From the NCBI GenBank assembly GCA_013387215.1, contig WARW01000023.1, positions 1-45,207 of the forward strand: 45,207 bases of DNA, written 5' to 3'. Below are positions 1-45,207 of the stretch, in pieces. Source of the DNA: Patescibacteria group bacterium (lineage in GTDB: Bacteria; Patescibacteriota; Microgenomatia; UBA12405). The position numbers and the translations under genes are program-made. Positions within the stretch are counted from its first letter, which is position 1. Every line of letters begins with the position of its first letter. Under the pieces are notes generated by a model that was not told where the DNA came from, made no database searches, and was given only the letters and a program-made list of their open reading frames with translations.

Positions 1-495
1 AAAGTTATCCAACTGAGCCCTTAATCCTACAATTAACGCTAAAAATAAAGACAAAAATACTAATTTTGAGTCGCTTTTAAATATATGTGCAATCCCACTA
101 TGAAAAATACATACTAAAACCGTAATTACAAAAGCTAATAACAAATAGATTAATAATGTGTTTGATAAAAAGGAATTTTGCTCATCTCGGTTATCACTTT
201 TTGATACAAATTTTACCAATGTAGTATCAGTACCCAAAAACATCATAATAATAAACGTGTTAGCTATTGTGGCCACTAAATTATAATTTCCATATTCTTG
301 TGGACCCAGTTTACTGCCAACCAATAAATTTACTGCAAAAACTAACAATGAAGATATTAATATTCCAATAATTGACCAAGATAAATGCCATAAAAAATCC
401 CTCATATGGTGACCCATTTCACATCCAAATATAAAACGGTGGCCTTGATTGACGCTTGCAACTAATATTTTTCTTATTGTTCTTGTTAACGACAT
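1..495 (-). CDS. Polysaccharide/oligosaccharide flippase (Wzx/MATE-like), N-terminal part, truncated by window edge
   Basis: Open minus frame from ATG (cat 493-495) to position 1; translation contains WHLSWSIIGILISSLLVFAVNLLVGSKLGPQEYGNYNLVATIANTFIIMMFLGTDTTLVKF, typical of flippase N-termini. Start uncertain; an internal Met (MRDFLWHLSW) is possible. Confidence 0.7.
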   Translation of the reverse strand, partial: MSLTRTIRKILVASVNQGHRFIFGCEMGHHMRDFLWHLSWSIIGILISSLLVFAVNLLVGSKLGPQEYGNYNLVATIANTFIIMMFLGTDTTLVKFVSKSDNRDEQNSFLSNTLLIYLLLAFVITVLVCIFHSGIAHIFKSDSKLVFLSLFLALIVGLRAQLDNF

Positions 496-552
496 TTTAA
501 AAACCGACAAAACCAATTCAAATTTTTACAAATAAAGAGGCTGTCCTTTATA

Positions 553-1524
553 TTAAATATTTATTTTTTGGTGCCATTTCCAAGCACTCTCAATTATTAC
601 TTTTATATCTGTAAACTGAGGTTTCCATCCAAGCTTATTTTTTACTTTTTCTGAGCTTGCCACCAGAATAGCAGGATCACCATCTCTTCTTTCAACTTCA
701 GTGACTTTAAAATCTTTTTTTGTTACGGTTTTCACAGCATCAATTACTTGTCGAACTGAAAAACCCAATCCATTGCCTAAATTAAAACAATCGCTTTCAC
801 CACCATCAAGTAAATATTTTAGCGCCAAGATATGAGCTGATGCTAAATCAGTAACATGAACATAATCTCTTATACATGTTCCATCTTCGGTAGGATAGTC
901 GGTTCCAAAAATTTTTATATCTTCTCTTTTACCGATTGCCGCATCTAAAATTAATGGAATAAGATGAGATTCAGGATTATGTGATTCGCCGATATCCGCT
1001 TCCACGTCTGCCCCGCAGGCATTGAAATAGCGAAGCGCTACGTATCTTAATCCATAAGCCACATCATAATCACGCATTACTTTTTCTACCATTAATTTTG
1101 CTTGACCATAAGGATTTATTGGATTTTGAGGATGTTTTTCATCTATTGGTGTATATTCTGGACTTCCAAAAGTAGCCGCAGTAGAAGAAAAGATTATTTT
1201 CTTTACATTATTTTCAAGCATCACCTGTAACAAATTTAAAGTGTTTTTAAAGTTGTTTTGATAATATTTTTGAGGATCTTTTACCGATTCACCAACTTCA
1301 ATAAAAGCTGCAAAATGTAAAACCGCATCAATTGGATATTTCTTAAATACTTCACGAATTTGTTCAATATTACTCAAATCACCATCAAACAACTCACCCC
1401 ACCTGACAGCTTCCTTATGTCCCTTTGACAAATTATCAAAAATTACCGTTTGATAACCTTGTTTATTTAATTCTTTATTTATGTGGGAACCAATATATCC
1501 CGCACCACCGACAATTAAAATCAT
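553..1524 (-). CDS. galE: UDP-glucose 4-epimerase (SDR family)
   Basis: MILIVGGAGYIGSHINKEL Rossmann motif, YGQAKLMVE (YxxxK), RYFNACGAD. Confidence 0.93.
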   Translation of the reverse strand: MILIVGGAGYIGSHINKELNKQGYQTVIFDNLSKGHKEAVRWGELFDGDLSNIEQIREVFKKYPIDAVLHFAAFIEVGESVKDPQKYYQNNFKNTLNLLQVMLENNVKKIIFSSTAATFGSPEYTPIDEKHPQNPINPYGQAKLMVEKVMRDYDVAYGLRYVALRYFNACGADVEADIGESHNPESHLIPLILDAAIGKREDIKIFGTDYPTEDGTCIRDYVHVTDLASAHILALKYLLDGGESDCFNLGNGLGFSVRQVIDAVKTVTKKDFKVTEVERRDGDPAILVASSEKVKNKLGWKPQFTDIKVIIESAWKWHQKINI

Positions 1525-1559
1525 GTGTAATATAATTTTTAACTAACAAGATAGTAACA

Positions 1560-2669
1560 CTATTTGTTTAAAATTTTCTCCCAAGGATATTGTTCATACC
1601 CAAAGTGGCCATACTTTGCAGTATCTCGATATATCGGCTGTCTCAAATTTAAACCATCGATAATACCGCCAACACTTAAGTCTAAAAGATTCCATGCAAA
1701 ATCTTCGATTACTTTTTTATCTTTTTTAGCTGTTCCAAAAGTATCGATTGATTTAGCGATCGGGTCTTTGTAGCCAATAGCATAAGCAATTTGGACTTCA
1801 CATCTATCAGCAAGTCCATGAGCAACAATATTTTTTGCGATATACCTAGCTGCATAAGCACCGCTTCTATCTACTTTTGTTGGGTCTTTTCCAGAAAAAC
1901 ATCCACCTCCAATTCTTGCAGTGCCACCGTAAGTATCGACCACAATCTTTCGGCCAGTGACTCCCGTATCAGTTGCCGGACCGCCAATTTCCCATCTCCC
2001 TGTACCATTTAAAATTATTTTATCCTCAGAAATTATTGCTAATTTATATTTTTCTAAAATTGGCAGAATAGCAAATTTATACAAATCGCTTTTTACTTTT
2101 TGAGTATCAATTTTTAAATCGAAAGGTTTAGCCAAGACAATCTTATCTATTCCCACAGGCTTGCCATTTTCATAACAAACAGTAACTTCTGATTTACCGT
2201 CAGGTCTCAAATATTTTAATTCGTTTTCTTGCAATTCATCCATTCTTTTGGTTAATTCATGAGCCAAAACAATTGGTAATGGCATCATTTGAGGCGTTTC
2301 ATTAACTGCATACCCAAACATCATTCCTTGATCGCCAGCACCGCCATTATCAGCACCGATTGCAATATCAGGGGATTGTTGATGGACATATGTACTTATT
2401 AAGGAATTTTTATCAAAATTATATATAGGCTGATTAAAACTTAAACTCTCAATTACGTTCTTAACAATTTCCTCAAAATTTATAATTTTAGGACAAGTAA
2501 TTTCGCCAGCCAAAACCACACGATTGGCTGTTACTAAAGTCTCAATCGCCACTCTCGATTTTGGATCAATCTTAAGAGCTTCATCTAATATTGAATCTGA
2601 AATCTGGTCACAAACTTTATCTGGATGACCAGCACAAACTGACTCGGAAACAAAAAGGGGATATTTCAT
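1560..2669 (-). CDS. metK: S-adenosylmethionine synthetase
   Basis: SESVCAGHPDKVCDQISDSILD, GADNGGAGDQGMMFGYA, GGGCFSGKDPTKVDRSGAYAARY; SD GGAGG at 2674-2678 (minus). Confidence 0.97.
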   Translation of the reverse strand: MKYPLFVSESVCAGHPDKVCDQISDSILDEALKIDPKSRVAIETLVTANRVVLAGEITCPKIINFEEIVKNVIESLSFNQPIYNFDKNSLISTYVHQQSPDIAIGADNGGAGDQGMMFGYAVNETPQMMPLPIVLAHELTKRMDELQENELKYLRPDGKSEVTVCYENGKPVGIDKIVLAKPFDLKIDTQKVKSDLYKFAILPILEKYKLAIISEDKIILNGTGRWEIGGPATDTGVTGRKIVVDTYGGTARIGGGCFSGKDPTKVDRSGAYAARYIAKNIVAHGLADRCEVQIAYAIGYKDPIAKSIDTFGTAKKDKKVIEDFAWNLLDLSVGGIIDGLNLRQPIYRDTAKYGHFGYEQYPWEKILNK

Positions 2670-2695
2670 TTTTCCTCCATTAATTTATAAAGAGG

Positions 2696-2785
2696 CTTGT
2701 CTTCCGAATTAACTTCGGATTTGGCACCGCGATTTATTAAACTCGGTTGCCGATCCCAATAATTTATTGGAATTCTCTTGACAAA
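2696..2785 (-). promoter_or_regulatory. SAM-I-clan (S-box-like) riboswitch in the metK leader
   Basis: Minus-strand read: TTTGTCAAGAG-ATTCCAAT/AAATT/ATTGGGAT-CGGCAACC-GAGTTTAATAAATCGC-GGTGCCAAATCC-GAAGTTAATTCGGA-AGACAAG. GGCAACC, GGTGCCAAATCC, a P4-like hairpin TCCGAA/TTCGGA and a closing helix TTTGTC/GACAAG are SAM-I core features; the P2 arm is short. Confidence 0.85.
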
Positions 2786-2793
2786 GCATTTAA

Positions 2794-2822
2794 AGAATAT
2801 GAAAGTTATTCTGTTTTGTCAA
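2794..2822 (-). promoter_or_regulatory. Promoter for the metK riboswitch transcript
   Basis: Minus strand TTGACA (2817-2822), 17-nt spacer, TATTCT (2794-2799), just upstream of the riboswitch 5' end. Confidence 0.75.
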
Positions 2823-2824
2823 CT

Positions 2825-3754
2825 CTAAAATAAAGTTGCCAGTCCGCCCAATAGTGCATTTACTACGCCCAAAACTCCCATAAATGTTGAAACTAAAAGA
2901 ATTTTTTCATCACTTGCAGCAATTTGGGAAAAGAATAATAAATATAATGATTCTCTTGCTCCAAAACCAGCAATTGAAATTGGTAAAACCAATATCAAAG
3001 CAATAATTGGTAAGAAAATAAACACCGATAATACCGTAAAACCTGCGTGAAACATGTTACTAACAAACCAAACTTGTAAAATCCATATAAATTCAGAAAC
3101 AAACGATATTAAAAGACAAATAATTATTTTTCTTTGATTACCGTGTTTAAGCAAACTAATTATATCTTTTAATTTCTCAAAAATTTTTATTCTTTTTATA
3201 AAAATATCCAAAATTCCTTCTAAATCTACAGTAAAAACCAATACATAAAAAACAATTACACCCAAAGATAATAATCCAAAAAGCCAAAACAAATAATTTG
3301 GAAAGTTAAAATGAAGTAGTCTGCCCATTGTTGCTGAAGCAAACGCTAAAAAAATAAATGCTGAAAAACCAATAAATCGATCTAAAAAAACTGAACTAAA
3401 TAATTTTACTTTTGTAATTTCTGGATATTTTTTTTGTAATGGCAGCCATTTTATTAAATCAGCAGCAACTCCAGTTGGAAAAAATAATCCATAAAAAGAT
3501 CCCATCAAACTAGCTTTAGTAAAATCCACTACTTTTTGAAAATTGACCTTTTCAAACAACAATTCACTCCACCTAAATGATCCGATAACTGTTACCATGA
3601 AAGCGTATAATATATTTAATATTACCCATTTTATGGGAACATCTTTAAAACCTTCGAATATTTTAATTAAATTTACTTTTCTGAAAGCAAAATAAATAAG
3701 TACAGCGGACACTAAAACTCGAAACGTCCTTGAACCAATGATTTTTTTTAACAT
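2825..3754 (-). CDS. Lysylphosphatidylglycerol synthase TM region / UPF0104-like integral membrane protein
   Basis: Multi-TM; FRKVNLIKIFEGFKDV, GSFRWSELL, KASLMGSFYGLFFPTGVAADLIKW, LPISIAGFGARESLYLLFF are typical. The tracked ORF (to 3775) uses a TTG start; ATG at 3754 is likelier. Confidence 0.8.
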   Translation of the reverse strand: MLKKIIGSRTFRVLVSAVLIYFAFRKVNLIKIFEGFKDVPIKWVILNILYAFMVTVIGSFRWSELLFEKVNFQKVVDFTKASLMGSFYGLFFPTGVAADLIKWLPLQKKYPEITKVKLFSSVFLDRFIGFSAFIFLAFASATMGRLLHFNFPNYLFWLFGLLSLGVIVFYVLVFTVDLEGILDIFIKRIKIFEKLKDIISLLKHGNQRKIIICLLISFVSEFIWILQVWFVSNMFHAGFTVLSVFIFLPIIALILVLPISIAGFGARESLYLLFFSQIAASDEKILLVSTFMGVLGVVNALLGGLATLF

Positions 3755-3795
3755 AGGAATTATTCTATAATACAATATTTTATACTAAGCCATAG

Positions 3796-4995
3796 ATGAA
3801 AATACTTTTAATTACACATATTTACCCTCCAGCAATAGACGGCGGATCACGTGTTATATCGAAAATTGGGGAATATTTAAAACATAATAATCATCAAATT
3901 ATCGTTTTAACCACTAATTGCAAAAGTACCGATGATTTTATAAATCCTTTTTCAGCTCCTATTTCTAAAAATATTAAATCAAAAGATCACATTTTCCGAA
4001 TTCCTGTTTACAAAAGATTAAGAAAACCTCTAAAGTTCCTAAATCTTTTTATTCCTAAAAGTACAGTATTTCATCAATATCTAGAAATTTTTCAAAAGGG
4101 ACCAATTTTAAAGATTGTTCCATTTTTAAGAACCATAATATATCTCAAAAAACAAAATATTGATTTAATAGTTGCAGGTCCATTGCCCACTACTATAGTT
4201 GTTTATGCAAATTTTCTCAAAAAATTTTTACATTCAAAACTGATAATTAATGCTAGTTTTCACGAAACTGATAAAGATTTTCAAAAAATTCCTTTGGTAA
4301 ATTCTTTAAAAAATACCGATTATATTTGGTCTTTAACTGACCATGAATTTCAAAATTTTAAAAATAATTTTAAAATCGATTCAAACAAAATTATCCTGGC
4401 AGGTAATGGTATTGATGAGAGTATGCTGATTAAATCAGACAAAGTTAATTTCCCGAAAAACCCAAATATTATATTTATAGGCAGTCTGGCTTCGCATAAA
4501 AGAGTAGAACTTTTGATAAACGCCTTTTCTGATTTAGCCGATATTTATTCAAATTTAACTTTAACAATCGCTGGTCAAAAAACTTTATATTTCCCTCAAA
4601 TTCAAAACCTAGTTTCCAACCAAAAACACCGAAACAAAATCAAGTTTATTTTTGATTTTCCTCAAAAAAAACTGGTAGACCTCATTGATTCATCCACAGT
4701 ACTTGTTTTGCCGTCAATTCAGGAAAGTTTTGGTTTAGTCTTAATTGAGTCATGGGCTCGAGGCAAACCAGTGATTAGTAGTAACATTCCATCTTTAAGC
4801 GAGCTGGTTAAAAAAACAAATGGAGGATTAACTTTCAAAATTGATTCAAAAGATGATTTAAAAAACAAAATAAGCCAGTTAATTTCAAACAAAATTATGT
4901 GCCAAAACTTAGGTAAAAATGGGCTAGAATATGTTAAAAATAATTATACATGGGACAAAGTTGGAGAAAAAATATGGCAAAAAATATCATCATAA
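3796..4995 (+). CDS. Glycosyltransferase, GT4-like (GT-B)
   Basis: N-term ITHIYPPAIDGGSRVISKIGEYL; C-term ESFGLVLIESWARGKPVISSNIPSLSELV. Confidence 0.88.
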   Translation: MKILLITHIYPPAIDGGSRVISKIGEYLKHNNHQIIVLTTNCKSTDDFINPFSAPISKNIKSKDHIFRIPVYKRLRKPLKFLNLFIPKSTVFHQYLEIFQKGPILKIVPFLRTIIYLKKQNIDLIVAGPLPTTIVVYANFLKKFLHSKLIINASFHETDKDFQKIPLVNSLKNTDYIWSLTDHEFQNFKNNFKIDSNKIILAGNGIDESMLIKSDKVNFPKNPNIIFIGSLASHKRVELLINAFSDLADIYSNLTLTIAGQKTLYFPQIQNLVSNQKHRNKIKFIFDFPQKKLVDLIDSSTVLVLPSIQESFGLVLIESWARGKPVISSNIPSLSELVKKTNGGLTFKIDSKDDLKNKISQLISNKIMCQNLGKNGLEYVKNNYTWDKVGEKIWQKISS

Positions 4996-5429
4996 TTGTT
5001 GTACTCGGAATAATATTAATTCTTATTGCCTGCTACATTTTATTTAAACCAACACCCACAGGGACAACCACAATAAAACTCGGAAACACTCAATATTCTA
5101 TGGAAATTGCTAAAACACCAAGTCAACAGTACAAAGGTCTAGGAGGCAGAACCAGTCTTTGTCCTAATTGTGGAATGATTTTTGTTTTCCCTTTTAATAG
5201 TATTCTACCTTTTTGGATGAAAGACACTCTGATTCCACTCGATATGATTTGGATCAAAGATGACGGAACTATTGTTTCCATTCAAACAGCTCCAACAGAT
5301 TCTGATCCATCTAATCCTAAAAAAATTTATCAAAACTCTGTTCCTGCAAAATATGTTATCGAACTTAATGCTGGTGATGCCCAAAAAATCGGACTAAAAG
5401 AAAACGACAAAATAAATATCAATTTATGA
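4974..5429 (+). CDS. DUF192 family protein with N-terminal membrane anchor
   Basis: TPSQQYKGLGGRTSLCPNCGMIFVFPFNSILPFWMKDTLIPLDMIWI is the DUF192 signature. ATG 4974 has an upstream GGAG; the tracked start is 4950. Confidence 0.85.
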   Translation: MAKNIIIIVVLGIILILIACYILFKPTPTGTTTIKLGNTQYSMEIAKTPSQQYKGLGGRTSLCPNCGMIFVFPFNSILPFWMKDTLIPLDMIWIKDDGTIVSIQTAPTDSDPSNPKKIYQNSVPAKYVIELNAGDAQKIGLKENDKININL

Positions 5430-6397
5430 AAAAACAATTCGATTTTTCCTTTATAATTCCAAATTACAACAGTCAGGATTATTTAAATGATTGCCTTCAA
5501 TCAATTTTAAAGGCTTGCAAAGAAATACCTCAACTCAAAGTTGAAATAATTTTAGTTGATAATTATTCAACCGATAAAAGCGTTGATATTTTTTCAAAAA
5601 ATGTCCCCAAAGAAATCTCTCAAGTTATTTTAAATAATAAAAATTTCGGTTTTGCCAAAGCCGTCAATCAAGGAATAAAAATTTCTAGATCCAATTGGGT
5701 GATTATCACAAATAATGACATTACTATTGCATCTGATTGGTTAAAACTAATTTCTAAATATATTGAAAATAATCAAGATAAAAAAGTATCAACATTTTTT
5801 GGCACCGTACTAAACCGCGATGGTCAAAAAATTGAATCTCAAGGTTTTAAATTCTACAAATCTGGAAAAATAGAAAACATAAATAATCAAAAAAACTATA
5901 ATGAAAAACCAGATACAAATAATATAATTTGGGGCGCACCCGCCGCTATTATTGTTTACAATAAAGAAATAATTAATAAAGTTGGCCTGTTCGACGAAGA
6001 CTTTTTTGCCTATCTTGAGGATGTAGATTTAGCTTTAAGACTTAATTTACTTTCATATAAAACTTTATATGTAGCCCAAGCCACATCTTTTCATATTGGC
6101 GGTGCTACTAGTAATAAGATGAGTAACTTTCGAAGTAAAATGAGTTTAAGAAACTGGATTTATATAATTATAAAAAACTATTCTATCCTAGATTTCATAA
6201 AAAACTTTTTTTCTATATTTGAAGAGAGGTTTCGTAATTATTCTTATTTTATCAAGCAAACTTTTTCCTGTTTTAGGTTACAATCAATTATTGTTATACC
6301 AATTCAAACAATAAGCATTATTTTTGAGATAATTTTTAAAATTCCACGAATGCTTCAAAAACGCAGACAATTTAACTATTTACGCCACAACCAATGA
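5426..6397 (+). CDS. Glycosyltransferase family 2 (rhamnosyltransferase-like)
   Basis: FIIPNYNSQDYLNDCLQSI, LVDNYSTDKS, NNKNFGFAKAVNQGI, FDEDFFAYLEDVDLALRL. Confidence 0.9.
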   Translation: MKKQFDFSFIIPNYNSQDYLNDCLQSILKACKEIPQLKVEIILVDNYSTDKSVDIFSKNVPKEISQVILNNKNFGFAKAVNQGIKISRSNWVIITNNDITIASDWLKLISKYIENNQDKKVSTFFGTVLNRDGQKIESQGFKFYKSGKIENINNQKNYNEKPDTNNIIWGAPAAIIVYNKEIINKVGLFDEDFFAYLEDVDLALRLNLLSYKTLYVAQATSFHIGGATSNKMSNFRSKMSLRNWIYIIIKNYSILDFIKNFFSIFEERFRNYSYFIKQTFSCFRLQSIIVIPIQTISIIFEIIFKIPRMLQKRRQFNYLRHNQ

Positions 6398-7527
6398 TTA
6401 TCGGCATCGATGTCTCAACTGTCTCCTATGGCACAGGTGTTAGCAGTTATACTCTCAATCTTGTCCGTAATTTGATTAAAATCAATAAAAATAACACCTT
6501 TAAACTATTTTATTCATCTCTCAGATTGCCTTTGCCTCAGGAAATTAATGCTCTTTCAAAACATCCAAACGTAAAAATTTATCAATTTAAACTTCCTCCA
6601 ACATTTTTAGAAATTCTTTGGAACCAAATTCATATTATTCCAATTGAATTTTTTATCGGAAAATGCGATATATTTCATACTTCTGACTGGACTCAGCCAC
6701 CAACTTCAAAAGCAAAAACAATTGCTACTATTCACGACTTAACTCCTTTTCTTTACCCTCAATGGCACCATATTAAAGTTATTAAAGCCCATAAAAATAA
6801 AATGTTTTGGGCATCCAAAGAATGTTCCAAATTCATTTGTGTTTCCAAAAATACTCAAAAAGATTTACTTAAGTTATATCCTTGTGTTCCTATTTCCAAG
6901 ACTCAAGTAATTTATGAAGCCGCTGAAGATAAATATTCAGAATTTTTAAAATTACCTAAAACTTCTCAGCAGAAGAAACAAGAGGTAATAAAAAAACAAT
7001 ATGGTTTAGATAAATTTATTCTCGCTCAAGGCACCAGGGAACCACGTAAGAATTTAAATAATTTAATTGAAGCCTTCAGTCTTTTTGTTAAAAAATATCC
7101 GAAAACCCAAATTGAACTAGCAATAGCAGGAAAATATGGTTGGGGAAAAGATGTTGATCATCACAAAAACTGTCATATTAAAGTATTAGGTTTTATTCCA
7201 GAAAAAGATATGGTGGCGCTTCATGCTACTGCACTTTGTTTAGTTTATCCATCTCTTTACGAAGGTTTTGGTCTACCAATTTTAAAATCCATGAAAGTTG
7301 GCACGCCAGTCGTAACTAGTAATGTTTCTTCACTCCCAGAAATTGCCAATAATTCGGCTATTTTAGTTGATCCATATTCAGTTAAAGACATAGCCAAAGC
7401 TATCGAAAAAATATCTAAGTCAAAAATCTTGCGCGAAAATCTCATTAAAAAGGGTTTAGAAAATTCAAAAAAATTTAGCTGGTTTCAAACTGCCAAAGAA
7501 ACTCTAAATATTTATGAAAAAACTTAA
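6394..7527 (+). CDS. Glycosyltransferase, GT4-like
   Basis: IGIDVSTVSYGTGVSSYTLNLVRNL, TIHDLTPFLYPQWH, QGTREPRKNLNNLIEAF, YPSLYEGFGLPILKSMKVGTPVVTSNVSSLPEI. Confidence 0.92.
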   Translation: MIIGIDVSTVSYGTGVSSYTLNLVRNLIKINKNNTFKLFYSSLRLPLPQEINALSKHPNVKIYQFKLPPTFLEILWNQIHIIPIEFFIGKCDIFHTSDWTQPPTSKAKTIATIHDLTPFLYPQWHHIKVIKAHKNKMFWASKECSKFICVSKNTQKDLLKLYPCVPISKTQVIYEAAEDKYSEFLKLPKTSQQKKQEVIKKQYGLDKFILAQGTREPRKNLNNLIEAFSLFVKKYPKTQIELAIAGKYGWGKDVDHHKNCHIKVLGFIPEKDMVALHATALCLVYPSLYEGFGLPILKSMKVGTPVVTSNVSSLPEIANNSAILVDPYSVKDIAKAIEKISKSKILRENLIKKGLENSKKFSWFQTAKETLNIYEKT

Positions 7528-8197
7528 ATCGGATTATTACCAAAAAAATTCTAACAAATTTGGTTGGGGAAAAAACTTTGAACTGCCAGAATATAAAATT
7601 CATGAGTTACTGCCCCACATATCCGGGGAAAAAGTTCTAGACGTTGCTTGCGGGCCTGGTCACCTAGTTGATGTTCTCAATAAACACGGCTTTGAAGCTT
7701 TTGGAATCGATATTACCCCTGAATTTATTAATTTTGCTAAAAAAAATAAAAAAGGAGATTTTCAGGTTGCCGATGCTAATTCACTGCCTTTTAAAAATCA
7801 AGAATTTGACACTGTTATTTTAAAAAGCATACTTGAACATTTAAAAGATGACTTAGGAGCTTTAAATGAAGCTTTACGTGTTGGCAAAAAGGTAATCATC
7901 ATTGTTCCGCATAAAACACCAATAGTTTTAAAAAGAAGGGGATTACTTTATTCCCATTATCAGGACAAAAGCCATTTAAGAAATTACACTGAAAAATCTA
8001 TAAAAATATTAATAAACAAATCTACAGGACAACTTGTTCAAATCCACCATATCGAAAAGTTGCCTAATCAATCAATATTTTTTGAACTATTTATTGCTCC
8101 TAAAATTATTAAAAGGATACTCAATAAGTTATTTTTTATTATTTTTAAAGAGAAGCCCTATTATCTAGAACTTATGGCTATAATAAAATCATGTTAA
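7514..8197 (+). CDS. SAM-dependent methyltransferase (class I)
   Basis: VLDVACGPGHLVDVLNKHGFEAFGIDIT, DANSLPFKNQEFDTVILKSILEHL. Confidence 0.9.
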   Translation: MKKLKSDYYQKNSNKFGWGKNFELPEYKIHELLPHISGEKVLDVACGPGHLVDVLNKHGFEAFGIDITPEFINFAKKNKKGDFQVADANSLPFKNQEFDTVILKSILEHLKDDLGALNEALRVGKKVIIIVPHKTPIVLKRRGLLYSHYQDKSHLRNYTEKSIKILINKSTGQLVQIHHIEKLPNQSIFFELFIAPKIIKRILNKLFFIIFKEKPYYLELMAIIKSC

Positions 8198-9303
8198 TAG
8201 GAATCGATGGCAACGAAGCAAACATTAAAAATAGAGTCGGTGTTGGTCAATATGCCTACAATCTTTTAGTCAATCTTCAAAAAGTTGACACTAAAAATCA
8301 ATACATTATTTATTTGAAAGACAAACCAGCTGCCGACTTGCCTCAAGAAACACCAGGCTGGCATTATAAAGTTTTTGGTCCCAAGAAACTTTGGACAAAA
8401 ATATCATTACCAATTCATCTTTTTTTACAAAAAGAAAAATTAGACCTATTTTTTTCTCCAAGCCACTATTCACCTCAGTTTTGCCCCTGTCCCACTATCC
8501 CCACAATCCACGATCTTGGATATCTTCAATATCAAGATCAATTTACAAAAAAAGATTTATACCAACTAATTAATTGGACTAAAAGTTCTATCAAAAAAGC
8601 CAAAGAAATCGTTACTGTTTCTAAATTTTCTCAAGATGAAATTATAAAAACTTATTGCATACCTAAATCGAAAATCACTATTGCTTATAATGGTGTTGAC
8701 GCACCTCCGGAAATTTCTGATAAAGAATCCAAAAATACACTCAAAAAATTTAATATCAGCGATCCTTACTTTTTATATTTAGGAACCTTAAAACCAAACA
8801 AAAATATCCCTTTTTTAATTAAATCTTTTTCTAAATTTTTAATAGACAATCCTCAACTTAAAAACCACAAGCTCGTTATTGCTGGTAAAAAAGGCTGGCT
8901 TTTTAATGAAATCTTTAAAACAGTTAAAGACGAACATCTAGAAAATCACGTAATTTTTACAGACTTTATTACCGAACTAGAAAAATGGGTTTTATATAAA
9001 AATTCAATTTGTTTCATTTTGCCCAGCACTTATGAAGGTTTCGGAATTCCGCTTATCGAAGCCATGAAAATAGGAACCCCAACTATATCAAGTAATATTG
9101 ATGTATTAAAAGAAGTTGTTGGAGAGGCCGGTGAATTTATTGATCTGAACAACATAAATGATCTTTCCAAAAAATTAGTCTTGATGTGTTCAGATTCGAC
9201 CCGTCTTAAGTTCCAAAAACTTGGTAAAGTAAGAGCAGAAAAATTTTCTTGGGAAAACACTGCGCGTTCAGTTTTAAAAGCATTTGATAAAGCGGCTGCA
9301 TAA
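8191..9303 (+). CDS. Glycosyltransferase, GT4-like
   Basis: IGIDGNEANIKNRVGVGQYAYNLL, TIHDLGYLQY, LGTLKPNKNIPFLIKSF, PSTYEGFGIPLIEAMKIGTPTISSN. Confidence 0.92.
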   Translation: MLIGIDGNEANIKNRVGVGQYAYNLLVNLQKVDTKNQYIIYLKDKPAADLPQETPGWHYKVFGPKKLWTKISLPIHLFLQKEKLDLFFSPSHYSPQFCPCPTIPTIHDLGYLQYQDQFTKKDLYQLINWTKSSIKKAKEIVTVSKFSQDEIIKTYCIPKSKITIAYNGVDAPPEISDKESKNTLKKFNISDPYFLYLGTLKPNKNIPFLIKSFSKFLIDNPQLKNHKLVIAGKKGWLFNEIFKTVKDEHLENHVIFTDFITELEKWVLYKNSICFILPSTYEGFGIPLIEAMKIGTPTISSNIDVLKEVVGEAGEFIDLNNINDLSKKLVLMCSDSTRLKFQKLGKVRAEKFSWENTARSVLKAFDKAAA

Positions 9304-9330
9304 TTATTATCTACACGCTATAATAAACAC

Positions 9331-9924
9331 ATGTTGGATAGAACCGGTAAAAATTTAACTAGTAAAGAAATTGTTTATAAATCAATAATTAGGTTTAAAA
9401 CTATTCTGTTAGAGTTTTGGCTTATGATTCTTCGCTGGGTTGGCTACATTCCAATTCATACAGTTCGAAAATTTTTTTACATTATGTCAGGCATAAATAT
9501 GCCCTTTAATTCCACTATACATATGTGGGCTAATTTCTTTAATCCTCAAAACATTACTATTGGCAAAGATACTATTATTGGCGATCATTGTTTTTTGGAT
9601 GGACGGGCTCCTTTGAAAATTGGCAATCATGTTGGCATTGCCAGCCAAGTTTTAATCTATAATGATGAACACGATTTAAGCTCGGATTCTTACGATAATT
9701 CTTTTGGTCCGGTCACCATTGAAGATTATGTTTTTATTGGTCCGCGTGCCATAATCCTACCTAATATCAAAATAGGTAAAGGTGCAGTGGTTGCTGCTGG
9801 AGCAGTTGTCACAAAAGATATTCCTGATTTTGAAATCTGGGGCGGAGTGCCTGCAAAAAAAATTAATGATCGAAAAATAAAAAACCCAAATTATACTTTG
9901 GGTCGCGCAATGTTATTTCAATAA
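9331..9924 (+). CDS. Left-handed beta-helix (hexapeptide repeat) acyltransferase
   Basis: ITIGKDTIIGDHCFLDGRAPLKIGNHVGIASQVLIYNDEHD and VFIGPRAIILPNIKIGKGAVVAAGAVVTKDIPDFEIWGGVPAKKI. Confidence 0.93.
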   Translation: MLDRTGKNLTSKEIVYKSIIRFKTILLEFWLMILRWVGYIPIHTVRKFFYIMSGINMPFNSTIHMWANFFNPQNITIGKDTIIGDHCFLDGRAPLKIGNHVGIASQVLIYNDEHDLSSDSYDNSFGPVTIEDYVFIGPRAIILPNIKIGKGAVVAAGAVVTKDIPDFEIWGGVPAKKINDRKIKNPNYTLGRAMLFQ

Positions 9925-9926
9925 AT

Positions 9927-10478
9927 ATGAAAATTAAAATATTCTCAGCAATATTTTTGCTAATCATCAATATTTTTGCTGTACTTTATATCCTCAGTCC
10001 AACCCCACAAATTCCCGATCTCCCTAACAGCGTCAAATCAAACCTACCAGGTGATACTACCCAAATATCAAACGTTTCTGCCTACTACACCAACATGTCT
10101 CGAGCAGAAGTTATGAATTTTTATTACACCGCTTTTAATGGTCCTCTTCAAACTAAAATTAACTATCCACCTGAAAAAGCTAAAGAAATTATTACTGACA
10201 CCATTCAAAGTTATTATCTTGAAGAAATTGTTCTGCCACTAAAAGAATCTCTTTATGTAAATGGTTTTGAATGGGCTAATGATGTTTTTACTAAACCAGA
10301 AAAAAGAGTGATGAATAAACTCATTTACAATGGAGTTGAATATAAATCCAAAATTACCATCAGAACTTTTACTGCTTCAATTCCCGAGCGTCTTGCAGTT
10401 TTATTTTTCACCGAAGCTGTTTTAATTGTTACTATCTTAACTTTTAAATTCTTTTTAGTTCGCAAAAAACATGCTTAA
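9927..10478 (+). CDS. Hypothetical membrane protein with a hydrophobic segment at each end
   Basis: Uninterrupted ORF tightly packed in the glycan cluster; N- and C-terminal hydrophobic segments; no recognised domain. Confidence 0.6.
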   Translation: MKIKIFSAIFLLIINIFAVLYILSPTPQIPDLPNSVKSNLPGDTTQISNVSAYYTNMSRAEVMNFYYTAFNGPLQTKINYPPEKAKEIITDTIQSYYLEEIVLPLKESLYVNGFEWANDVFTKPEKRVMNKLIYNGVEYKSKITIRTFTASIPERLAVLFFTEAVLIVTILTFKFFLVRKKHA

Positions 10479-11427
10479 ACCTGTTTTATCTATTATTATC
10501 GTCTCCTACAATACCTGCGATCTTACTGTAAATTGCATCAAATCTGTTTTAAAAGACAAAGGTTTAACTTTCGATTTGGATAAAATTTCCAACAACAATC
10601 TAATACCCGCTGAAATAATAGTAATCGACAATAACTCCAAAGATGATTCTATAAAAAAACTTAAAAACCTTAAAAAAATTATTTTAATAGAAAATAAAAA
10701 TAATTCCGGTTTTGGAAAAGCCAACAATCAAGGTTTAAAAATCGCTCAAGGCAATTATGTTTTATTTTTGAATTCTGACACCATAATTCTTCATTCAGCT
10801 ATCAGTCAAAGCCTTGATTGGTTATCCTCACATCCAGAAGCTTCAACCTGTACGGCTCAATTATTAAATAAAGATAAAACCATTCAAGCTAGCGGGGGAT
10901 ACTTTCCTAATTTACTAAATGTACTTACTTGGTGTTTAAGCCTTGACGACCTACCACTTGTCAATAAAATTATAAAACCCATACATCCACATACACCAAA
11001 TTTTTATACACACGATAAATTTTATACATCTGACCACCAGCAAGATTGGGTCACTGGCGCTTTTATGTTAACCAGAAAACCCATTCTTAATAAAACCAAA
11101 GGATTTGATGAAAATTATTTTATGTACGGCGAAGAACTTGAACTTTCCTATAGGATTAAAAAAAATACTCCTCAAAATCAAGTTTGGTATTTAATTGGCC
11201 CCCAGATTATTCATCTTGGAGGAGCTTCTGCGGTAAATAAAATTGACCCCATTATCAATGAATATCTAGGCATTTTGTCTTTCTTCAATAAACACAAATC
11301 CAAACAACAATATAATATTGTTAAACTATTAATCAAAGCCAATGCTATTCTTAGAAGCATAGTTTATTTTATCTTTGGACAAAAAAACACGTCACTATTT
11401 TATATAAAAGCATGTTCAAAAATTTAA
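10471..11427 (+). CDS. Glycosyltransferase family 2
   Basis: LSIIIVSYNTCDLTVNCIKSV, VIDNNSKDDS, NSGFGKANNQGLKIAQGNYVLFLNSDT, FDENYFMYGEELELSYRI. Confidence 0.92.
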   Translation: MLKPVLSIIIVSYNTCDLTVNCIKSVLKDKGLTFDLDKISNNNLIPAEIIVIDNNSKDDSIKKLKNLKKIILIENKNNSGFGKANNQGLKIAQGNYVLFLNSDTIILHSAISQSLDWLSSHPEASTCTAQLLNKDKTIQASGGYFPNLLNVLTWCLSLDDLPLVNKIIKPIHPHTPNFYTHDKFYTSDHQQDWVTGAFMLTRKPILNKTKGFDENYFMYGEELELSYRIKKNTPQNQVWYLIGPQIIHLGGASAVNKIDPIINEYLGILSFFNKHKSKQQYNIVKLLIKANAILRSIVYFIFGQKNTSLFYIKACSKI

Positions 11428-12839
11428 ATATATTTCGAAGCCTGATTGCTATCTTAATTCTATTTATTCCTTTATATCCAAAATTTCCTTTGGCTAGTGT
11501 TGCTGGAACATATGTTGCAATTCGTCTTGATGATATTGTCATAACTGCTGTCATATTAATTTGGGTAATTTATCAAATTATTAAAGGGTTACCAGTCTTA
11601 AAAATAAAAGTTAGTCGACTATTTATTGTCTATCTTTTGGCTATAATTGCTTCTACCATTTACTCAATTTTTATCTATCAAACTGATCCAAAAAACATTC
11701 TAATTTTAAATATGCTTCGACGTTTTGAATATATGTCGCTTTTCTTTATTGCCATAGATTCAATAAAAACTTTAAAAGACCTAAAGTTTCCTTACATATT
11801 CTTTTTACTAGGAACTGCGTTTGTTGATTTCTATGGTTACGGACAAAAATATCTTAGTTTTCCAGTTGTTTCGACCATGAATTCAGAGTTTTCAAAAGGC
11901 CAATTATTACAAATGGACATATGGACAAGAGTTAGTTCTACTTTCGCTGGTCACTACGATTTAGCTGCATACTTAAGTTTTGCTTTAATTATTATTGGTG
12001 TTGCTGTCATTATTTCCAAAAATATACCTTTAAAAATTATTAGCTTTATTGTCTGGTTGGCCTCGTTCCAAATTCTTTCATACACTGCATCTCGAGTTTC
12101 TATTTTTGCTTTCTGGGGAGGCATGACTCTTACTTTACTTTTTCTTCGTAAATATCTATGGATTATTCCAGTAACTTTCGCCGTTATTTTTAGTATGTTC
12201 AACTCAAAAGATCTTAACCAAAGACTCTTAGCCACCATTCCTGCACTTAAAACTCAGCTCGCCATACTTGAAACCAAAAAAAACACTTCCACTGCCATTC
12301 CAACAATTACACTTGAACCCACACCTGTAATAGCTGCAATCCCTTCTGGAAAACTATTACCAACATTAAAGCCAACACCAATAATTGTCCGTCATGTTCT
12401 TCCAGATGAACAACAGCCAATTGATTCTGACGTCGGAGTTGCTCGTTCGGGTGAAATTCGCTTTCAAGTCGAATGGCCAAGAGCAATAAATGCGTTAAAG
12501 AAAAACCCATTACTTGGTACGGGATTAGGATCCTTAACCTTAGCCACCGACAATGATTATTTGAGATTATTTGGAGAAAGTGGCATCCTTGGTTTTATTA
12601 CTTTCATGGCAATTCAATTTTATTTTATTATCAAAACAATCCCTATAATCTTTAAGAAACATCATGAATTTAACGACATATTATGTTTAGTATTTCTAGG
12701 CTGTCAGATAACAACTTTAGCCAACGCTATTTTTATTGATGTTTTCGAATCATCAAAACCTGCATACATGTTCTGGATATTTATGGGTATCTTTTTTCAA
12801 GCTCTTAATTTAAAAAGTACAAATAAAAATACAACATGA
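11412..12839 (+). CDS. O-antigen polymerase/ligase-like multi-TM protein (Wzy/WaaL-like)
   Basis: Multi-TM; RVSSTFAGHYDLAAYLSFALII, EWPRAINALKKNPLLGTGLGSLTLATDNDYLRLFGESGILGF. Confidence 0.85.
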   Translation: MFKNLNIFRSLIAILILFIPLYPKFPLASVAGTYVAIRLDDIVITAVILIWVIYQIIKGLPVLKIKVSRLFIVYLLAIIASTIYSIFIYQTDPKNILILNMLRRFEYMSLFFIAIDSIKTLKDLKFPYIFFLLGTAFVDFYGYGQKYLSFPVVSTMNSEFSKGQLLQMDIWTRVSSTFAGHYDLAAYLSFALIIIGVAVIISKNIPLKIISFIVWLASFQILSYTASRVSIFAFWGGMTLTLLFLRKYLWIIPVTFAVIFSMFNSKDLNQRLLATIPALKTQLAILETKKNTSTAIPTITLEPTPVIAAIPSGKLLPTLKPTPIIVRHVLPDEQQPIDSDVGVARSGEIRFQVEWPRAINALKKNPLLGTGLGSLTLATDNDYLRLFGESGILGFITFMAIQFYFIIKTIPIIFKKHHEFNDILCLVFLGCQITTLANAIFIDVFESSKPAYMFWIFMGIFFQALNLKSTNKNTT

Positions 12840-14059
12840 AATCAAAAACCAAAAGAAAGATTTTGATGATTACGCCATATATTCCCAGATTATCTCAATC
12901 GGGCGGCCAAAATAGTTCGTATTATTCAATTAAATATTTATCCCCGGATAATGATATAACTCTCATCTGCTTAAGTCCCGATAACGAAGGTTTAGAAGAC
13001 GTAAAAAAATATTGTTCCAAGGTTATTGTTGTTGAAAGAGGAAAAACTTGGGATCCTAAAAAAGTTTTAATTACCGCTTTTAGCCCTTATCCATTTTTGG
13101 TTGTCAAACATATCAACAAAAAATTTCGGGAAACTATCCAGCATGAGTTAAACACCAACTCTTTTGATCTAATTCACTGTGACTGTTTTTACCCAATGCC
13201 AAATATTCCTAAAACAAAAATACCAATTGTCTTAGTCGACTTAACTGTTGAATATGCTGTTTATCAACACTATGTTGAAACCCTAACTGGCTGGAAAAAG
13301 CTTGCAGCTCCATTGTTATGGATTGATGTCTTCAAATTAAAATTTTGGGAAACTCATTTTTGGAAAAACACCCGAACTGTTGTTGCTTTTGCCCAAGAAG
13401 ACCAAGAGTTGATTTCTAAAATTACTAAACGTAACGATATTAAACTTTTCCAAAATGGTGTTGATAATAAATTTTTTGAATCAAAACCAAAAACTAAAAA
13501 GAGTTCTTTTCCATCAATTTTATTTGGCATTTCTAATATGAAATGGATGCAGAACCGTGAATCGGTTGAAATGATTATTAAAGATGTATGGCCAAAAATA
13601 AAAAAAGAAATACCCGAATGTAAATTCTATATAATTGGACGTCATGCTCCAGACTACTATGCCCATTATCGATCCGAAGATATTACCGTAGAAGAGGCAG
13701 ATTTTGATGGCAAAGAGCACGATCCAATGTATTATTATCAATTTTGCTGGGTTTTAGTTGCACCTATGGGCAGTGGTGGTGGCACTCGAAATAAATTTCT
13801 CGAATCTATGGCATGCCGTCTTCCTATCGTTACTACACCTGAAGGAATGGGTGGTATTAAAATCGAAAACTATAAAGAATCTATTATCTGTGATTACAAT
13901 AAAGTCGCTGCCAATACTATTAAATTATTAAAAAACGATAAGATTAGAACCAAAATGGGGGAAGCAGCCAACGAATTAATCAAAAGTAAATATTCTTATC
14001 AAAGTAGCGTCAAAGGTCTTAATCAAATTTACAGAGAAATCACCAATGAAAAAAAATAA
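12836..14059 (+). CDS. Glycosyltransferase, GT4-like
   Basis: MITPYIPRLSQSGGQNSSYYSIKYLS, FDLIHCDCFYPMPN, FGISNMKWMQNRESV, SGGGTRNKFLESMACRLPIVTTPEGMGGI. Confidence 0.9.
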   Translation: MKSKTKRKILMITPYIPRLSQSGGQNSSYYSIKYLSPDNDITLICLSPDNEGLEDVKKYCSKVIVVERGKTWDPKKVLITAFSPYPFLVVKHINKKFRETIQHELNTNSFDLIHCDCFYPMPNIPKTKIPIVLVDLTVEYAVYQHYVETLTGWKKLAAPLLWIDVFKLKFWETHFWKNTRTVVAFAQEDQELISKITKRNDIKLFQNGVDNKFFESKPKTKKSSFPSILFGISNMKWMQNRESVEMIIKDVWPKIKKEIPECKFYIIGRHAPDYYAHYRSEDITVEEADFDGKEHDPMYYYQFCWVLVAPMGSGGGTRNKFLESMACRLPIVTTPEGMGGIKIENYKESIICDYNKVAANTIKLLKNDKIRTKMGEAANELIKSKYSYQSSVKGLNQIYREITNEKK

Positions 14060-14984
14060 CATTTCGCTTTCGATTGTCATTCTTAACTACAATTCTGGTA
14101 ACTATTTGACTCAATGTATAGAAAGCATAACCAAGTCAAATCTTAATGATTACAAAATTGAGACGCTAATTGTCGATAATAATTCTAGCGATGAATCTTT
14201 TAAACAAGCACAAGCAATAAAAAGCCACAATCCAAACATTTGTCTTAAATTCTTGCCTCTGAAAAATAATCTCGGTTTCGCACATGGAAATAATCAAGGT
14301 GTAAAAGAAATTTCTCCAGAAGCTAAATATGTATTATTTTTGAATCCCGATACAATTGTCGAAGCTGACACTTTAAAAGGAATGATAGATTTTTTTGAGA
14401 ATAATTCCAAAGTAGATGCTGCAACTTGCTTTCTAACTTTAGCTTTAACAGGTAAGATGCAACCTGAATGTCATCGCGGCTTTCCAACTCCCTGGCGATC
14501 ATTTTGCCACTTTTCTGGACTTTCTAAAATATTTCCTCATTCAAGAGCTTTTGCAGGCTACTTTTTGGGACATTTAGATCTAAGTAAAATTCATCAAATT
14601 GAAGCTTGTGTCGGTGCATTTCTGATGCTCAAAAAAGAGGTGGGTGAATCTATTGGGTGGTGGAATGAAAAATATTTCTTTTATGGTGAAGACCTTGATT
14701 TTTGCTATAAACTTAAGCAGTTTAACTACAAACTCTTTTTTAATCCTAAATTTAGGGTAACTCATTTTCAGGGAGTTTCTTCAGGCTTAATTTCACAAAC
14801 AAAACATATTACTCACGCTTCCAGAGAAACAAAATTATTAACAGCTAAAGCTAGTACTGAAGCTATGAGAATTTTTTATCAGGAAAATTTAATAAACAAC
14901 TACCCTGGATTTTTAAAACCGATCATTATGTCTGGAATTAAACTGTTGGAAATTCAAAGAATCATAAAAGCTAGATATTTGTAA
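14046..14984 (+). CDS. Glycosyltransferase family 2
   Basis: LSIVILNYNSGNYLTQCIESI, VDNNSSDES, LGFAHGNNQGVKEISPEAKYVLFLNPDT, EKYFFYGEDLDFCYKL. Confidence 0.92.
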   Translation: MKKNNISLSIVILNYNSGNYLTQCIESITKSNLNDYKIETLIVDNNSSDESFKQAQAIKSHNPNICLKFLPLKNNLGFAHGNNQGVKEISPEAKYVLFLNPDTIVEADTLKGMIDFFENNSKVDAATCFLTLALTGKMQPECHRGFPTPWRSFCHFSGLSKIFPHSRAFAGYFLGHLDLSKIHQIEACVGAFLMLKKEVGESIGWWNEKYFFYGEDLDFCYKLKQFNYKLFFNPKFRVTHFQGVSSGLISQTKHITHASRETKLLTAKASTEAMRIFYQENLINNYPGFLKPIIMSGIKLLEIQRIIKARYL

Positions 14985-15011
14985 TTCTTAATAAATTTAT
15001 TAGAATGAATT

Positions 15012-15614
15012 ATGAAACTACAAAAAAATAAGATAAAACTAATTGCCATTGCTGTAATTGTTCTAGTTATAATAATAAGTCTAGGGATATTTTTAAAAAA
15101 ACCTAAAACAACAAAAACCGCAGACACATCTAATATTCCAAAAACTGTTGAACAAAGTGATAAAAAAGTTCCCACTCGAAGAGAATATGTAAAAAATGAA
15201 CCTCTCACATACTCCATTGACGCTGCTATCGCTACTTCCAGTAAAACCAATGCAGCATTTGACTACACAGCCACTAAACTAAAATCAATGGCTGATGAAT
15301 GTGGCACTCAGCCTAAGGTAGGCTACTTCGAAAAGTTAATTACCAAATTCAACAATGTAAATAAAACTGTTTACACTTTTAAGCATACTGGAAACAATCA
15401 AGAAGGAGTTTATACTTTAACACTTTTACCAAATAAACCAGCATATATTTCGTTAGATCAATTCAAAAAAGATTTTAACGTTTGTTCAACCAGTGGGAAC
15501 GCTTATCCAATAATGTTAAACAGTAGATGGCTTTTATTCGGAAGTCCATGTGGATCAAACAGTGTTTGTGCTGAGATCGAAAAAGTCCTCAAACCTACTT
15601 TGAAACTAAATTAG
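15012..15614 (+). CDS. Hypothetical secreted/membrane-anchored protein
   Basis: N-terminal TM anchor LIAIAVIVLVIIISLGIFL then polar linker and a soluble domain with several Cys; no recognised family. Confidence 0.6.
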   Translation: MKLQKNKIKLIAIAVIVLVIIISLGIFLKKPKTTKTADTSNIPKTVEQSDKKVPTRREYVKNEPLTYSIDAAIATSSKTNAAFDYTATKLKSMADECGTQPKVGYFEKLITKFNNVNKTVYTFKHTGNNQEGVYTLTLLPNKPAYISLDQFKKDFNVCSTSGNAYPIMLNSRWLLFGSPCGSNSVCAEIEKVLKPTLKLN

Positions 15615-15648
15615 TTTCAATAATTCTCATTCTCCAGTAAAATAGGGC

Positions 15649-16749
15649 ATGGAACATATTGTAATTGACGCTCGTTTGTATGGTTCAAAACATACTGGTA
15701 TTGGCCGTTACACAAAAAATCTTCTATTCGCCTTATCTCAAAATCCTAATTTCAAAAAATATAAATTTTCTTTAATTATTTATAAAAACCTAGAATCAGA
15801 AATTAAAAAAGATCTAGGAGATAACTATAATTACATTCCTGTAAACATTCCTCACTACTCACTCCAAGAACAAATTCTTTTACCATTCATTTTGTACCGA
15901 TTAAAACCAGATCTTGTTCATTTTACTCACTTCAATAAACCAATTTTATATTTTGGCAACTCAATAGTCACAATTCACGATCTTATTAAACATTTTTTCA
16001 AAGGTAAAGAAACTACAACTAAAAATCCCTTTTTCTATTGGTTAAAATATTTTGCTTATTTAACACTTGTTAACCTTGTAATTAAAACAAATAACATTAT
16101 TGTTCCTAGTAATTTTTGGAGAGATTATTTGATTGAAAAATTCAAGGTCAATCCACAAAAAATAACCACTACCTACGAAGCTGTCGATAATAACTTTATT
16201 ACTACTAAAAAAACTATTAACAAAGCTCAGGATTATATAATTTATACTGGAAACTTATATCCGCATAAAAATATAAACATAATATTTGAAGCTCTTAAAA
16301 ACTTACCAAATATCAAATTAAAAATTATTTGCGCCAGAAGTTATTTCAGTAAAAGGCTTGAAATCTGTATAAAAGAAATGAAAATTGAAAAACAAGTTGA
16401 ATTTTTAGGATACCTAGATGACAAAGAATTTGTAAATATATACCAAAAAGCAATTGCTTTAGTTCATCCTTCCTTAATGGAAGGCTTCAGCTTAACTGGA
16501 CTGGAAGCAATGGCATTAAATTGCCCAGTGATTGCTTCAAATAGCAGCTGCTTGCCTGAAATTTATGGAAAATCAGTTTTATATTTTGATCCATTAAATT
16601 CTAATGAATTAATAGACCAAATTAATAAACTTCAAAAATCCTCTTCGTTAAGACAAAAATTAATTGAATTAGGCCATAAGCAAGTTTCAAAATATTCTTG
16701 GCAAAAAACTGTTGATTTAACACTCCAAATTTATCAAAAAAATATATAA
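15649..16749 (+). CDS. Glycosyltransferase, GT4-like
   Basis: IDARLYGSKHTGIGRYTKNLLFAL, TIHDLIKHFF, YTGNLYPHKNINIIFEAL, HPSLMEGFSLTGLEAMALNCPVIASNSSCLPEI. Confidence 0.92.
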   Translation: MEHIVIDARLYGSKHTGIGRYTKNLLFALSQNPNFKKYKFSLIIYKNLESEIKKDLGDNYNYIPVNIPHYSLQEQILLPFILYRLKPDLVHFTHFNKPILYFGNSIVTIHDLIKHFFKGKETTTKNPFFYWLKYFAYLTLVNLVIKTNNIIVPSNFWRDYLIEKFKVNPQKITTTYEAVDNNFITTKKTINKAQDYIIYTGNLYPHKNINIIFEALKNLPNIKLKIICARSYFSKRLEICIKEMKIEKQVEFLGYLDDKEFVNIYQKAIALVHPSLMEGFSLTGLEAMALNCPVIASNSSCLPEIYGKSVLYFDPLNSNELIDQINKLQKSSSLRQKLIELGHKQVSKYSWQKTVDLTLQIYQKNI

Positions 16750-17861
16750 TGGAAAACGAACCAAAAGTTGCACTTTTTTATGATTGGTTAAACCAGTGGG
16801 GTGGTGCCGAAAAAGTATTGCTCGATTTGATCAAAATATACCCCCACGCTCCAGTTTTTACCTTAGTTCACGACCCAAAGAAAACAACCTGGCTTCCCAA
16901 ATCCACAAAAATTATTACCTCTTCCATAAACAAACTTCCTTTAGCTAAAAAAAATCCCATTTTATACACTCCTTTTTATCCATTTTCTCTTGAACAATTT
17001 GATTTTTCTTCTTATGATATTGTCATCTCCACAACTTCAACAATTGGACATTGTTTAATCACTCATCCTCAAACTCTTTCAGTATGTTATTTTCATAATA
17101 TAAATCGTTACGTATATAAAACCCCAAAAAACTTTCTCTTGCTTAAGCCACTTTTAAACATATACAAAAAATTTGATCATATTTTTTCAAAACGTCCTGA
17201 TTATATTTTTTGCAACTCTAAAACTGTTCAGCAGAGGATACATGATGAATACAAATTAGAGTCTAAAATTATTTATCCTGGTGTTGATACAAGTTTTTTT
17301 ACCCCATTATCATCTGACAATTTTCAGAGTGATTATTTTTTGGTTGTTTCCAGACTCGTTCCGCATAAAAAAATTGCAATTGCTATAAAAGCTTGCCATC
17401 AGTTAAATTTAAAATTAAAAATTGTTGGGGATGGCCGTGATAAAAAAAATCTTTCAAAAATAATTGACAAAATAAATGATAATAATATTGAATTACTAGG
17501 TAAAGTTTCAGATCAGGAATTATCCAGGTTATATCAAAACTGCCAAGCACTAATTTGCCCCCAAGAAGAAGATTTTGGATTAACACCAATCGAATCTCAA
17601 GCATGCGGTAAACCCGTCATTGCTTTTAAGAAAGGCGGAATAACAGAAACAGTAATTAATGGTAAGACAGGAATATTTTTCAAGCACCAAACCACCAAAT
17701 CTCTAGTCCAAGCACTTAAGTTATTTACTAAAACAAAATTTTTACCCAAAAATTGCATTGAAAACTCTCATAGATTTTCAAACCTTATTTTTATGCTAAA
17801 CTTTAAACAATCAGTTGAAGATTTATGGAAAACACACCTAAAGAAAATCACTACATTGTAA
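16749..17861 (+). CDS. Glycosyltransferase, GT4-like (WbaZ-like)
   Basis: KVALFYDWLNQWGGAEKVLLDLIKIYPHAPVFTLVHD, YFLVVSRLVPHKKIAIAIKAC, CPQEEDFGLTPIESQACGKPVIAFKKGGITETV. Confidence 0.92.
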   Translation: MENEPKVALFYDWLNQWGGAEKVLLDLIKIYPHAPVFTLVHDPKKTTWLPKSTKIITSSINKLPLAKKNPILYTPFYPFSLEQFDFSSYDIVISTTSTIGHCLITHPQTLSVCYFHNINRYVYKTPKNFLLLKPLLNIYKKFDHIFSKRPDYIFCNSKTVQQRIHDEYKLESKIIYPGVDTSFFTPLSSDNFQSDYFLVVSRLVPHKKIAIAIKACHQLNLKLKIVGDGRDKKNLSKIIDKINDNNIELLGKVSDQELSRLYQNCQALICPQEEDFGLTPIESQACGKPVIAFKKGGITETVINGKTGIFFKHQTTKSLVQALKLFTKTKFLPKNCIENSHRFSNLIFMLNFKQSVEDLWKTHLKKITTL

Positions 17862-18922
17862 TTCTTTGCGGTGGAACGGGTCCCAGACTTTGGCCACTAT
17901 CTCGCGCTTCAAACCCCAAACAATTTCTTGAATTATTTGACAAAGGTAGTCTCCTTGAACAAACCATTAAAAGAGCTATCAAAATTACTTCACCCCGAAA
18001 TATTTTTATCATTACTAATAAAAACTATTTCGATAAAGTCAGCAGCATTTCAAAAAAATATATTTCTGAGAAAAATATTATTTCTGAACCACTTAAGAAA
18101 AATACTACTCTCGCCATCCTTTATGCTTCTGCTGTAATTAAAAACAAGAATCCAAACGCTATTATTTCTACTTTTCCCTCCGATCACTATATAAAAAATA
18201 TAGATAAATTTAAAAGAGATATTATTAAAGCCAAAACCATTGCTAAAAAGAACGATTCCATTGTCACTATTGGAATTAAACCAACCAGCCCAAATCCAGC
18301 TTACGGCTATATTCTTCCTAAACATAAAATTGAAAATTATTTAACCGTCGATCAGTTTATTGAAAAACCCAATCCTGAAAATGCCAAAAAACTGATTAAA
18401 AGAAACGCTTTTTGGAATTCAGGTATTTATACATTTTCCATATCTACATTAGAAACAGAATTTAATAAATTGCAGCCTGAATTTTACAAATCCTTTTTCT
18501 TGTTGGAACAAAATCTCAATAATAAACAAAAAATTGAAGATCTTTATTTAAATTCACAAGATATAGCCATCGATAAATCTATTTCTGAAAAAAGTCATCA
18601 TATGCTTGTTATACAAGCTACATTTGATTGGAGTGATGTTGGAGAGTGGAATGCTATTTATTTCAATTCTAATAAAGATAAAAATGGAAACGCATTAATT
18701 AATAAAAACACCCAATTTTCGGTCCTTAATTCATCAAATTGTTTAATATCAGGAGCAAGTGATAAACTGATTGGGCTTGTTGGCGTTAATAATTTAGCCA
18801 TAATTGAAACTCCCGATGCCTTGCTTGTTTGCAATTTAGATGATAGTTTTAGTGTTAGAGATTTAGTTAGTTCAATTATTAAAAATAAAAGTACAGCATC
18901 CTATTTTTTAACTCAAAAATGA
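17825..18922 (+). CDS. manC: Mannose-1-phosphate guanylyltransferase-like nucleotidyltransferase
   Basis: YIVILCGGTGPRLWPLSRASNPKQFLELFDKGSLLEQT, STFPSDHYI, GYILPKHKIENYLTVDQFIEKPNPENAKK, WNSGIYTF. Overlaps the previous ORF by 37 nt. Confidence 0.9.
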   Translation: MENTPKENHYIVILCGGTGPRLWPLSRASNPKQFLELFDKGSLLEQTIKRAIKITSPRNIFIITNKNYFDKVSSISKKYISEKNIISEPLKKNTTLAILYASAVIKNKNPNAIISTFPSDHYIKNIDKFKRDIIKAKTIAKKNDSIVTIGIKPTSPNPAYGYILPKHKIENYLTVDQFIEKPNPENAKKLIKRNAFWNSGIYTFSISTLETEFNKLQPEFYKSFFLLEQNLNNKQKIEDLYLNSQDIAIDKSISEKSHHMLVIQATFDWSDVGEWNAIYFNSNKDKNGNALINKNTQFSVLNSSNCLISGASDKLIGLVGVNNLAIIETPDALLVCNLDDSFSVRDLVSSIIKNKSTASYFLTQK

Positions 18923-19596
18923 CCAAAGAAAATTCTGCTACATTAGCTTTAACCGCTTCAAAAGATCTAGGTTTTGATCTTTTTAAAAGAACCATAGATA
19001 TTTTTGGTTCTTTTTTTCTTCTTGTCATTTTTTCTCCGATTATTCTTATAACCAGCATAGTTGTAAAACAAACCTCACCTGGTCCAATTTTTTTTAGACA
19101 AAAACGAGTAGGTCAAAACAGCCGGCAGTTTTGGATGTATAAATTCAGATCTATGTATGTTGGTGATAATGACAAAAGACTTAAAGAAAATTATCCTGAA
19201 TTATGGAAAAAATACAAAGAAGCAGGTTGGAAATTACCAATGTGTGAAGATCCTCGAATTACACCGGTAGGTAAAATCATAAGATCATTAACTATCGATG
19301 AATTTCCTCAATTAGTTAACGTTCTAAAAGGGGATATGAGCTTAATTGGCCCAAGAGCCTATAGAGAAGAAGAATTAAAAGAATATGAAGAGAAATATCC
19401 ACACACTAAAAAATTTATAGAAGAAATTCGTTCAGTAAAACCAGGAATTACTGGACTTTGGCAGACATCTGGCCGAAATGACTTAACTTTCGAACAAAGA
19501 GCTAGACTTGACTCTTTTTATATTAGAAATAGATCTATTCTTCAAGAAATCAAAATCATTCTTAAAACTCCAATGGCTATGTTGTCACGTTGGTGA
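18919..19596 (+). CDS. Undecaprenyl-phosphate sugar phosphotransferase (bacterial sugar transferase, WcaJ/EpsL-like)
   Basis: FKRTIDIFGSFFLLVIFSPIILITSIVVKQTSPGPIFFRQKRVGQNSRQFWMYKFRSM, IDEFPQLVNVLKGDMSLIGPRAYREEEL, SVKPGITGLWQTSGRNDLTFEQRARLD. Confidence 0.95.
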   Translation: MTKENSATLALTASKDLGFDLFKRTIDIFGSFFLLVIFSPIILITSIVVKQTSPGPIFFRQKRVGQNSRQFWMYKFRSMYVGDNDKRLKENYPELWKKYKEAGWKLPMCEDPRITPVGKIIRSLTIDEFPQLVNVLKGDMSLIGPRAYREEELKEYEEKYPHTKKFIEEIRSVKPGITGLWQTSGRNDLTFEQRARLDSFYIRNRSILQEIKIILKTPMAMLSRW

Positions 19597-19636
19597 ATAA
19601 CTAGCAAACAAGCAAATTATAAGTTAAACTATTTCT

Positions 19637-21607
19637 ATGGATCAAATAATTAACCCTTCAAATACACCCATCATCCCATCAAACGAACCGATAGATACGA
19701 CAAATAGTTCACCAATCAAAAAAAACCGTCCAATATTAAAGTTTGCCGTCTCTTTTTTCTCGGTTATTTTAATTTTAATAACTATCGTCGGAACATTGGG
19801 ATTTTTCTTTATTTATATTCCAGGAAAACAATTAATGGCTCAGGTTATGAGTGCAAAAGCTGAAACCCAAAATTTGAAGCAAGCAATTTCTGATAAAGAT
19901 TTAGTAAAAGCCAAAGATAGCATCAAAAGATTAAGACAACAAACTAATACTATTGAAGCAAGTTATAAAAAATTTGCTTTTGCAGGAGCTCTACCTGTTG
20001 TTAAAGAATATTACAAGGATGGCACCAGAACTATTGCTATTGCTAAAGATGCTCTAGATACTGGAGATATTCTGATAACATCCATTGAACCATACACTGA
20101 TTTCTTAGGTCTCAAAGGTAGTTCTGTAAGTAGCGCTAAAACTACTGAAGACCGCATCACTTTCTTAACCAATTCTATTGAAGGACTCGTTCCTCATATG
20201 GATGAAGTTGAGAAAAAAATGGCCAATATCGAAACTTCATTAAACCAAATCGACCCAAACCGTTATCCAGAAGAATTTAAAGGTTTCAAATTAAAATCTA
20301 ATATATTATTGGCTCAAGAAACTGTTGCCGATACTCATCAACTTGTTAAAAATGGCCAACCATTACTTTCAAAAATTTCCTGGCTTCTTGGTAAAGACAA
20401 ACCAAGACAGTACTTGATGGTATTCCAAAATGATAATGAACTCAGACCTAGTGGTGGTTTCTGGACTGCTTATAGCACTCTCACCGTTAAAGACGGGAAA
20501 GTTACACCAGGTGTTGCTAGTAATATTTATGATCTTGATGATAAAGTTAACAGCAAAGTCCCAGCTCCACGCATAATCAAAAGTTATCACATAAACGTTC
20601 CCTATCTTAATTTGCGCGACGCCAATCTTTCTCCTGATTTTCCAACTGACGCCCAAATCTTTGCCGATCAATATGCAAAAGCAATGGGCCGAAAAGAACC
20701 ATTTGACGCCATTATTGCTATCGATACAGATCTTCTTGTCGATATGGTCAGAGTCCTTGGTAAATTAGATACCAGAGTTGGAACATTCACCGCTAATCCT
20801 GATAAAAGATGTGATGGTTGTCCTTCAATTATTTATGATCTTGAATGGATTTCTGGACGTCCCAGAAATTACATTGAAAAAAATAGAAAAGATTTCTTAA
20901 ATCCTCTAATGTCATCATTACTAGCCAATATAATGGGTTCAGAAAAGTCCAAGATGGCTCCAATAGTTGAAACTTTCTTCAAAGATGTAAATCAAAAGCA
21001 TATTCTTGTTTACTTCCCTGACCAAGAAATGCAAAAAATTGGAAATCTAGCTAATATAACTGGACAAATAACTCAAACTGATAAAAATGTCGATTACGTA
21101 CACTTAAACGACGCAAATTTTGCAGCTGCAAAAAGCAATATTTTTATCACTCAAAAAATAAAGCACGATATAACAATTAAAAACGGTGTTGCTCAACATA
21201 AGATCACCGTTACATATAACAATCCTGCTCCTGCATCCAATTGTAATTTGGAAAAAGGTGATCTTTGTTTAAACGCTGCCAAATATCGGGACATGTTTAG
21301 ATTTTATGTACCTACTGGTTCTAAATTAATTAAGATGACCGGCTCTGAAGTTGAACCTGTTCAATATGAAGAACTAGGTAAACAAGTCTTTGAAGGATTT
21401 TATGGCAATAGATATCCTTTATATGCACAATCTAGCCTTAAGACAACAGTAGAATACACATCCGGAGCCAACATAGGTTCAACATATACATTGTTGCTTC
21501 AAAAACAACCTGGAACTAAACCAGTTGACTATGAATTAACAGTTAATGGTGAAAAACAAACACCATTCCAATGGGTTGCTGATAAAACAATTAAGCTATC
21601 CTTGTAA
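19637..21607 (+). CDS. DUF4012 domain membrane-anchored protein
   Basis: N-terminal TM; YLMVFQNDNELRPSGGFWTAYSTLTVKDGKV and DAIIAIDTDLLVDMVRVLGKLD, typical of DUF4012. Confidence 0.8.
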   Translation: MDQIINPSNTPIIPSNEPIDTTNSSPIKKNRPILKFAVSFFSVILILITIVGTLGFFFIYIPGKQLMAQVMSAKAETQNLKQAISDKDLVKAKDSIKRLRQQTNTIEASYKKFAFAGALPVVKEYYKDGTRTIAIAKDALDTGDILITSIEPYTDFLGLKGSSVSSAKTTEDRITFLTNSIEGLVPHMDEVEKKMANIETSLNQIDPNRYPEEFKGFKLKSNILLAQETVADTHQLVKNGQPLLSKISWLLGKDKPRQYLMVFQNDNELRPSGGFWTAYSTLTVKDGKVTPGVASNIYDLDDKVNSKVPAPRIIKSYHINVPYLNLRDANLSPDFPTDAQIFADQYAKAMGRKEPFDAIIAIDTDLLVDMVRVLGKLDTRVGTFTANPDKRCDGCPSIIYDLEWISGRPRNYIEKNRKDFLNPLMSSLLANIMGSEKSKMAPIVETFFKDVNQKHILVYFPDQEMQKIGNLANITGQITQTDKNVDYVHLNDANFAAAKSNIFITQKIKHDITIKNGVAQHKITVTYNNPAPASNCNLEKGDLCLNAAKYRDMFRFYVPTGSKLIKMTGSEVEPVQYEELGKQVFEGFYGNRYPLYAQSSLKTTVEYTSGANIGSTYTLLLQKQPGTKPVDYELTVNGEKQTPFQWVADKTIKLSL

Positions 21608-22168
21608 ATGGAAAAATACCATTCAACTCTAGGTATTGTCATAAATAAAAAAACCATTAAAGAGACTGACTTACTTATTACACTCTTAACTCCTCGAGAC
21701 GGGAAAGTAACAGCACTTGCTAAAGGTGCGAAAAATATCCGGAGTAGCCGTCTTAGTTCATTGCAGTTAGGCAATATTGTTAAAGTAAGTTTATATTCTA
21801 AAAATGATTATTTATGGCTTTCAGAGGCAAAAACGATTGATCCTTTTTTACAGCATGATAAAAGTCTCGCTCAGTTAAATTTACTTTTTTATTTTTTAGA
21901 AATAGTAAATAACTTAGTTGCTGAAAATCAACAAATAGAAGGAGTCTATACTGTTTCTCAAAAAATAATTAACTCGATAAACAATAATTTTGTGAGTCAG
22001 TATATTGAAAACGAAATTTTATTTCTTCAATTATTAGGCTTTGGTGTTCCACCTGAAATTGAATCAAATTTCAAAAATAAGGATTATAAAACTACTCAAA
22101 AATTCATAAAAAAATATTTTGAATCAATTATCGAAAAACCCTTAGAGAGCAATAAATTGTTTAAATAA
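21608..22168 (+). CDS. recO: DNA repair protein RecO (short form)
   Basis: LGIVINKKTIKETDLLITLLTPRDGKVTALAKGAKNIRSSRLSSLQLGNIVKVSLY: RecO OB-fold N-domain; 186 aa. Confidence 0.85.
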   Translation: MEKYHSTLGIVINKKTIKETDLLITLLTPRDGKVTALAKGAKNIRSSRLSSLQLGNIVKVSLYSKNDYLWLSEAKTIDPFLQHDKSLAQLNLLFYFLEIVNNLVAENQQIEGVYTVSQKIINSINNNFVSQYIENEILFLQLLGFGVPPEIESNFKNKDYKTTQKFIKKYFESIIEKPLESNKLFK

Positions 22169-22172
22169 TGAT

Positions 22173-22200
22173 TTGACATTAAAAGTAAATTGATGATAAA
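22173..22200 (+). promoter_or_regulatory. Promoter for glyS T-box transcript
   Basis: TTGACA (22173-22178), 16-nt spacer, GATAAA (22195-22200). Confidence 0.55.
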
Positions 22201-22350
22201 CTCCATTCATAATCAGTTATGATGAGTCTGGCAACCTCGGAGCTGAAACATTGTAAAGTGGATAGATTAAATGGAATAAATGATCTATCAAGTAGGGTGG
22301 AACCGCGGAAATATCACATTTTCGTCCCTAAAAATTAATTTTTATAGGAG
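22201..22350 (+). promoter_or_regulatory. T-box riboswitch (glyS leader), apparently translational
   Basis: T-box core AGGGTGGAACCGCGG (22294-22308). Antiterminator-type fold: AGGG/CCCT with UGGAACC bulge, closed by GCGGAAAT/ATTTTCGT. Upstream Stem III-like GATAGAT/ATCTATC (22261-22267/22283-22289). Downstream CCTA(22327-22330)/TAGG(22345-22348) can mask the SD AGGAG (22346-22350). Confidence 0.9.
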
Positions 22351-22355
22351 ACAAA

Positions 22356-23699
22356 ATGGCCGAAAATAATCAAAGCGATTTAGTTAGTAAAATCGTTAGC
22401 CTTTGTAAAAGAAGGGGAATAGTTTTTCAAAATTCTGAAATTTATGGCGGTATTCAAGGTTTTTATGATTATGGACCAGTTGGATCTTTAATGAAGATAA
22501 ATTGGAAAAATGCTTGGTGGACTGATAATGTTGTTCGAAGAAGAGATGTTGTCGGTATTGATGGTGCAATAATTACTCATCCACGCGTGTGGGAAGCGTC
22601 AGGTCATGTTCAAAACTTTACAGACACTTTAGTTGAATGCAAAAGTTGTCACAAAAGATTTAGAGTTGACCAAATAGAAGATCAAAAAAAATGTGCTGAA
22701 TGCGGTGGACAACTTACCGAACCAAAAAAATATAATTTGATGTTTAAAACAGAAATAGGTGTTATTGAAGGTGAAAAAACCACCGCCTATCTTAAAGCCG
22801 AAGCTTGTCAAACAATTTATTTAGATTTCAAAAACGTAGTTGATTCTTCAAGAGTTAAAATTCCTTTTGGTATTGCTCAAATTGGTAAAGCTTTCAGAAA
22901 TGAAATTACTCCTAAAAATTTCTTATATCGTCTAAGAGAATTTGAACAATGGGATATTCAATTTTTCACTCATCCATCTGAAATGGAAAAGTGGTTTGAA
23001 TATTGGAAAGAGAATCGAATGAATTGGTATAAATCAATGCTCAACGACCCATCTAAACTCAGATTCAAAGAACACGCAAAAGATGAATTAGCATTCTACG
23101 CTAAAAAAGCTTTTGATATTGAATATGATGCTCCATGGGGTTGGTCTGAAATGGAAGGTATCCATTGGCGTTCAGATTACGATTTGACTCAACACAGCAA
23201 ATTTAGTGGTCAAGATTTAAGCTATATCGATCCAATTACTCACGAAAGATATTTACCTTGGATAGTAGAAACTTCTGGCGGTGTTGATCGAAACTTTTTC
23301 TTTATGCTCCTTGACGCATATAGAGAAGAAGAAACACCAAGTGGTGAAACTAGAACTTATCTAAAAATAAATCCAAGAATAGCTGCTTATAAAATTGCTA
23401 TATTTCCATTAGCTGCTAATAAACCAGAACTTATTACAAAAGCAGAAGGAATTTTTGATAAACTATCTCAAAAATACTCCGTAGATTGGGATGATTCAAG
23501 TAACATTGGTAAAAAATATCGCCGACAGGATGAAATTGGTACTCCTTGGTGTTTAGTCGTAGATTTCCAAACTCTTGAAGACAATACTGTCACTATTCGA
23601 GATCGAGACACTATGTCTCAAATCAGAATTAATGTTGATGAAGTTGACAGTTGGTTAGAAAAACAGTTAAATAGTAAATATGAAAATATCAAATCATAA
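22356..23699 (+). CDS. glyS: Glycyl-tRNA synthetase (single-chain class II type)
   Basis: KIVSLCKRRGIVFQNSEIYGGIQGFYDYGPVGSLMKINW, GIAQIGKAFRNEITPKNFLYRLREFEQWDIQFF, ETSGGVDRNFFFMLLDAY. Confidence 0.95.
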   Translation: MAENNQSDLVSKIVSLCKRRGIVFQNSEIYGGIQGFYDYGPVGSLMKINWKNAWWTDNVVRRRDVVGIDGAIITHPRVWEASGHVQNFTDTLVECKSCHKRFRVDQIEDQKKCAECGGQLTEPKKYNLMFKTEIGVIEGEKTTAYLKAEACQTIYLDFKNVVDSSRVKIPFGIAQIGKAFRNEITPKNFLYRLREFEQWDIQFFTHPSEMEKWFEYWKENRMNWYKSMLNDPSKLRFKEHAKDELAFYAKKAFDIEYDAPWGWSEMEGIHWRSDYDLTQHSKFSGQDLSYIDPITHERYLPWIVETSGGVDRNFFFMLLDAYREEETPSGETRTYLKINPRIAAYKIAIFPLAANKPELITKAEGIFDKLSQKYSVDWDDSSNIGKKYRRQDEIGTPWCLVVDFQTLEDNTVTIRDRDTMSQIRINVDEVDSWLEKQLNSKYENIKS

Positions 23700-24417
23700 A
23701 CAACTATTACTTGCTGCAATCGTTATTACGTCTTCATTGTTTTTAACTGCCTGTGGTAAAAAAACCACGACTGCTAAACCTACACTAAAAACTAATGTGC
23801 AATCAACAAAAACAATCGAATTAAGCCCACAAGATAGACCATATATTAGTTTAACCCCAAGAGCTGATGGTCATTTATTGACACTTAAAATAGATAACAT
23901 TCCATCTTCAGTAACTCAACTTGATTATGAATTAATATACACAGTTCATGATCCTGCAACCAATCAAGATATAGAAAAAGGGGTCGGTGATACAGTTAAA
24001 GAAGTCAGTAAAAGTATTTCTAAAGATCTTTTATTAGGAACCGAAAGCTGCACAAATGGCTGTAAATATTCTTATGATAATGGTGTCAATGGAGGAACCT
24101 TAACACTAACTCTAATGACTGCCGAAGGTCAGGCAGTCTTTGAATCTCCATTCGTTTTTAAATCTTCAGCGGATATTAAAAAAGAAAATGGAATTTCTTT
24201 GCCTGCTGAAAATATAACAGTTAGTGCCACTACTACCACTAAAAGTGATTTCTTTGTTATGTTAAAAAATTACGGTTTGCCAAAGGGTATAACTGCTAAA
24301 ACTGCTTATTCTATATTTTCAAACGGTACCGGTGCTGGAAAAATTAGTTCAATTTCTCCAAACACAGTTACTAAATCATCCATAACTTCAATTGTGGGCG
24401 ATTATCTTGCTCAATAA
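23680..24417 (+). CDS. Putative lipoprotein
   Basis: Signal peptide with lipobox SLFLTACGKK; overlaps glyS by 20 nt. Confidence 0.75.
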   Translation: MKISNHKQLLLAAIVITSSLFLTACGKKTTTAKPTLKTNVQSTKTIELSPQDRPYISLTPRADGHLLTLKIDNIPSSVTQLDYELIYTVHDPATNQDIEKGVGDTVKEVSKSISKDLLLGTESCTNGCKYSYDNGVNGGTLTLTLMTAEGQAVFESPFVFKSSADIKKENGISLPAENITVSATTTTKSDFFVMLKNYGLPKGITAKTAYSIFSNGTGAGKISSISPNTVTKSSITSIVGDYLAQ

Positions 24418-25301
24418 TGGATTATCATTATTCCGTCCTGTCGAAAGAGGCAATTGAACATTTAGAAGTCAAACCAAAAGGTATTTATATTGATGCCACT
24501 CTTGGTCATGGCGGACATACCTTAGAAATACTTAAAAAAGGCGGTATTGTTTATGGAATCGATCAGGATCCAAAAAATCTAGAGTTAGCCACACAAAGAA
24601 TCAAAGTTGAAGGTTTTGCTGACAATTTCTTTCCTATTCACTCCAATTTCAATAAAGTTGATGAAATAGTGAAGAATAATATCAAACAAAAGATTGATGG
24701 TTTAATTGTTGATTTAGGACTTAGTTCTGACCAACAAAAATCAGAAGGAAGAGGATTTTCTTTTAATGACACTTCTTCTCTCGATATGCGCCTAGATCCT
24801 GAACACCAAGAAGTATCGGCTGAAATGATTATAAATACCGCTTCTTATGAAGATTTATATAAAGTATTTACAAAATATGGCCAAGAGTTAAGAAGTAAAC
24901 CGATTATTCTAAGAATTATCCGCGAACGCCAAAAATCACCTATAAAAACTGGCGAAAGACTAGCCGACATTATTAGAAATTATTACAAAGAACATCGTTT
25001 TCCTTCTAAAATCGATCCTAGCACAAAAATTTTCATGAGCTTAAGAATCGTTGTTAATAACGAATTTGAAAACCTCAAAAAACTACTCGATCAAACACTT
25101 TCTATTACCAAACCAAACGGAAAAATTTCAGTAATCACTTTTCATTCTGGTGAAGACCGAATAGTAAAACAGTTTATCCAAAAATCTAATCGAGAAAAAT
25201 TAATTGATAATGTTTCAAAAGCTATTAAACCAAGCTTTGAAGAAATCAAAATGAATCCACTATCTCGCTCTGCCACCCTAAGATCATATAGAATAGTTTA
25301 A
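24417..25301 (+). CDS. rsmH: 16S rRNA (cytosine1402-N4)-methyltransferase
   Basis: YHYSVLSKEAIEHLEVKPKGIYIDATLGHGGHTLEIL, DGLIVDLGLSSDQ, GRGFSFNDTSSLDMRLD, ISVITFHSGEDRIVKQF. Confidence 0.96.
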   Translation: MDYHYSVLSKEAIEHLEVKPKGIYIDATLGHGGHTLEILKKGGIVYGIDQDPKNLELATQRIKVEGFADNFFPIHSNFNKVDEIVKNNIKQKIDGLIVDLGLSSDQQKSEGRGFSFNDTSSLDMRLDPEHQEVSAEMIINTASYEDLYKVFTKYGQELRSKPIILRIIRERQKSPIKTGERLADIIRNYYKEHRFPSKIDPSTKIFMSLRIVVNNEFENLKKLLDQTLSITKPNGKISVITFHSGEDRIVKQFIQKSNREKLIDNVSKAIKPSFEEIKMNPLSRSATLRSYRIV

Positions 25302-25573
25302 TGTCAAATAGAATTCTATTGACCATCTTAGTTTTATCTTTGCTAATCCAAATATCTTTTTCGTTTTATTATTCAAGTGAAATAATTAATCAAAACAATT
25401 TACTTGATACCACTAAAACTCAACTTGATATTCTTGATAAACAAAAACAAGAACTTGAAAACCAATTAGCTCGATTAACATCAATAAAATATCTCCAAAC
25501 TCAAGTTTCTCAGAAAAACTTTATTCCCATCAAAAATCAAATAAATTTAAACGAAAAACAAATTGTTAACTGA
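25301..25573 (+). CDS. FtsL-like division protein (TM plus coiled coil)
   Basis: 90 aa, one N-terminal TM then coiled coil, located between rsmH and ftsI. Confidence 0.6.
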   Translation: MSNRILLTILVLSLLIQISFSFYYSSEIINQNNLLDTTKTQLDILDKQKQELENQLARLTSIKYLQTQVSQKNFIPIKNQINLNEKQIVN

Positions 25574-27185
25574 AAGATCAAAAATACTATTATTGTCATT
25601 GTTACTAACATTTGGCCTAATCACAGCCAAATTATTTTATTGGCAAATAGTTAAAAGCCCTGAACTAAAAGAGAAAGCTTTAAACCAAACTTATAAATTA
25701 GAAACCATTCCACCAAAAAGGGGATACATATACACTTCAGATAACTTTCCGGTTGCTTTAAATCTTACTTACTATCAGATATCTATTTATAAACCAAATC
25801 TTAAAGATAACCTTGAAAATGTAATTAAAAATATAGACAGCATCGTTCCTAATTTTCAAAAAGACAATCAAAATACTATCACTAATTTTATTTCTAATAC
25901 AAACCAGAAATGGATTACCTTTCCAACAAACATCACTCAAGAACAACGAGATAAATTAGACATCAATGGTCTTGATTACACTAAATACGATAAACGCTAT
26001 TATCCAGAGGAAGGTTTAGCTCAAAGTATAATTGGAACTAACAGCTATGGTGGTCTGGAATCTTATTACAATAAACAGCTAAAAGGTAAAACAGGTTTTA
26101 CTTGGTCGTCTAAAGATGCCACAGGAAAAACCATTTTAACTAAAAAAACTTGGGGTTCTGAAGCTATTGAAGGACGAGATCTTCATACAACAATTAATCG
26201 CAGTGTTCAGTTTTTAGTTGAAAATGCCATTAAAGATGGTGTTCAAAAATATTCAGCTGATTCAGGATCAATCACAATAATGGAACCAAAAACTGGAGCC
26301 CTTTTAGCAATGGCTAACTTTACTGCCACCAGTTCATCAAAAGCCAGTGCTTTTAAAAATTCAACTATTTCCGATCTTTTCGAACCAGGTTCGATTTTTA
26401 AACCAATAATTATGACCATGGCTTTTGATAAAAAGGCCATAGACTTAAACTATATTTGTACTAAATGTGGTTCTCCAAGACCTATTGGTAAATATACAAT
26501 AACTAATTGGGACTCTGAACTTCATCCCAATTCTACAGTTCAAGACATAATTAAGAATTCTGACAACATCGGTATGAGTTATATTATGGATAGATTGGGA
26601 TTAAATAGTTTTTTAGATTATTATCATAAACTTGGTCTAACTCAAAAAACCGGCATAGATCTTCAAGGTGAAGCCAAACCTCCAATTAAAAATGAATGGC
26701 CTGATATCGATTTAGCTACAGCTTCATTTGGACAAGGTGTTGCCGTAACTCAAATTAATATGCTTCAGGCTTTTAATGTTATTGCCAACGACGGAGTCCT
26801 AACTCATCCTCATATCCTTGATTATTTTGACGAAAATGGCAAATTGATAAAATATAAACCCAAAACTGAAACTAAAGTTTTTGAACCAGCAGCCACAACT
26901 ATGATGAAATCAGTTTTAAAATACGCAGTCGAAAACGGAGTCACGGCTCGTTTTAAACCAGCCGATCTTGAAGTTTGTGCTAAAAGCGGCACAGCCCAAG
27001 TTGCAGTTCAGGGAGGATATACTGATTCATCAACTATTGCCTCATACATCGGTTTTGCGCCCTGCCAGAACCCTAAGTTTACTATGATCGTCACCATCAA
27101 TAACCCAAGAACATCACCTTGGGGTTCAAGTACAGCCGCACCAATTTGGTACGACTTAGCAGACTCTATTAATCATTTGCTATAA
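25563..27185 (+). CDS. ftsI: Penicillin-binding protein, FtsI/PBP2-like transpeptidase
   Basis: PPKRGYIYTSDNFPVALN, FEPGSIFKPIIMTMAFD (SxxK), SDNIG (SxN), AKSGTAQVAVQGGY (KSGT). TTG start. Confidence 0.92.
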   Translation: MLTERSKILLLSLLLTFGLITAKLFYWQIVKSPELKEKALNQTYKLETIPPKRGYIYTSDNFPVALNLTYYQISIYKPNLKDNLENVIKNIDSIVPNFQKDNQNTITNFISNTNQKWITFPTNITQEQRDKLDINGLDYTKYDKRYYPEEGLAQSIIGTNSYGGLESYYNKQLKGKTGFTWSSKDATGKTILTKKTWGSEAIEGRDLHTTINRSVQFLVENAIKDGVQKYSADSGSITIMEPKTGALLAMANFTATSSSKASAFKNSTISDLFEPGSIFKPIIMTMAFDKKAIDLNYICTKCGSPRPIGKYTITNWDSELHPNSTVQDIIKNSDNIGMSYIMDRLGLNSFLDYYHKLGLTQKTGIDLQGEAKPPIKNEWPDIDLATASFGQGVAVTQINMLQAFNVIANDGVLTHPHILDYFDENGKLIKYKPKTETKVFEPAATTMMKSVLKYAVENGVTARFKPADLEVCAKSGTAQVAVQGGYTDSSTIASYIGFAPCQNPKFTMIVTINNPRTSPWGSSTAAPIWYDLADSINHLL

Positions 27186-27196
27186 TAAGCTACGAA

Positions 27197-28522
27197 ATGC
27201 CAATCACTTCTATAAAATCTTTTATTCAAAAGTCTAAAAACTTTTTAATACATCAACCTAAAGGATTATTTTATAATCTTAAATACGGCTATCCAACTAA
27301 AAAATTAACTTTAATTGGTATTACTGGCACAGATGGCAAAACTACAACCTGTACTCTCATTTATGAAATCTTAAAAGAAGCTGGTTATAAAGTTGGAATG
27401 ATTAACACTATTGGCGCAAGAATAGGCGATAAAGAATATAATACCGGTCTACACACCACCAGCCCAGATCCAGCCAAACTTCAAGATTTATTTTCTCAGA
27501 TGGTCAAGGCAGGTATGACTCATGTGGTTTGTGAAGTCACTTCCCATGCTTTAGATCAGCACCGATTCTTTGGATGTAATTTTAAGATTTCTGCTATCAC
27601 CAACATTTCTCATGAACACCTTGATTACCATAAAACAATGGAAAACTATATTGCTTCAAAAGTAAAACTTTTCGAACAATCCCAACAGGCTGTTCTAAAC
27701 ATAGACGATGAATCATATAAACAAATTAAAGCTTCGATAAATATACCAATTACCACTTATGGAGTTAAAAAAGCTTGCGATTATCAAGCCAAAGAAATAA
27801 AACTTAATGACAAGAGTTTAAAATTTAAAGTCAACAAGTTATCTTTAGAAACTGACAGTAATTATTCTTATCAAGTCTATAATATTTTGACTGCTCTTGC
27901 GGTAACTGAAAAACTCGGAATTGACCCAAAAATAGTTGAAAAAGTCATTAAAAATTTTCCTGCAACAAAAGGTCGTCGAGAAGAATTTTCTAATGATTTA
28001 AAAATAAAAACTATTATTGATTTTGCACACACACCAGCCGCCCTCAAAAGTACTTTGTCTTCGTTAAAAGAAAATACAAAAGGAAATTTAATTGTTATTT
28101 TTGGCGCAACCGGTGGACGAGATGTCAGTAAAAGACCTTTGATGGGGAAAATTGTTTCTGAAATTGCCAATATTGCCATTATAACTTCTGATGACACTCG
28201 CAATGAAAAAATTGAAGATATTAACAAAGATATTATTAGCGGTATAGATCAAAAAAACGCCAGGTTTCTTGATCCAGAAAAACTTGAAACCAATTCTCAG
28301 ATTCTAAATGCGAGCAAAGAATCGAAAAACAATTTTACTTATTTTAATATTCCAAATCGCCAAGATGCATTTAATTTGGCAATTAAATTAGCCCAACCTG
28401 GAGACACTGTAATTGCCTGCGGCAAAGGCCACGAAACTACTATTTTACTTGGTAACACCGAATATCCGTGGTCCGAGTCTGAAGCCTATAGAACTGCCTT
28501 TAGATTTAAAAAAATAAAATAA
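27197..28522 (+). CDS. murE: MurE-family Mur ligase, short N-terminal domain
   Basis: IGITGTDGKTTTCTLIYEIL, TTSPDPAKLQDLFSQMVKAGMTHVVCEVTSHALDQHRFFGC, NISHEHLDYHKTMENY, VIACGKGHE. Confidence 0.88.
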   Translation: MPITSIKSFIQKSKNFLIHQPKGLFYNLKYGYPTKKLTLIGITGTDGKTTTCTLIYEILKEAGYKVGMINTIGARIGDKEYNTGLHTTSPDPAKLQDLFSQMVKAGMTHVVCEVTSHALDQHRFFGCNFKISAITNISHEHLDYHKTMENYIASKVKLFEQSQQAVLNIDDESYKQIKASINIPITTYGVKKACDYQAKEIKLNDKSLKFKVNKLSLETDSNYSYQVYNILTALAVTEKLGIDPKIVEKVIKNFPATKGRREEFSNDLKIKTIIDFAHTPAALKSTLSSLKENTKGNLIVIFGATGGRDVSKRPLMGKIVSEIANIAIITSDDTRNEKIEDINKDIISGIDQKNARFLDPEKLETNSQILNASKESKNNFTYFNIPNRQDAFNLAIKLAQPGDTVIACGKGHETTILLGNTEYPWSESEAYRTAFRFKKIK

Positions 28523-28523
28523 C

Positions 28524-29120
28524 ATGCCACAATTCAATATAGCCACTTCTCAAAATATTGAAGAAAACTACGAAAAGGGATTCTTGCCACAAAGAAACGA
28601 CAAAAATTTGTTTTATCAGGATTCAAGTTGCCGTTCCGACTTATCAATATTTCAACTGAACTCGGAAAATCGCCGTATAATCCGAAAAACAGAAAATTTT
28701 TCTTTCGAAAAAATATTTTTAAACGATTTTATATATGATATTGAACTTCAAAAAAAACTATATAGTTGGGTGAAAACCTTAGAATGGGATTTTCCAGTAA
28801 GCTCAATTAAAAATATTTTTACTAATCATATTTTTAACTATGTCTATGTTTGGAAAAATGAAGAATCAAAAATAATTGCCTATGCAGTATGTTATTTTTC
28901 CCCAACCATAAGCCACATTGCTTACGTTTTTTATGATCCAGAATATAGCCACGGCAATTTACCAATCCGTTTAGTGCTGCAGGTTATTGAAGATAGTCAA
29001 AAACTAGGTCTTAAATATTGTTATTTAGGCCGTTTTTCTAAAGAAACTGGTTATTATAAAAGAAATATGCCCGGATTCCAGTTTTTTGATAACAACCAAT
29101 GGGTAGAATATAATAGTTAA
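28524..29120 (+). CDS. Arginyl/leucyl-tRNA-protein transferase (Ate/Bpt)-like GNAT-fold protein
   Basis: FYQDSSCRSDLSIFQLNSENRRIIRKTENF resembles the Ate N-region; IAYVFYDPEYSHGNLPIRLVLQVIEDSQKLGLKYCYLGRFSKETGYYKRNMPGFQFFDNNQW resembles the Ate/Bpt C-region. Confidence 0.65.
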   Translation: MPQFNIATSQNIEENYEKGFLPQRNDKNLFYQDSSCRSDLSIFQLNSENRRIIRKTENFSFEKIFLNDFIYDIELQKKLYSWVKTLEWDFPVSSIKNIFTNHIFNYVYVWKNEESKIIAYAVCYFSPTISHIAYVFYDPEYSHGNLPIRLVLQVIEDSQKLGLKYCYLGRFSKETGYYKRNMPGFQFFDNNQWVEYNS

Positions 29121-29122
29121 TA

Positions 29123-30505
29123 ATGAATATTCATATAATCGGCATAGCTGGTGCTATGACTGCTTCACTAGCCAAAGAATTAAAGCGCCTCGGCCATCAA
29201 GTGACAGGATCTGATCAGGAAAAAATCTATCCACCAGTAAGTGATATTTTGAAAAATGCCGATATTAAAATTAATCGAAATCCAATTAGTAAAAATATTG
29301 ACTTAGTTATTGTTGGTTCATCTTTTAATTCATTCGAAAACACTAGACAAGAATTTGAAACAGTAAAGAGACTTGATCTTCCATATATTTCTGCAACCGA
29401 ATATATTGCCAAATATTTAGGTAAAAATAATTCAATTTTAGTTGCTGGTGCATATGGCAAAACTACTATTACTAGCCTTCTTTCTTGGATATTAATTAAT
29501 GCTGATTTTGATCCCAGTTATATGATCGGAGGAGACTTGGTAAACAATACCGACTCAACCAGAATCAGTAATTCAAACTGGTCTGTTATCGAAGCCGATG
29601 AATCAATTCATGGACTCGACCAAAAAGCTAAATTTTTATATTATCCTGTAAAATATTTACTCTTAACTTCAGCCGATTGGGAACATAAAGACAGCTACAA
29701 ATCAGAAGTTGAAAATTTATTAGCTTTTCAAAACTTAATTGAAAATATTCCAGAGGATGGGGTCTTAGTAATCAACTCTCGCGGATATTCTTGCAATAAT
29801 TTATCAAAATTTACCAAAGCAAAAGTCATCACTTACAATAACCAAGATTCTGATTATTATATTTCAAACGTATCCATTGAACAAAATCAGACTTTAATAA
29901 CCATCAACACTCCAACTTCTCCTATTTCTGTTAACACAGAATTATTAGGACAATTTAATTTTGAAAACATTTTAGCGGCGGTGGCTATGGCTGATTATCT
30001 TGGAATTGACAGACAAATTATTCAAGATTCTATTTCCAAATTTAAAGGTGTTAAACGCCGTATACAGTTGATTGAAAAAGTTGAAGACATTATATTTTTT
30101 GATGATTTTGCTCAATCAGCACCCAGAATAAAATCTACACTTGATGCCATAAAACTTCATTATCCTAATAATAATATAAAAGTATTTTTTCAGCCTCACG
30201 CTTCTTTTTTACAACATAAACAAGGTCTAAATAATTTAAATGATGCCTTTGCAAATGCCACAGAAGTGGTTTTAGGAAAGATTAGTTTTAGCCAAAAGAT
30301 AGATAAAAACAATCGAGTAACAGCATCAGATTTCTGTAGTGAAGTTGGTCAAAAGTTAATCTATTTACCTATCAATGAAGATATAGTTAATCACTACAAT
30401 CAAACCCTTAAACCTAAAGATATTTTAATATATATGAGTTCTGGTGGAATCGAAGGTTCAGAAATTATAAATTCAATAATTAATAATTTAAAAACAAATG
30501 TCTAG
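29123..30505 (+). CDS. MurC/Mpl-family Mur ligase
   Basis: MNIHIIGIAGAMTASLAKELKRLGHQVTGSDQEKIYPPVSDIL, VAGAYGKTTITSLLSWIL, VIEADES, KGVKRRIQLI, FQPHASFLQHKQGL. YPPVS and a modified QPH motif resemble Mpl. Confidence 0.82.
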   Translation: MNIHIIGIAGAMTASLAKELKRLGHQVTGSDQEKIYPPVSDILKNADIKINRNPISKNIDLVIVGSSFNSFENTRQEFETVKRLDLPYISATEYIAKYLGKNNSILVAGAYGKTTITSLLSWILINADFDPSYMIGGDLVNNTDSTRISNSNWSVIEADESIHGLDQKAKFLYYPVKYLLLTSADWEHKDSYKSEVENLLAFQNLIENIPEDGVLVINSRGYSCNNLSKFTKAKVITYNNQDSDYYISNVSIEQNQTLITINTPTSPISVNTELLGQFNFENILAAVAMADYLGIDRQIIQDSISKFKGVKRRIQLIEKVEDIIFFDDFAQSAPRIKSTLDAIKLHYPNNNIKVFFQPHASFLQHKQGLNNLNDAFANATEVVLGKISFSQKIDKNNRVTASDFCSEVGQKLIYLPINEDIVNHYNQTLKPKDILIYMSSGGIEGSEIINSIINNLKTNV

Positions 30506-31826
30506 ATACGTCATAACCGGTGGTAAACCCTTAAAAGGTGAAGTTTCAATTCGAGGAGCTAAAAATGCCAGTTATAAACAAATTATTGCCTCACTTTTGA
30601 GCGATAAAACAACTCAATTAACCAATGTTCCTCAAATATCTGATGTAAAAATAACTACTAGTATAGCTAAAAGTTTAGGTGCTGAAATTATTTATTGCGG
30701 TGAACATTGTATTGAAATTTGTACTCCTAAAATCACAAACTCTACTGTTCCTCGGGGTACTGGCGAAAAATCACGAACTTCTTTCATGTTTGCTGCCCCA
30801 TTATTAGCTAGAACTGGCACCGCTATTGTTCCAATACCAGGTGGAGATAAATTAGGCGCCAGACCTCTTGATAGACTTTTTGATTGTTTCGCTCAAATGA
30901 ATATTACTACCGAAGAAACAGAAAATTCTCTGATTTTTAAAACTACAGGCATAAAACCTACCAATTATTGTTTTCCGAAACCATCTCACACTGTTACCGA
31001 GGTTGTAATTATGACGGCTGCTCTAGCCAATGGTGAAACAATCCTAGACAATGCCGCCCTTGAACCGGAAATTGACGATCTTATCGAAATGTTAAATGAT
31101 ATGGGCGCCAAAATACAAAGAGATTTAAACGACCCAAAAAGAATTATTATCCAAGGCGTTCCTTGGTTAAATGGAACAAAACACCAAGTAATTTGTGATC
31201 GAAACGAAGCTGTTACTTTTGCTTGTGCTGCCTTAGCCACCAAAGGCTCGATTAGTATTTTAAGAATTGATCCAAAAATTATCAAAAGCTTTCTAGATAC
31301 TATTGAAAAAATGGGTGCTAAAGTGGAAACCGGCCGTGATGAAGTAACCGTAAGTTGGGTCAAACCTCTCAAAGCTATCGATATTGAAACCGAACCTGAA
31401 CCAGGATTTATGACCGATTGGCAGGCACTTTTTACAATCGTATTATCACAAGCCATAGGTTGCAGCTCCATAATTGAACGTGTATATCCAAGTCGTTTTC
31501 AACACATTAATAATCTTAAAATAATGGGAGCTAAGGTAAACTTTTTCAATCCAGAAGTTAGTGATCCCGCATCTTATTATCAATTTAATATTGAAAGTGA
31601 TAAGCCAGAATATTTTCATGGAGTAAAAATCTATGGACCTGCCAAACTCCAACCAGCCAAGTTCATTATTAACGATCTTCGGGCTGGTGCTTCAACTACA
31701 TTAGCTGCTCTAACTGCTGATGGAGAATCAATAATTGATGGAGTTGAATTTATCGAAAGGGGATATGAACGTTTAGCCGACCGTCTCTGCTCATTAGGTG
31801 CTAATATAGAATATATTAAAACATAA
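30498..31826 (+). CDS. murA: UDP-N-acetylglucosamine 1-carboxyvinyltransferase
   Basis: YVITGGKPLKGEVSIRGAKNASYKQIIASLL, PGGDKLGARPLDRLFD, EPGFMTDWQALFTIVLSQAIGCSSIIERVYPSRF, DLRAGASTTLAALTADG. Confidence 0.95.
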   Translation: MSRYVITGGKPLKGEVSIRGAKNASYKQIIASLLSDKTTQLTNVPQISDVKITTSIAKSLGAEIIYCGEHCIEICTPKITNSTVPRGTGEKSRTSFMFAAPLLARTGTAIVPIPGGDKLGARPLDRLFDCFAQMNITTEETENSLIFKTTGIKPTNYCFPKPSHTVTEVVIMTAALANGETILDNAALEPEIDDLIEMLNDMGAKIQRDLNDPKRIIIQGVPWLNGTKHQVICDRNEAVTFACAALATKGSISILRIDPKIIKSFLDTIEKMGAKVETGRDEVTVSWVKPLKAIDIETEPEPGFMTDWQALFTIVLSQAIGCSSIIERVYPSRFQHINNLKIMGAKVNFFNPEVSDPASYYQFNIESDKPEYFHGVKIYGPAKLQPAKFIINDLRAGASTTLAALTADGESIIDGVEFIERGYERLADRLCSLGANIEYIKT

Positions 31827-31832
31827 CAAACA

Positions 31833-32867
31833 ATGATTCACTTGTACTTAGGATTGCTCCTTTTTTCCTTCTTAACCACCAGTATCTTAGTGGTGCCTTT
31901 CATTAATTTACTTTATAAACTAAAGTTTCAAAGACAAAAACAGAAAACTTTGGATTTCCAGAATAAAAGAACTCCTATTTTCGATAAATTTCATAGCCAA
32001 AAGTCTGGCACTCCGGTTGGTGGTGGACTATTAATTATAGCCGCAGTTATAGTTCTTTTTGCCATACTTTTCCCAATTTTAAAATTTTCAAAAATATTTA
32101 TTTCTTCTAATTATCAAATCGACAAAGAATTATTAGTCATATTCTTTACCTTTATTAGCTTCGGACTTCTTGGTCTATATGATGATATAAATAAGTTCTT
32201 TGGATTTCAAAAAACCGGATTTTTCGGACTAAAAATGATCCATAAACTTTTTTTGCAAATATTTTTAGCTACAGCCATTTCTATGTTTATTTATTTTGGG
32301 CTTGGAATTAACTTTATTTATGTTCCATTTTTAGGTGCTATCAGCCTTGGTTTGTTTTACATCCCAGTCTCAATTCTTATCATTACCGGGTTTTCCAACT
32401 TCTTCAACATTACAGACGGTCTAGATGGTCTTTCTTGCGGTCTTTTAATGATCGCTTTATTTGCTTTTTGGTTCCTTTCTAGCAATTCGCTTGATACTCC
32501 AATTTCTGTTTTCCTCGCTTTATGGCTTGGCGCTCTTGTTGCCTTTTTATATTTCAATGTTTTTCCAGCAAGAATTTGGCTTGGAGATGTTGGATCTTTG
32601 TCTTTCGGAGCAACAATTGCAGTTATTGCCTTACTTCTAGGTAAAATAGTACCACTTCTCATTGTTGGTTCACCGTTTATTATTGAAGGACTAACCAGTG
32701 CAATTCAAATGTTGAGTAAAAAATACCTAGGAAGAAAAATATTTCCAGCCGCTCCAATTCATTTAACACTTCAACAAATTGGCTGGGAAGAACCAAAAAT
32801 TGTGACTCGGGCCTGGTTAGCTGGTATAATATTAGCTATATTTGGACTATGGTTGGGACTAAACTAA
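31833..32867 (+). CDS. mraY: Phospho-N-acetylmuramoyl-pentapeptide transferase
   Basis: GTPVGGGLLIIAAV, GLYDDINKFFGFQKTGFFGLKM, NFFNITDGLDGLSCGL, FPARIWLGDVGSLSFGATIAVIALLLGK, AAPIHLTLQQIGWEEPKIVTRAWL. Confidence 0.93.
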   Translation: MIHLYLGLLLFSFLTTSILVVPFINLLYKLKFQRQKQKTLDFQNKRTPIFDKFHSQKSGTPVGGGLLIIAAVIVLFAILFPILKFSKIFISSNYQIDKELLVIFFTFISFGLLGLYDDINKFFGFQKTGFFGLKMIHKLFLQIFLATAISMFIYFGLGINFIYVPFLGAISLGLFYIPVSILIITGFSNFFNITDGLDGLSCGLLMIALFAFWFLSSNSLDTPISVFLALWLGALVAFLYFNVFPARIWLGDVGSLSFGATIAVIALLLGKIVPLLIVGSPFIIEGLTSAIQMLSKKYLGRKIFPAAPIHLTLQQIGWEEPKIVTRAWLAGIILAIFGLWLGLN

Positions 32868-33526
32868 TACAATTTAAAGAAGTAATTAATCACTATCTTG
32901 GTTTACCTTATTGGCGCAACAAGCTAAAAGATGGCAAGGTAATTCAAGAAGGTATTTTGGGCGGAAAAGGTAATTGTCGTCAAATTGCCACAGAAACAAT
33001 TAAACTAGCTCAGAATCAAAACGTCGACATTACTAAATTAACCAACCAAGAGTTCTACAATTTTCAAAAAAAGAATCATATCGGCGTTGACTGTTCGGGG
33101 CTTGCATACAATCTTTTGGACGAATATTCCCAAATTTTAACGGAAAAAAGTATCTATGAAAAAGTTGTAGGAATAGATTCAAAACTTGGAGCCAGAAGAA
33201 TTTCTGCAAATATATTAACTTCTCCCATAAATTCAATACCTGTCGATAGCTATGACGATATTAAAACTGGGGACTTAATTAGAATGGACAATGGAAAACA
33301 TGTTGTGCTTGTTGTTGAAAAAAACGACAATATCATTACTTATGTCCATAGTAGTGAAAAAACAAAAATTCGAGGTGTTCATTATGGCACTATAGAAATA
33401 ACAAATCCTAAAAAAACCCTTGATTACCAAAAATGGTCAGACATAACCCTAAAAGATATTAACTACAATAAACTAATTTTCCCTAAAAAAGGGGACGGTA
33501 TCTACAGGCTAAAATGCCTTGCTTGA
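32849..33526 (+). CDS. NlpC/P60-like cysteine hydrolase
   Basis: NHIGVDCSGLAYNLLDEY (DCSG), KTGDLIRMDNGKHVVLVVEKNDNIITYVHSS (GDL...H); no obvious signal peptide. Confidence 0.65.
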   Translation: MVGTKLIQFKEVINHYLGLPYWRNKLKDGKVIQEGILGGKGNCRQIATETIKLAQNQNVDITKLTNQEFYNFQKKNHIGVDCSGLAYNLLDEYSQILTEKSIYEKVVGIDSKLGARRISANILTSPINSIPVDSYDDIKTGDLIRMDNGKHVVLVVEKNDNIITYVHSSEKTKIRGVHYGTIEITNPKKTLDYQKWSDITLKDINYNKLIFPKKGDGIYRLKCLA

Positions 33527-33528
33527 GT

Positions 33529-33696
33529 TTATTTTTCTTCAGTTAACTCTTTGTAATTAAGAGGTTCTATGGATAAAATTTCCACCTCAGTTCCACACTC
33601 AGGACATTCCAAAATATCACCAACCATCATTCCTTCTGGTTTGACAATTTCCGCCTTACAATCAGGACAAATTATTTGATTATTATTTTCTGCCAT
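33529..33696 (-). CDS. LysW-like amino-carrier / zinc-ribbon protein, 55 aa (not in ORF track)
   Basis: Manual minus translation MAENNNQIICPDCKAEIVKPEGMMVGDILECPECGTEVEILSIEPLNYKELTEEK; two CPxC motifs and VGDILECPECGTEVEILSIEPL match the LysW/ArgW pattern. Confidence 0.8.
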   Translation of the reverse strand: MAENNNQIICPDCKAEIVKPEGMMVGDILECPECGTEVEILSIEPLNYKELTEEK

Positions 33697-33738
33697 ATTT
33701 TCTTTAAAAAATTTATATAATTAGCTAAACTATATTAT

Positions 33739-34560
33739 ATGGCACCGACTCCTTTAATTAAATTAGAAAATATCTATCTTAAAAGAGAAGACTTAAACAC
33801 AACTGGTTCGGCTAAAGACAGAGCTATGTCTCTTCAAATTGACAGTTTAATAAAAAAGGGGATTAATAAAGCTGTTTTATCAAGTACTGGCAACGCCGCT
33901 CTCTCCGCTCTATATTTTTGTCAAAAAGCCAATATTGAATTAACTCTTTTTGTCTCTCCAAAAATTAATCCTCAAAAATTAGAAGAAATAAAAAAACTTA
34001 CATCAAATATTCAATTTTCCTTAAAACCAATTAGCGATGCCATAAAGTTTTCTAAAAAAGAATCTGCTTATCTTTTGAGACAATCCACCGACCCAATCGC
34101 TTTAATTGGTTACCAATCTATTGCTAAAGAATTGCAAGAACAACTACCTCAAATAACCAGTATTTTTATTCCAGTAGGTAGTGGCACCACCTTACTTGGT
34201 ATATCAGAAGCTTTAAGTCCAAATGTAAAGATATTTGCAGTTCAATCTTCGAACAACTGTCCGATTGCCAAACTTTTCGATACAAATTTTACTCCAGAAG
34301 AAGATTCTTTAACCGATGCTATTTCCGTAAAAGTTTTGCCATTAAAAAATCAAATTATTAATGCCATTAAAAACAGTAATGGTTCCGCTTTTGTTATCCA
34401 AAATAATGAAATTGAGAGTGCACAAAAAGAACTATCCAAACACAATGTAATTACATCACCAGAAGGTGCTCTAGCTTTAGCGGGATTACACAAAGCGGTA
34501 CTCAACAATTACGATATTGGATCCTACCCAGTTGTTCTTTTAACCGGAGTCCGAAGATGA
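33739..34560 (+). CDS. PLP-dependent enzyme, fold type II (threonine synthase/cysteine synthase-like)
   Basis: LKREDLNTTGSAKDRAM (PLP Lys), VLSSTGNAALSALYFC, IFIPVGSGTTLLGISEAL, TSPEGALALAGL. Confidence 0.85.
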   Translation: MAPTPLIKLENIYLKREDLNTTGSAKDRAMSLQIDSLIKKGINKAVLSSTGNAALSALYFCQKANIELTLFVSPKINPQKLEEIKKLTSNIQFSLKPISDAIKFSKKESAYLLRQSTDPIALIGYQSIAKELQEQLPQITSIFIPVGSGTTLLGISEALSPNVKIFAVQSSNNCPIAKLFDTNFTPEEDSLTDAISVKVLPLKNQIINAIKNSNGSAFVIQNNEIESAQKELSKHNVITSPEGALALAGLHKAVLNNYDIGSYPVVLLTGVRR

Positions 34561-35738
34561 TTAATATCGATCTTTTTAATCAGCTAAATCAAAGCAATTA
34601 TACTTTTTACTTCTTAGTTGTAGACGAATTTTTGGATATTGAAATGTATCCTCAATTAAATAAATTTCATTTAATTTATGCCTACAAAAATGTTAAACAT
34701 CCATTGTTTAAAGCCAACAATGTTCCATATTTTTGTCTTGAAGAACAAGGTGAAATTTTATCTGAAAAAAATACTGGAAAATTATTATCTCACCCAAAAG
34801 TAATTGAATACATAAATTCTACTAAATTAGAAACAGTTCCAGCAATTATTCCTTTTAAACCATCCTCTAAAATTGATTTTATATGTCGACAAAACAATTG
34901 GATCGAAATCAGCAATCCGGGTCCTCTTAATAGATATTTAGAAGATAAAATAAAGTTTCCTGAAATTTGCGAAAAGTTTAATATACCAATTATTCCTTAT
35001 AAAATAGACACTTTTACAAAAGAAAATTTTGAGAAATACCAAAATCTTTATGACCCGCATTTAGTTATACAAACTCATTTTGGCTGGGCTGGCAACAGTA
35101 CCTTTAATGCCACTGCTTGGGTAGATATAGAAAATTTAATCCCTCAAGGAGCTATTGTTAAATACTCGCCTTATTTAAAAGGATATTCACTTTTAAACAA
35201 TTGTTGTCTAACAAAATATGGTTTAGTTCAAAGCCCTCCAGCACTTCAATATACAGGAGTCCCTCCATTTACCAATAACCCTTTTACAACCGTTGGTCGC
35301 CAATGGCCTTGTCTTGCACCCCTCCCAATTCAACAAAAAATAAGATCTATTACTGAAGACTTTGCCAAAATTTTGAAGAAACTTGAGTATAAAGGTTTTT
35401 TTGGATTAGATTTTTTTATTAGCGATCGTGAAATATATTTATTAGAATGTAATCCACGTCTTACTGCTTCTTTTGCTTTTTACACTAAAATTGAAGTAAA
35501 AGAAAATATCACTCCGCTTTTTTTTATGCACATAGCAGAATTTTTAAATTTAAATTATAAAATTGATATACAAGAAGAACAGCAGCGATTTTATAATGAA
35601 AATATAATCGGTTCCGAATTAACTCAAAAAAATTTAGATAATAACACCATAAGAAAAATTAATGATTTTATTGTTTTTTCCGAATCTATCGAACCCATAA
35701 TTATCAAGCCAAAAATAGTTAATATGTTTTCATTTTAA
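34557..35738 (+). CDS. ATP-grasp family ligase
   Basis: LEDKIKFPEICEKFNIPIIPYKI, LVIQTHFGWAGNSTF, YKGFFGLDFFISDREIYLLECNPRLTASF. Confidence 0.82.
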   Translation: MINIDLFNQLNQSNYTFYFLVVDEFLDIEMYPQLNKFHLIYAYKNVKHPLFKANNVPYFCLEEQGEILSEKNTGKLLSHPKVIEYINSTKLETVPAIIPFKPSSKIDFICRQNNWIEISNPGPLNRYLEDKIKFPEICEKFNIPIIPYKIDTFTKENFEKYQNLYDPHLVIQTHFGWAGNSTFNATAWVDIENLIPQGAIVKYSPYLKGYSLLNNCCLTKYGLVQSPPALQYTGVPPFTNNPFTTVGRQWPCLAPLPIQQKIRSITEDFAKILKKLEYKGFFGLDFFISDREIYLLECNPRLTASFAFYTKIEVKENITPLFFMHIAEFLNLNYKIDIQEEQQRFYNENIIGSELTQKNLDNNTIRKINDFIVFSESIEPIIIKPKIVNMFSF

Positions 35739-35740
35739 CT

Positions 35741-36919
35741 GTGAAGAAAAAATCAACCTTGATTTTCTATATTCTCAGTTTAATCGCTATCGGTTTGGTT
35801 TTTATTTCTATCTCTTCCTTAACCGAAGCTAACTCCACCATGGGTGACAAGTATTACTTTCTAAAAAAACAGTCTATTTGGCTTGTGATTGGATTTATTA
35901 GTTTCTATATAACTTCAAAAATTAAACTCGATACAATCAAACGTTTTTCACTACCTCTTTATATTGGAACATTAATTATTTTGGCTGTTGTTTTAATTCC
36001 TAGCATCGGGAATCAAGCACTTGGAGCTAGACGTTGGATAAGTATTGGAGGACTTGGCGGAATTCAGCCATCTGAAATTCTCAAACTAACTTCAATTATT
36101 TATTTTTCGTTTTTATTTTCCATCAAAGAAAAAAGGACTATAAAAAATTTAATAATATTTTTAGGTATTCCATTTTTACTGATCATTCTTGAACCAAACC
36201 TTAGTACTGCTATGCTGGTCTCAGCTATCGTTATTTCTATTTATTATTTATCGGGTGGAGAAATAATGCCCTTATTTACTCTCTGTTCAGTGGTAATACT
36301 ATTAAGCGTAATTTTAGTGGTTTTTTCTCCTTACAGATCAGCTCGTTTAAAAACTCTTTTAAACCCGGAACAAGGCCAAAACACTTCTTCGTATCATAGT
36401 AATCAAATAATTTTAGCCTTATCTTCCGGAGGATTATTTGGAAAAGGCTTTGCTAATTCAGATCAGAAATATCGTTTTTTACCTAAAATTTCTACCGATT
36501 CTATATTGGCAGTTATTGGAGAAGAAACAGGTTTTGTTGGTGTTACAGGAATAATATTATTGTATGTTTATTTAATTGCTTATTTAATTAAATTAAGTCA
36601 ATCCCTTAACGATAGTTTTCAATCTCTTCTGGTTGCCAGTGTCGCTTGCTGGATCGCATTCCAAAGTCTAATTAATATTTCTGCAATTGTTGCTATCATT
36701 CCTTTAACTGGAGTACCTCTGCCTTTTATTTCATATGGAGGCTCTTCTTTATTAACTTTACTAACAGCCCTCGGTTTAGTCCGTAATATCGAAAAACAAA
36801 ACAATTTATTGATATACTCTAAGAGTAATGAAAAACCCCTTACTAAAGAAAATTATCATTATCACCGGCACTCACTTAACACCGGCAGTCGAACTCATCA
36901 ATCAACTGAAAGCAGATAA
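35741..36919 (+). CDS. ftsW: SEDS protein, FtsW-like
   Basis: LGARRWISIGGLGGIQPSEILKLTSIIYFSF, EPNLSTAMLVSA, ALSSGGLFGKGFANSDQKYRFLPK, IPLTGVPLPFISYGGSSLLTLLTALGLV. GTG start. Confidence 0.92.
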   Translation: MKKKSTLIFYILSLIAIGLVFISISSLTEANSTMGDKYYFLKKQSIWLVIGFISFYITSKIKLDTIKRFSLPLYIGTLIILAVVLIPSIGNQALGARRWISIGGLGGIQPSEILKLTSIIYFSFLFSIKEKRTIKNLIIFLGIPFLLIILEPNLSTAMLVSAIVISIYYLSGGEIMPLFTLCSVVILLSVILVVFSPYRSARLKTLLNPEQGQNTSSYHSNQIILALSSGGLFGKGFANSDQKYRFLPKISTDSILAVIGEETGFVGVTGIILLYVYLIAYLIKLSQSLNDSFQSLLVASVACWIAFQSLINISAIVAIIPLTGVPLPFISYGGSSLLTLLTALGLVRNIEKQNNLLIYSKSNEKPLTKENYHYHRHSLNTGSRTHQSTESR

Positions 36920-37934
36920 AAATTCTGATTGGGATATTCACTACATTGGCCGACGTTTCAACTCAAGTGTTGATGATACTCCTTCTATCGAATCTCAAAT
37001 AATTCCAAAGCTTGATGTAAAATTTTATCCGATTGACTGTGGCAAATACGATCGTAAATGGTTGCCAAACACTATCAAAGGCATTCCTCAAACTATTAAG
37101 GGTTTATTTAATGCTTTTAATTTAGTCAGAAAAATTAAACCAAATATTGTCGTATCTTTTGGTGGGTATGTTTCTGTTCCTGTCGTAATAAGCAGTTGGT
37201 TTACAAAAACTCCATCAATTACTCACGAACAGACTTTAACTAATAGTTTAACCACAAAGATCAACAGTTATTTCGTCTCTAAAGTTGCCCTTTCATTTAA
37301 TAATCCTGATCAAATAAAATTATTGCCGTCAAAAAAAGTAGTCATTACTGGAAATCTATTAAGAGCTGATATTTACAAGTCAGAATCAAAACACTTTAAA
37401 AAACTTATTGATCTAAAAAAACATCCTTCAATCATTTATATAACAGCAGGCAATCAAGGTTCACATATTATTAACACCACTATTAAATCCGTTTTGAAAG
37501 ATTTAAAAGATTTTGTAGTTATTCACCAAACTGGACAAGCTGAATTTCCTGAATATAAATCTCTATCTGAAAAATACAAAAATTATTATCCGTTCGAATA
37601 CATAAACTTATCCGATATTGGTTGGATTTTTAATAATTCAAAAATTATTATTAGTCGTTCTGGTGCAAACACTTCTCAAGAAATCGTCAGTTTAAACAAA
37701 AATTCAATTCTTATTCCTCTCCCAAAAAGCCAACAAAACGAACAAGAATTAAACGCCTTTTGGGTTAAAAAACAACTTCCTCAAAACACTATTGTTATTT
37801 CCCAAGAAACATTAACACCAGAATTGTTACTTGAAAACATTAATAAATTCAACAAAATTTCTAGTCCATCTATAAAAAATATAAATAATTCTACAAATTT
37901 AAATTTATTAAAGCTCATAAATGAAACTAATTAA
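36828..37934 (+). CDS. murG: UDP-GlcNAc:undecaprenyl-PP-MurNAc-pentapeptide GlcNAc transferase
   Basis: IIITGTHLTPAVELINQL, KIKPNIVVSFGGYVSVPVVISSWFTKTPSITHEQTLTNSLTTKI, VVITGNLLRADI, ISRSGANTSQEIV. Confidence 0.9.
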   Translation: MKNPLLKKIIIITGTHLTPAVELINQLKADKNSDWDIHYIGRRFNSSVDDTPSIESQIIPKLDVKFYPIDCGKYDRKWLPNTIKGIPQTIKGLFNAFNLVRKIKPNIVVSFGGYVSVPVVISSWFTKTPSITHEQTLTNSLTTKINSYFVSKVALSFNNPDQIKLLPSKKVVITGNLLRADIYKSESKHFKKLIDLKKHPSIIYITAGNQGSHIINTTIKSVLKDLKDFVVIHQTGQAEFPEYKSLSEKYKNYYPFEYINLSDIGWIFNNSKIIISRSGANTSQEIVSLNKNSILIPLPKSQQNEQELNAFWVKKQLPQNTIVISQETLTPELLLENINKFNKISSPSIKNINNSTNLNLLKLINETN

Positions 37935-38313
37935 GTTTCTTCCTTTTTTAGTTTTAGTAATTTGCTTTTCTAGTTTATATTTATCTACAAAAATCCATCA
38001 CATCGATAAGCAGCAAATTGACCCAATCTCAGAAAAAAATAATTTCATCTTTCAACTAGCTCAATCGCTTGATGTCGCCCACTTCAAATACAGCAATTTC
38101 AATTTGGAGGATTTTCAAAACCAAGTAGAATTTACTATAATTAAAAGTGACAACCCAACACCTTCTTTAATTACATTATCAACAAAAAAAGATGCTGCTT
38201 GGCAAGTTGCTACATTACAACAAGTTTTTGATACATCTAAAAACAAAGGTAAATATGTTAAATTTATTGATCTAAGTATTGAACATCCATATGCAACATT
38301 CCAAAATAATTAG
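37921..38313 (+). CDS. Short FtsQ/DivIB-like protein
   Basis: N-terminal TM; position between murG and ftsA; C-term VATLQQVFDTSKNKGKYVKFIDLSIEHPYATFQ resembles the end of the FtsQ beta domain. Confidence 0.5.
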   Translation: MKLIKFLPFLVLVICFSSLYLSTKIHHIDKQQIDPISEKNNFIFQLAQSLDVAHFKYSNFNLEDFQNQVEFTIIKSDNPTPSLITLSTKKDAAWQVATLQQVFDTSKNKGKYVKFIDLSIEHPYATFQNN

Positions 38314-39538
38314 CGGCATCGACATCGGAACATCCAAAGTAACCACTATTATCGGTCAATATCTTGAGGCTGAAGATAGATATAACATTATTGCAGTTTC
38401 CTCAATACCATCCCTTGGTTTTCGAAAAGGACAAATAATTAATTTAGAACAAGCAGCTAAAACTATTACTCAAAGCATAGAATCTGCCGAAAGAATGGCT
38501 GGTTTTCAAATCAACAGTGCCACCGTTTCTATTGCCGCTCCACATATTGAATCTATAAATTCTCAAGGTGTTGTCGCTATAAGTAATCCCAATGGTGAAA
38601 TCGAGTCTACTGATATTACTCGAGTCATCGAAGCTGCCAAAGCTGTTTCAATACCTGCTGGAAAAGAGATAATCCACATCATTCCAAGAAAATTTACAGT
38701 TGACGGCCAAGACGGTGTCATTGATCCAGTTGGAATGAATGGAATTAGGCTTGAAGTTGAAGCCCACATCATTCTGGCCTCTAGTCCTGCTTTAAAAAAT
38801 CTTCGTAAATGTTTAGAAGATATTGGAATACACATTGACTCAATAATTTATTCCGGTCTTTGTACTGCCAAGGCCGCTCTAACAGATACTGAAAAAGAAC
38901 TTGGTGTCGCTCTAATCGATGTTGGCGGTAGCGTCACCACCTTAACAATATTCAATGAAGGCTCTCCAATTTATTCTTCAGTTATTCCGATTGGTGCCAA
39001 TAATGTTACCAATGATTTAGCTATCGGTTTGAGATTTTCTATTGAAGATGCTGAAAAAATTAAAGTAAAACTTAGTAAAATTTCAGAAAGTAAAAAATTT
39101 GAAGACGAAATTGATTTGTCACATTTCGGTATCGCCAATGATGATAAAAGAAAAATTTCTTTGCAAACCGCTACTAATGGAATTATTAAACCAAGACTCG
39201 AAGAAATATTTTCCATAATTTACACCCAAATTGAATCAAGTGGATTTAATCGAATTATTCCAGCAGGAGTAGTATTAACAGGCGGTGGTTCTCAGACAGT
39301 TAATGTCAAAGATATTTGCAATAAAACTATTCCATTACCACTTCGTATTGCCGGACCTCCAAAAGTTGGTGGCATTGTGGATGATATACTTAATCCTGCT
39401 TATACTAGTTCAGTTGGCTTATTGATGTTTAACAAAGACACTAAAAAAACTATTAGTACTAACAATAAAAAATCCAAGTCACCTGTTGGTGGCATTATTA
39501 ATCGTATTAAAGTTCTAATCGAACCTTTATTGCCCTAA
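38279..39538 (+). CDS. ftsA: Cell division protein FtsA
   Basis: IISGIDIGTSKVTTIIGQYL, LGVALIDVGGSVTTLTIFNEGSPIYSSVIPIGANNVTNDLAIGL, IIPAGVVLTGGGSQTVNV; amphipathic C-tail. Met 38291 is an alternative start. Confidence 0.95.
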   Translation: MNIHMQHSKIISGIDIGTSKVTTIIGQYLEAEDRYNIIAVSSIPSLGFRKGQIINLEQAAKTITQSIESAERMAGFQINSATVSIAAPHIESINSQGVVAISNPNGEIESTDITRVIEAAKAVSIPAGKEIIHIIPRKFTVDGQDGVIDPVGMNGIRLEVEAHIILASSPALKNLRKCLEDIGIHIDSIIYSGLCTAKAALTDTEKELGVALIDVGGSVTTLTIFNEGSPIYSSVIPIGANNVTNDLAIGLRFSIEDAEKIKVKLSKISESKKFEDEIDLSHFGIANDDKRKISLQTATNGIIKPRLEEIFSIIYTQIESSGFNRIIPAGVVLTGGGSQTVNVKDICNKTIPLPLRIAGPPKVGGIVDDILNPAYTSSVGLLMFNKDTKKTISTNNKKSKSPVGGIINRIKVLIEPLLP

Positions 39539-39544
39539 ATTTCT

Positions 39545-40732
39545 ATGGGATTAATCAAAACACTTACTGGGCAATTTGCCAAAATTAAAGTAATCGGAGT
39601 TGGTGGAGGAGGCAGTAATGCTGTTAACTCCATGATTTCAGAAGATTGTATTAAAGGTGTTGATTTTATCGCTGTTAATACCGATTCACAGGCATTATTG
39701 AATTCACTTGCTCCAGTCAAAATCCAAATTGGCGAAAAATTAACTAAAGGATTAGGTGCAGGTGGTAATCCTCAAATGGGTTTAAAAGCCGCTGAAGAGT
39801 CTCGTGAAAGAATTAAAGAAGTTCTCGAAGGAACTGATATGGTTTTTATAACCTGCGGCATGGGAGGCGGTACTGGTACAGGTGCAGCTCCAATTATTGC
39901 TCAAATTGCCAAAAAAGAACTGGGGATTTTAACCATTGCTGTCGTCACTAAACCATTCTTTTTTGAAGGCACCAGAAGAATGACCAACGCCGAAGAAGGT
40001 ATTTCTCAGCTTCGCGAAAATGTTGATACTCTCATCGTCATTCCAAATCAAAAAGTTATGGAAGTAGTTAATAATAAAGCTACTTTAATTGAAGCTTTTA
40101 AAATTGCCGATTCAGTTCTCACTAAAGGAACCAAAGCTATTGCTGATTTAATTACTACTCCAGGTTTAATAAATCTCGATTTTGCCGATATCAAGTCTAT
40201 TATGAGCAATGCAGGATCTGCTCTTATGGGAACAGGTGAAGCAGAAGGTGAAGATCGAGCCAGAATGGCTGTCGAATCTGCCATTGATTCACCAATTGTT
40301 GAAGTAAATATTGAAGGGGCTAGGGGAGTTCTGATCAATATTACCGGCGGACCAGATTTAACCATGTCTGAAATTGAAGAAGCTGCTAAGGCTATTACTG
40401 AACGAACATCTCCCGATGCCAATATTATTTTTGGCGCTACTATTGATGAAGAACTTAAAGGTAAAATTAAAATTTCTGTTATTGCCACTGGTTTCGACTT
40501 ATCAAGATCACATCTTTACCAATCGATGAAAAAAACAGCACCGATTAGTGCTCCAACAACTCATTCTCAAGCTGTTCAAAGCCAGCCCATTTCTCAACCA
40601 AAATTAAACGAAGAACCAAAAACACTTGATGATAGTCAAATCCATAAAATGTTAGGGGATCAAGACCTTCCTATAGGTATCGATATTGTTGATGAATTTG
40701 ATATCCCGGCTTTCTTAAGAAAAAATAAATAA
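39545..40732 (+). CDS. ftsZ: Cell division protein FtsZ
   Basis: [37 protein letters not shown] tubulin signature, C-terminal [11 protein letters not shown]. Confidence 0.98.
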
Positions 40733-40741
40733 ATTTTTCTC

Positions 40742-40790
40742 AAAAAAAATACCGGTAATTTATCACATTGCTGCGTAAACCCACCGGTAT
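40742..40790 (-). terminator. Probable intrinsic terminator (minus strand)
   Basis: Inverted repeat ATACCGGT(40749-40756)/ACCGGTAT(40783-40790); on the minus strand it is followed by a T-run (complement of the A-run 40742-40749). Confidence 0.55.
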
Positions 40791-40853
40791 ATTATCTAAA
40801 TAGTCGTTCTTTTGTAATAAATATTCAATGCATAATATTGAAAAATATTTTAA

Positions 40854-41078
40854 TTAAGAACGAAAAACACTAAAACCAAACAAAACAATCATCAAAATTC
40901 CCAACACTAAGAAACAGACACTAAAAAACAAACACACATTCGAAAGAACTATCCATTTTCCTAGTCCATAATAAGAACTGTTGAGCCGTAAAGTACATTT
41001 ATTCTTTGATTTCCGTAGTAAAAATGACGCTGATATGAAAATGATAAATAAAATAATTAGGTAAATTTGGTTCCACAT
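40854..41078 (-). CDS. Small two-TM membrane protein
   Basis: MWNQIYLIILFIIFISASFLL...WIVLSNVCLFFSVCFLVLGILMIVLFGF; SD-like AGAGGTGG 7 nt before ATG (start 41078 rather than tracked GTG 41087). Confidence 0.5.
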   Translation of the reverse strand: MWNQIYLIILFIIFISASFLLRKSKNKCTLRLNSSYYGLGKWIVLSNVCLFFSVCFLVLGILMIVLFGFSVFRS

Positions 41079-41187
41079 TTTTGCCACCTCTTTCCAATAT
41101 TTTAATGTTCCAGACTATTCAGCCACCATCTTACTATTGAAACCCGACAAAATCAATGAGCACTATTTAAAAACAATGGAAGTATAG

Positions 41188-41193
41188 TATAAT
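41188..41193 (+). promoter_or_regulatory. -10 box for ileS leader transcript
   Basis: Perfect TATAAT at 41188-41193 with overlapping TATAGT at 41183-41188; -35 weak (TTTAAA 41166-41171). Confidence 0.5.
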
Positions 41194-41238
41194 ATGCCAT
41201 CAGTGAAAAATAATAAAAACATAATTATTATTAGCTAG
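41194..41238 (+). CDS. Putative ileS leader peptide MPSVKNNKNIIIIS
   Basis: ATG CCA TCA GTG AAA AAT AAT AAA AAC ATA ATT ATT ATT AGC TAG: four consecutive Ile codons just before the stop, then hairpin and terminator, then ileS. Confidence 0.6.
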   Translation: MPSVKNNKNIIIIS

Positions 41239-41269
41239 CCACTCTCCGTACACATTCGGAGCCAGTGGC
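41238..41269 (+). promoter_or_regulatory. Pause-type hairpin of the ileS leader
   Basis: GCCACT-CTCCG (41238-41248) pairs with CGGAG-CC-AGTGGC (41257-41269): 11 bp with a 2-nt bulge. Confidence 0.7.
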
Positions 41270-41274
41270 ATTTC

Positions 41275-41301
41275 AAAATCCTTCCAAGCGAAGGATTTTT
41301 T
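41275..41301 (+). terminator. Intrinsic terminator/attenuator upstream of ileS
   Basis: AAAATCCTTC-CAAGC-GAAGGATTTT followed by TT; 10-bp perfect stem ending in a T-run. Confidence 0.85.
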
Positions 41302-41362
41302 GTTATTTAATAGTTTGTATGTTTTTATAATATAATTTAATATTCTAAAATTTAATAAAATA

Positions 41363-44173
41363 ATGGCAAAATTCAAAGATATCCCTCAAAACGTAAAATT
41401 TCCAGAAATCGAAGAATCAGTAATTAAGTTTTGGAAAGAAAAAAACATTTTCGAAAAGTCAGTCGATTCTCGTCCTGAAGATAATTCTTATACTTTCTAT
41501 GACGGCCCTCCATTCATTACGGGAATGCCTCATCATGGTAGTTTATTGCCAAGTATTGCCAAAGATTTAATCCCTCGTTACCAAACCATGAAAGGGAAAC
41601 GTGTTAAACGTGTCTGGGGTTGGGATTGTCATGGACTTCCGGCAGAAAATAAAGTTGAAGAAATTTTAGGTTTAAAAAGCAAAAAAGATATCGAAAAAAT
41701 CGGCATCAAAAAATATATAGACGAATGTTATTCTTATGTTCAAAATGTTTCCCAAGAATGGGAATGGTATATTGACCACATTGGCCGTTGGGTTGATTTC
41801 AAAAATGCCTATCGCACCATGGATTTGCCTTACATGGAAACAGTCATGTGGGTTTTTGCTCAACTTTACAAAAAAGATTTAATTTATAAAAGTCGTCGTA
41901 CTTCTTTATTTTGTCCTCGCTGTTCCACCCCGCTTTCTAACTTCGAAATCGCCATGGATAATTCCTATCGTATGGTTGAAGATCCGGCAATTTCCATTAA
42001 ATTCAAAATTAAAGATCGCGATGCCTACATTTTAGCTTGGACCACCACCCCTTGGACTCTTCCAGGCAATTTAGCTTTAGCCGTAAATAAGGATGAAACT
42101 TATGTTGAAGTCGAAACTGATGGTGAAAAATTAATTCTCGCTAAAGCCCGTCTTGAAGCTGTTTTTGCAGGTAAAGAATACAAAATAACTCGCGAGTTTA
42201 AAGGTGAAGAATTAGTCGGTTTGGAATATGTTCCTTTATATAATTTTTACGAAGTAACCGATAAAGATTATCATGTTTATCATGGTGATTTAGTCACTAT
42301 GGAAGATGGTACTGGTATCGTCCATATCGCTCCAGGTTTTGGTGAAGAAGATTCTCAACTTGGTAAAAAAGTTGGTTTATCAGTCATTGATCATGTTGAC
42401 GATGATGGTAAATTAGCCGAAAAAGTCACACCTTTTGCTGGTTTATTTGTCAAAAAAGCTGATCCGGTTGTTATCGAAGATTTAAAATCACGAAATCTTT
42501 TATTTAAAGAAGAAAAAATTACTCACAGCTACCCATTCTGTTATCGTTGCGGCACTCCATTGATCTACAAATCTCAAACTGCTTGGTATCTTAATGTCCA
42601 AGATTTGAAACCAACAATGGAAGCCACCAATGAAAAAATAAATTGGGTTCCTGAACACATTAAACATGGTCGTTTTGGTCAAGGAATTTCTTCAGCTCCA
42701 GATTGGTGTTTATCTCGTTCTCGTTATTGGGCTTCTCCAATTCCTGTATGGGAATGTGAATGTGGCGAAAAAATAGTTCCCGAATCTATAAAAGAACTCG
42801 AAGAGTTATCTGGCCAAAAAGTAACCAATCTCCACAAACCAGACATCGACGAGATTATTGTTAATTGTCCAAAATGCGGACAAAAAGCTCATCGTGTTCC
42901 TGAGGTTTTAGATTGCTGGTTCGAATCAGGATCCATGCCTTACGCAGAAAGACATTATCCTTTTGAAAACCAAGACCGTCTTAAAAAAGAATTTCCAGCC
43001 GATTTTATCGTGGAATACATCGGTCAAACTCGCGGATGGTTCTATACTCTTCATGTTTTATCAAACGCCTTATTTGCTTCTGAATCCTTCCGAAATTGTG
43101 TCGTTACCGGTGTCATTATGGGCACTGACGGCCGCAAAATGAGCAAGCTCTATAAAAACTATCCTGATCCTAAAATGGTTATCCAAAAATATGGTGGAGA
43201 AGCTTTACGTTTATATATGATGAGCAGTGTTGTTATGATTGGCGAAAACATGAACATCAGCGAAAAAGATATTGAAGATAAAGTTAAAGATGTCATGATT
43301 CCTCTTTGGAATTGTTTTAAATACCTAGTTACCTACGCCACCATCAACAATTGGTCTCCAAACTTAGAATTAAATCTAGAACCAAAAAATGTATTGGATA
43401 AATGGATTATTACCAGAACCGATCAATTAACTAAAGAATTTGCCGAAAACTTGGATAAATATAATATTCCAAACGCCACTAGATTAGTCACTCCATACAT
43501 CGAAGATCTTTCTCGTTGGTTTATTCGCCAATCACGTGATCGCTTTGTTAATGGTGACACTGAAGCTCTTCAAACACTTTGGCAAGTCATGGTGCAATTC
43601 ACTAAAACTGTTGCTCCATTAATTCCATTTATAACTGAATATTTCTGGCAAAATTTAGTCTTGCCATTTGACAATAAAGCATCTGAATCAGTTCACTTGG
43701 ATTTCTATCCTGAAACAAAAGAGATTGATCAAAAACTACTGGATAATATGGCCAATGTCAGAGAAATTTGCGAACAGGGAAACATGGTGCGAAAAACTAA
43801 TAATATTAGCACTAGACAACCTCTTTCCAAAGCCATAGTTTCAACATCAAAATTATTAAATTTAACCGATGATTTGATTGATGTTATTAAAAACGAACTT
43901 AACGTCAAAGAAGTTGAAGTTACAAAAAGCCAAGATAATTTAGTTGTCAATCTCGACACCAACATTACTCCGGAATTAAAATCTGAAGGTGACATGAGAG
44001 ATTTAATCAGACAAATTCAAAGTCTTCGAAAAGAAGCCAATCTTGATTTGAAAGCTAAAATTAAAATTTTTGCCCCTAATTGGCCGCAAAATTTTGAAAC
44101 CGAAATACTTTCTAAAACTCTTGGCGCTTCCATCGAAAAATCTGACACCCTAAAAATTGAAAAAATAGACTAA
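41363..44173 (+). CDS. ileS: Isoleucyl-tRNA synthetase (type 2/eukaryote-like)
   Basis: YTFYDGPPFITGMPHHGSLLPSIAKDLIPRYQTMKGKRVKRVWGWDCHGLPAENKVE, AWTTTPWTLPGNLAL, DGRKMSKLYKNYPDP. Confidence 0.96.
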   Translation: MAKFKDIPQNVKFPEIEESVIKFWKEKNIFEKSVDSRPEDNSYTFYDGPPFITGMPHHGSLLPSIAKDLIPRYQTMKGKRVKRVWGWDCHGLPAENKVEEILGLKSKKDIEKIGIKKYIDECYSYVQNVSQEWEWYIDHIGRWVDFKNAYRTMDLPYMETVMWVFAQLYKKDLIYKSRRTSLFCPRCSTPLSNFEIAMDNSYRMVEDPAISIKFKIKDRDAYILAWTTTPWTLPGNLALAVNKDETYVEVETDGEKLILAKARLEAVFAGKEYKITREFKGEELVGLEYVPLYNFYEVTDKDYHVYHGDLVTMEDGTGIVHIAPGFGEEDSQLGKKVGLSVIDHVDDDGKLAEKVTPFAGLFVKKADPVVIEDLKSRNLLFKEEKITHSYPFCYRCGTPLIYKSQTAWYLNVQDLKPTMEATNEKINWVPEHIKHGRFGQGISSAPDWCLSRSRYWASPIPVWECECGEKIVPESIKELEELSGQKVTNLHKPDIDEIIVNCPKCGQKAHRVPEVLDCWFESGSMPYAERHYPFENQDRLKKEFPADFIVEYIGQTRGWFYTLHVLSNALFASESFRNCVVTGVIMGTDGRKMSKLYKNYPDPKMVIQKYGGEALRLYMMSSVVMIGENMNISEKDIEDKVKDVMIPLWNCFKYLVTYATINNWSPNLELNLEPKNVLDKWIITRTDQLTKEFAENLDKYNIPNATRLVTPYIEDLSRWFIRQSRDRFVNGDTEALQTLWQVMVQFTKTVAPLIPFITEYFWQNLVLPFDNKASESVHLDFYPETKEIDQKLLDNMANVREICEQGNMVRKTNNISTRQPLSKAIVSTSKLLNLTDDLIDVIKNELNVKEVEVTKSQDNLVVNLDTNITPELKSEGDMRDLIRQIQSLRKEANLDLKAKIKIFAPNWPQNFETEILSKTLGASIEKSDTLKIEKID

Positions 44174-44183
44174 ACTTTTATAG

Positions 44184-45179
44184 ATGTCTAGGAATTTTTG
44201 GCTACCGGTTTTAATAAGCATTCTTGTTTTATTTTGTATCAACATGCTTATGATAAGCTCGGTAGCCCCATCGGTTTTCTGGAAACAACTTTTTGCCTGG
44301 GTAGTAGGCGTCGGGCTCTTTTTTGTTGGTAAACAAATTAACCCAAAACAAATTATGCCATACAAATGGCTAATATTTGCTATCTGCTGCTTTCTTTTAT
44401 TTCTTCCCATTATTTTAAACAATATAACTCGTGGTTCCCGCCGTTGGATTGATGTTGGCCCAACTACCATTCAACCATCTGAAGTTGCCAAACCATGGCT
44501 GATGTTGTTTCTTGCCAACTCCACCTTTCCAATCGCTCACTTTATTCCATTCATGATTATCATGATGCAGCCGGATCTTGGGAGTGCTATTTCTGTTCTA
44601 TTTCTTGCTGTTCCCAATGTTCTCTATAATAAAAAGTTACTTCAATTTGTGTTAATGGGATCTTTAGTTTTTATTTTAGTTTCACCTTTAATCTATAATT
44701 ATGTTTTGCATGATTATCAAAAGCACCGAATCGTCAACTTTCTTAATCCCAATTCCGATCCTTTAGGAAAGGGTTATAATGTCATCCAATCGAAAATAGC
44801 CATAGGTTCTGGAGGAATTTTTGGGAAGGGCTACAAAAAAGGTACCCAAGGTCAATTGTTATTTTTACCCGAAAAACACACCGATTTTATGTTTGCTACC
44901 ACCGGAGAAGAATTAGGTCTTCTTGGTATTTTAATTATAATTTCTTCTTACTATTTTTTAATAAAAACTTTAATCGACAAAGCTTATTCAACAACAAACC
45001 GAGCTCTGTTTATATTTACTCTAGGCATTTCATTTCAGATTTGGATGCAGGCATTCATTAATATAGGTATGAATATCGGAGTGCTGCCAGTAACTGGAAT
45101 TCCTCTGCCTTTTATATCAGTAGGCGGCTCATCGTTAATGGCTCTTTTATTTTCCCTTGGAATTATTTATTCTTCTTAA
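44184..45179 (+). CDS. rodA: SEDS protein, RodA-like
   Basis: RRWIDVGPTTIQPSEVAKPWLMLFLA, QPDLGSAISVLFLA, GSGGIFGKGYKKGTQGQLLFLPEKHTDFMFATTGEELGLLG, LPVTGIPLPFISVGGSSLMALLFSLG. Confidence 0.93.
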   Translation: MSRNFWLPVLISILVLFCINMLMISSVAPSVFWKQLFAWVVGVGLFFVGKQINPKQIMPYKWLIFAICCFLLFLPIILNNITRGSRRWIDVGPTTIQPSEVAKPWLMLFLANSTFPIAHFIPFMIIMMQPDLGSAISVLFLAVPNVLYNKKLLQFVLMGSLVFILVSPLIYNYVLHDYQKHRIVNFLNPNSDPLGKGYNVIQSKIAIGSGGIFGKGYKKGTQGQLLFLPEKHTDFMFATTGEELGLLGILIIISSYYFLIKTLIDKAYSTTNRALFIFTLGISFQIWMQAFINIGMNIGVLPVTGIPLPFISVGGSSLMALLFSLGIIYSS

Positions 45180-45207
45180 AATTTTATAAATAATACCCTA
45201 TATATTA

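Follow-up and report, generated by a model that had tools for sequence, protein, structure and literature searches.

Why should a relative of the N-end-rule aminoacyl-tRNA transferases be encoded between two Mur ligases? This question is raised by one open reading frame in the 45,207-nt stretch of DNA analysed here (the window), whose host is a Candidatus Shapirobacteria genome (Microgenomatia, CPR; 98.6% complete) with a single copy of the gene. A sequence-only reading had recognized an Ate/Bpt-like protein at 28524-29120, set with 1-2 nt spacing between murE and a murC/mpl gene, and had proposed a role in stem-peptide or cross-bridge synthesis. The reading frame is exact, and the gaps indeed amount to 1 and 2 nt, with murE ending at 28522 and the next Mur ligase gene starting at 29123 (Table 1).

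The 198-aa product matches the Pfam ATE_C domain (PF04377; E=4e-8, 34.3 bits, over the cut-off of 25), as do all 33 aligned orthologues at E<=0.01. NCBIfam arginyltransferase models also hit it (3e-8 to 7e-4), with a best score of 33.5 bits that does not reach the equivalog cut-off of 170. The first survey yielded 34 relatives besides the window's own gene, 30-71% identical to its product where aligned. Invariant residues of the 33-orthologue alignment include Y167, G169, Y178, and K179, in a YLG...YK region aligning to ATE_C; no ATE_N (PF04376-type) domain was matched in these 33 members, and no Cys is conserved that would correspond to the N-terminal Cys cluster typical of Ate/Bpt. When the AlphaFold model derived from this alignment (mean pLDDT 94.7) was compared with the PDB by Foldseek, human and yeast ATE1 ranked first (human ATE1, E 1.7e-9, TM 0.71 by query length), followed by MprF, A-PGS/L-PGS, the tRNA-dependent peptide synthase Sba18, and FemX, the last more weakly than ATE1. 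The closest structural neighbours of the predicted model are therefore aminoacyl-tRNA transferases and not other GNATs, in line with the initial assignment. Pfam and NCBIfam scans gave no match to the Fem sequence family. The family profile found no match among PDB sequences at 0.01 and single-sequence phmmer reached ATE1 only at E=0.07, so the relation to ATE1 rests on Pfam and the predicted fold. Together, these data support membership of the Ate family with a predicted aminoacyl-tRNA-transferase fold.

Table 1. Cell-wall gene cluster of the window (positions are those of the 45,207-nt stretch).
Feature	Position	Strand	Description
murE	27197..28522	+	441 aa; TIGR01085 367 bits, cut-off 257
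Ate/Bpt-like aminoacyl-tRNA transferase (predicted)	28524..29120	+	198 aa; PF04377 4e-8; AF2 pLDDT 94.7; Foldseek top match ATE1
MurC*/Mpl-like ligase, proposed dipeptide:UDP-MurNAc ligase	29123..30505	+	460 aa; below murC and mpl cut-offs; best PDB match 3hn7; own clade
murA	30498..31826	+	TIGR01072 404.8 bits
mraY	31833..32867	+	PF00953 9e-28; TIGR00445 163.5 bits, below cut-off 192
NlpC/P60-like protein	32849..33526	+	225 aa, probably cytoplasmic; PF00877 1.6e-4, just under cut-off
PALP-family PLP enzyme, threonine-synthase-like	33739..34560	+	PF00291 9e-47; PRK08329 family
ATP-grasp ligase	34557..35738	+	PF02655 3e-7; AF2 pLDDT 94.6
ftsW	35741..36919	+	named from sequence and position; order conserved
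murG	36828..37934	+	named from sequence and position; order conserved

The placement of the Ate-like gene (ATE) in peptidoglycan-precursor gene sets, initially seen in the window alone, is fixed across the neighbourhoods of its relatives. murE, ATE, and the gene of a MurC-like ligase are consecutive in 29 of the 29 neighbourhoods read, within a wider order PBP-murE-ATE-murC-murA-mraY-NlpC-PALP-ATPgrasp-ftsW-murG from which murA or NlpC is absent in some genomes. The genes of this module recur in the distant families f19, f25, and f21-g114, and ATE is linked to cell-wall genes in seven families or more. In f89 and f108, which belong to other classes, the module occupies a separate operon away from the division cluster, typically ATPgrasp-NlpC-mraY-ATE-murC-PALP, in which no murE was found. 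The Ate-like proteins of f121, f138, f146, and f163 do not adjoin mur genes, which counts against the cell-wall reading developed below; the linkage to proteolysis that would have told against the sequence-only reading was not seen either, no proteolysis gene lying beside the copies outside mur clusters (ten flanking proteins scanned).

Which ligase, then, is missing from these genomes? The gene had been noticed where murF sits in canonical clusters, but the idea of a MurF replacement is ruled out, as murF-type ligases are present, usually near ddl; murF lies outside the window cluster in the window's own genome (G000:C11) and shares a cluster with ATE in G040 and other order-level relatives. 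The absent ligase is MurD. Among the 329 genomes of the class, with MurD presence defined at E<=1e-40, the Ate-like gene occurs in 36, MurD in 238, and both in none (Fisher p ~2e-23, without correction for the phylogeny of these related genomes). MurD likewise exceeded the cut-off in none of 22 further carriers from other classes, which brings the overall figure to 0 of 58, and in none of the carriers in a set of 42 relatives; cross-hits of the MurD model in carriers were no better than 6e-31. The same exclusion holds at close range. Within family f21 the Ate-like gene is confined to genus g114 (G143 and G303), which lacks MurD, while the other genera have MurD, and in the window's own order MurD is present, and the Ate-like gene absent, in family f4 (G041). 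Consistently, Mur_ligase_C proteins in the window's genome number just three, namely MurE, the MurC-like ligase, and MurF. A missing MurD is not diagnostic by itself, since 55 of the 293 genomes without the Ate-like gene also show no MurD at the threshold, and independent losses among these related, mostly metagenome-assembled genomes are few, probably three or more.

The ligase encoded downstream, referred to as MurC*, departs from the sequence-only reading, which was right about murE on the left and had taken the right-hand neighbour for murC/mpl. It is not an ordinary MurC, scoring 262.9 bits against the TIGR01082 (murC) equivalog cut-off of 335.1 and 184.8 against 388.7 for TIGR01081 (mpl). 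In the tree, the 50 carrier ligases form one clade (support 99/99) from which E. coli MurC and Mpl and the nine MurC taken from MurD-positive genomes stand apart. The f21-g114 ligase falls inside this clade and five other f21 genomes keep an ordinary MurC; therefore, MurC was apparently exchanged along with the gain of ATE and the loss of MurD. By sequence (phmmer), the best PDB match of MurC* is 3hn7, which we take to be Mpl of Psychrobacter arcticus. The structure and function of this Mpl have been reported, and Tyr346, His348, His376, Arg377, and Arg380 of HiMurC are presumed to form the binding site for the incoming amino acid (PMC3060825). At these five sites the MurC* of the window has F, Q, H, A, and no Arg, unlike the MurC pocket. 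Nearly all carriers read have F, I, or L at the Tyr346 position, so that DDYAHHP mostly becomes DD(F/I/L)A(Q/H)S; the Tyr of the DDY motif persists in two Shapirobacterial MurC*. Shapirobacterial MurC* have also lost the Arg377/380 motif and carry one extra residue, positioned like the insertion of Mpl. Judged from these residues, MurC* seems to have given up recognition of the free L-Ala carboxylate; retention of Arg380 in f89, f108, f146, and f163, and of the Tyr in those two proteins, counts against this.

Several gene fusions connect the module. In the one-contig genome G455, a single 688-aa ORF (L182:8450-10513, minus strand) joins an Ate-like part (residues 5-217) to a MurC-like part (227-688). 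MurC* is fused to NlpC/P60 in G367 (L184:7388-9472, minus strand), and the ATP-grasp protein to NlpC/P60 in G540 (L192:11718-13790, minus strand). An operon of G065 (L215:6167-10803) reads NlpC-MurD-PALP-ATPgrasp, with neither Ate nor MurC* seen beside it, and its MurD occupies the position held elsewhere by this pair. NlpC, PALP, and ATP-grasp are hence compatible with MurD, and it is the pair of Ate and MurC* that follows the loss of MurD.

The remaining products of the cluster were also inspected. The DNPR motif of E. coli-type MurE reads DDTR in Shapirobacterial MurE and EDPR in the f2 and f3 relatives; residue 3 of the stem may be unusual, and the conserved Arg of this motif hints at a DAP-like residue. 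Cys82 and His151 are conserved in the NlpC/P60-like protein. The PALP enzyme, for which no PDB match was obtained at 1e-15, carries the SSTGN motif of threonine synthases, not the SSGN of serine racemase, and resembles the former more than a typical racemase. The ATP-grasp model folds like PurK, biotin carboxylase, PurT, and an ATP-grasp peptide ligase (8ynd). No Ddl C-terminal domain was detected at E<=1e-10 in the window's own genome, and most relatives have one; PALP or ATP-grasp as a Ddl substitute was rejected for most carriers, which have a Ddl. The same genome encodes, at L066:12127-13140, a FemX-like protein (58.8 bits) near murF, with an aminotransferase-like gene between them, as a candidate cross-bridge enzyme.

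How might these parts fit together? We favour, at somewhat less than even confidence, a reading in which the Ate-like protein and MurC* are peptidoglycan-precursor enzymes that take the place of MurD via a dipeptide route, for which we infer donor, acceptor, and product. The stem peptide on MurNAc has no free alpha-amine, and an Ate-type enzyme is therefore limited to the residue-3 side chain or, prior to attachment, to amino acids or peptides in free form. Bpt, of the same family, attaches Leu to N-terminal Asp/Glu (PMC4052509), which makes an acidic amino acid a natural acceptor for the Ate-like protein. This enzyme would draw on an aminoacyl-tRNA, most probably one charged with L-Ala or some other small residue, and acylate the alpha-amine of free D-Glu or an acidic analogue, releasing a dipeptide of residues 1 and 2, perhaps L-Ala-D-Glu. 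MurC* would ligate the dipeptide to UDP-MurNAc, as Mpl does with recycled murein peptides, bypassing MurD, and MurE and then MurF would act as usual. The cytoplasmic NlpC/P60 protein may provide the same dipeptide by trimming recycled peptides, from which YkfC of Bacillus yields such a product, and PALP and ATP-grasp may serve to provide residue 2 or to alter it. The broader proposition, that many CPR lineages lack the MurD step because an aminoacyl-tRNA-dependent transferase forms the first main-chain bond of the stem peptide away from the nucleotide and the product is then loaded whole on UDP-MurNAc, is put forward a shade more tentatively. Computation establishes the family and fold, the linkage, the MurD exclusion, the MurC* clade with its altered pocket, and the fusions; the last three are counted in favour of the dipeptide route, along with the complement of three Mur ligases, the stand-alone operon, the G065 operon, and the acceptor of Bpt. 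Two observations weigh on the other side as regards residue 2, namely the threonine-synthase likeness of PALP and, for the source of D-Glu, MurI, which exceeds its cut-off in 0 of 36 carriers and in 94 of the 293 other genomes of the class.

The main rival is a cross-bridge enzyme resembling FemX/MurM, which would use aminoacyl-tRNA to acylate the side-chain amine of residue 3 once MurE has acted, with another protein of the module performing the MurD step. The contact of the gene with murE in 29 of 29 neighbourhoods, the presence of FemX and MprF among the fold matches, and the use of UDP-MurNAc-pentapeptide as substrate by FemX (PMC4052509) all speak for such an activity. It is nonetheless weaker, and in our view unlikely, because it leaves the MurD exclusion, the altered MurC* pocket, and the Ate-MurC* fusion unexplained and because the window's genome encodes a FemX-like protein elsewhere, near murF. 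The stand-alone operons without murE and the Arg kept in the DNPR-type motif of MurE, with its hint at a DAP-like residue 3, point in the same direction. Of the two roles originally envisaged, main-chain stem-peptide synthesis now looks more likely than cross-bridge formation.

We regard as rather unlikely a second alternative, which assigns the MurD reaction to MurC* itself, as a residue-2 ligase, or to the ATP-grasp protein, with the Ate-like enzyme aminoacylating some other substrate of the pathway, such as a peptide from recycling or a residue 2 of unusual kind. Peptide-bond formation is known among ATP-grasp enzymes, as the match to peptide ligase 8ynd recalls, and ATP-grasp and PALP sit between mraY and ftsW, the slot of murD in E. 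coli. However, the ATP-grasp gene, present in five of six carriers tested, was not found in the carrier G303, and it occurs in 6 of 74 MurD-positive genomes; in G065 it belongs to the same operon as murD and so is no substitute there. These co-occurrences weaken ATP-grasp as a MurD substitute, and the parts that track MurD absence are the Ate-like protein and MurC*. It is improbable, moreover, that carriers hide a MurD too diverged for the model, with the anticorrelation reflecting ancestry. Carriers are partly related and a diverged MurD does exist in G065 (163 bits, under the cut-off), but that protein was still detected, the carriers' cross-hits stayed at the level given above, the window's genome has three Mur ligases only, and the contrasts within f21 and within the window's order run across close kin. 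Most improbable is an ordinary N-end-rule leucyl/arginyl transferase (Bpt/Ate) placed in a dcw operon by chance, which agrees with the sequence family and fold but not with scores far below the arginyltransferase equivalog cut-offs, the missing PF04376-type N-terminal match, the absence of proteolysis neighbours among the flanking proteins scanned, and a cell-wall linkage that spans seven or more families and has arisen anew in a stand-alone operon and in a fusion with a Mur ligase.

To our knowledge, peptidoglycan-making bacteria are regarded as sharing an invariant quartet of ligases, MurC, D, E, and F, and the MurD step is thought nearly universal. CPR genomes are usually described with essentially complete peptidoglycan pathways (e.g., PMC7143001), and our literature search found no paper reporting MurD replacement by an Ate-like transferase and nothing relevant on MurD in CPR. 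If the dipeptide route is true, a tRNA-dependent transferase in the place of MurD would alter the sequence of assembly steps and couple wall synthesis directly to tRNA charging; it would also give the N-end-rule transferase family a new role and account for a gap in the annotation of a large group of uncultured bacteria.

Comparison with known systems places the proposed pair between several of them. With Bpt/Ate1 (PF04377) the Ate-like protein shares the C-terminal family, the fold, the YLG...YK motif, and the predicted use of aminoacyl-tRNA and of an alpha-amine acceptor, but it is shorter (198 aa), has no recognisable ATE_N, and is tied to Mur enzymes instead of proteolysis. Like FemX, FemA, FemB, and MurM, it is predicted to be a GNAT-fold, aminoacyl-tRNA-dependent enzyme of peptidoglycan-precursor synthesis; it belongs, however, to another family, with a single short PF04377 domain, and tracks the loss of a main-chain ligase, whereas Fem enzymes add side-chain branches. 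The bond proposed for it, between residues 1 and 2, is that made by MurD (UDP-MurNAc-L-Ala:D-Glu ligase), an ATP-dependent Mur ligase acting on a UDP-linked substrate, whereas the Ate-like enzyme would depend on tRNA and act before attachment. The MurD2/MurL route of Xanthomonas also handles residue 2 in a non-standard way, still with a Mur ligase of the MurD type. As to MurC*, its closest PDB match, Mpl (3hn7), has in common with it DDFA and the pocket-loop insertion, and Mpl accepts L-Ala-D-Glu weakly (PMC3060825). Yet Mpl is a recycling enzyme that prefers DAP tripeptides, whereas MurC*, which lacks EPRSNT, would be biosynthetic.

Follow-up and report, generated by a model that had tools for sequence, protein, structure and literature searches.

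A LysW-type carrier protein with a C-terminal lysine and its possible role at the start of the peptidoglycan stem peptide in Patescibacteria

The peptidoglycan/division (dcw) cluster in Shapirobacteria (Patescibacteria) contains three adjacent genes for a small LysW-like carrier protein, a PLP enzyme, and an ATP-grasp ligase. This arrangement raises the question of what a carrier protein might do among genes for cell wall precursors, for which the UDP-MurNAc peptide route (MurC, MurD, MurE, and MurF) is regarded as near universal and is a textbook drug target. We examined the locus in a 45,207-nucleotide stretch of contig WARW01000023.1 (the window) and in related genomes. The reading that we favor, with a probability of about one-half, is that the cassette is a carrier-protein pathway to the start of the peptidoglycan stem peptide.

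The dcw genes in the window are in the order RsmH, FtsI, MurE, arginyltransferase-like protein, 'MurC', MurA, MraY, NlpC/P60 peptidase, carrier (reverse strand), PLP enzyme, ATP-grasp ligase, FtsW, MurG, FtsA, and FtsZ. MurA, MraY, FtsW, MurG, FtsA, and FtsZ were named by sequence inspection alone. The features that enter into the discussion are as follows.

27197..28522, + strand: MurE (third-residue ligase) with no N-terminal domain; NF001126 379.7 bits, cut-off 373; P-loop at residue 43
28524..29120, + strand: arginyl-tRNA-protein-transferase-like (ATE_C) protein; PF04377 34.3 bits, cut-off 25
29123..30505, + strand: Mpl-type UDP-MurNAc ligase ('MurC'); best PDB match Mpl 3hn7
30498..31826, + strand: MurA (context, by inspection); homologue at the same position in relatives
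31833..32867, + strand: MraY (context, by inspection); cassette neighbor conserved in relatives
32849..33526, + strand: NlpC/P60 peptidase with no evident export signal; PF00877 22.1 bits, just below the cut-off of 23
33529..33696, - strand: LysW-type carrier of 55 amino acids with two CxxC pairs and a ...TEEK C-terminus; PF21344 and PDB profile
33697..33738, no strand: 42-bp gap common to the divergent carrier and PLP genes; from the sequence
33739..34560, + strand: PLP enzyme of fold type II (PALP), threonine-synthase-like, 273 amino acids; PF00291 160 bits
34557..35738, + strand: ATP-grasp carboxylate-amine ligase, 393 amino acids; PF02655 ATP-grasp_3 above cut-off
35741..37934, + strand: FtsW and MurG (context, by inspection); also found after the ATP-grasp gene in almost every relative from the order

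The initial annotation had located the trio inside a peptidoglycan/division cluster, with the carrier gene divergent by 42 bp, and both the coordinates and the dcw context agree with this. The PLP gene starts at 33739, 42 bp from the carrier gene, and overlaps the ATP-grasp gene (34557-35738). The gap at 33697..33738 is a possible shared promoter region of the carrier and PLP genes. The cluster has partners beyond the trio that the initial annotation did not include, namely, the NlpC/P60 peptidase (32849), the aminoacyl-tRNA-transferase-like protein (28524), and the Mpl-type 'MurC' (29123). Elsewhere in the window, a second FtsW/RodA-family protein is encoded near the end (44184-45179; cross-matches), and a long run of genes (3796-19596) lies upstream of RecO, GlyRS, and the dcw cluster. 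The last gene of that run (18919), the sole one identified, encodes an undecaprenyl-phosphate sugar transferase.

The 55-amino-acid protein (MAENNNQIICPDCKAEIVKPEGMMVGDILECPECGTEVEILSIEPLNYKELTEEK) had been described as LysW-like, and the profile searches point to LysW rather than to a generic zinc ribbon. It scored 40.5 bits against Pfam PF21344 (Zn_ribbon_LysW; cut-off 27), and a profile of its relatives matched LysW 3wwl first among PDB entries (3.6e-12), with 5k2m next and 3vpb also matched. It scored below the cut-offs of the NCBIfam LysW equivalogs (32.5 versus 53.2 for TIGR01206 and 33.5 versus 75 for NF041070), which fits the altered C-terminal tail. LysW is loaded at the C-terminal Glu of EDWGE (PMC10433800). 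The possibility raised earlier that the attachment residue differs here is supported by an invariant C-terminal Lys in place of EDWGE/Glu, which was found in 70 of 70 distinct cassette-adjacent carriers, compared with 7.2% of the open reading frames of the same loci. Most carriers end in -EEK, and the others end in -ETK, -EQK, -VEK, -VQK, -DEK, or -DEGK. A single weak match to the carrier profile that ends in TPV (L213) was a false positive, located elsewhere in a locus that has a true Lys-ended carrier. The terminal Lys is the predicted loading site; if so, an amine would replace the carboxyl that LysW offers. The ordinary LysW/ArgW pathway to Lys or Arg was rejected because the tail and the partner enzymes differ.

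The 55-amino-acid protein might instead be a zinc ribbon with a structural or regulatory role and no carrier function, as the weak scores that it receives from many zinc-ribbon families could suggest. However, LysW was the best family in both Pfam and the PDB, and a WWE3 copy (L080) that has lost the zinc cysteines retains the length, the position, and the terminal Lys. We regard a zinc-ribbon function as highly improbable.

The ATP-grasp ligase is the predicted loading enzyme for the carrier. It retains the invariant motifs ExK, D, and ExN and scored 91 bits against NF005096, under the cut-off. Pfam and NCBIfam scans gave no match to the LysX family, and the C-terminal GSWGR motif is absent from the sequence. 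The structural model (pLDDT 92.6) matches the folds of PurK, biotin carboxylase, and an ATP-grasp peptide ligase, and thus the substrate cannot be read from the fold. Homologues of 490 to 500 amino acids in six genomes (G063, G064, G065, G101, G172, and G245) have no adjacent carrier or PLP gene and were excluded from the cassette count. In five loci (L071, L073, L075, L077, and L078), such a relative stands beside a protein of similar size with an LGMNxRN start and a secreted-looking protein. This carrier-less, PLP-less locus is a separate conserved system.

No PALP-family protein other than the PLP enzyme is encoded in the genome. The enzyme's PLP Lys (SAKDR) and its S(S/T)GN motif, with Ser/Thr before Gly-Asn, are conserved in the alignment. 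The enzyme is predicted to be a racemase or epimerase of carrier-bound Glu. Fold-type-II racemases are known for Ser and Asp, and we know of none for Glu. The closest PDB relatives are threonine synthases, which argues against the Glu-racemase reading; serine and aspartate racemases come next.

The initial annotation had named co-location of the three genes in relatives as one of its checks, and neighborhood comparison showed them together throughout the order and in distant Patescibacteria. The relatives are mainly Candidatus Shapirobacteria; the more distant ones are Gottesmanbacteria, WWE3, and Dojkabacteria, all of which are Patescibacteria. Within the order, 38 of 44 genomes have the ATP-grasp gene. 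Nearly every locus fetched from the order shows the arrangement nlpC-lysW(reverse)-PLP-ATPgrasp-ftsW-murG, with the divergent layout of the carrier and PLP genes preserved. The three genes of the trio again stand together in distant Patescibacteria, near mraY, murG, ftsW, or Mur ligases. Families f61 and f80 have the ATP-grasp, nlpC, mraY, ATE-like, Mpl-type ligase, carrier, and PLP genes in one cluster. No kinase, reductase, aminotransferase, or M20 hydrolase (LysZ/Y/J/K) was found among the neighbors that could be identified.

The distribution of glutamate racemase and MurD was compared in a sample of 80 Patescibacteria genomes, 57 of which were picked for carrying the ATP-grasp gene. The cassette was counted only where it was seen directly (n=40), and a real MurI or MurD was defined by E<1e-35, a threshold set in this analysis. 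MurI was found in none of the 40 cassette genomes and in 14 of the 40 others (p=3e-5); at the family level p was 0.0024, although the genomes are related and mostly MAGs and family-level counts are no phylogenetic test. MurI was also absent from 14 of the 23 genomes without the ATP-grasp gene, so its absence alone says little. In the genome from which the window comes, neither MurI nor Alr was found. Alr was considered as the enzyme that the cassette replaces and was rejected, its association being weak (7/40 cassette genomes versus 16/40 others; family level p=0.55). It was not found in the tested genomes of the order, with one exception. Six of seven relatives in the genus have Ddl, which was not found in the window's own genome, though that genome has MurF.

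MurD and the arginyltransferase-like (ATE-like) gene exclude each other. Of the 80 genomes, 34 carry the ATE-like gene and 35 carry MurD, and no genome has both (p=2.5e-13). By family, the ATE-like gene was found in 11 and MurD in 33, with none in common (p=1.3e-6). The ATE-like gene was not found in any of the 23 genomes without the ATP-grasp gene. The cassettes fall into two classes. In class 1 (G062, G100, G130, G378, and G412), MurD is present and lysW is its immediate neighbor in all five genomes. In class 2, which includes the window, MurD is absent and the ATE-like enzyme is usually present. Four cassette genomes (G001, G366, G390, and G399) have neither gene. The carrier was not found near the pieces read in two genomes with the ATE-like gene (G245 and G348), and G157 was viewed in part. 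The MurD of one carrier-less genome that has MurI (G064; L206:8852-10318) is closer to the carrier-adjacent MurDs of class 1 than other MurDs are.

ATE enzymes transfer amino acids to N-terminal Asp/Glu, and the ATE-like protein has their ATE_C domain. Its match to the full-length equivalog NF002346 was 33.5, against a cut-off of 170. The best match to its AlphaFold model (pLDDT 88.5) was ATE1, followed by MprF, aminoacyl-PG synthases (aaPGS), and FemX, all of which are aminoacyl-tRNA dependent. The protein is predicted to add a tRNA-borne amino acid, L-Ala in our model, to carrier-bound Glu.

Only three Mur ligases were found in the window's own genome: MurE and the Mpl-type 'MurC' in the window and MurF elsewhere. 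MurD was not found. The window 'MurC' has GSD..IYPPVS, a DxxxKF insert, and an MSSGG tail and has lost the HR..R residues with which MurC binds L-Ala. The 'MurC' proteins of class 2 have the corresponding features (GSD..(Y/F)PP.S, an insert before KF.Y, an MSSGG or GSHGFRG tail, and loss of HR..R). The MurC-like proteins beside MurD in L188, L190, L201, L205, and L206 are canonical, L188 nonetheless having the insert. Because the window protein has HGLDQKAK at the position of the strict Mpl motif (S/T)AFFDKRSK, and scores 184.8 of 388.7 bits for TIGR01081, we describe it as Mpl-like and not as Mpl. Das et al. identified 3hn7 as Mpl, gave the L-Ala-binding residues of MurC, and reported weak use of L-Ala-D-Glu (PMC3060825); the Psychrobacter Mpl turned over tripeptide at 260 and L-Ala-D-Glu at 1.4 per min, at differing substrate concentrations (PMC3060825). 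The Mpl-type ligase is predicted, on the basis of its sequence features, to join a peptide rather than L-Ala to UDP-MurNAc.

MurE and MurF proteins that lack the usual N-terminal UDP-binding domain were observed in the window (27197-28522) and elsewhere (L083:575-1918; L205). In place of the domain, some of the MurFs carry hydrophobic segments at the N-terminus. These truncated enzymes may work on a peptide that is either free or bound to the membrane. They were rejected as a part of the cassette because the same truncation occurs in cassette-less genomes (L205 and L193).

Enzymes of the NlpC/P60 family cleave after gamma-D-Glu. All full-length copies of the cassette peptidase retain (D/E)CSG (DCSG in the window) and a downstream His, and by eye no export signal is obvious at their starts. 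Of the residues that form the gamma-D-Glu site of YkfC, Tyr226 is kept in the window's order and Trp228 is replaced by Phe; the Tyr is lost in several distant copies. YkfC and DPP VI release L-Ala-gamma-D-Glu from Lys/DAP peptides (PMC2954226), and the predicted role of the cassette peptidase is to cut the product off the carrier. Three fusions join genes of the cassette: ATP-grasp with NlpC/P60 (L109), Mpl-type ligase with NlpC/P60 (L079), and ATE-like protein with Mpl-type ligase (L112). Position and fusions tie the cytosolic NlpC/P60 peptidase to the MurD-less cassette class.

From these patterns we infer a sequence of chemical steps and the identities of the amino acids involved. The ATP-grasp ligase would load L-Glu onto the carrier by bonding its gamma-carboxyl to the amine in the side chain of the C-terminal Lys. 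The alpha-amine and alpha-carboxyl of the bound Glu would stay free, so that the PLP enzyme could racemize it to D-Glu in place of MurI. In lineages like that of the window, the ATE-like enzyme would then draw on Ala-tRNA to add L-Ala to the bound Glu at its free amine. The cytosolic NlpC/P60 peptidase would free L-Ala-D-Glu and the carrier, and the Mpl-type ligase would attach the dipeptide to UDP-MurNAc, with MurE and MurF acting next. MurD would not be needed because the Mpl-type ligase would add the whole peptide. In lineages with MurD, the loading, racemization, and release steps would supply D-Glu to the MurD that is encoded beside the carrier gene. The model would account for the absence of MurI from cassette genomes, for MurD and the ATE-like gene never occurring together, for the position of class 1 MurD beside the carrier gene, and for the Mpl-type ligase. 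It leaves the source of D-Ala (D-Ala-D-Ala) unexplained, as the window's own genome has no Alr and no Ddl. The odds are about even that much of the Patescibacteria assembles L-Ala-D-Glu with aminoacyl-tRNA on the C-terminal Lys of a LysW-like protein, as a replacement for both glutamate racemase and MurD. The initial annotation had suggested a route to a non-standard amino acid for cell wall precursors. The link to the wall is strongly upheld; the non-standard amino acid is not, as the phylogenetic profile indicates ordinary D-Glu or L-Ala-D-Glu made by a non-standard route.

Other explanations need to be weighed against this one. The Mpl-type ligase and the NlpC/P60 peptidase might process murein peptides of the host or of the cell itself, with MurD and MurI lost because peptide is imported and with the carrier trio unrelated. 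Mpl and YkfC are indeed recycling enzymes (PMC3060825, PMC2954226), Patescibacteria genomes are reduced, and the near-complete lack of Alr in the tested genomes of the order fits such dependence. However, scavenging gives no account of why MurD loss nearly always accompanies the carrier cassette and the ATE-like gene, nor of the ATP-grasp/NlpC fusion or the carrier-adjacent MurD of MurD-bearing lineages. MurE is also retained, yet an imported tripeptide would make it needless. We therefore consider recycling or scavenging unlikely.

Another unlikely reading, the one nearest to the idea of the initial annotation, is that the trio supplies the third stem position with an unusual amino acid, either a diamino acid or a cross-bridge residue, whether by PLP beta-replacement on the Lys side chain or by ATP-grasp addition of a branch, as with Aslfm. 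The nearest PLP relatives (threonine synthase and SbnA) do perform beta/gamma-replacement, and Aslfm is a known ATP-grasp ligase for D-Asp cross-links (as cited in PMC2922099). This reading explains neither why MurI is strictly absent nor why MurD and the ATE-like gene exclude each other, and the carrier of class 1 adjoins MurD, not MurE. A different polarity of loading is a little more doubtful still: the alpha-carboxyl of the terminal Lys would be activated and amino acids added at the C-terminus, as in pearlin-type chemistry, and then clipped off as a free amino acid or dipeptide. Carrier-peptide chemistry of that polarity is known (PMC9303977), and the Lys is always strictly C-terminal. 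However, the invariance of the Lys is less well explained, and a Glu added in this way would have an acylated alpha-amine, which would put it out of reach of both a PLP racemase and an ATE-type transferase.

If the side-chain-loading model is correct, some Patescibacteria start the wall peptide on a carrier protein, where its first two residues are built with an amino acid supplied by tRNA; this would explain genomes that seem unable to make or add D-Glu. It would also widen the range of LysW-type carriers, with amine-ended carriers for the wall and carboxyl-ended carriers for Lys/Arg synthesis. The predictions, which are genome based, are readily testable in vitro with a few small proteins. 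A search of the open-licence literature on LysW in relation to peptidoglycan, on MurD and glutamate racemase in Patescibacteria, and on carriers of D-glutamate found no description of such a system. The Lys ends of all 70 carriers, the MurI-free cassette genomes, and the two MurD/ATE-like classes are new here.

Comparison with known systems shows which parts are shared and which are different. The canonical MurI-MurC-MurD route has the same presumed product, UDP-MurNAc-L-Ala-D-Glu, and the same dcw location, with MurE and MurF following. However, the genomes considered here have no MurI, mostly no MurD, and an Mpl-type ligase for MurC, and the carrier, PLP enzyme, ATP-grasp ligase, NlpC/P60 peptidase, and ATE-like enzyme are added. 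Peptidoglycan recycling with Mpl and YkfC also combines an Mpl-type ligase with a cytosolic gamma-D-Glu-type peptidase, but here the ligase and a peptidase predicted to be of that type are linked by fusions and position to a carrier, an ATP-grasp ligase, and an aminoacyl-tRNA transferase, and the ligase is the sole UDP-MurNAc ligase of the genome. MurD2/MurL of Xanthomonas place D-Glu in the stem peptide independently of MurI by epimerizing UDP-MurNAc-L-Ala-L-Glu, with no carrier and no tRNA. The route proposed here would likewise be MurI independent but would use both.

ATE1/Bpt, MprF, and the Fem transferases share the fold of the ATE-like protein, which matches the ATE_C family, and here too the amino acid is presumed to go to the amine of an acidic residue. 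Unlike their genes, the ATE-like gene here lies in a cell wall operon, is fused to the Mpl-type ligase in one genome, and is exclusive with MurD. LysW/LysX and ArgW/ArgX of Thermus and archaea likewise have a small acidic zinc-ribbon carrier with presumed C-terminal loading, whose gene is paired with that of an ATP-grasp ligase. Their carriers end in EDWGE/Glu and offer a carboxyl, whereas those described here end in Lys and would offer an amine. The ligase here is of the ATP-grasp_3/PRK06524 type without the GSWGR motif, and the neighbors are a PLP enzyme, an NlpC/P60 peptidase, and Mur genes in place of LysZ/Y/J/K, which were not seen among those identified.
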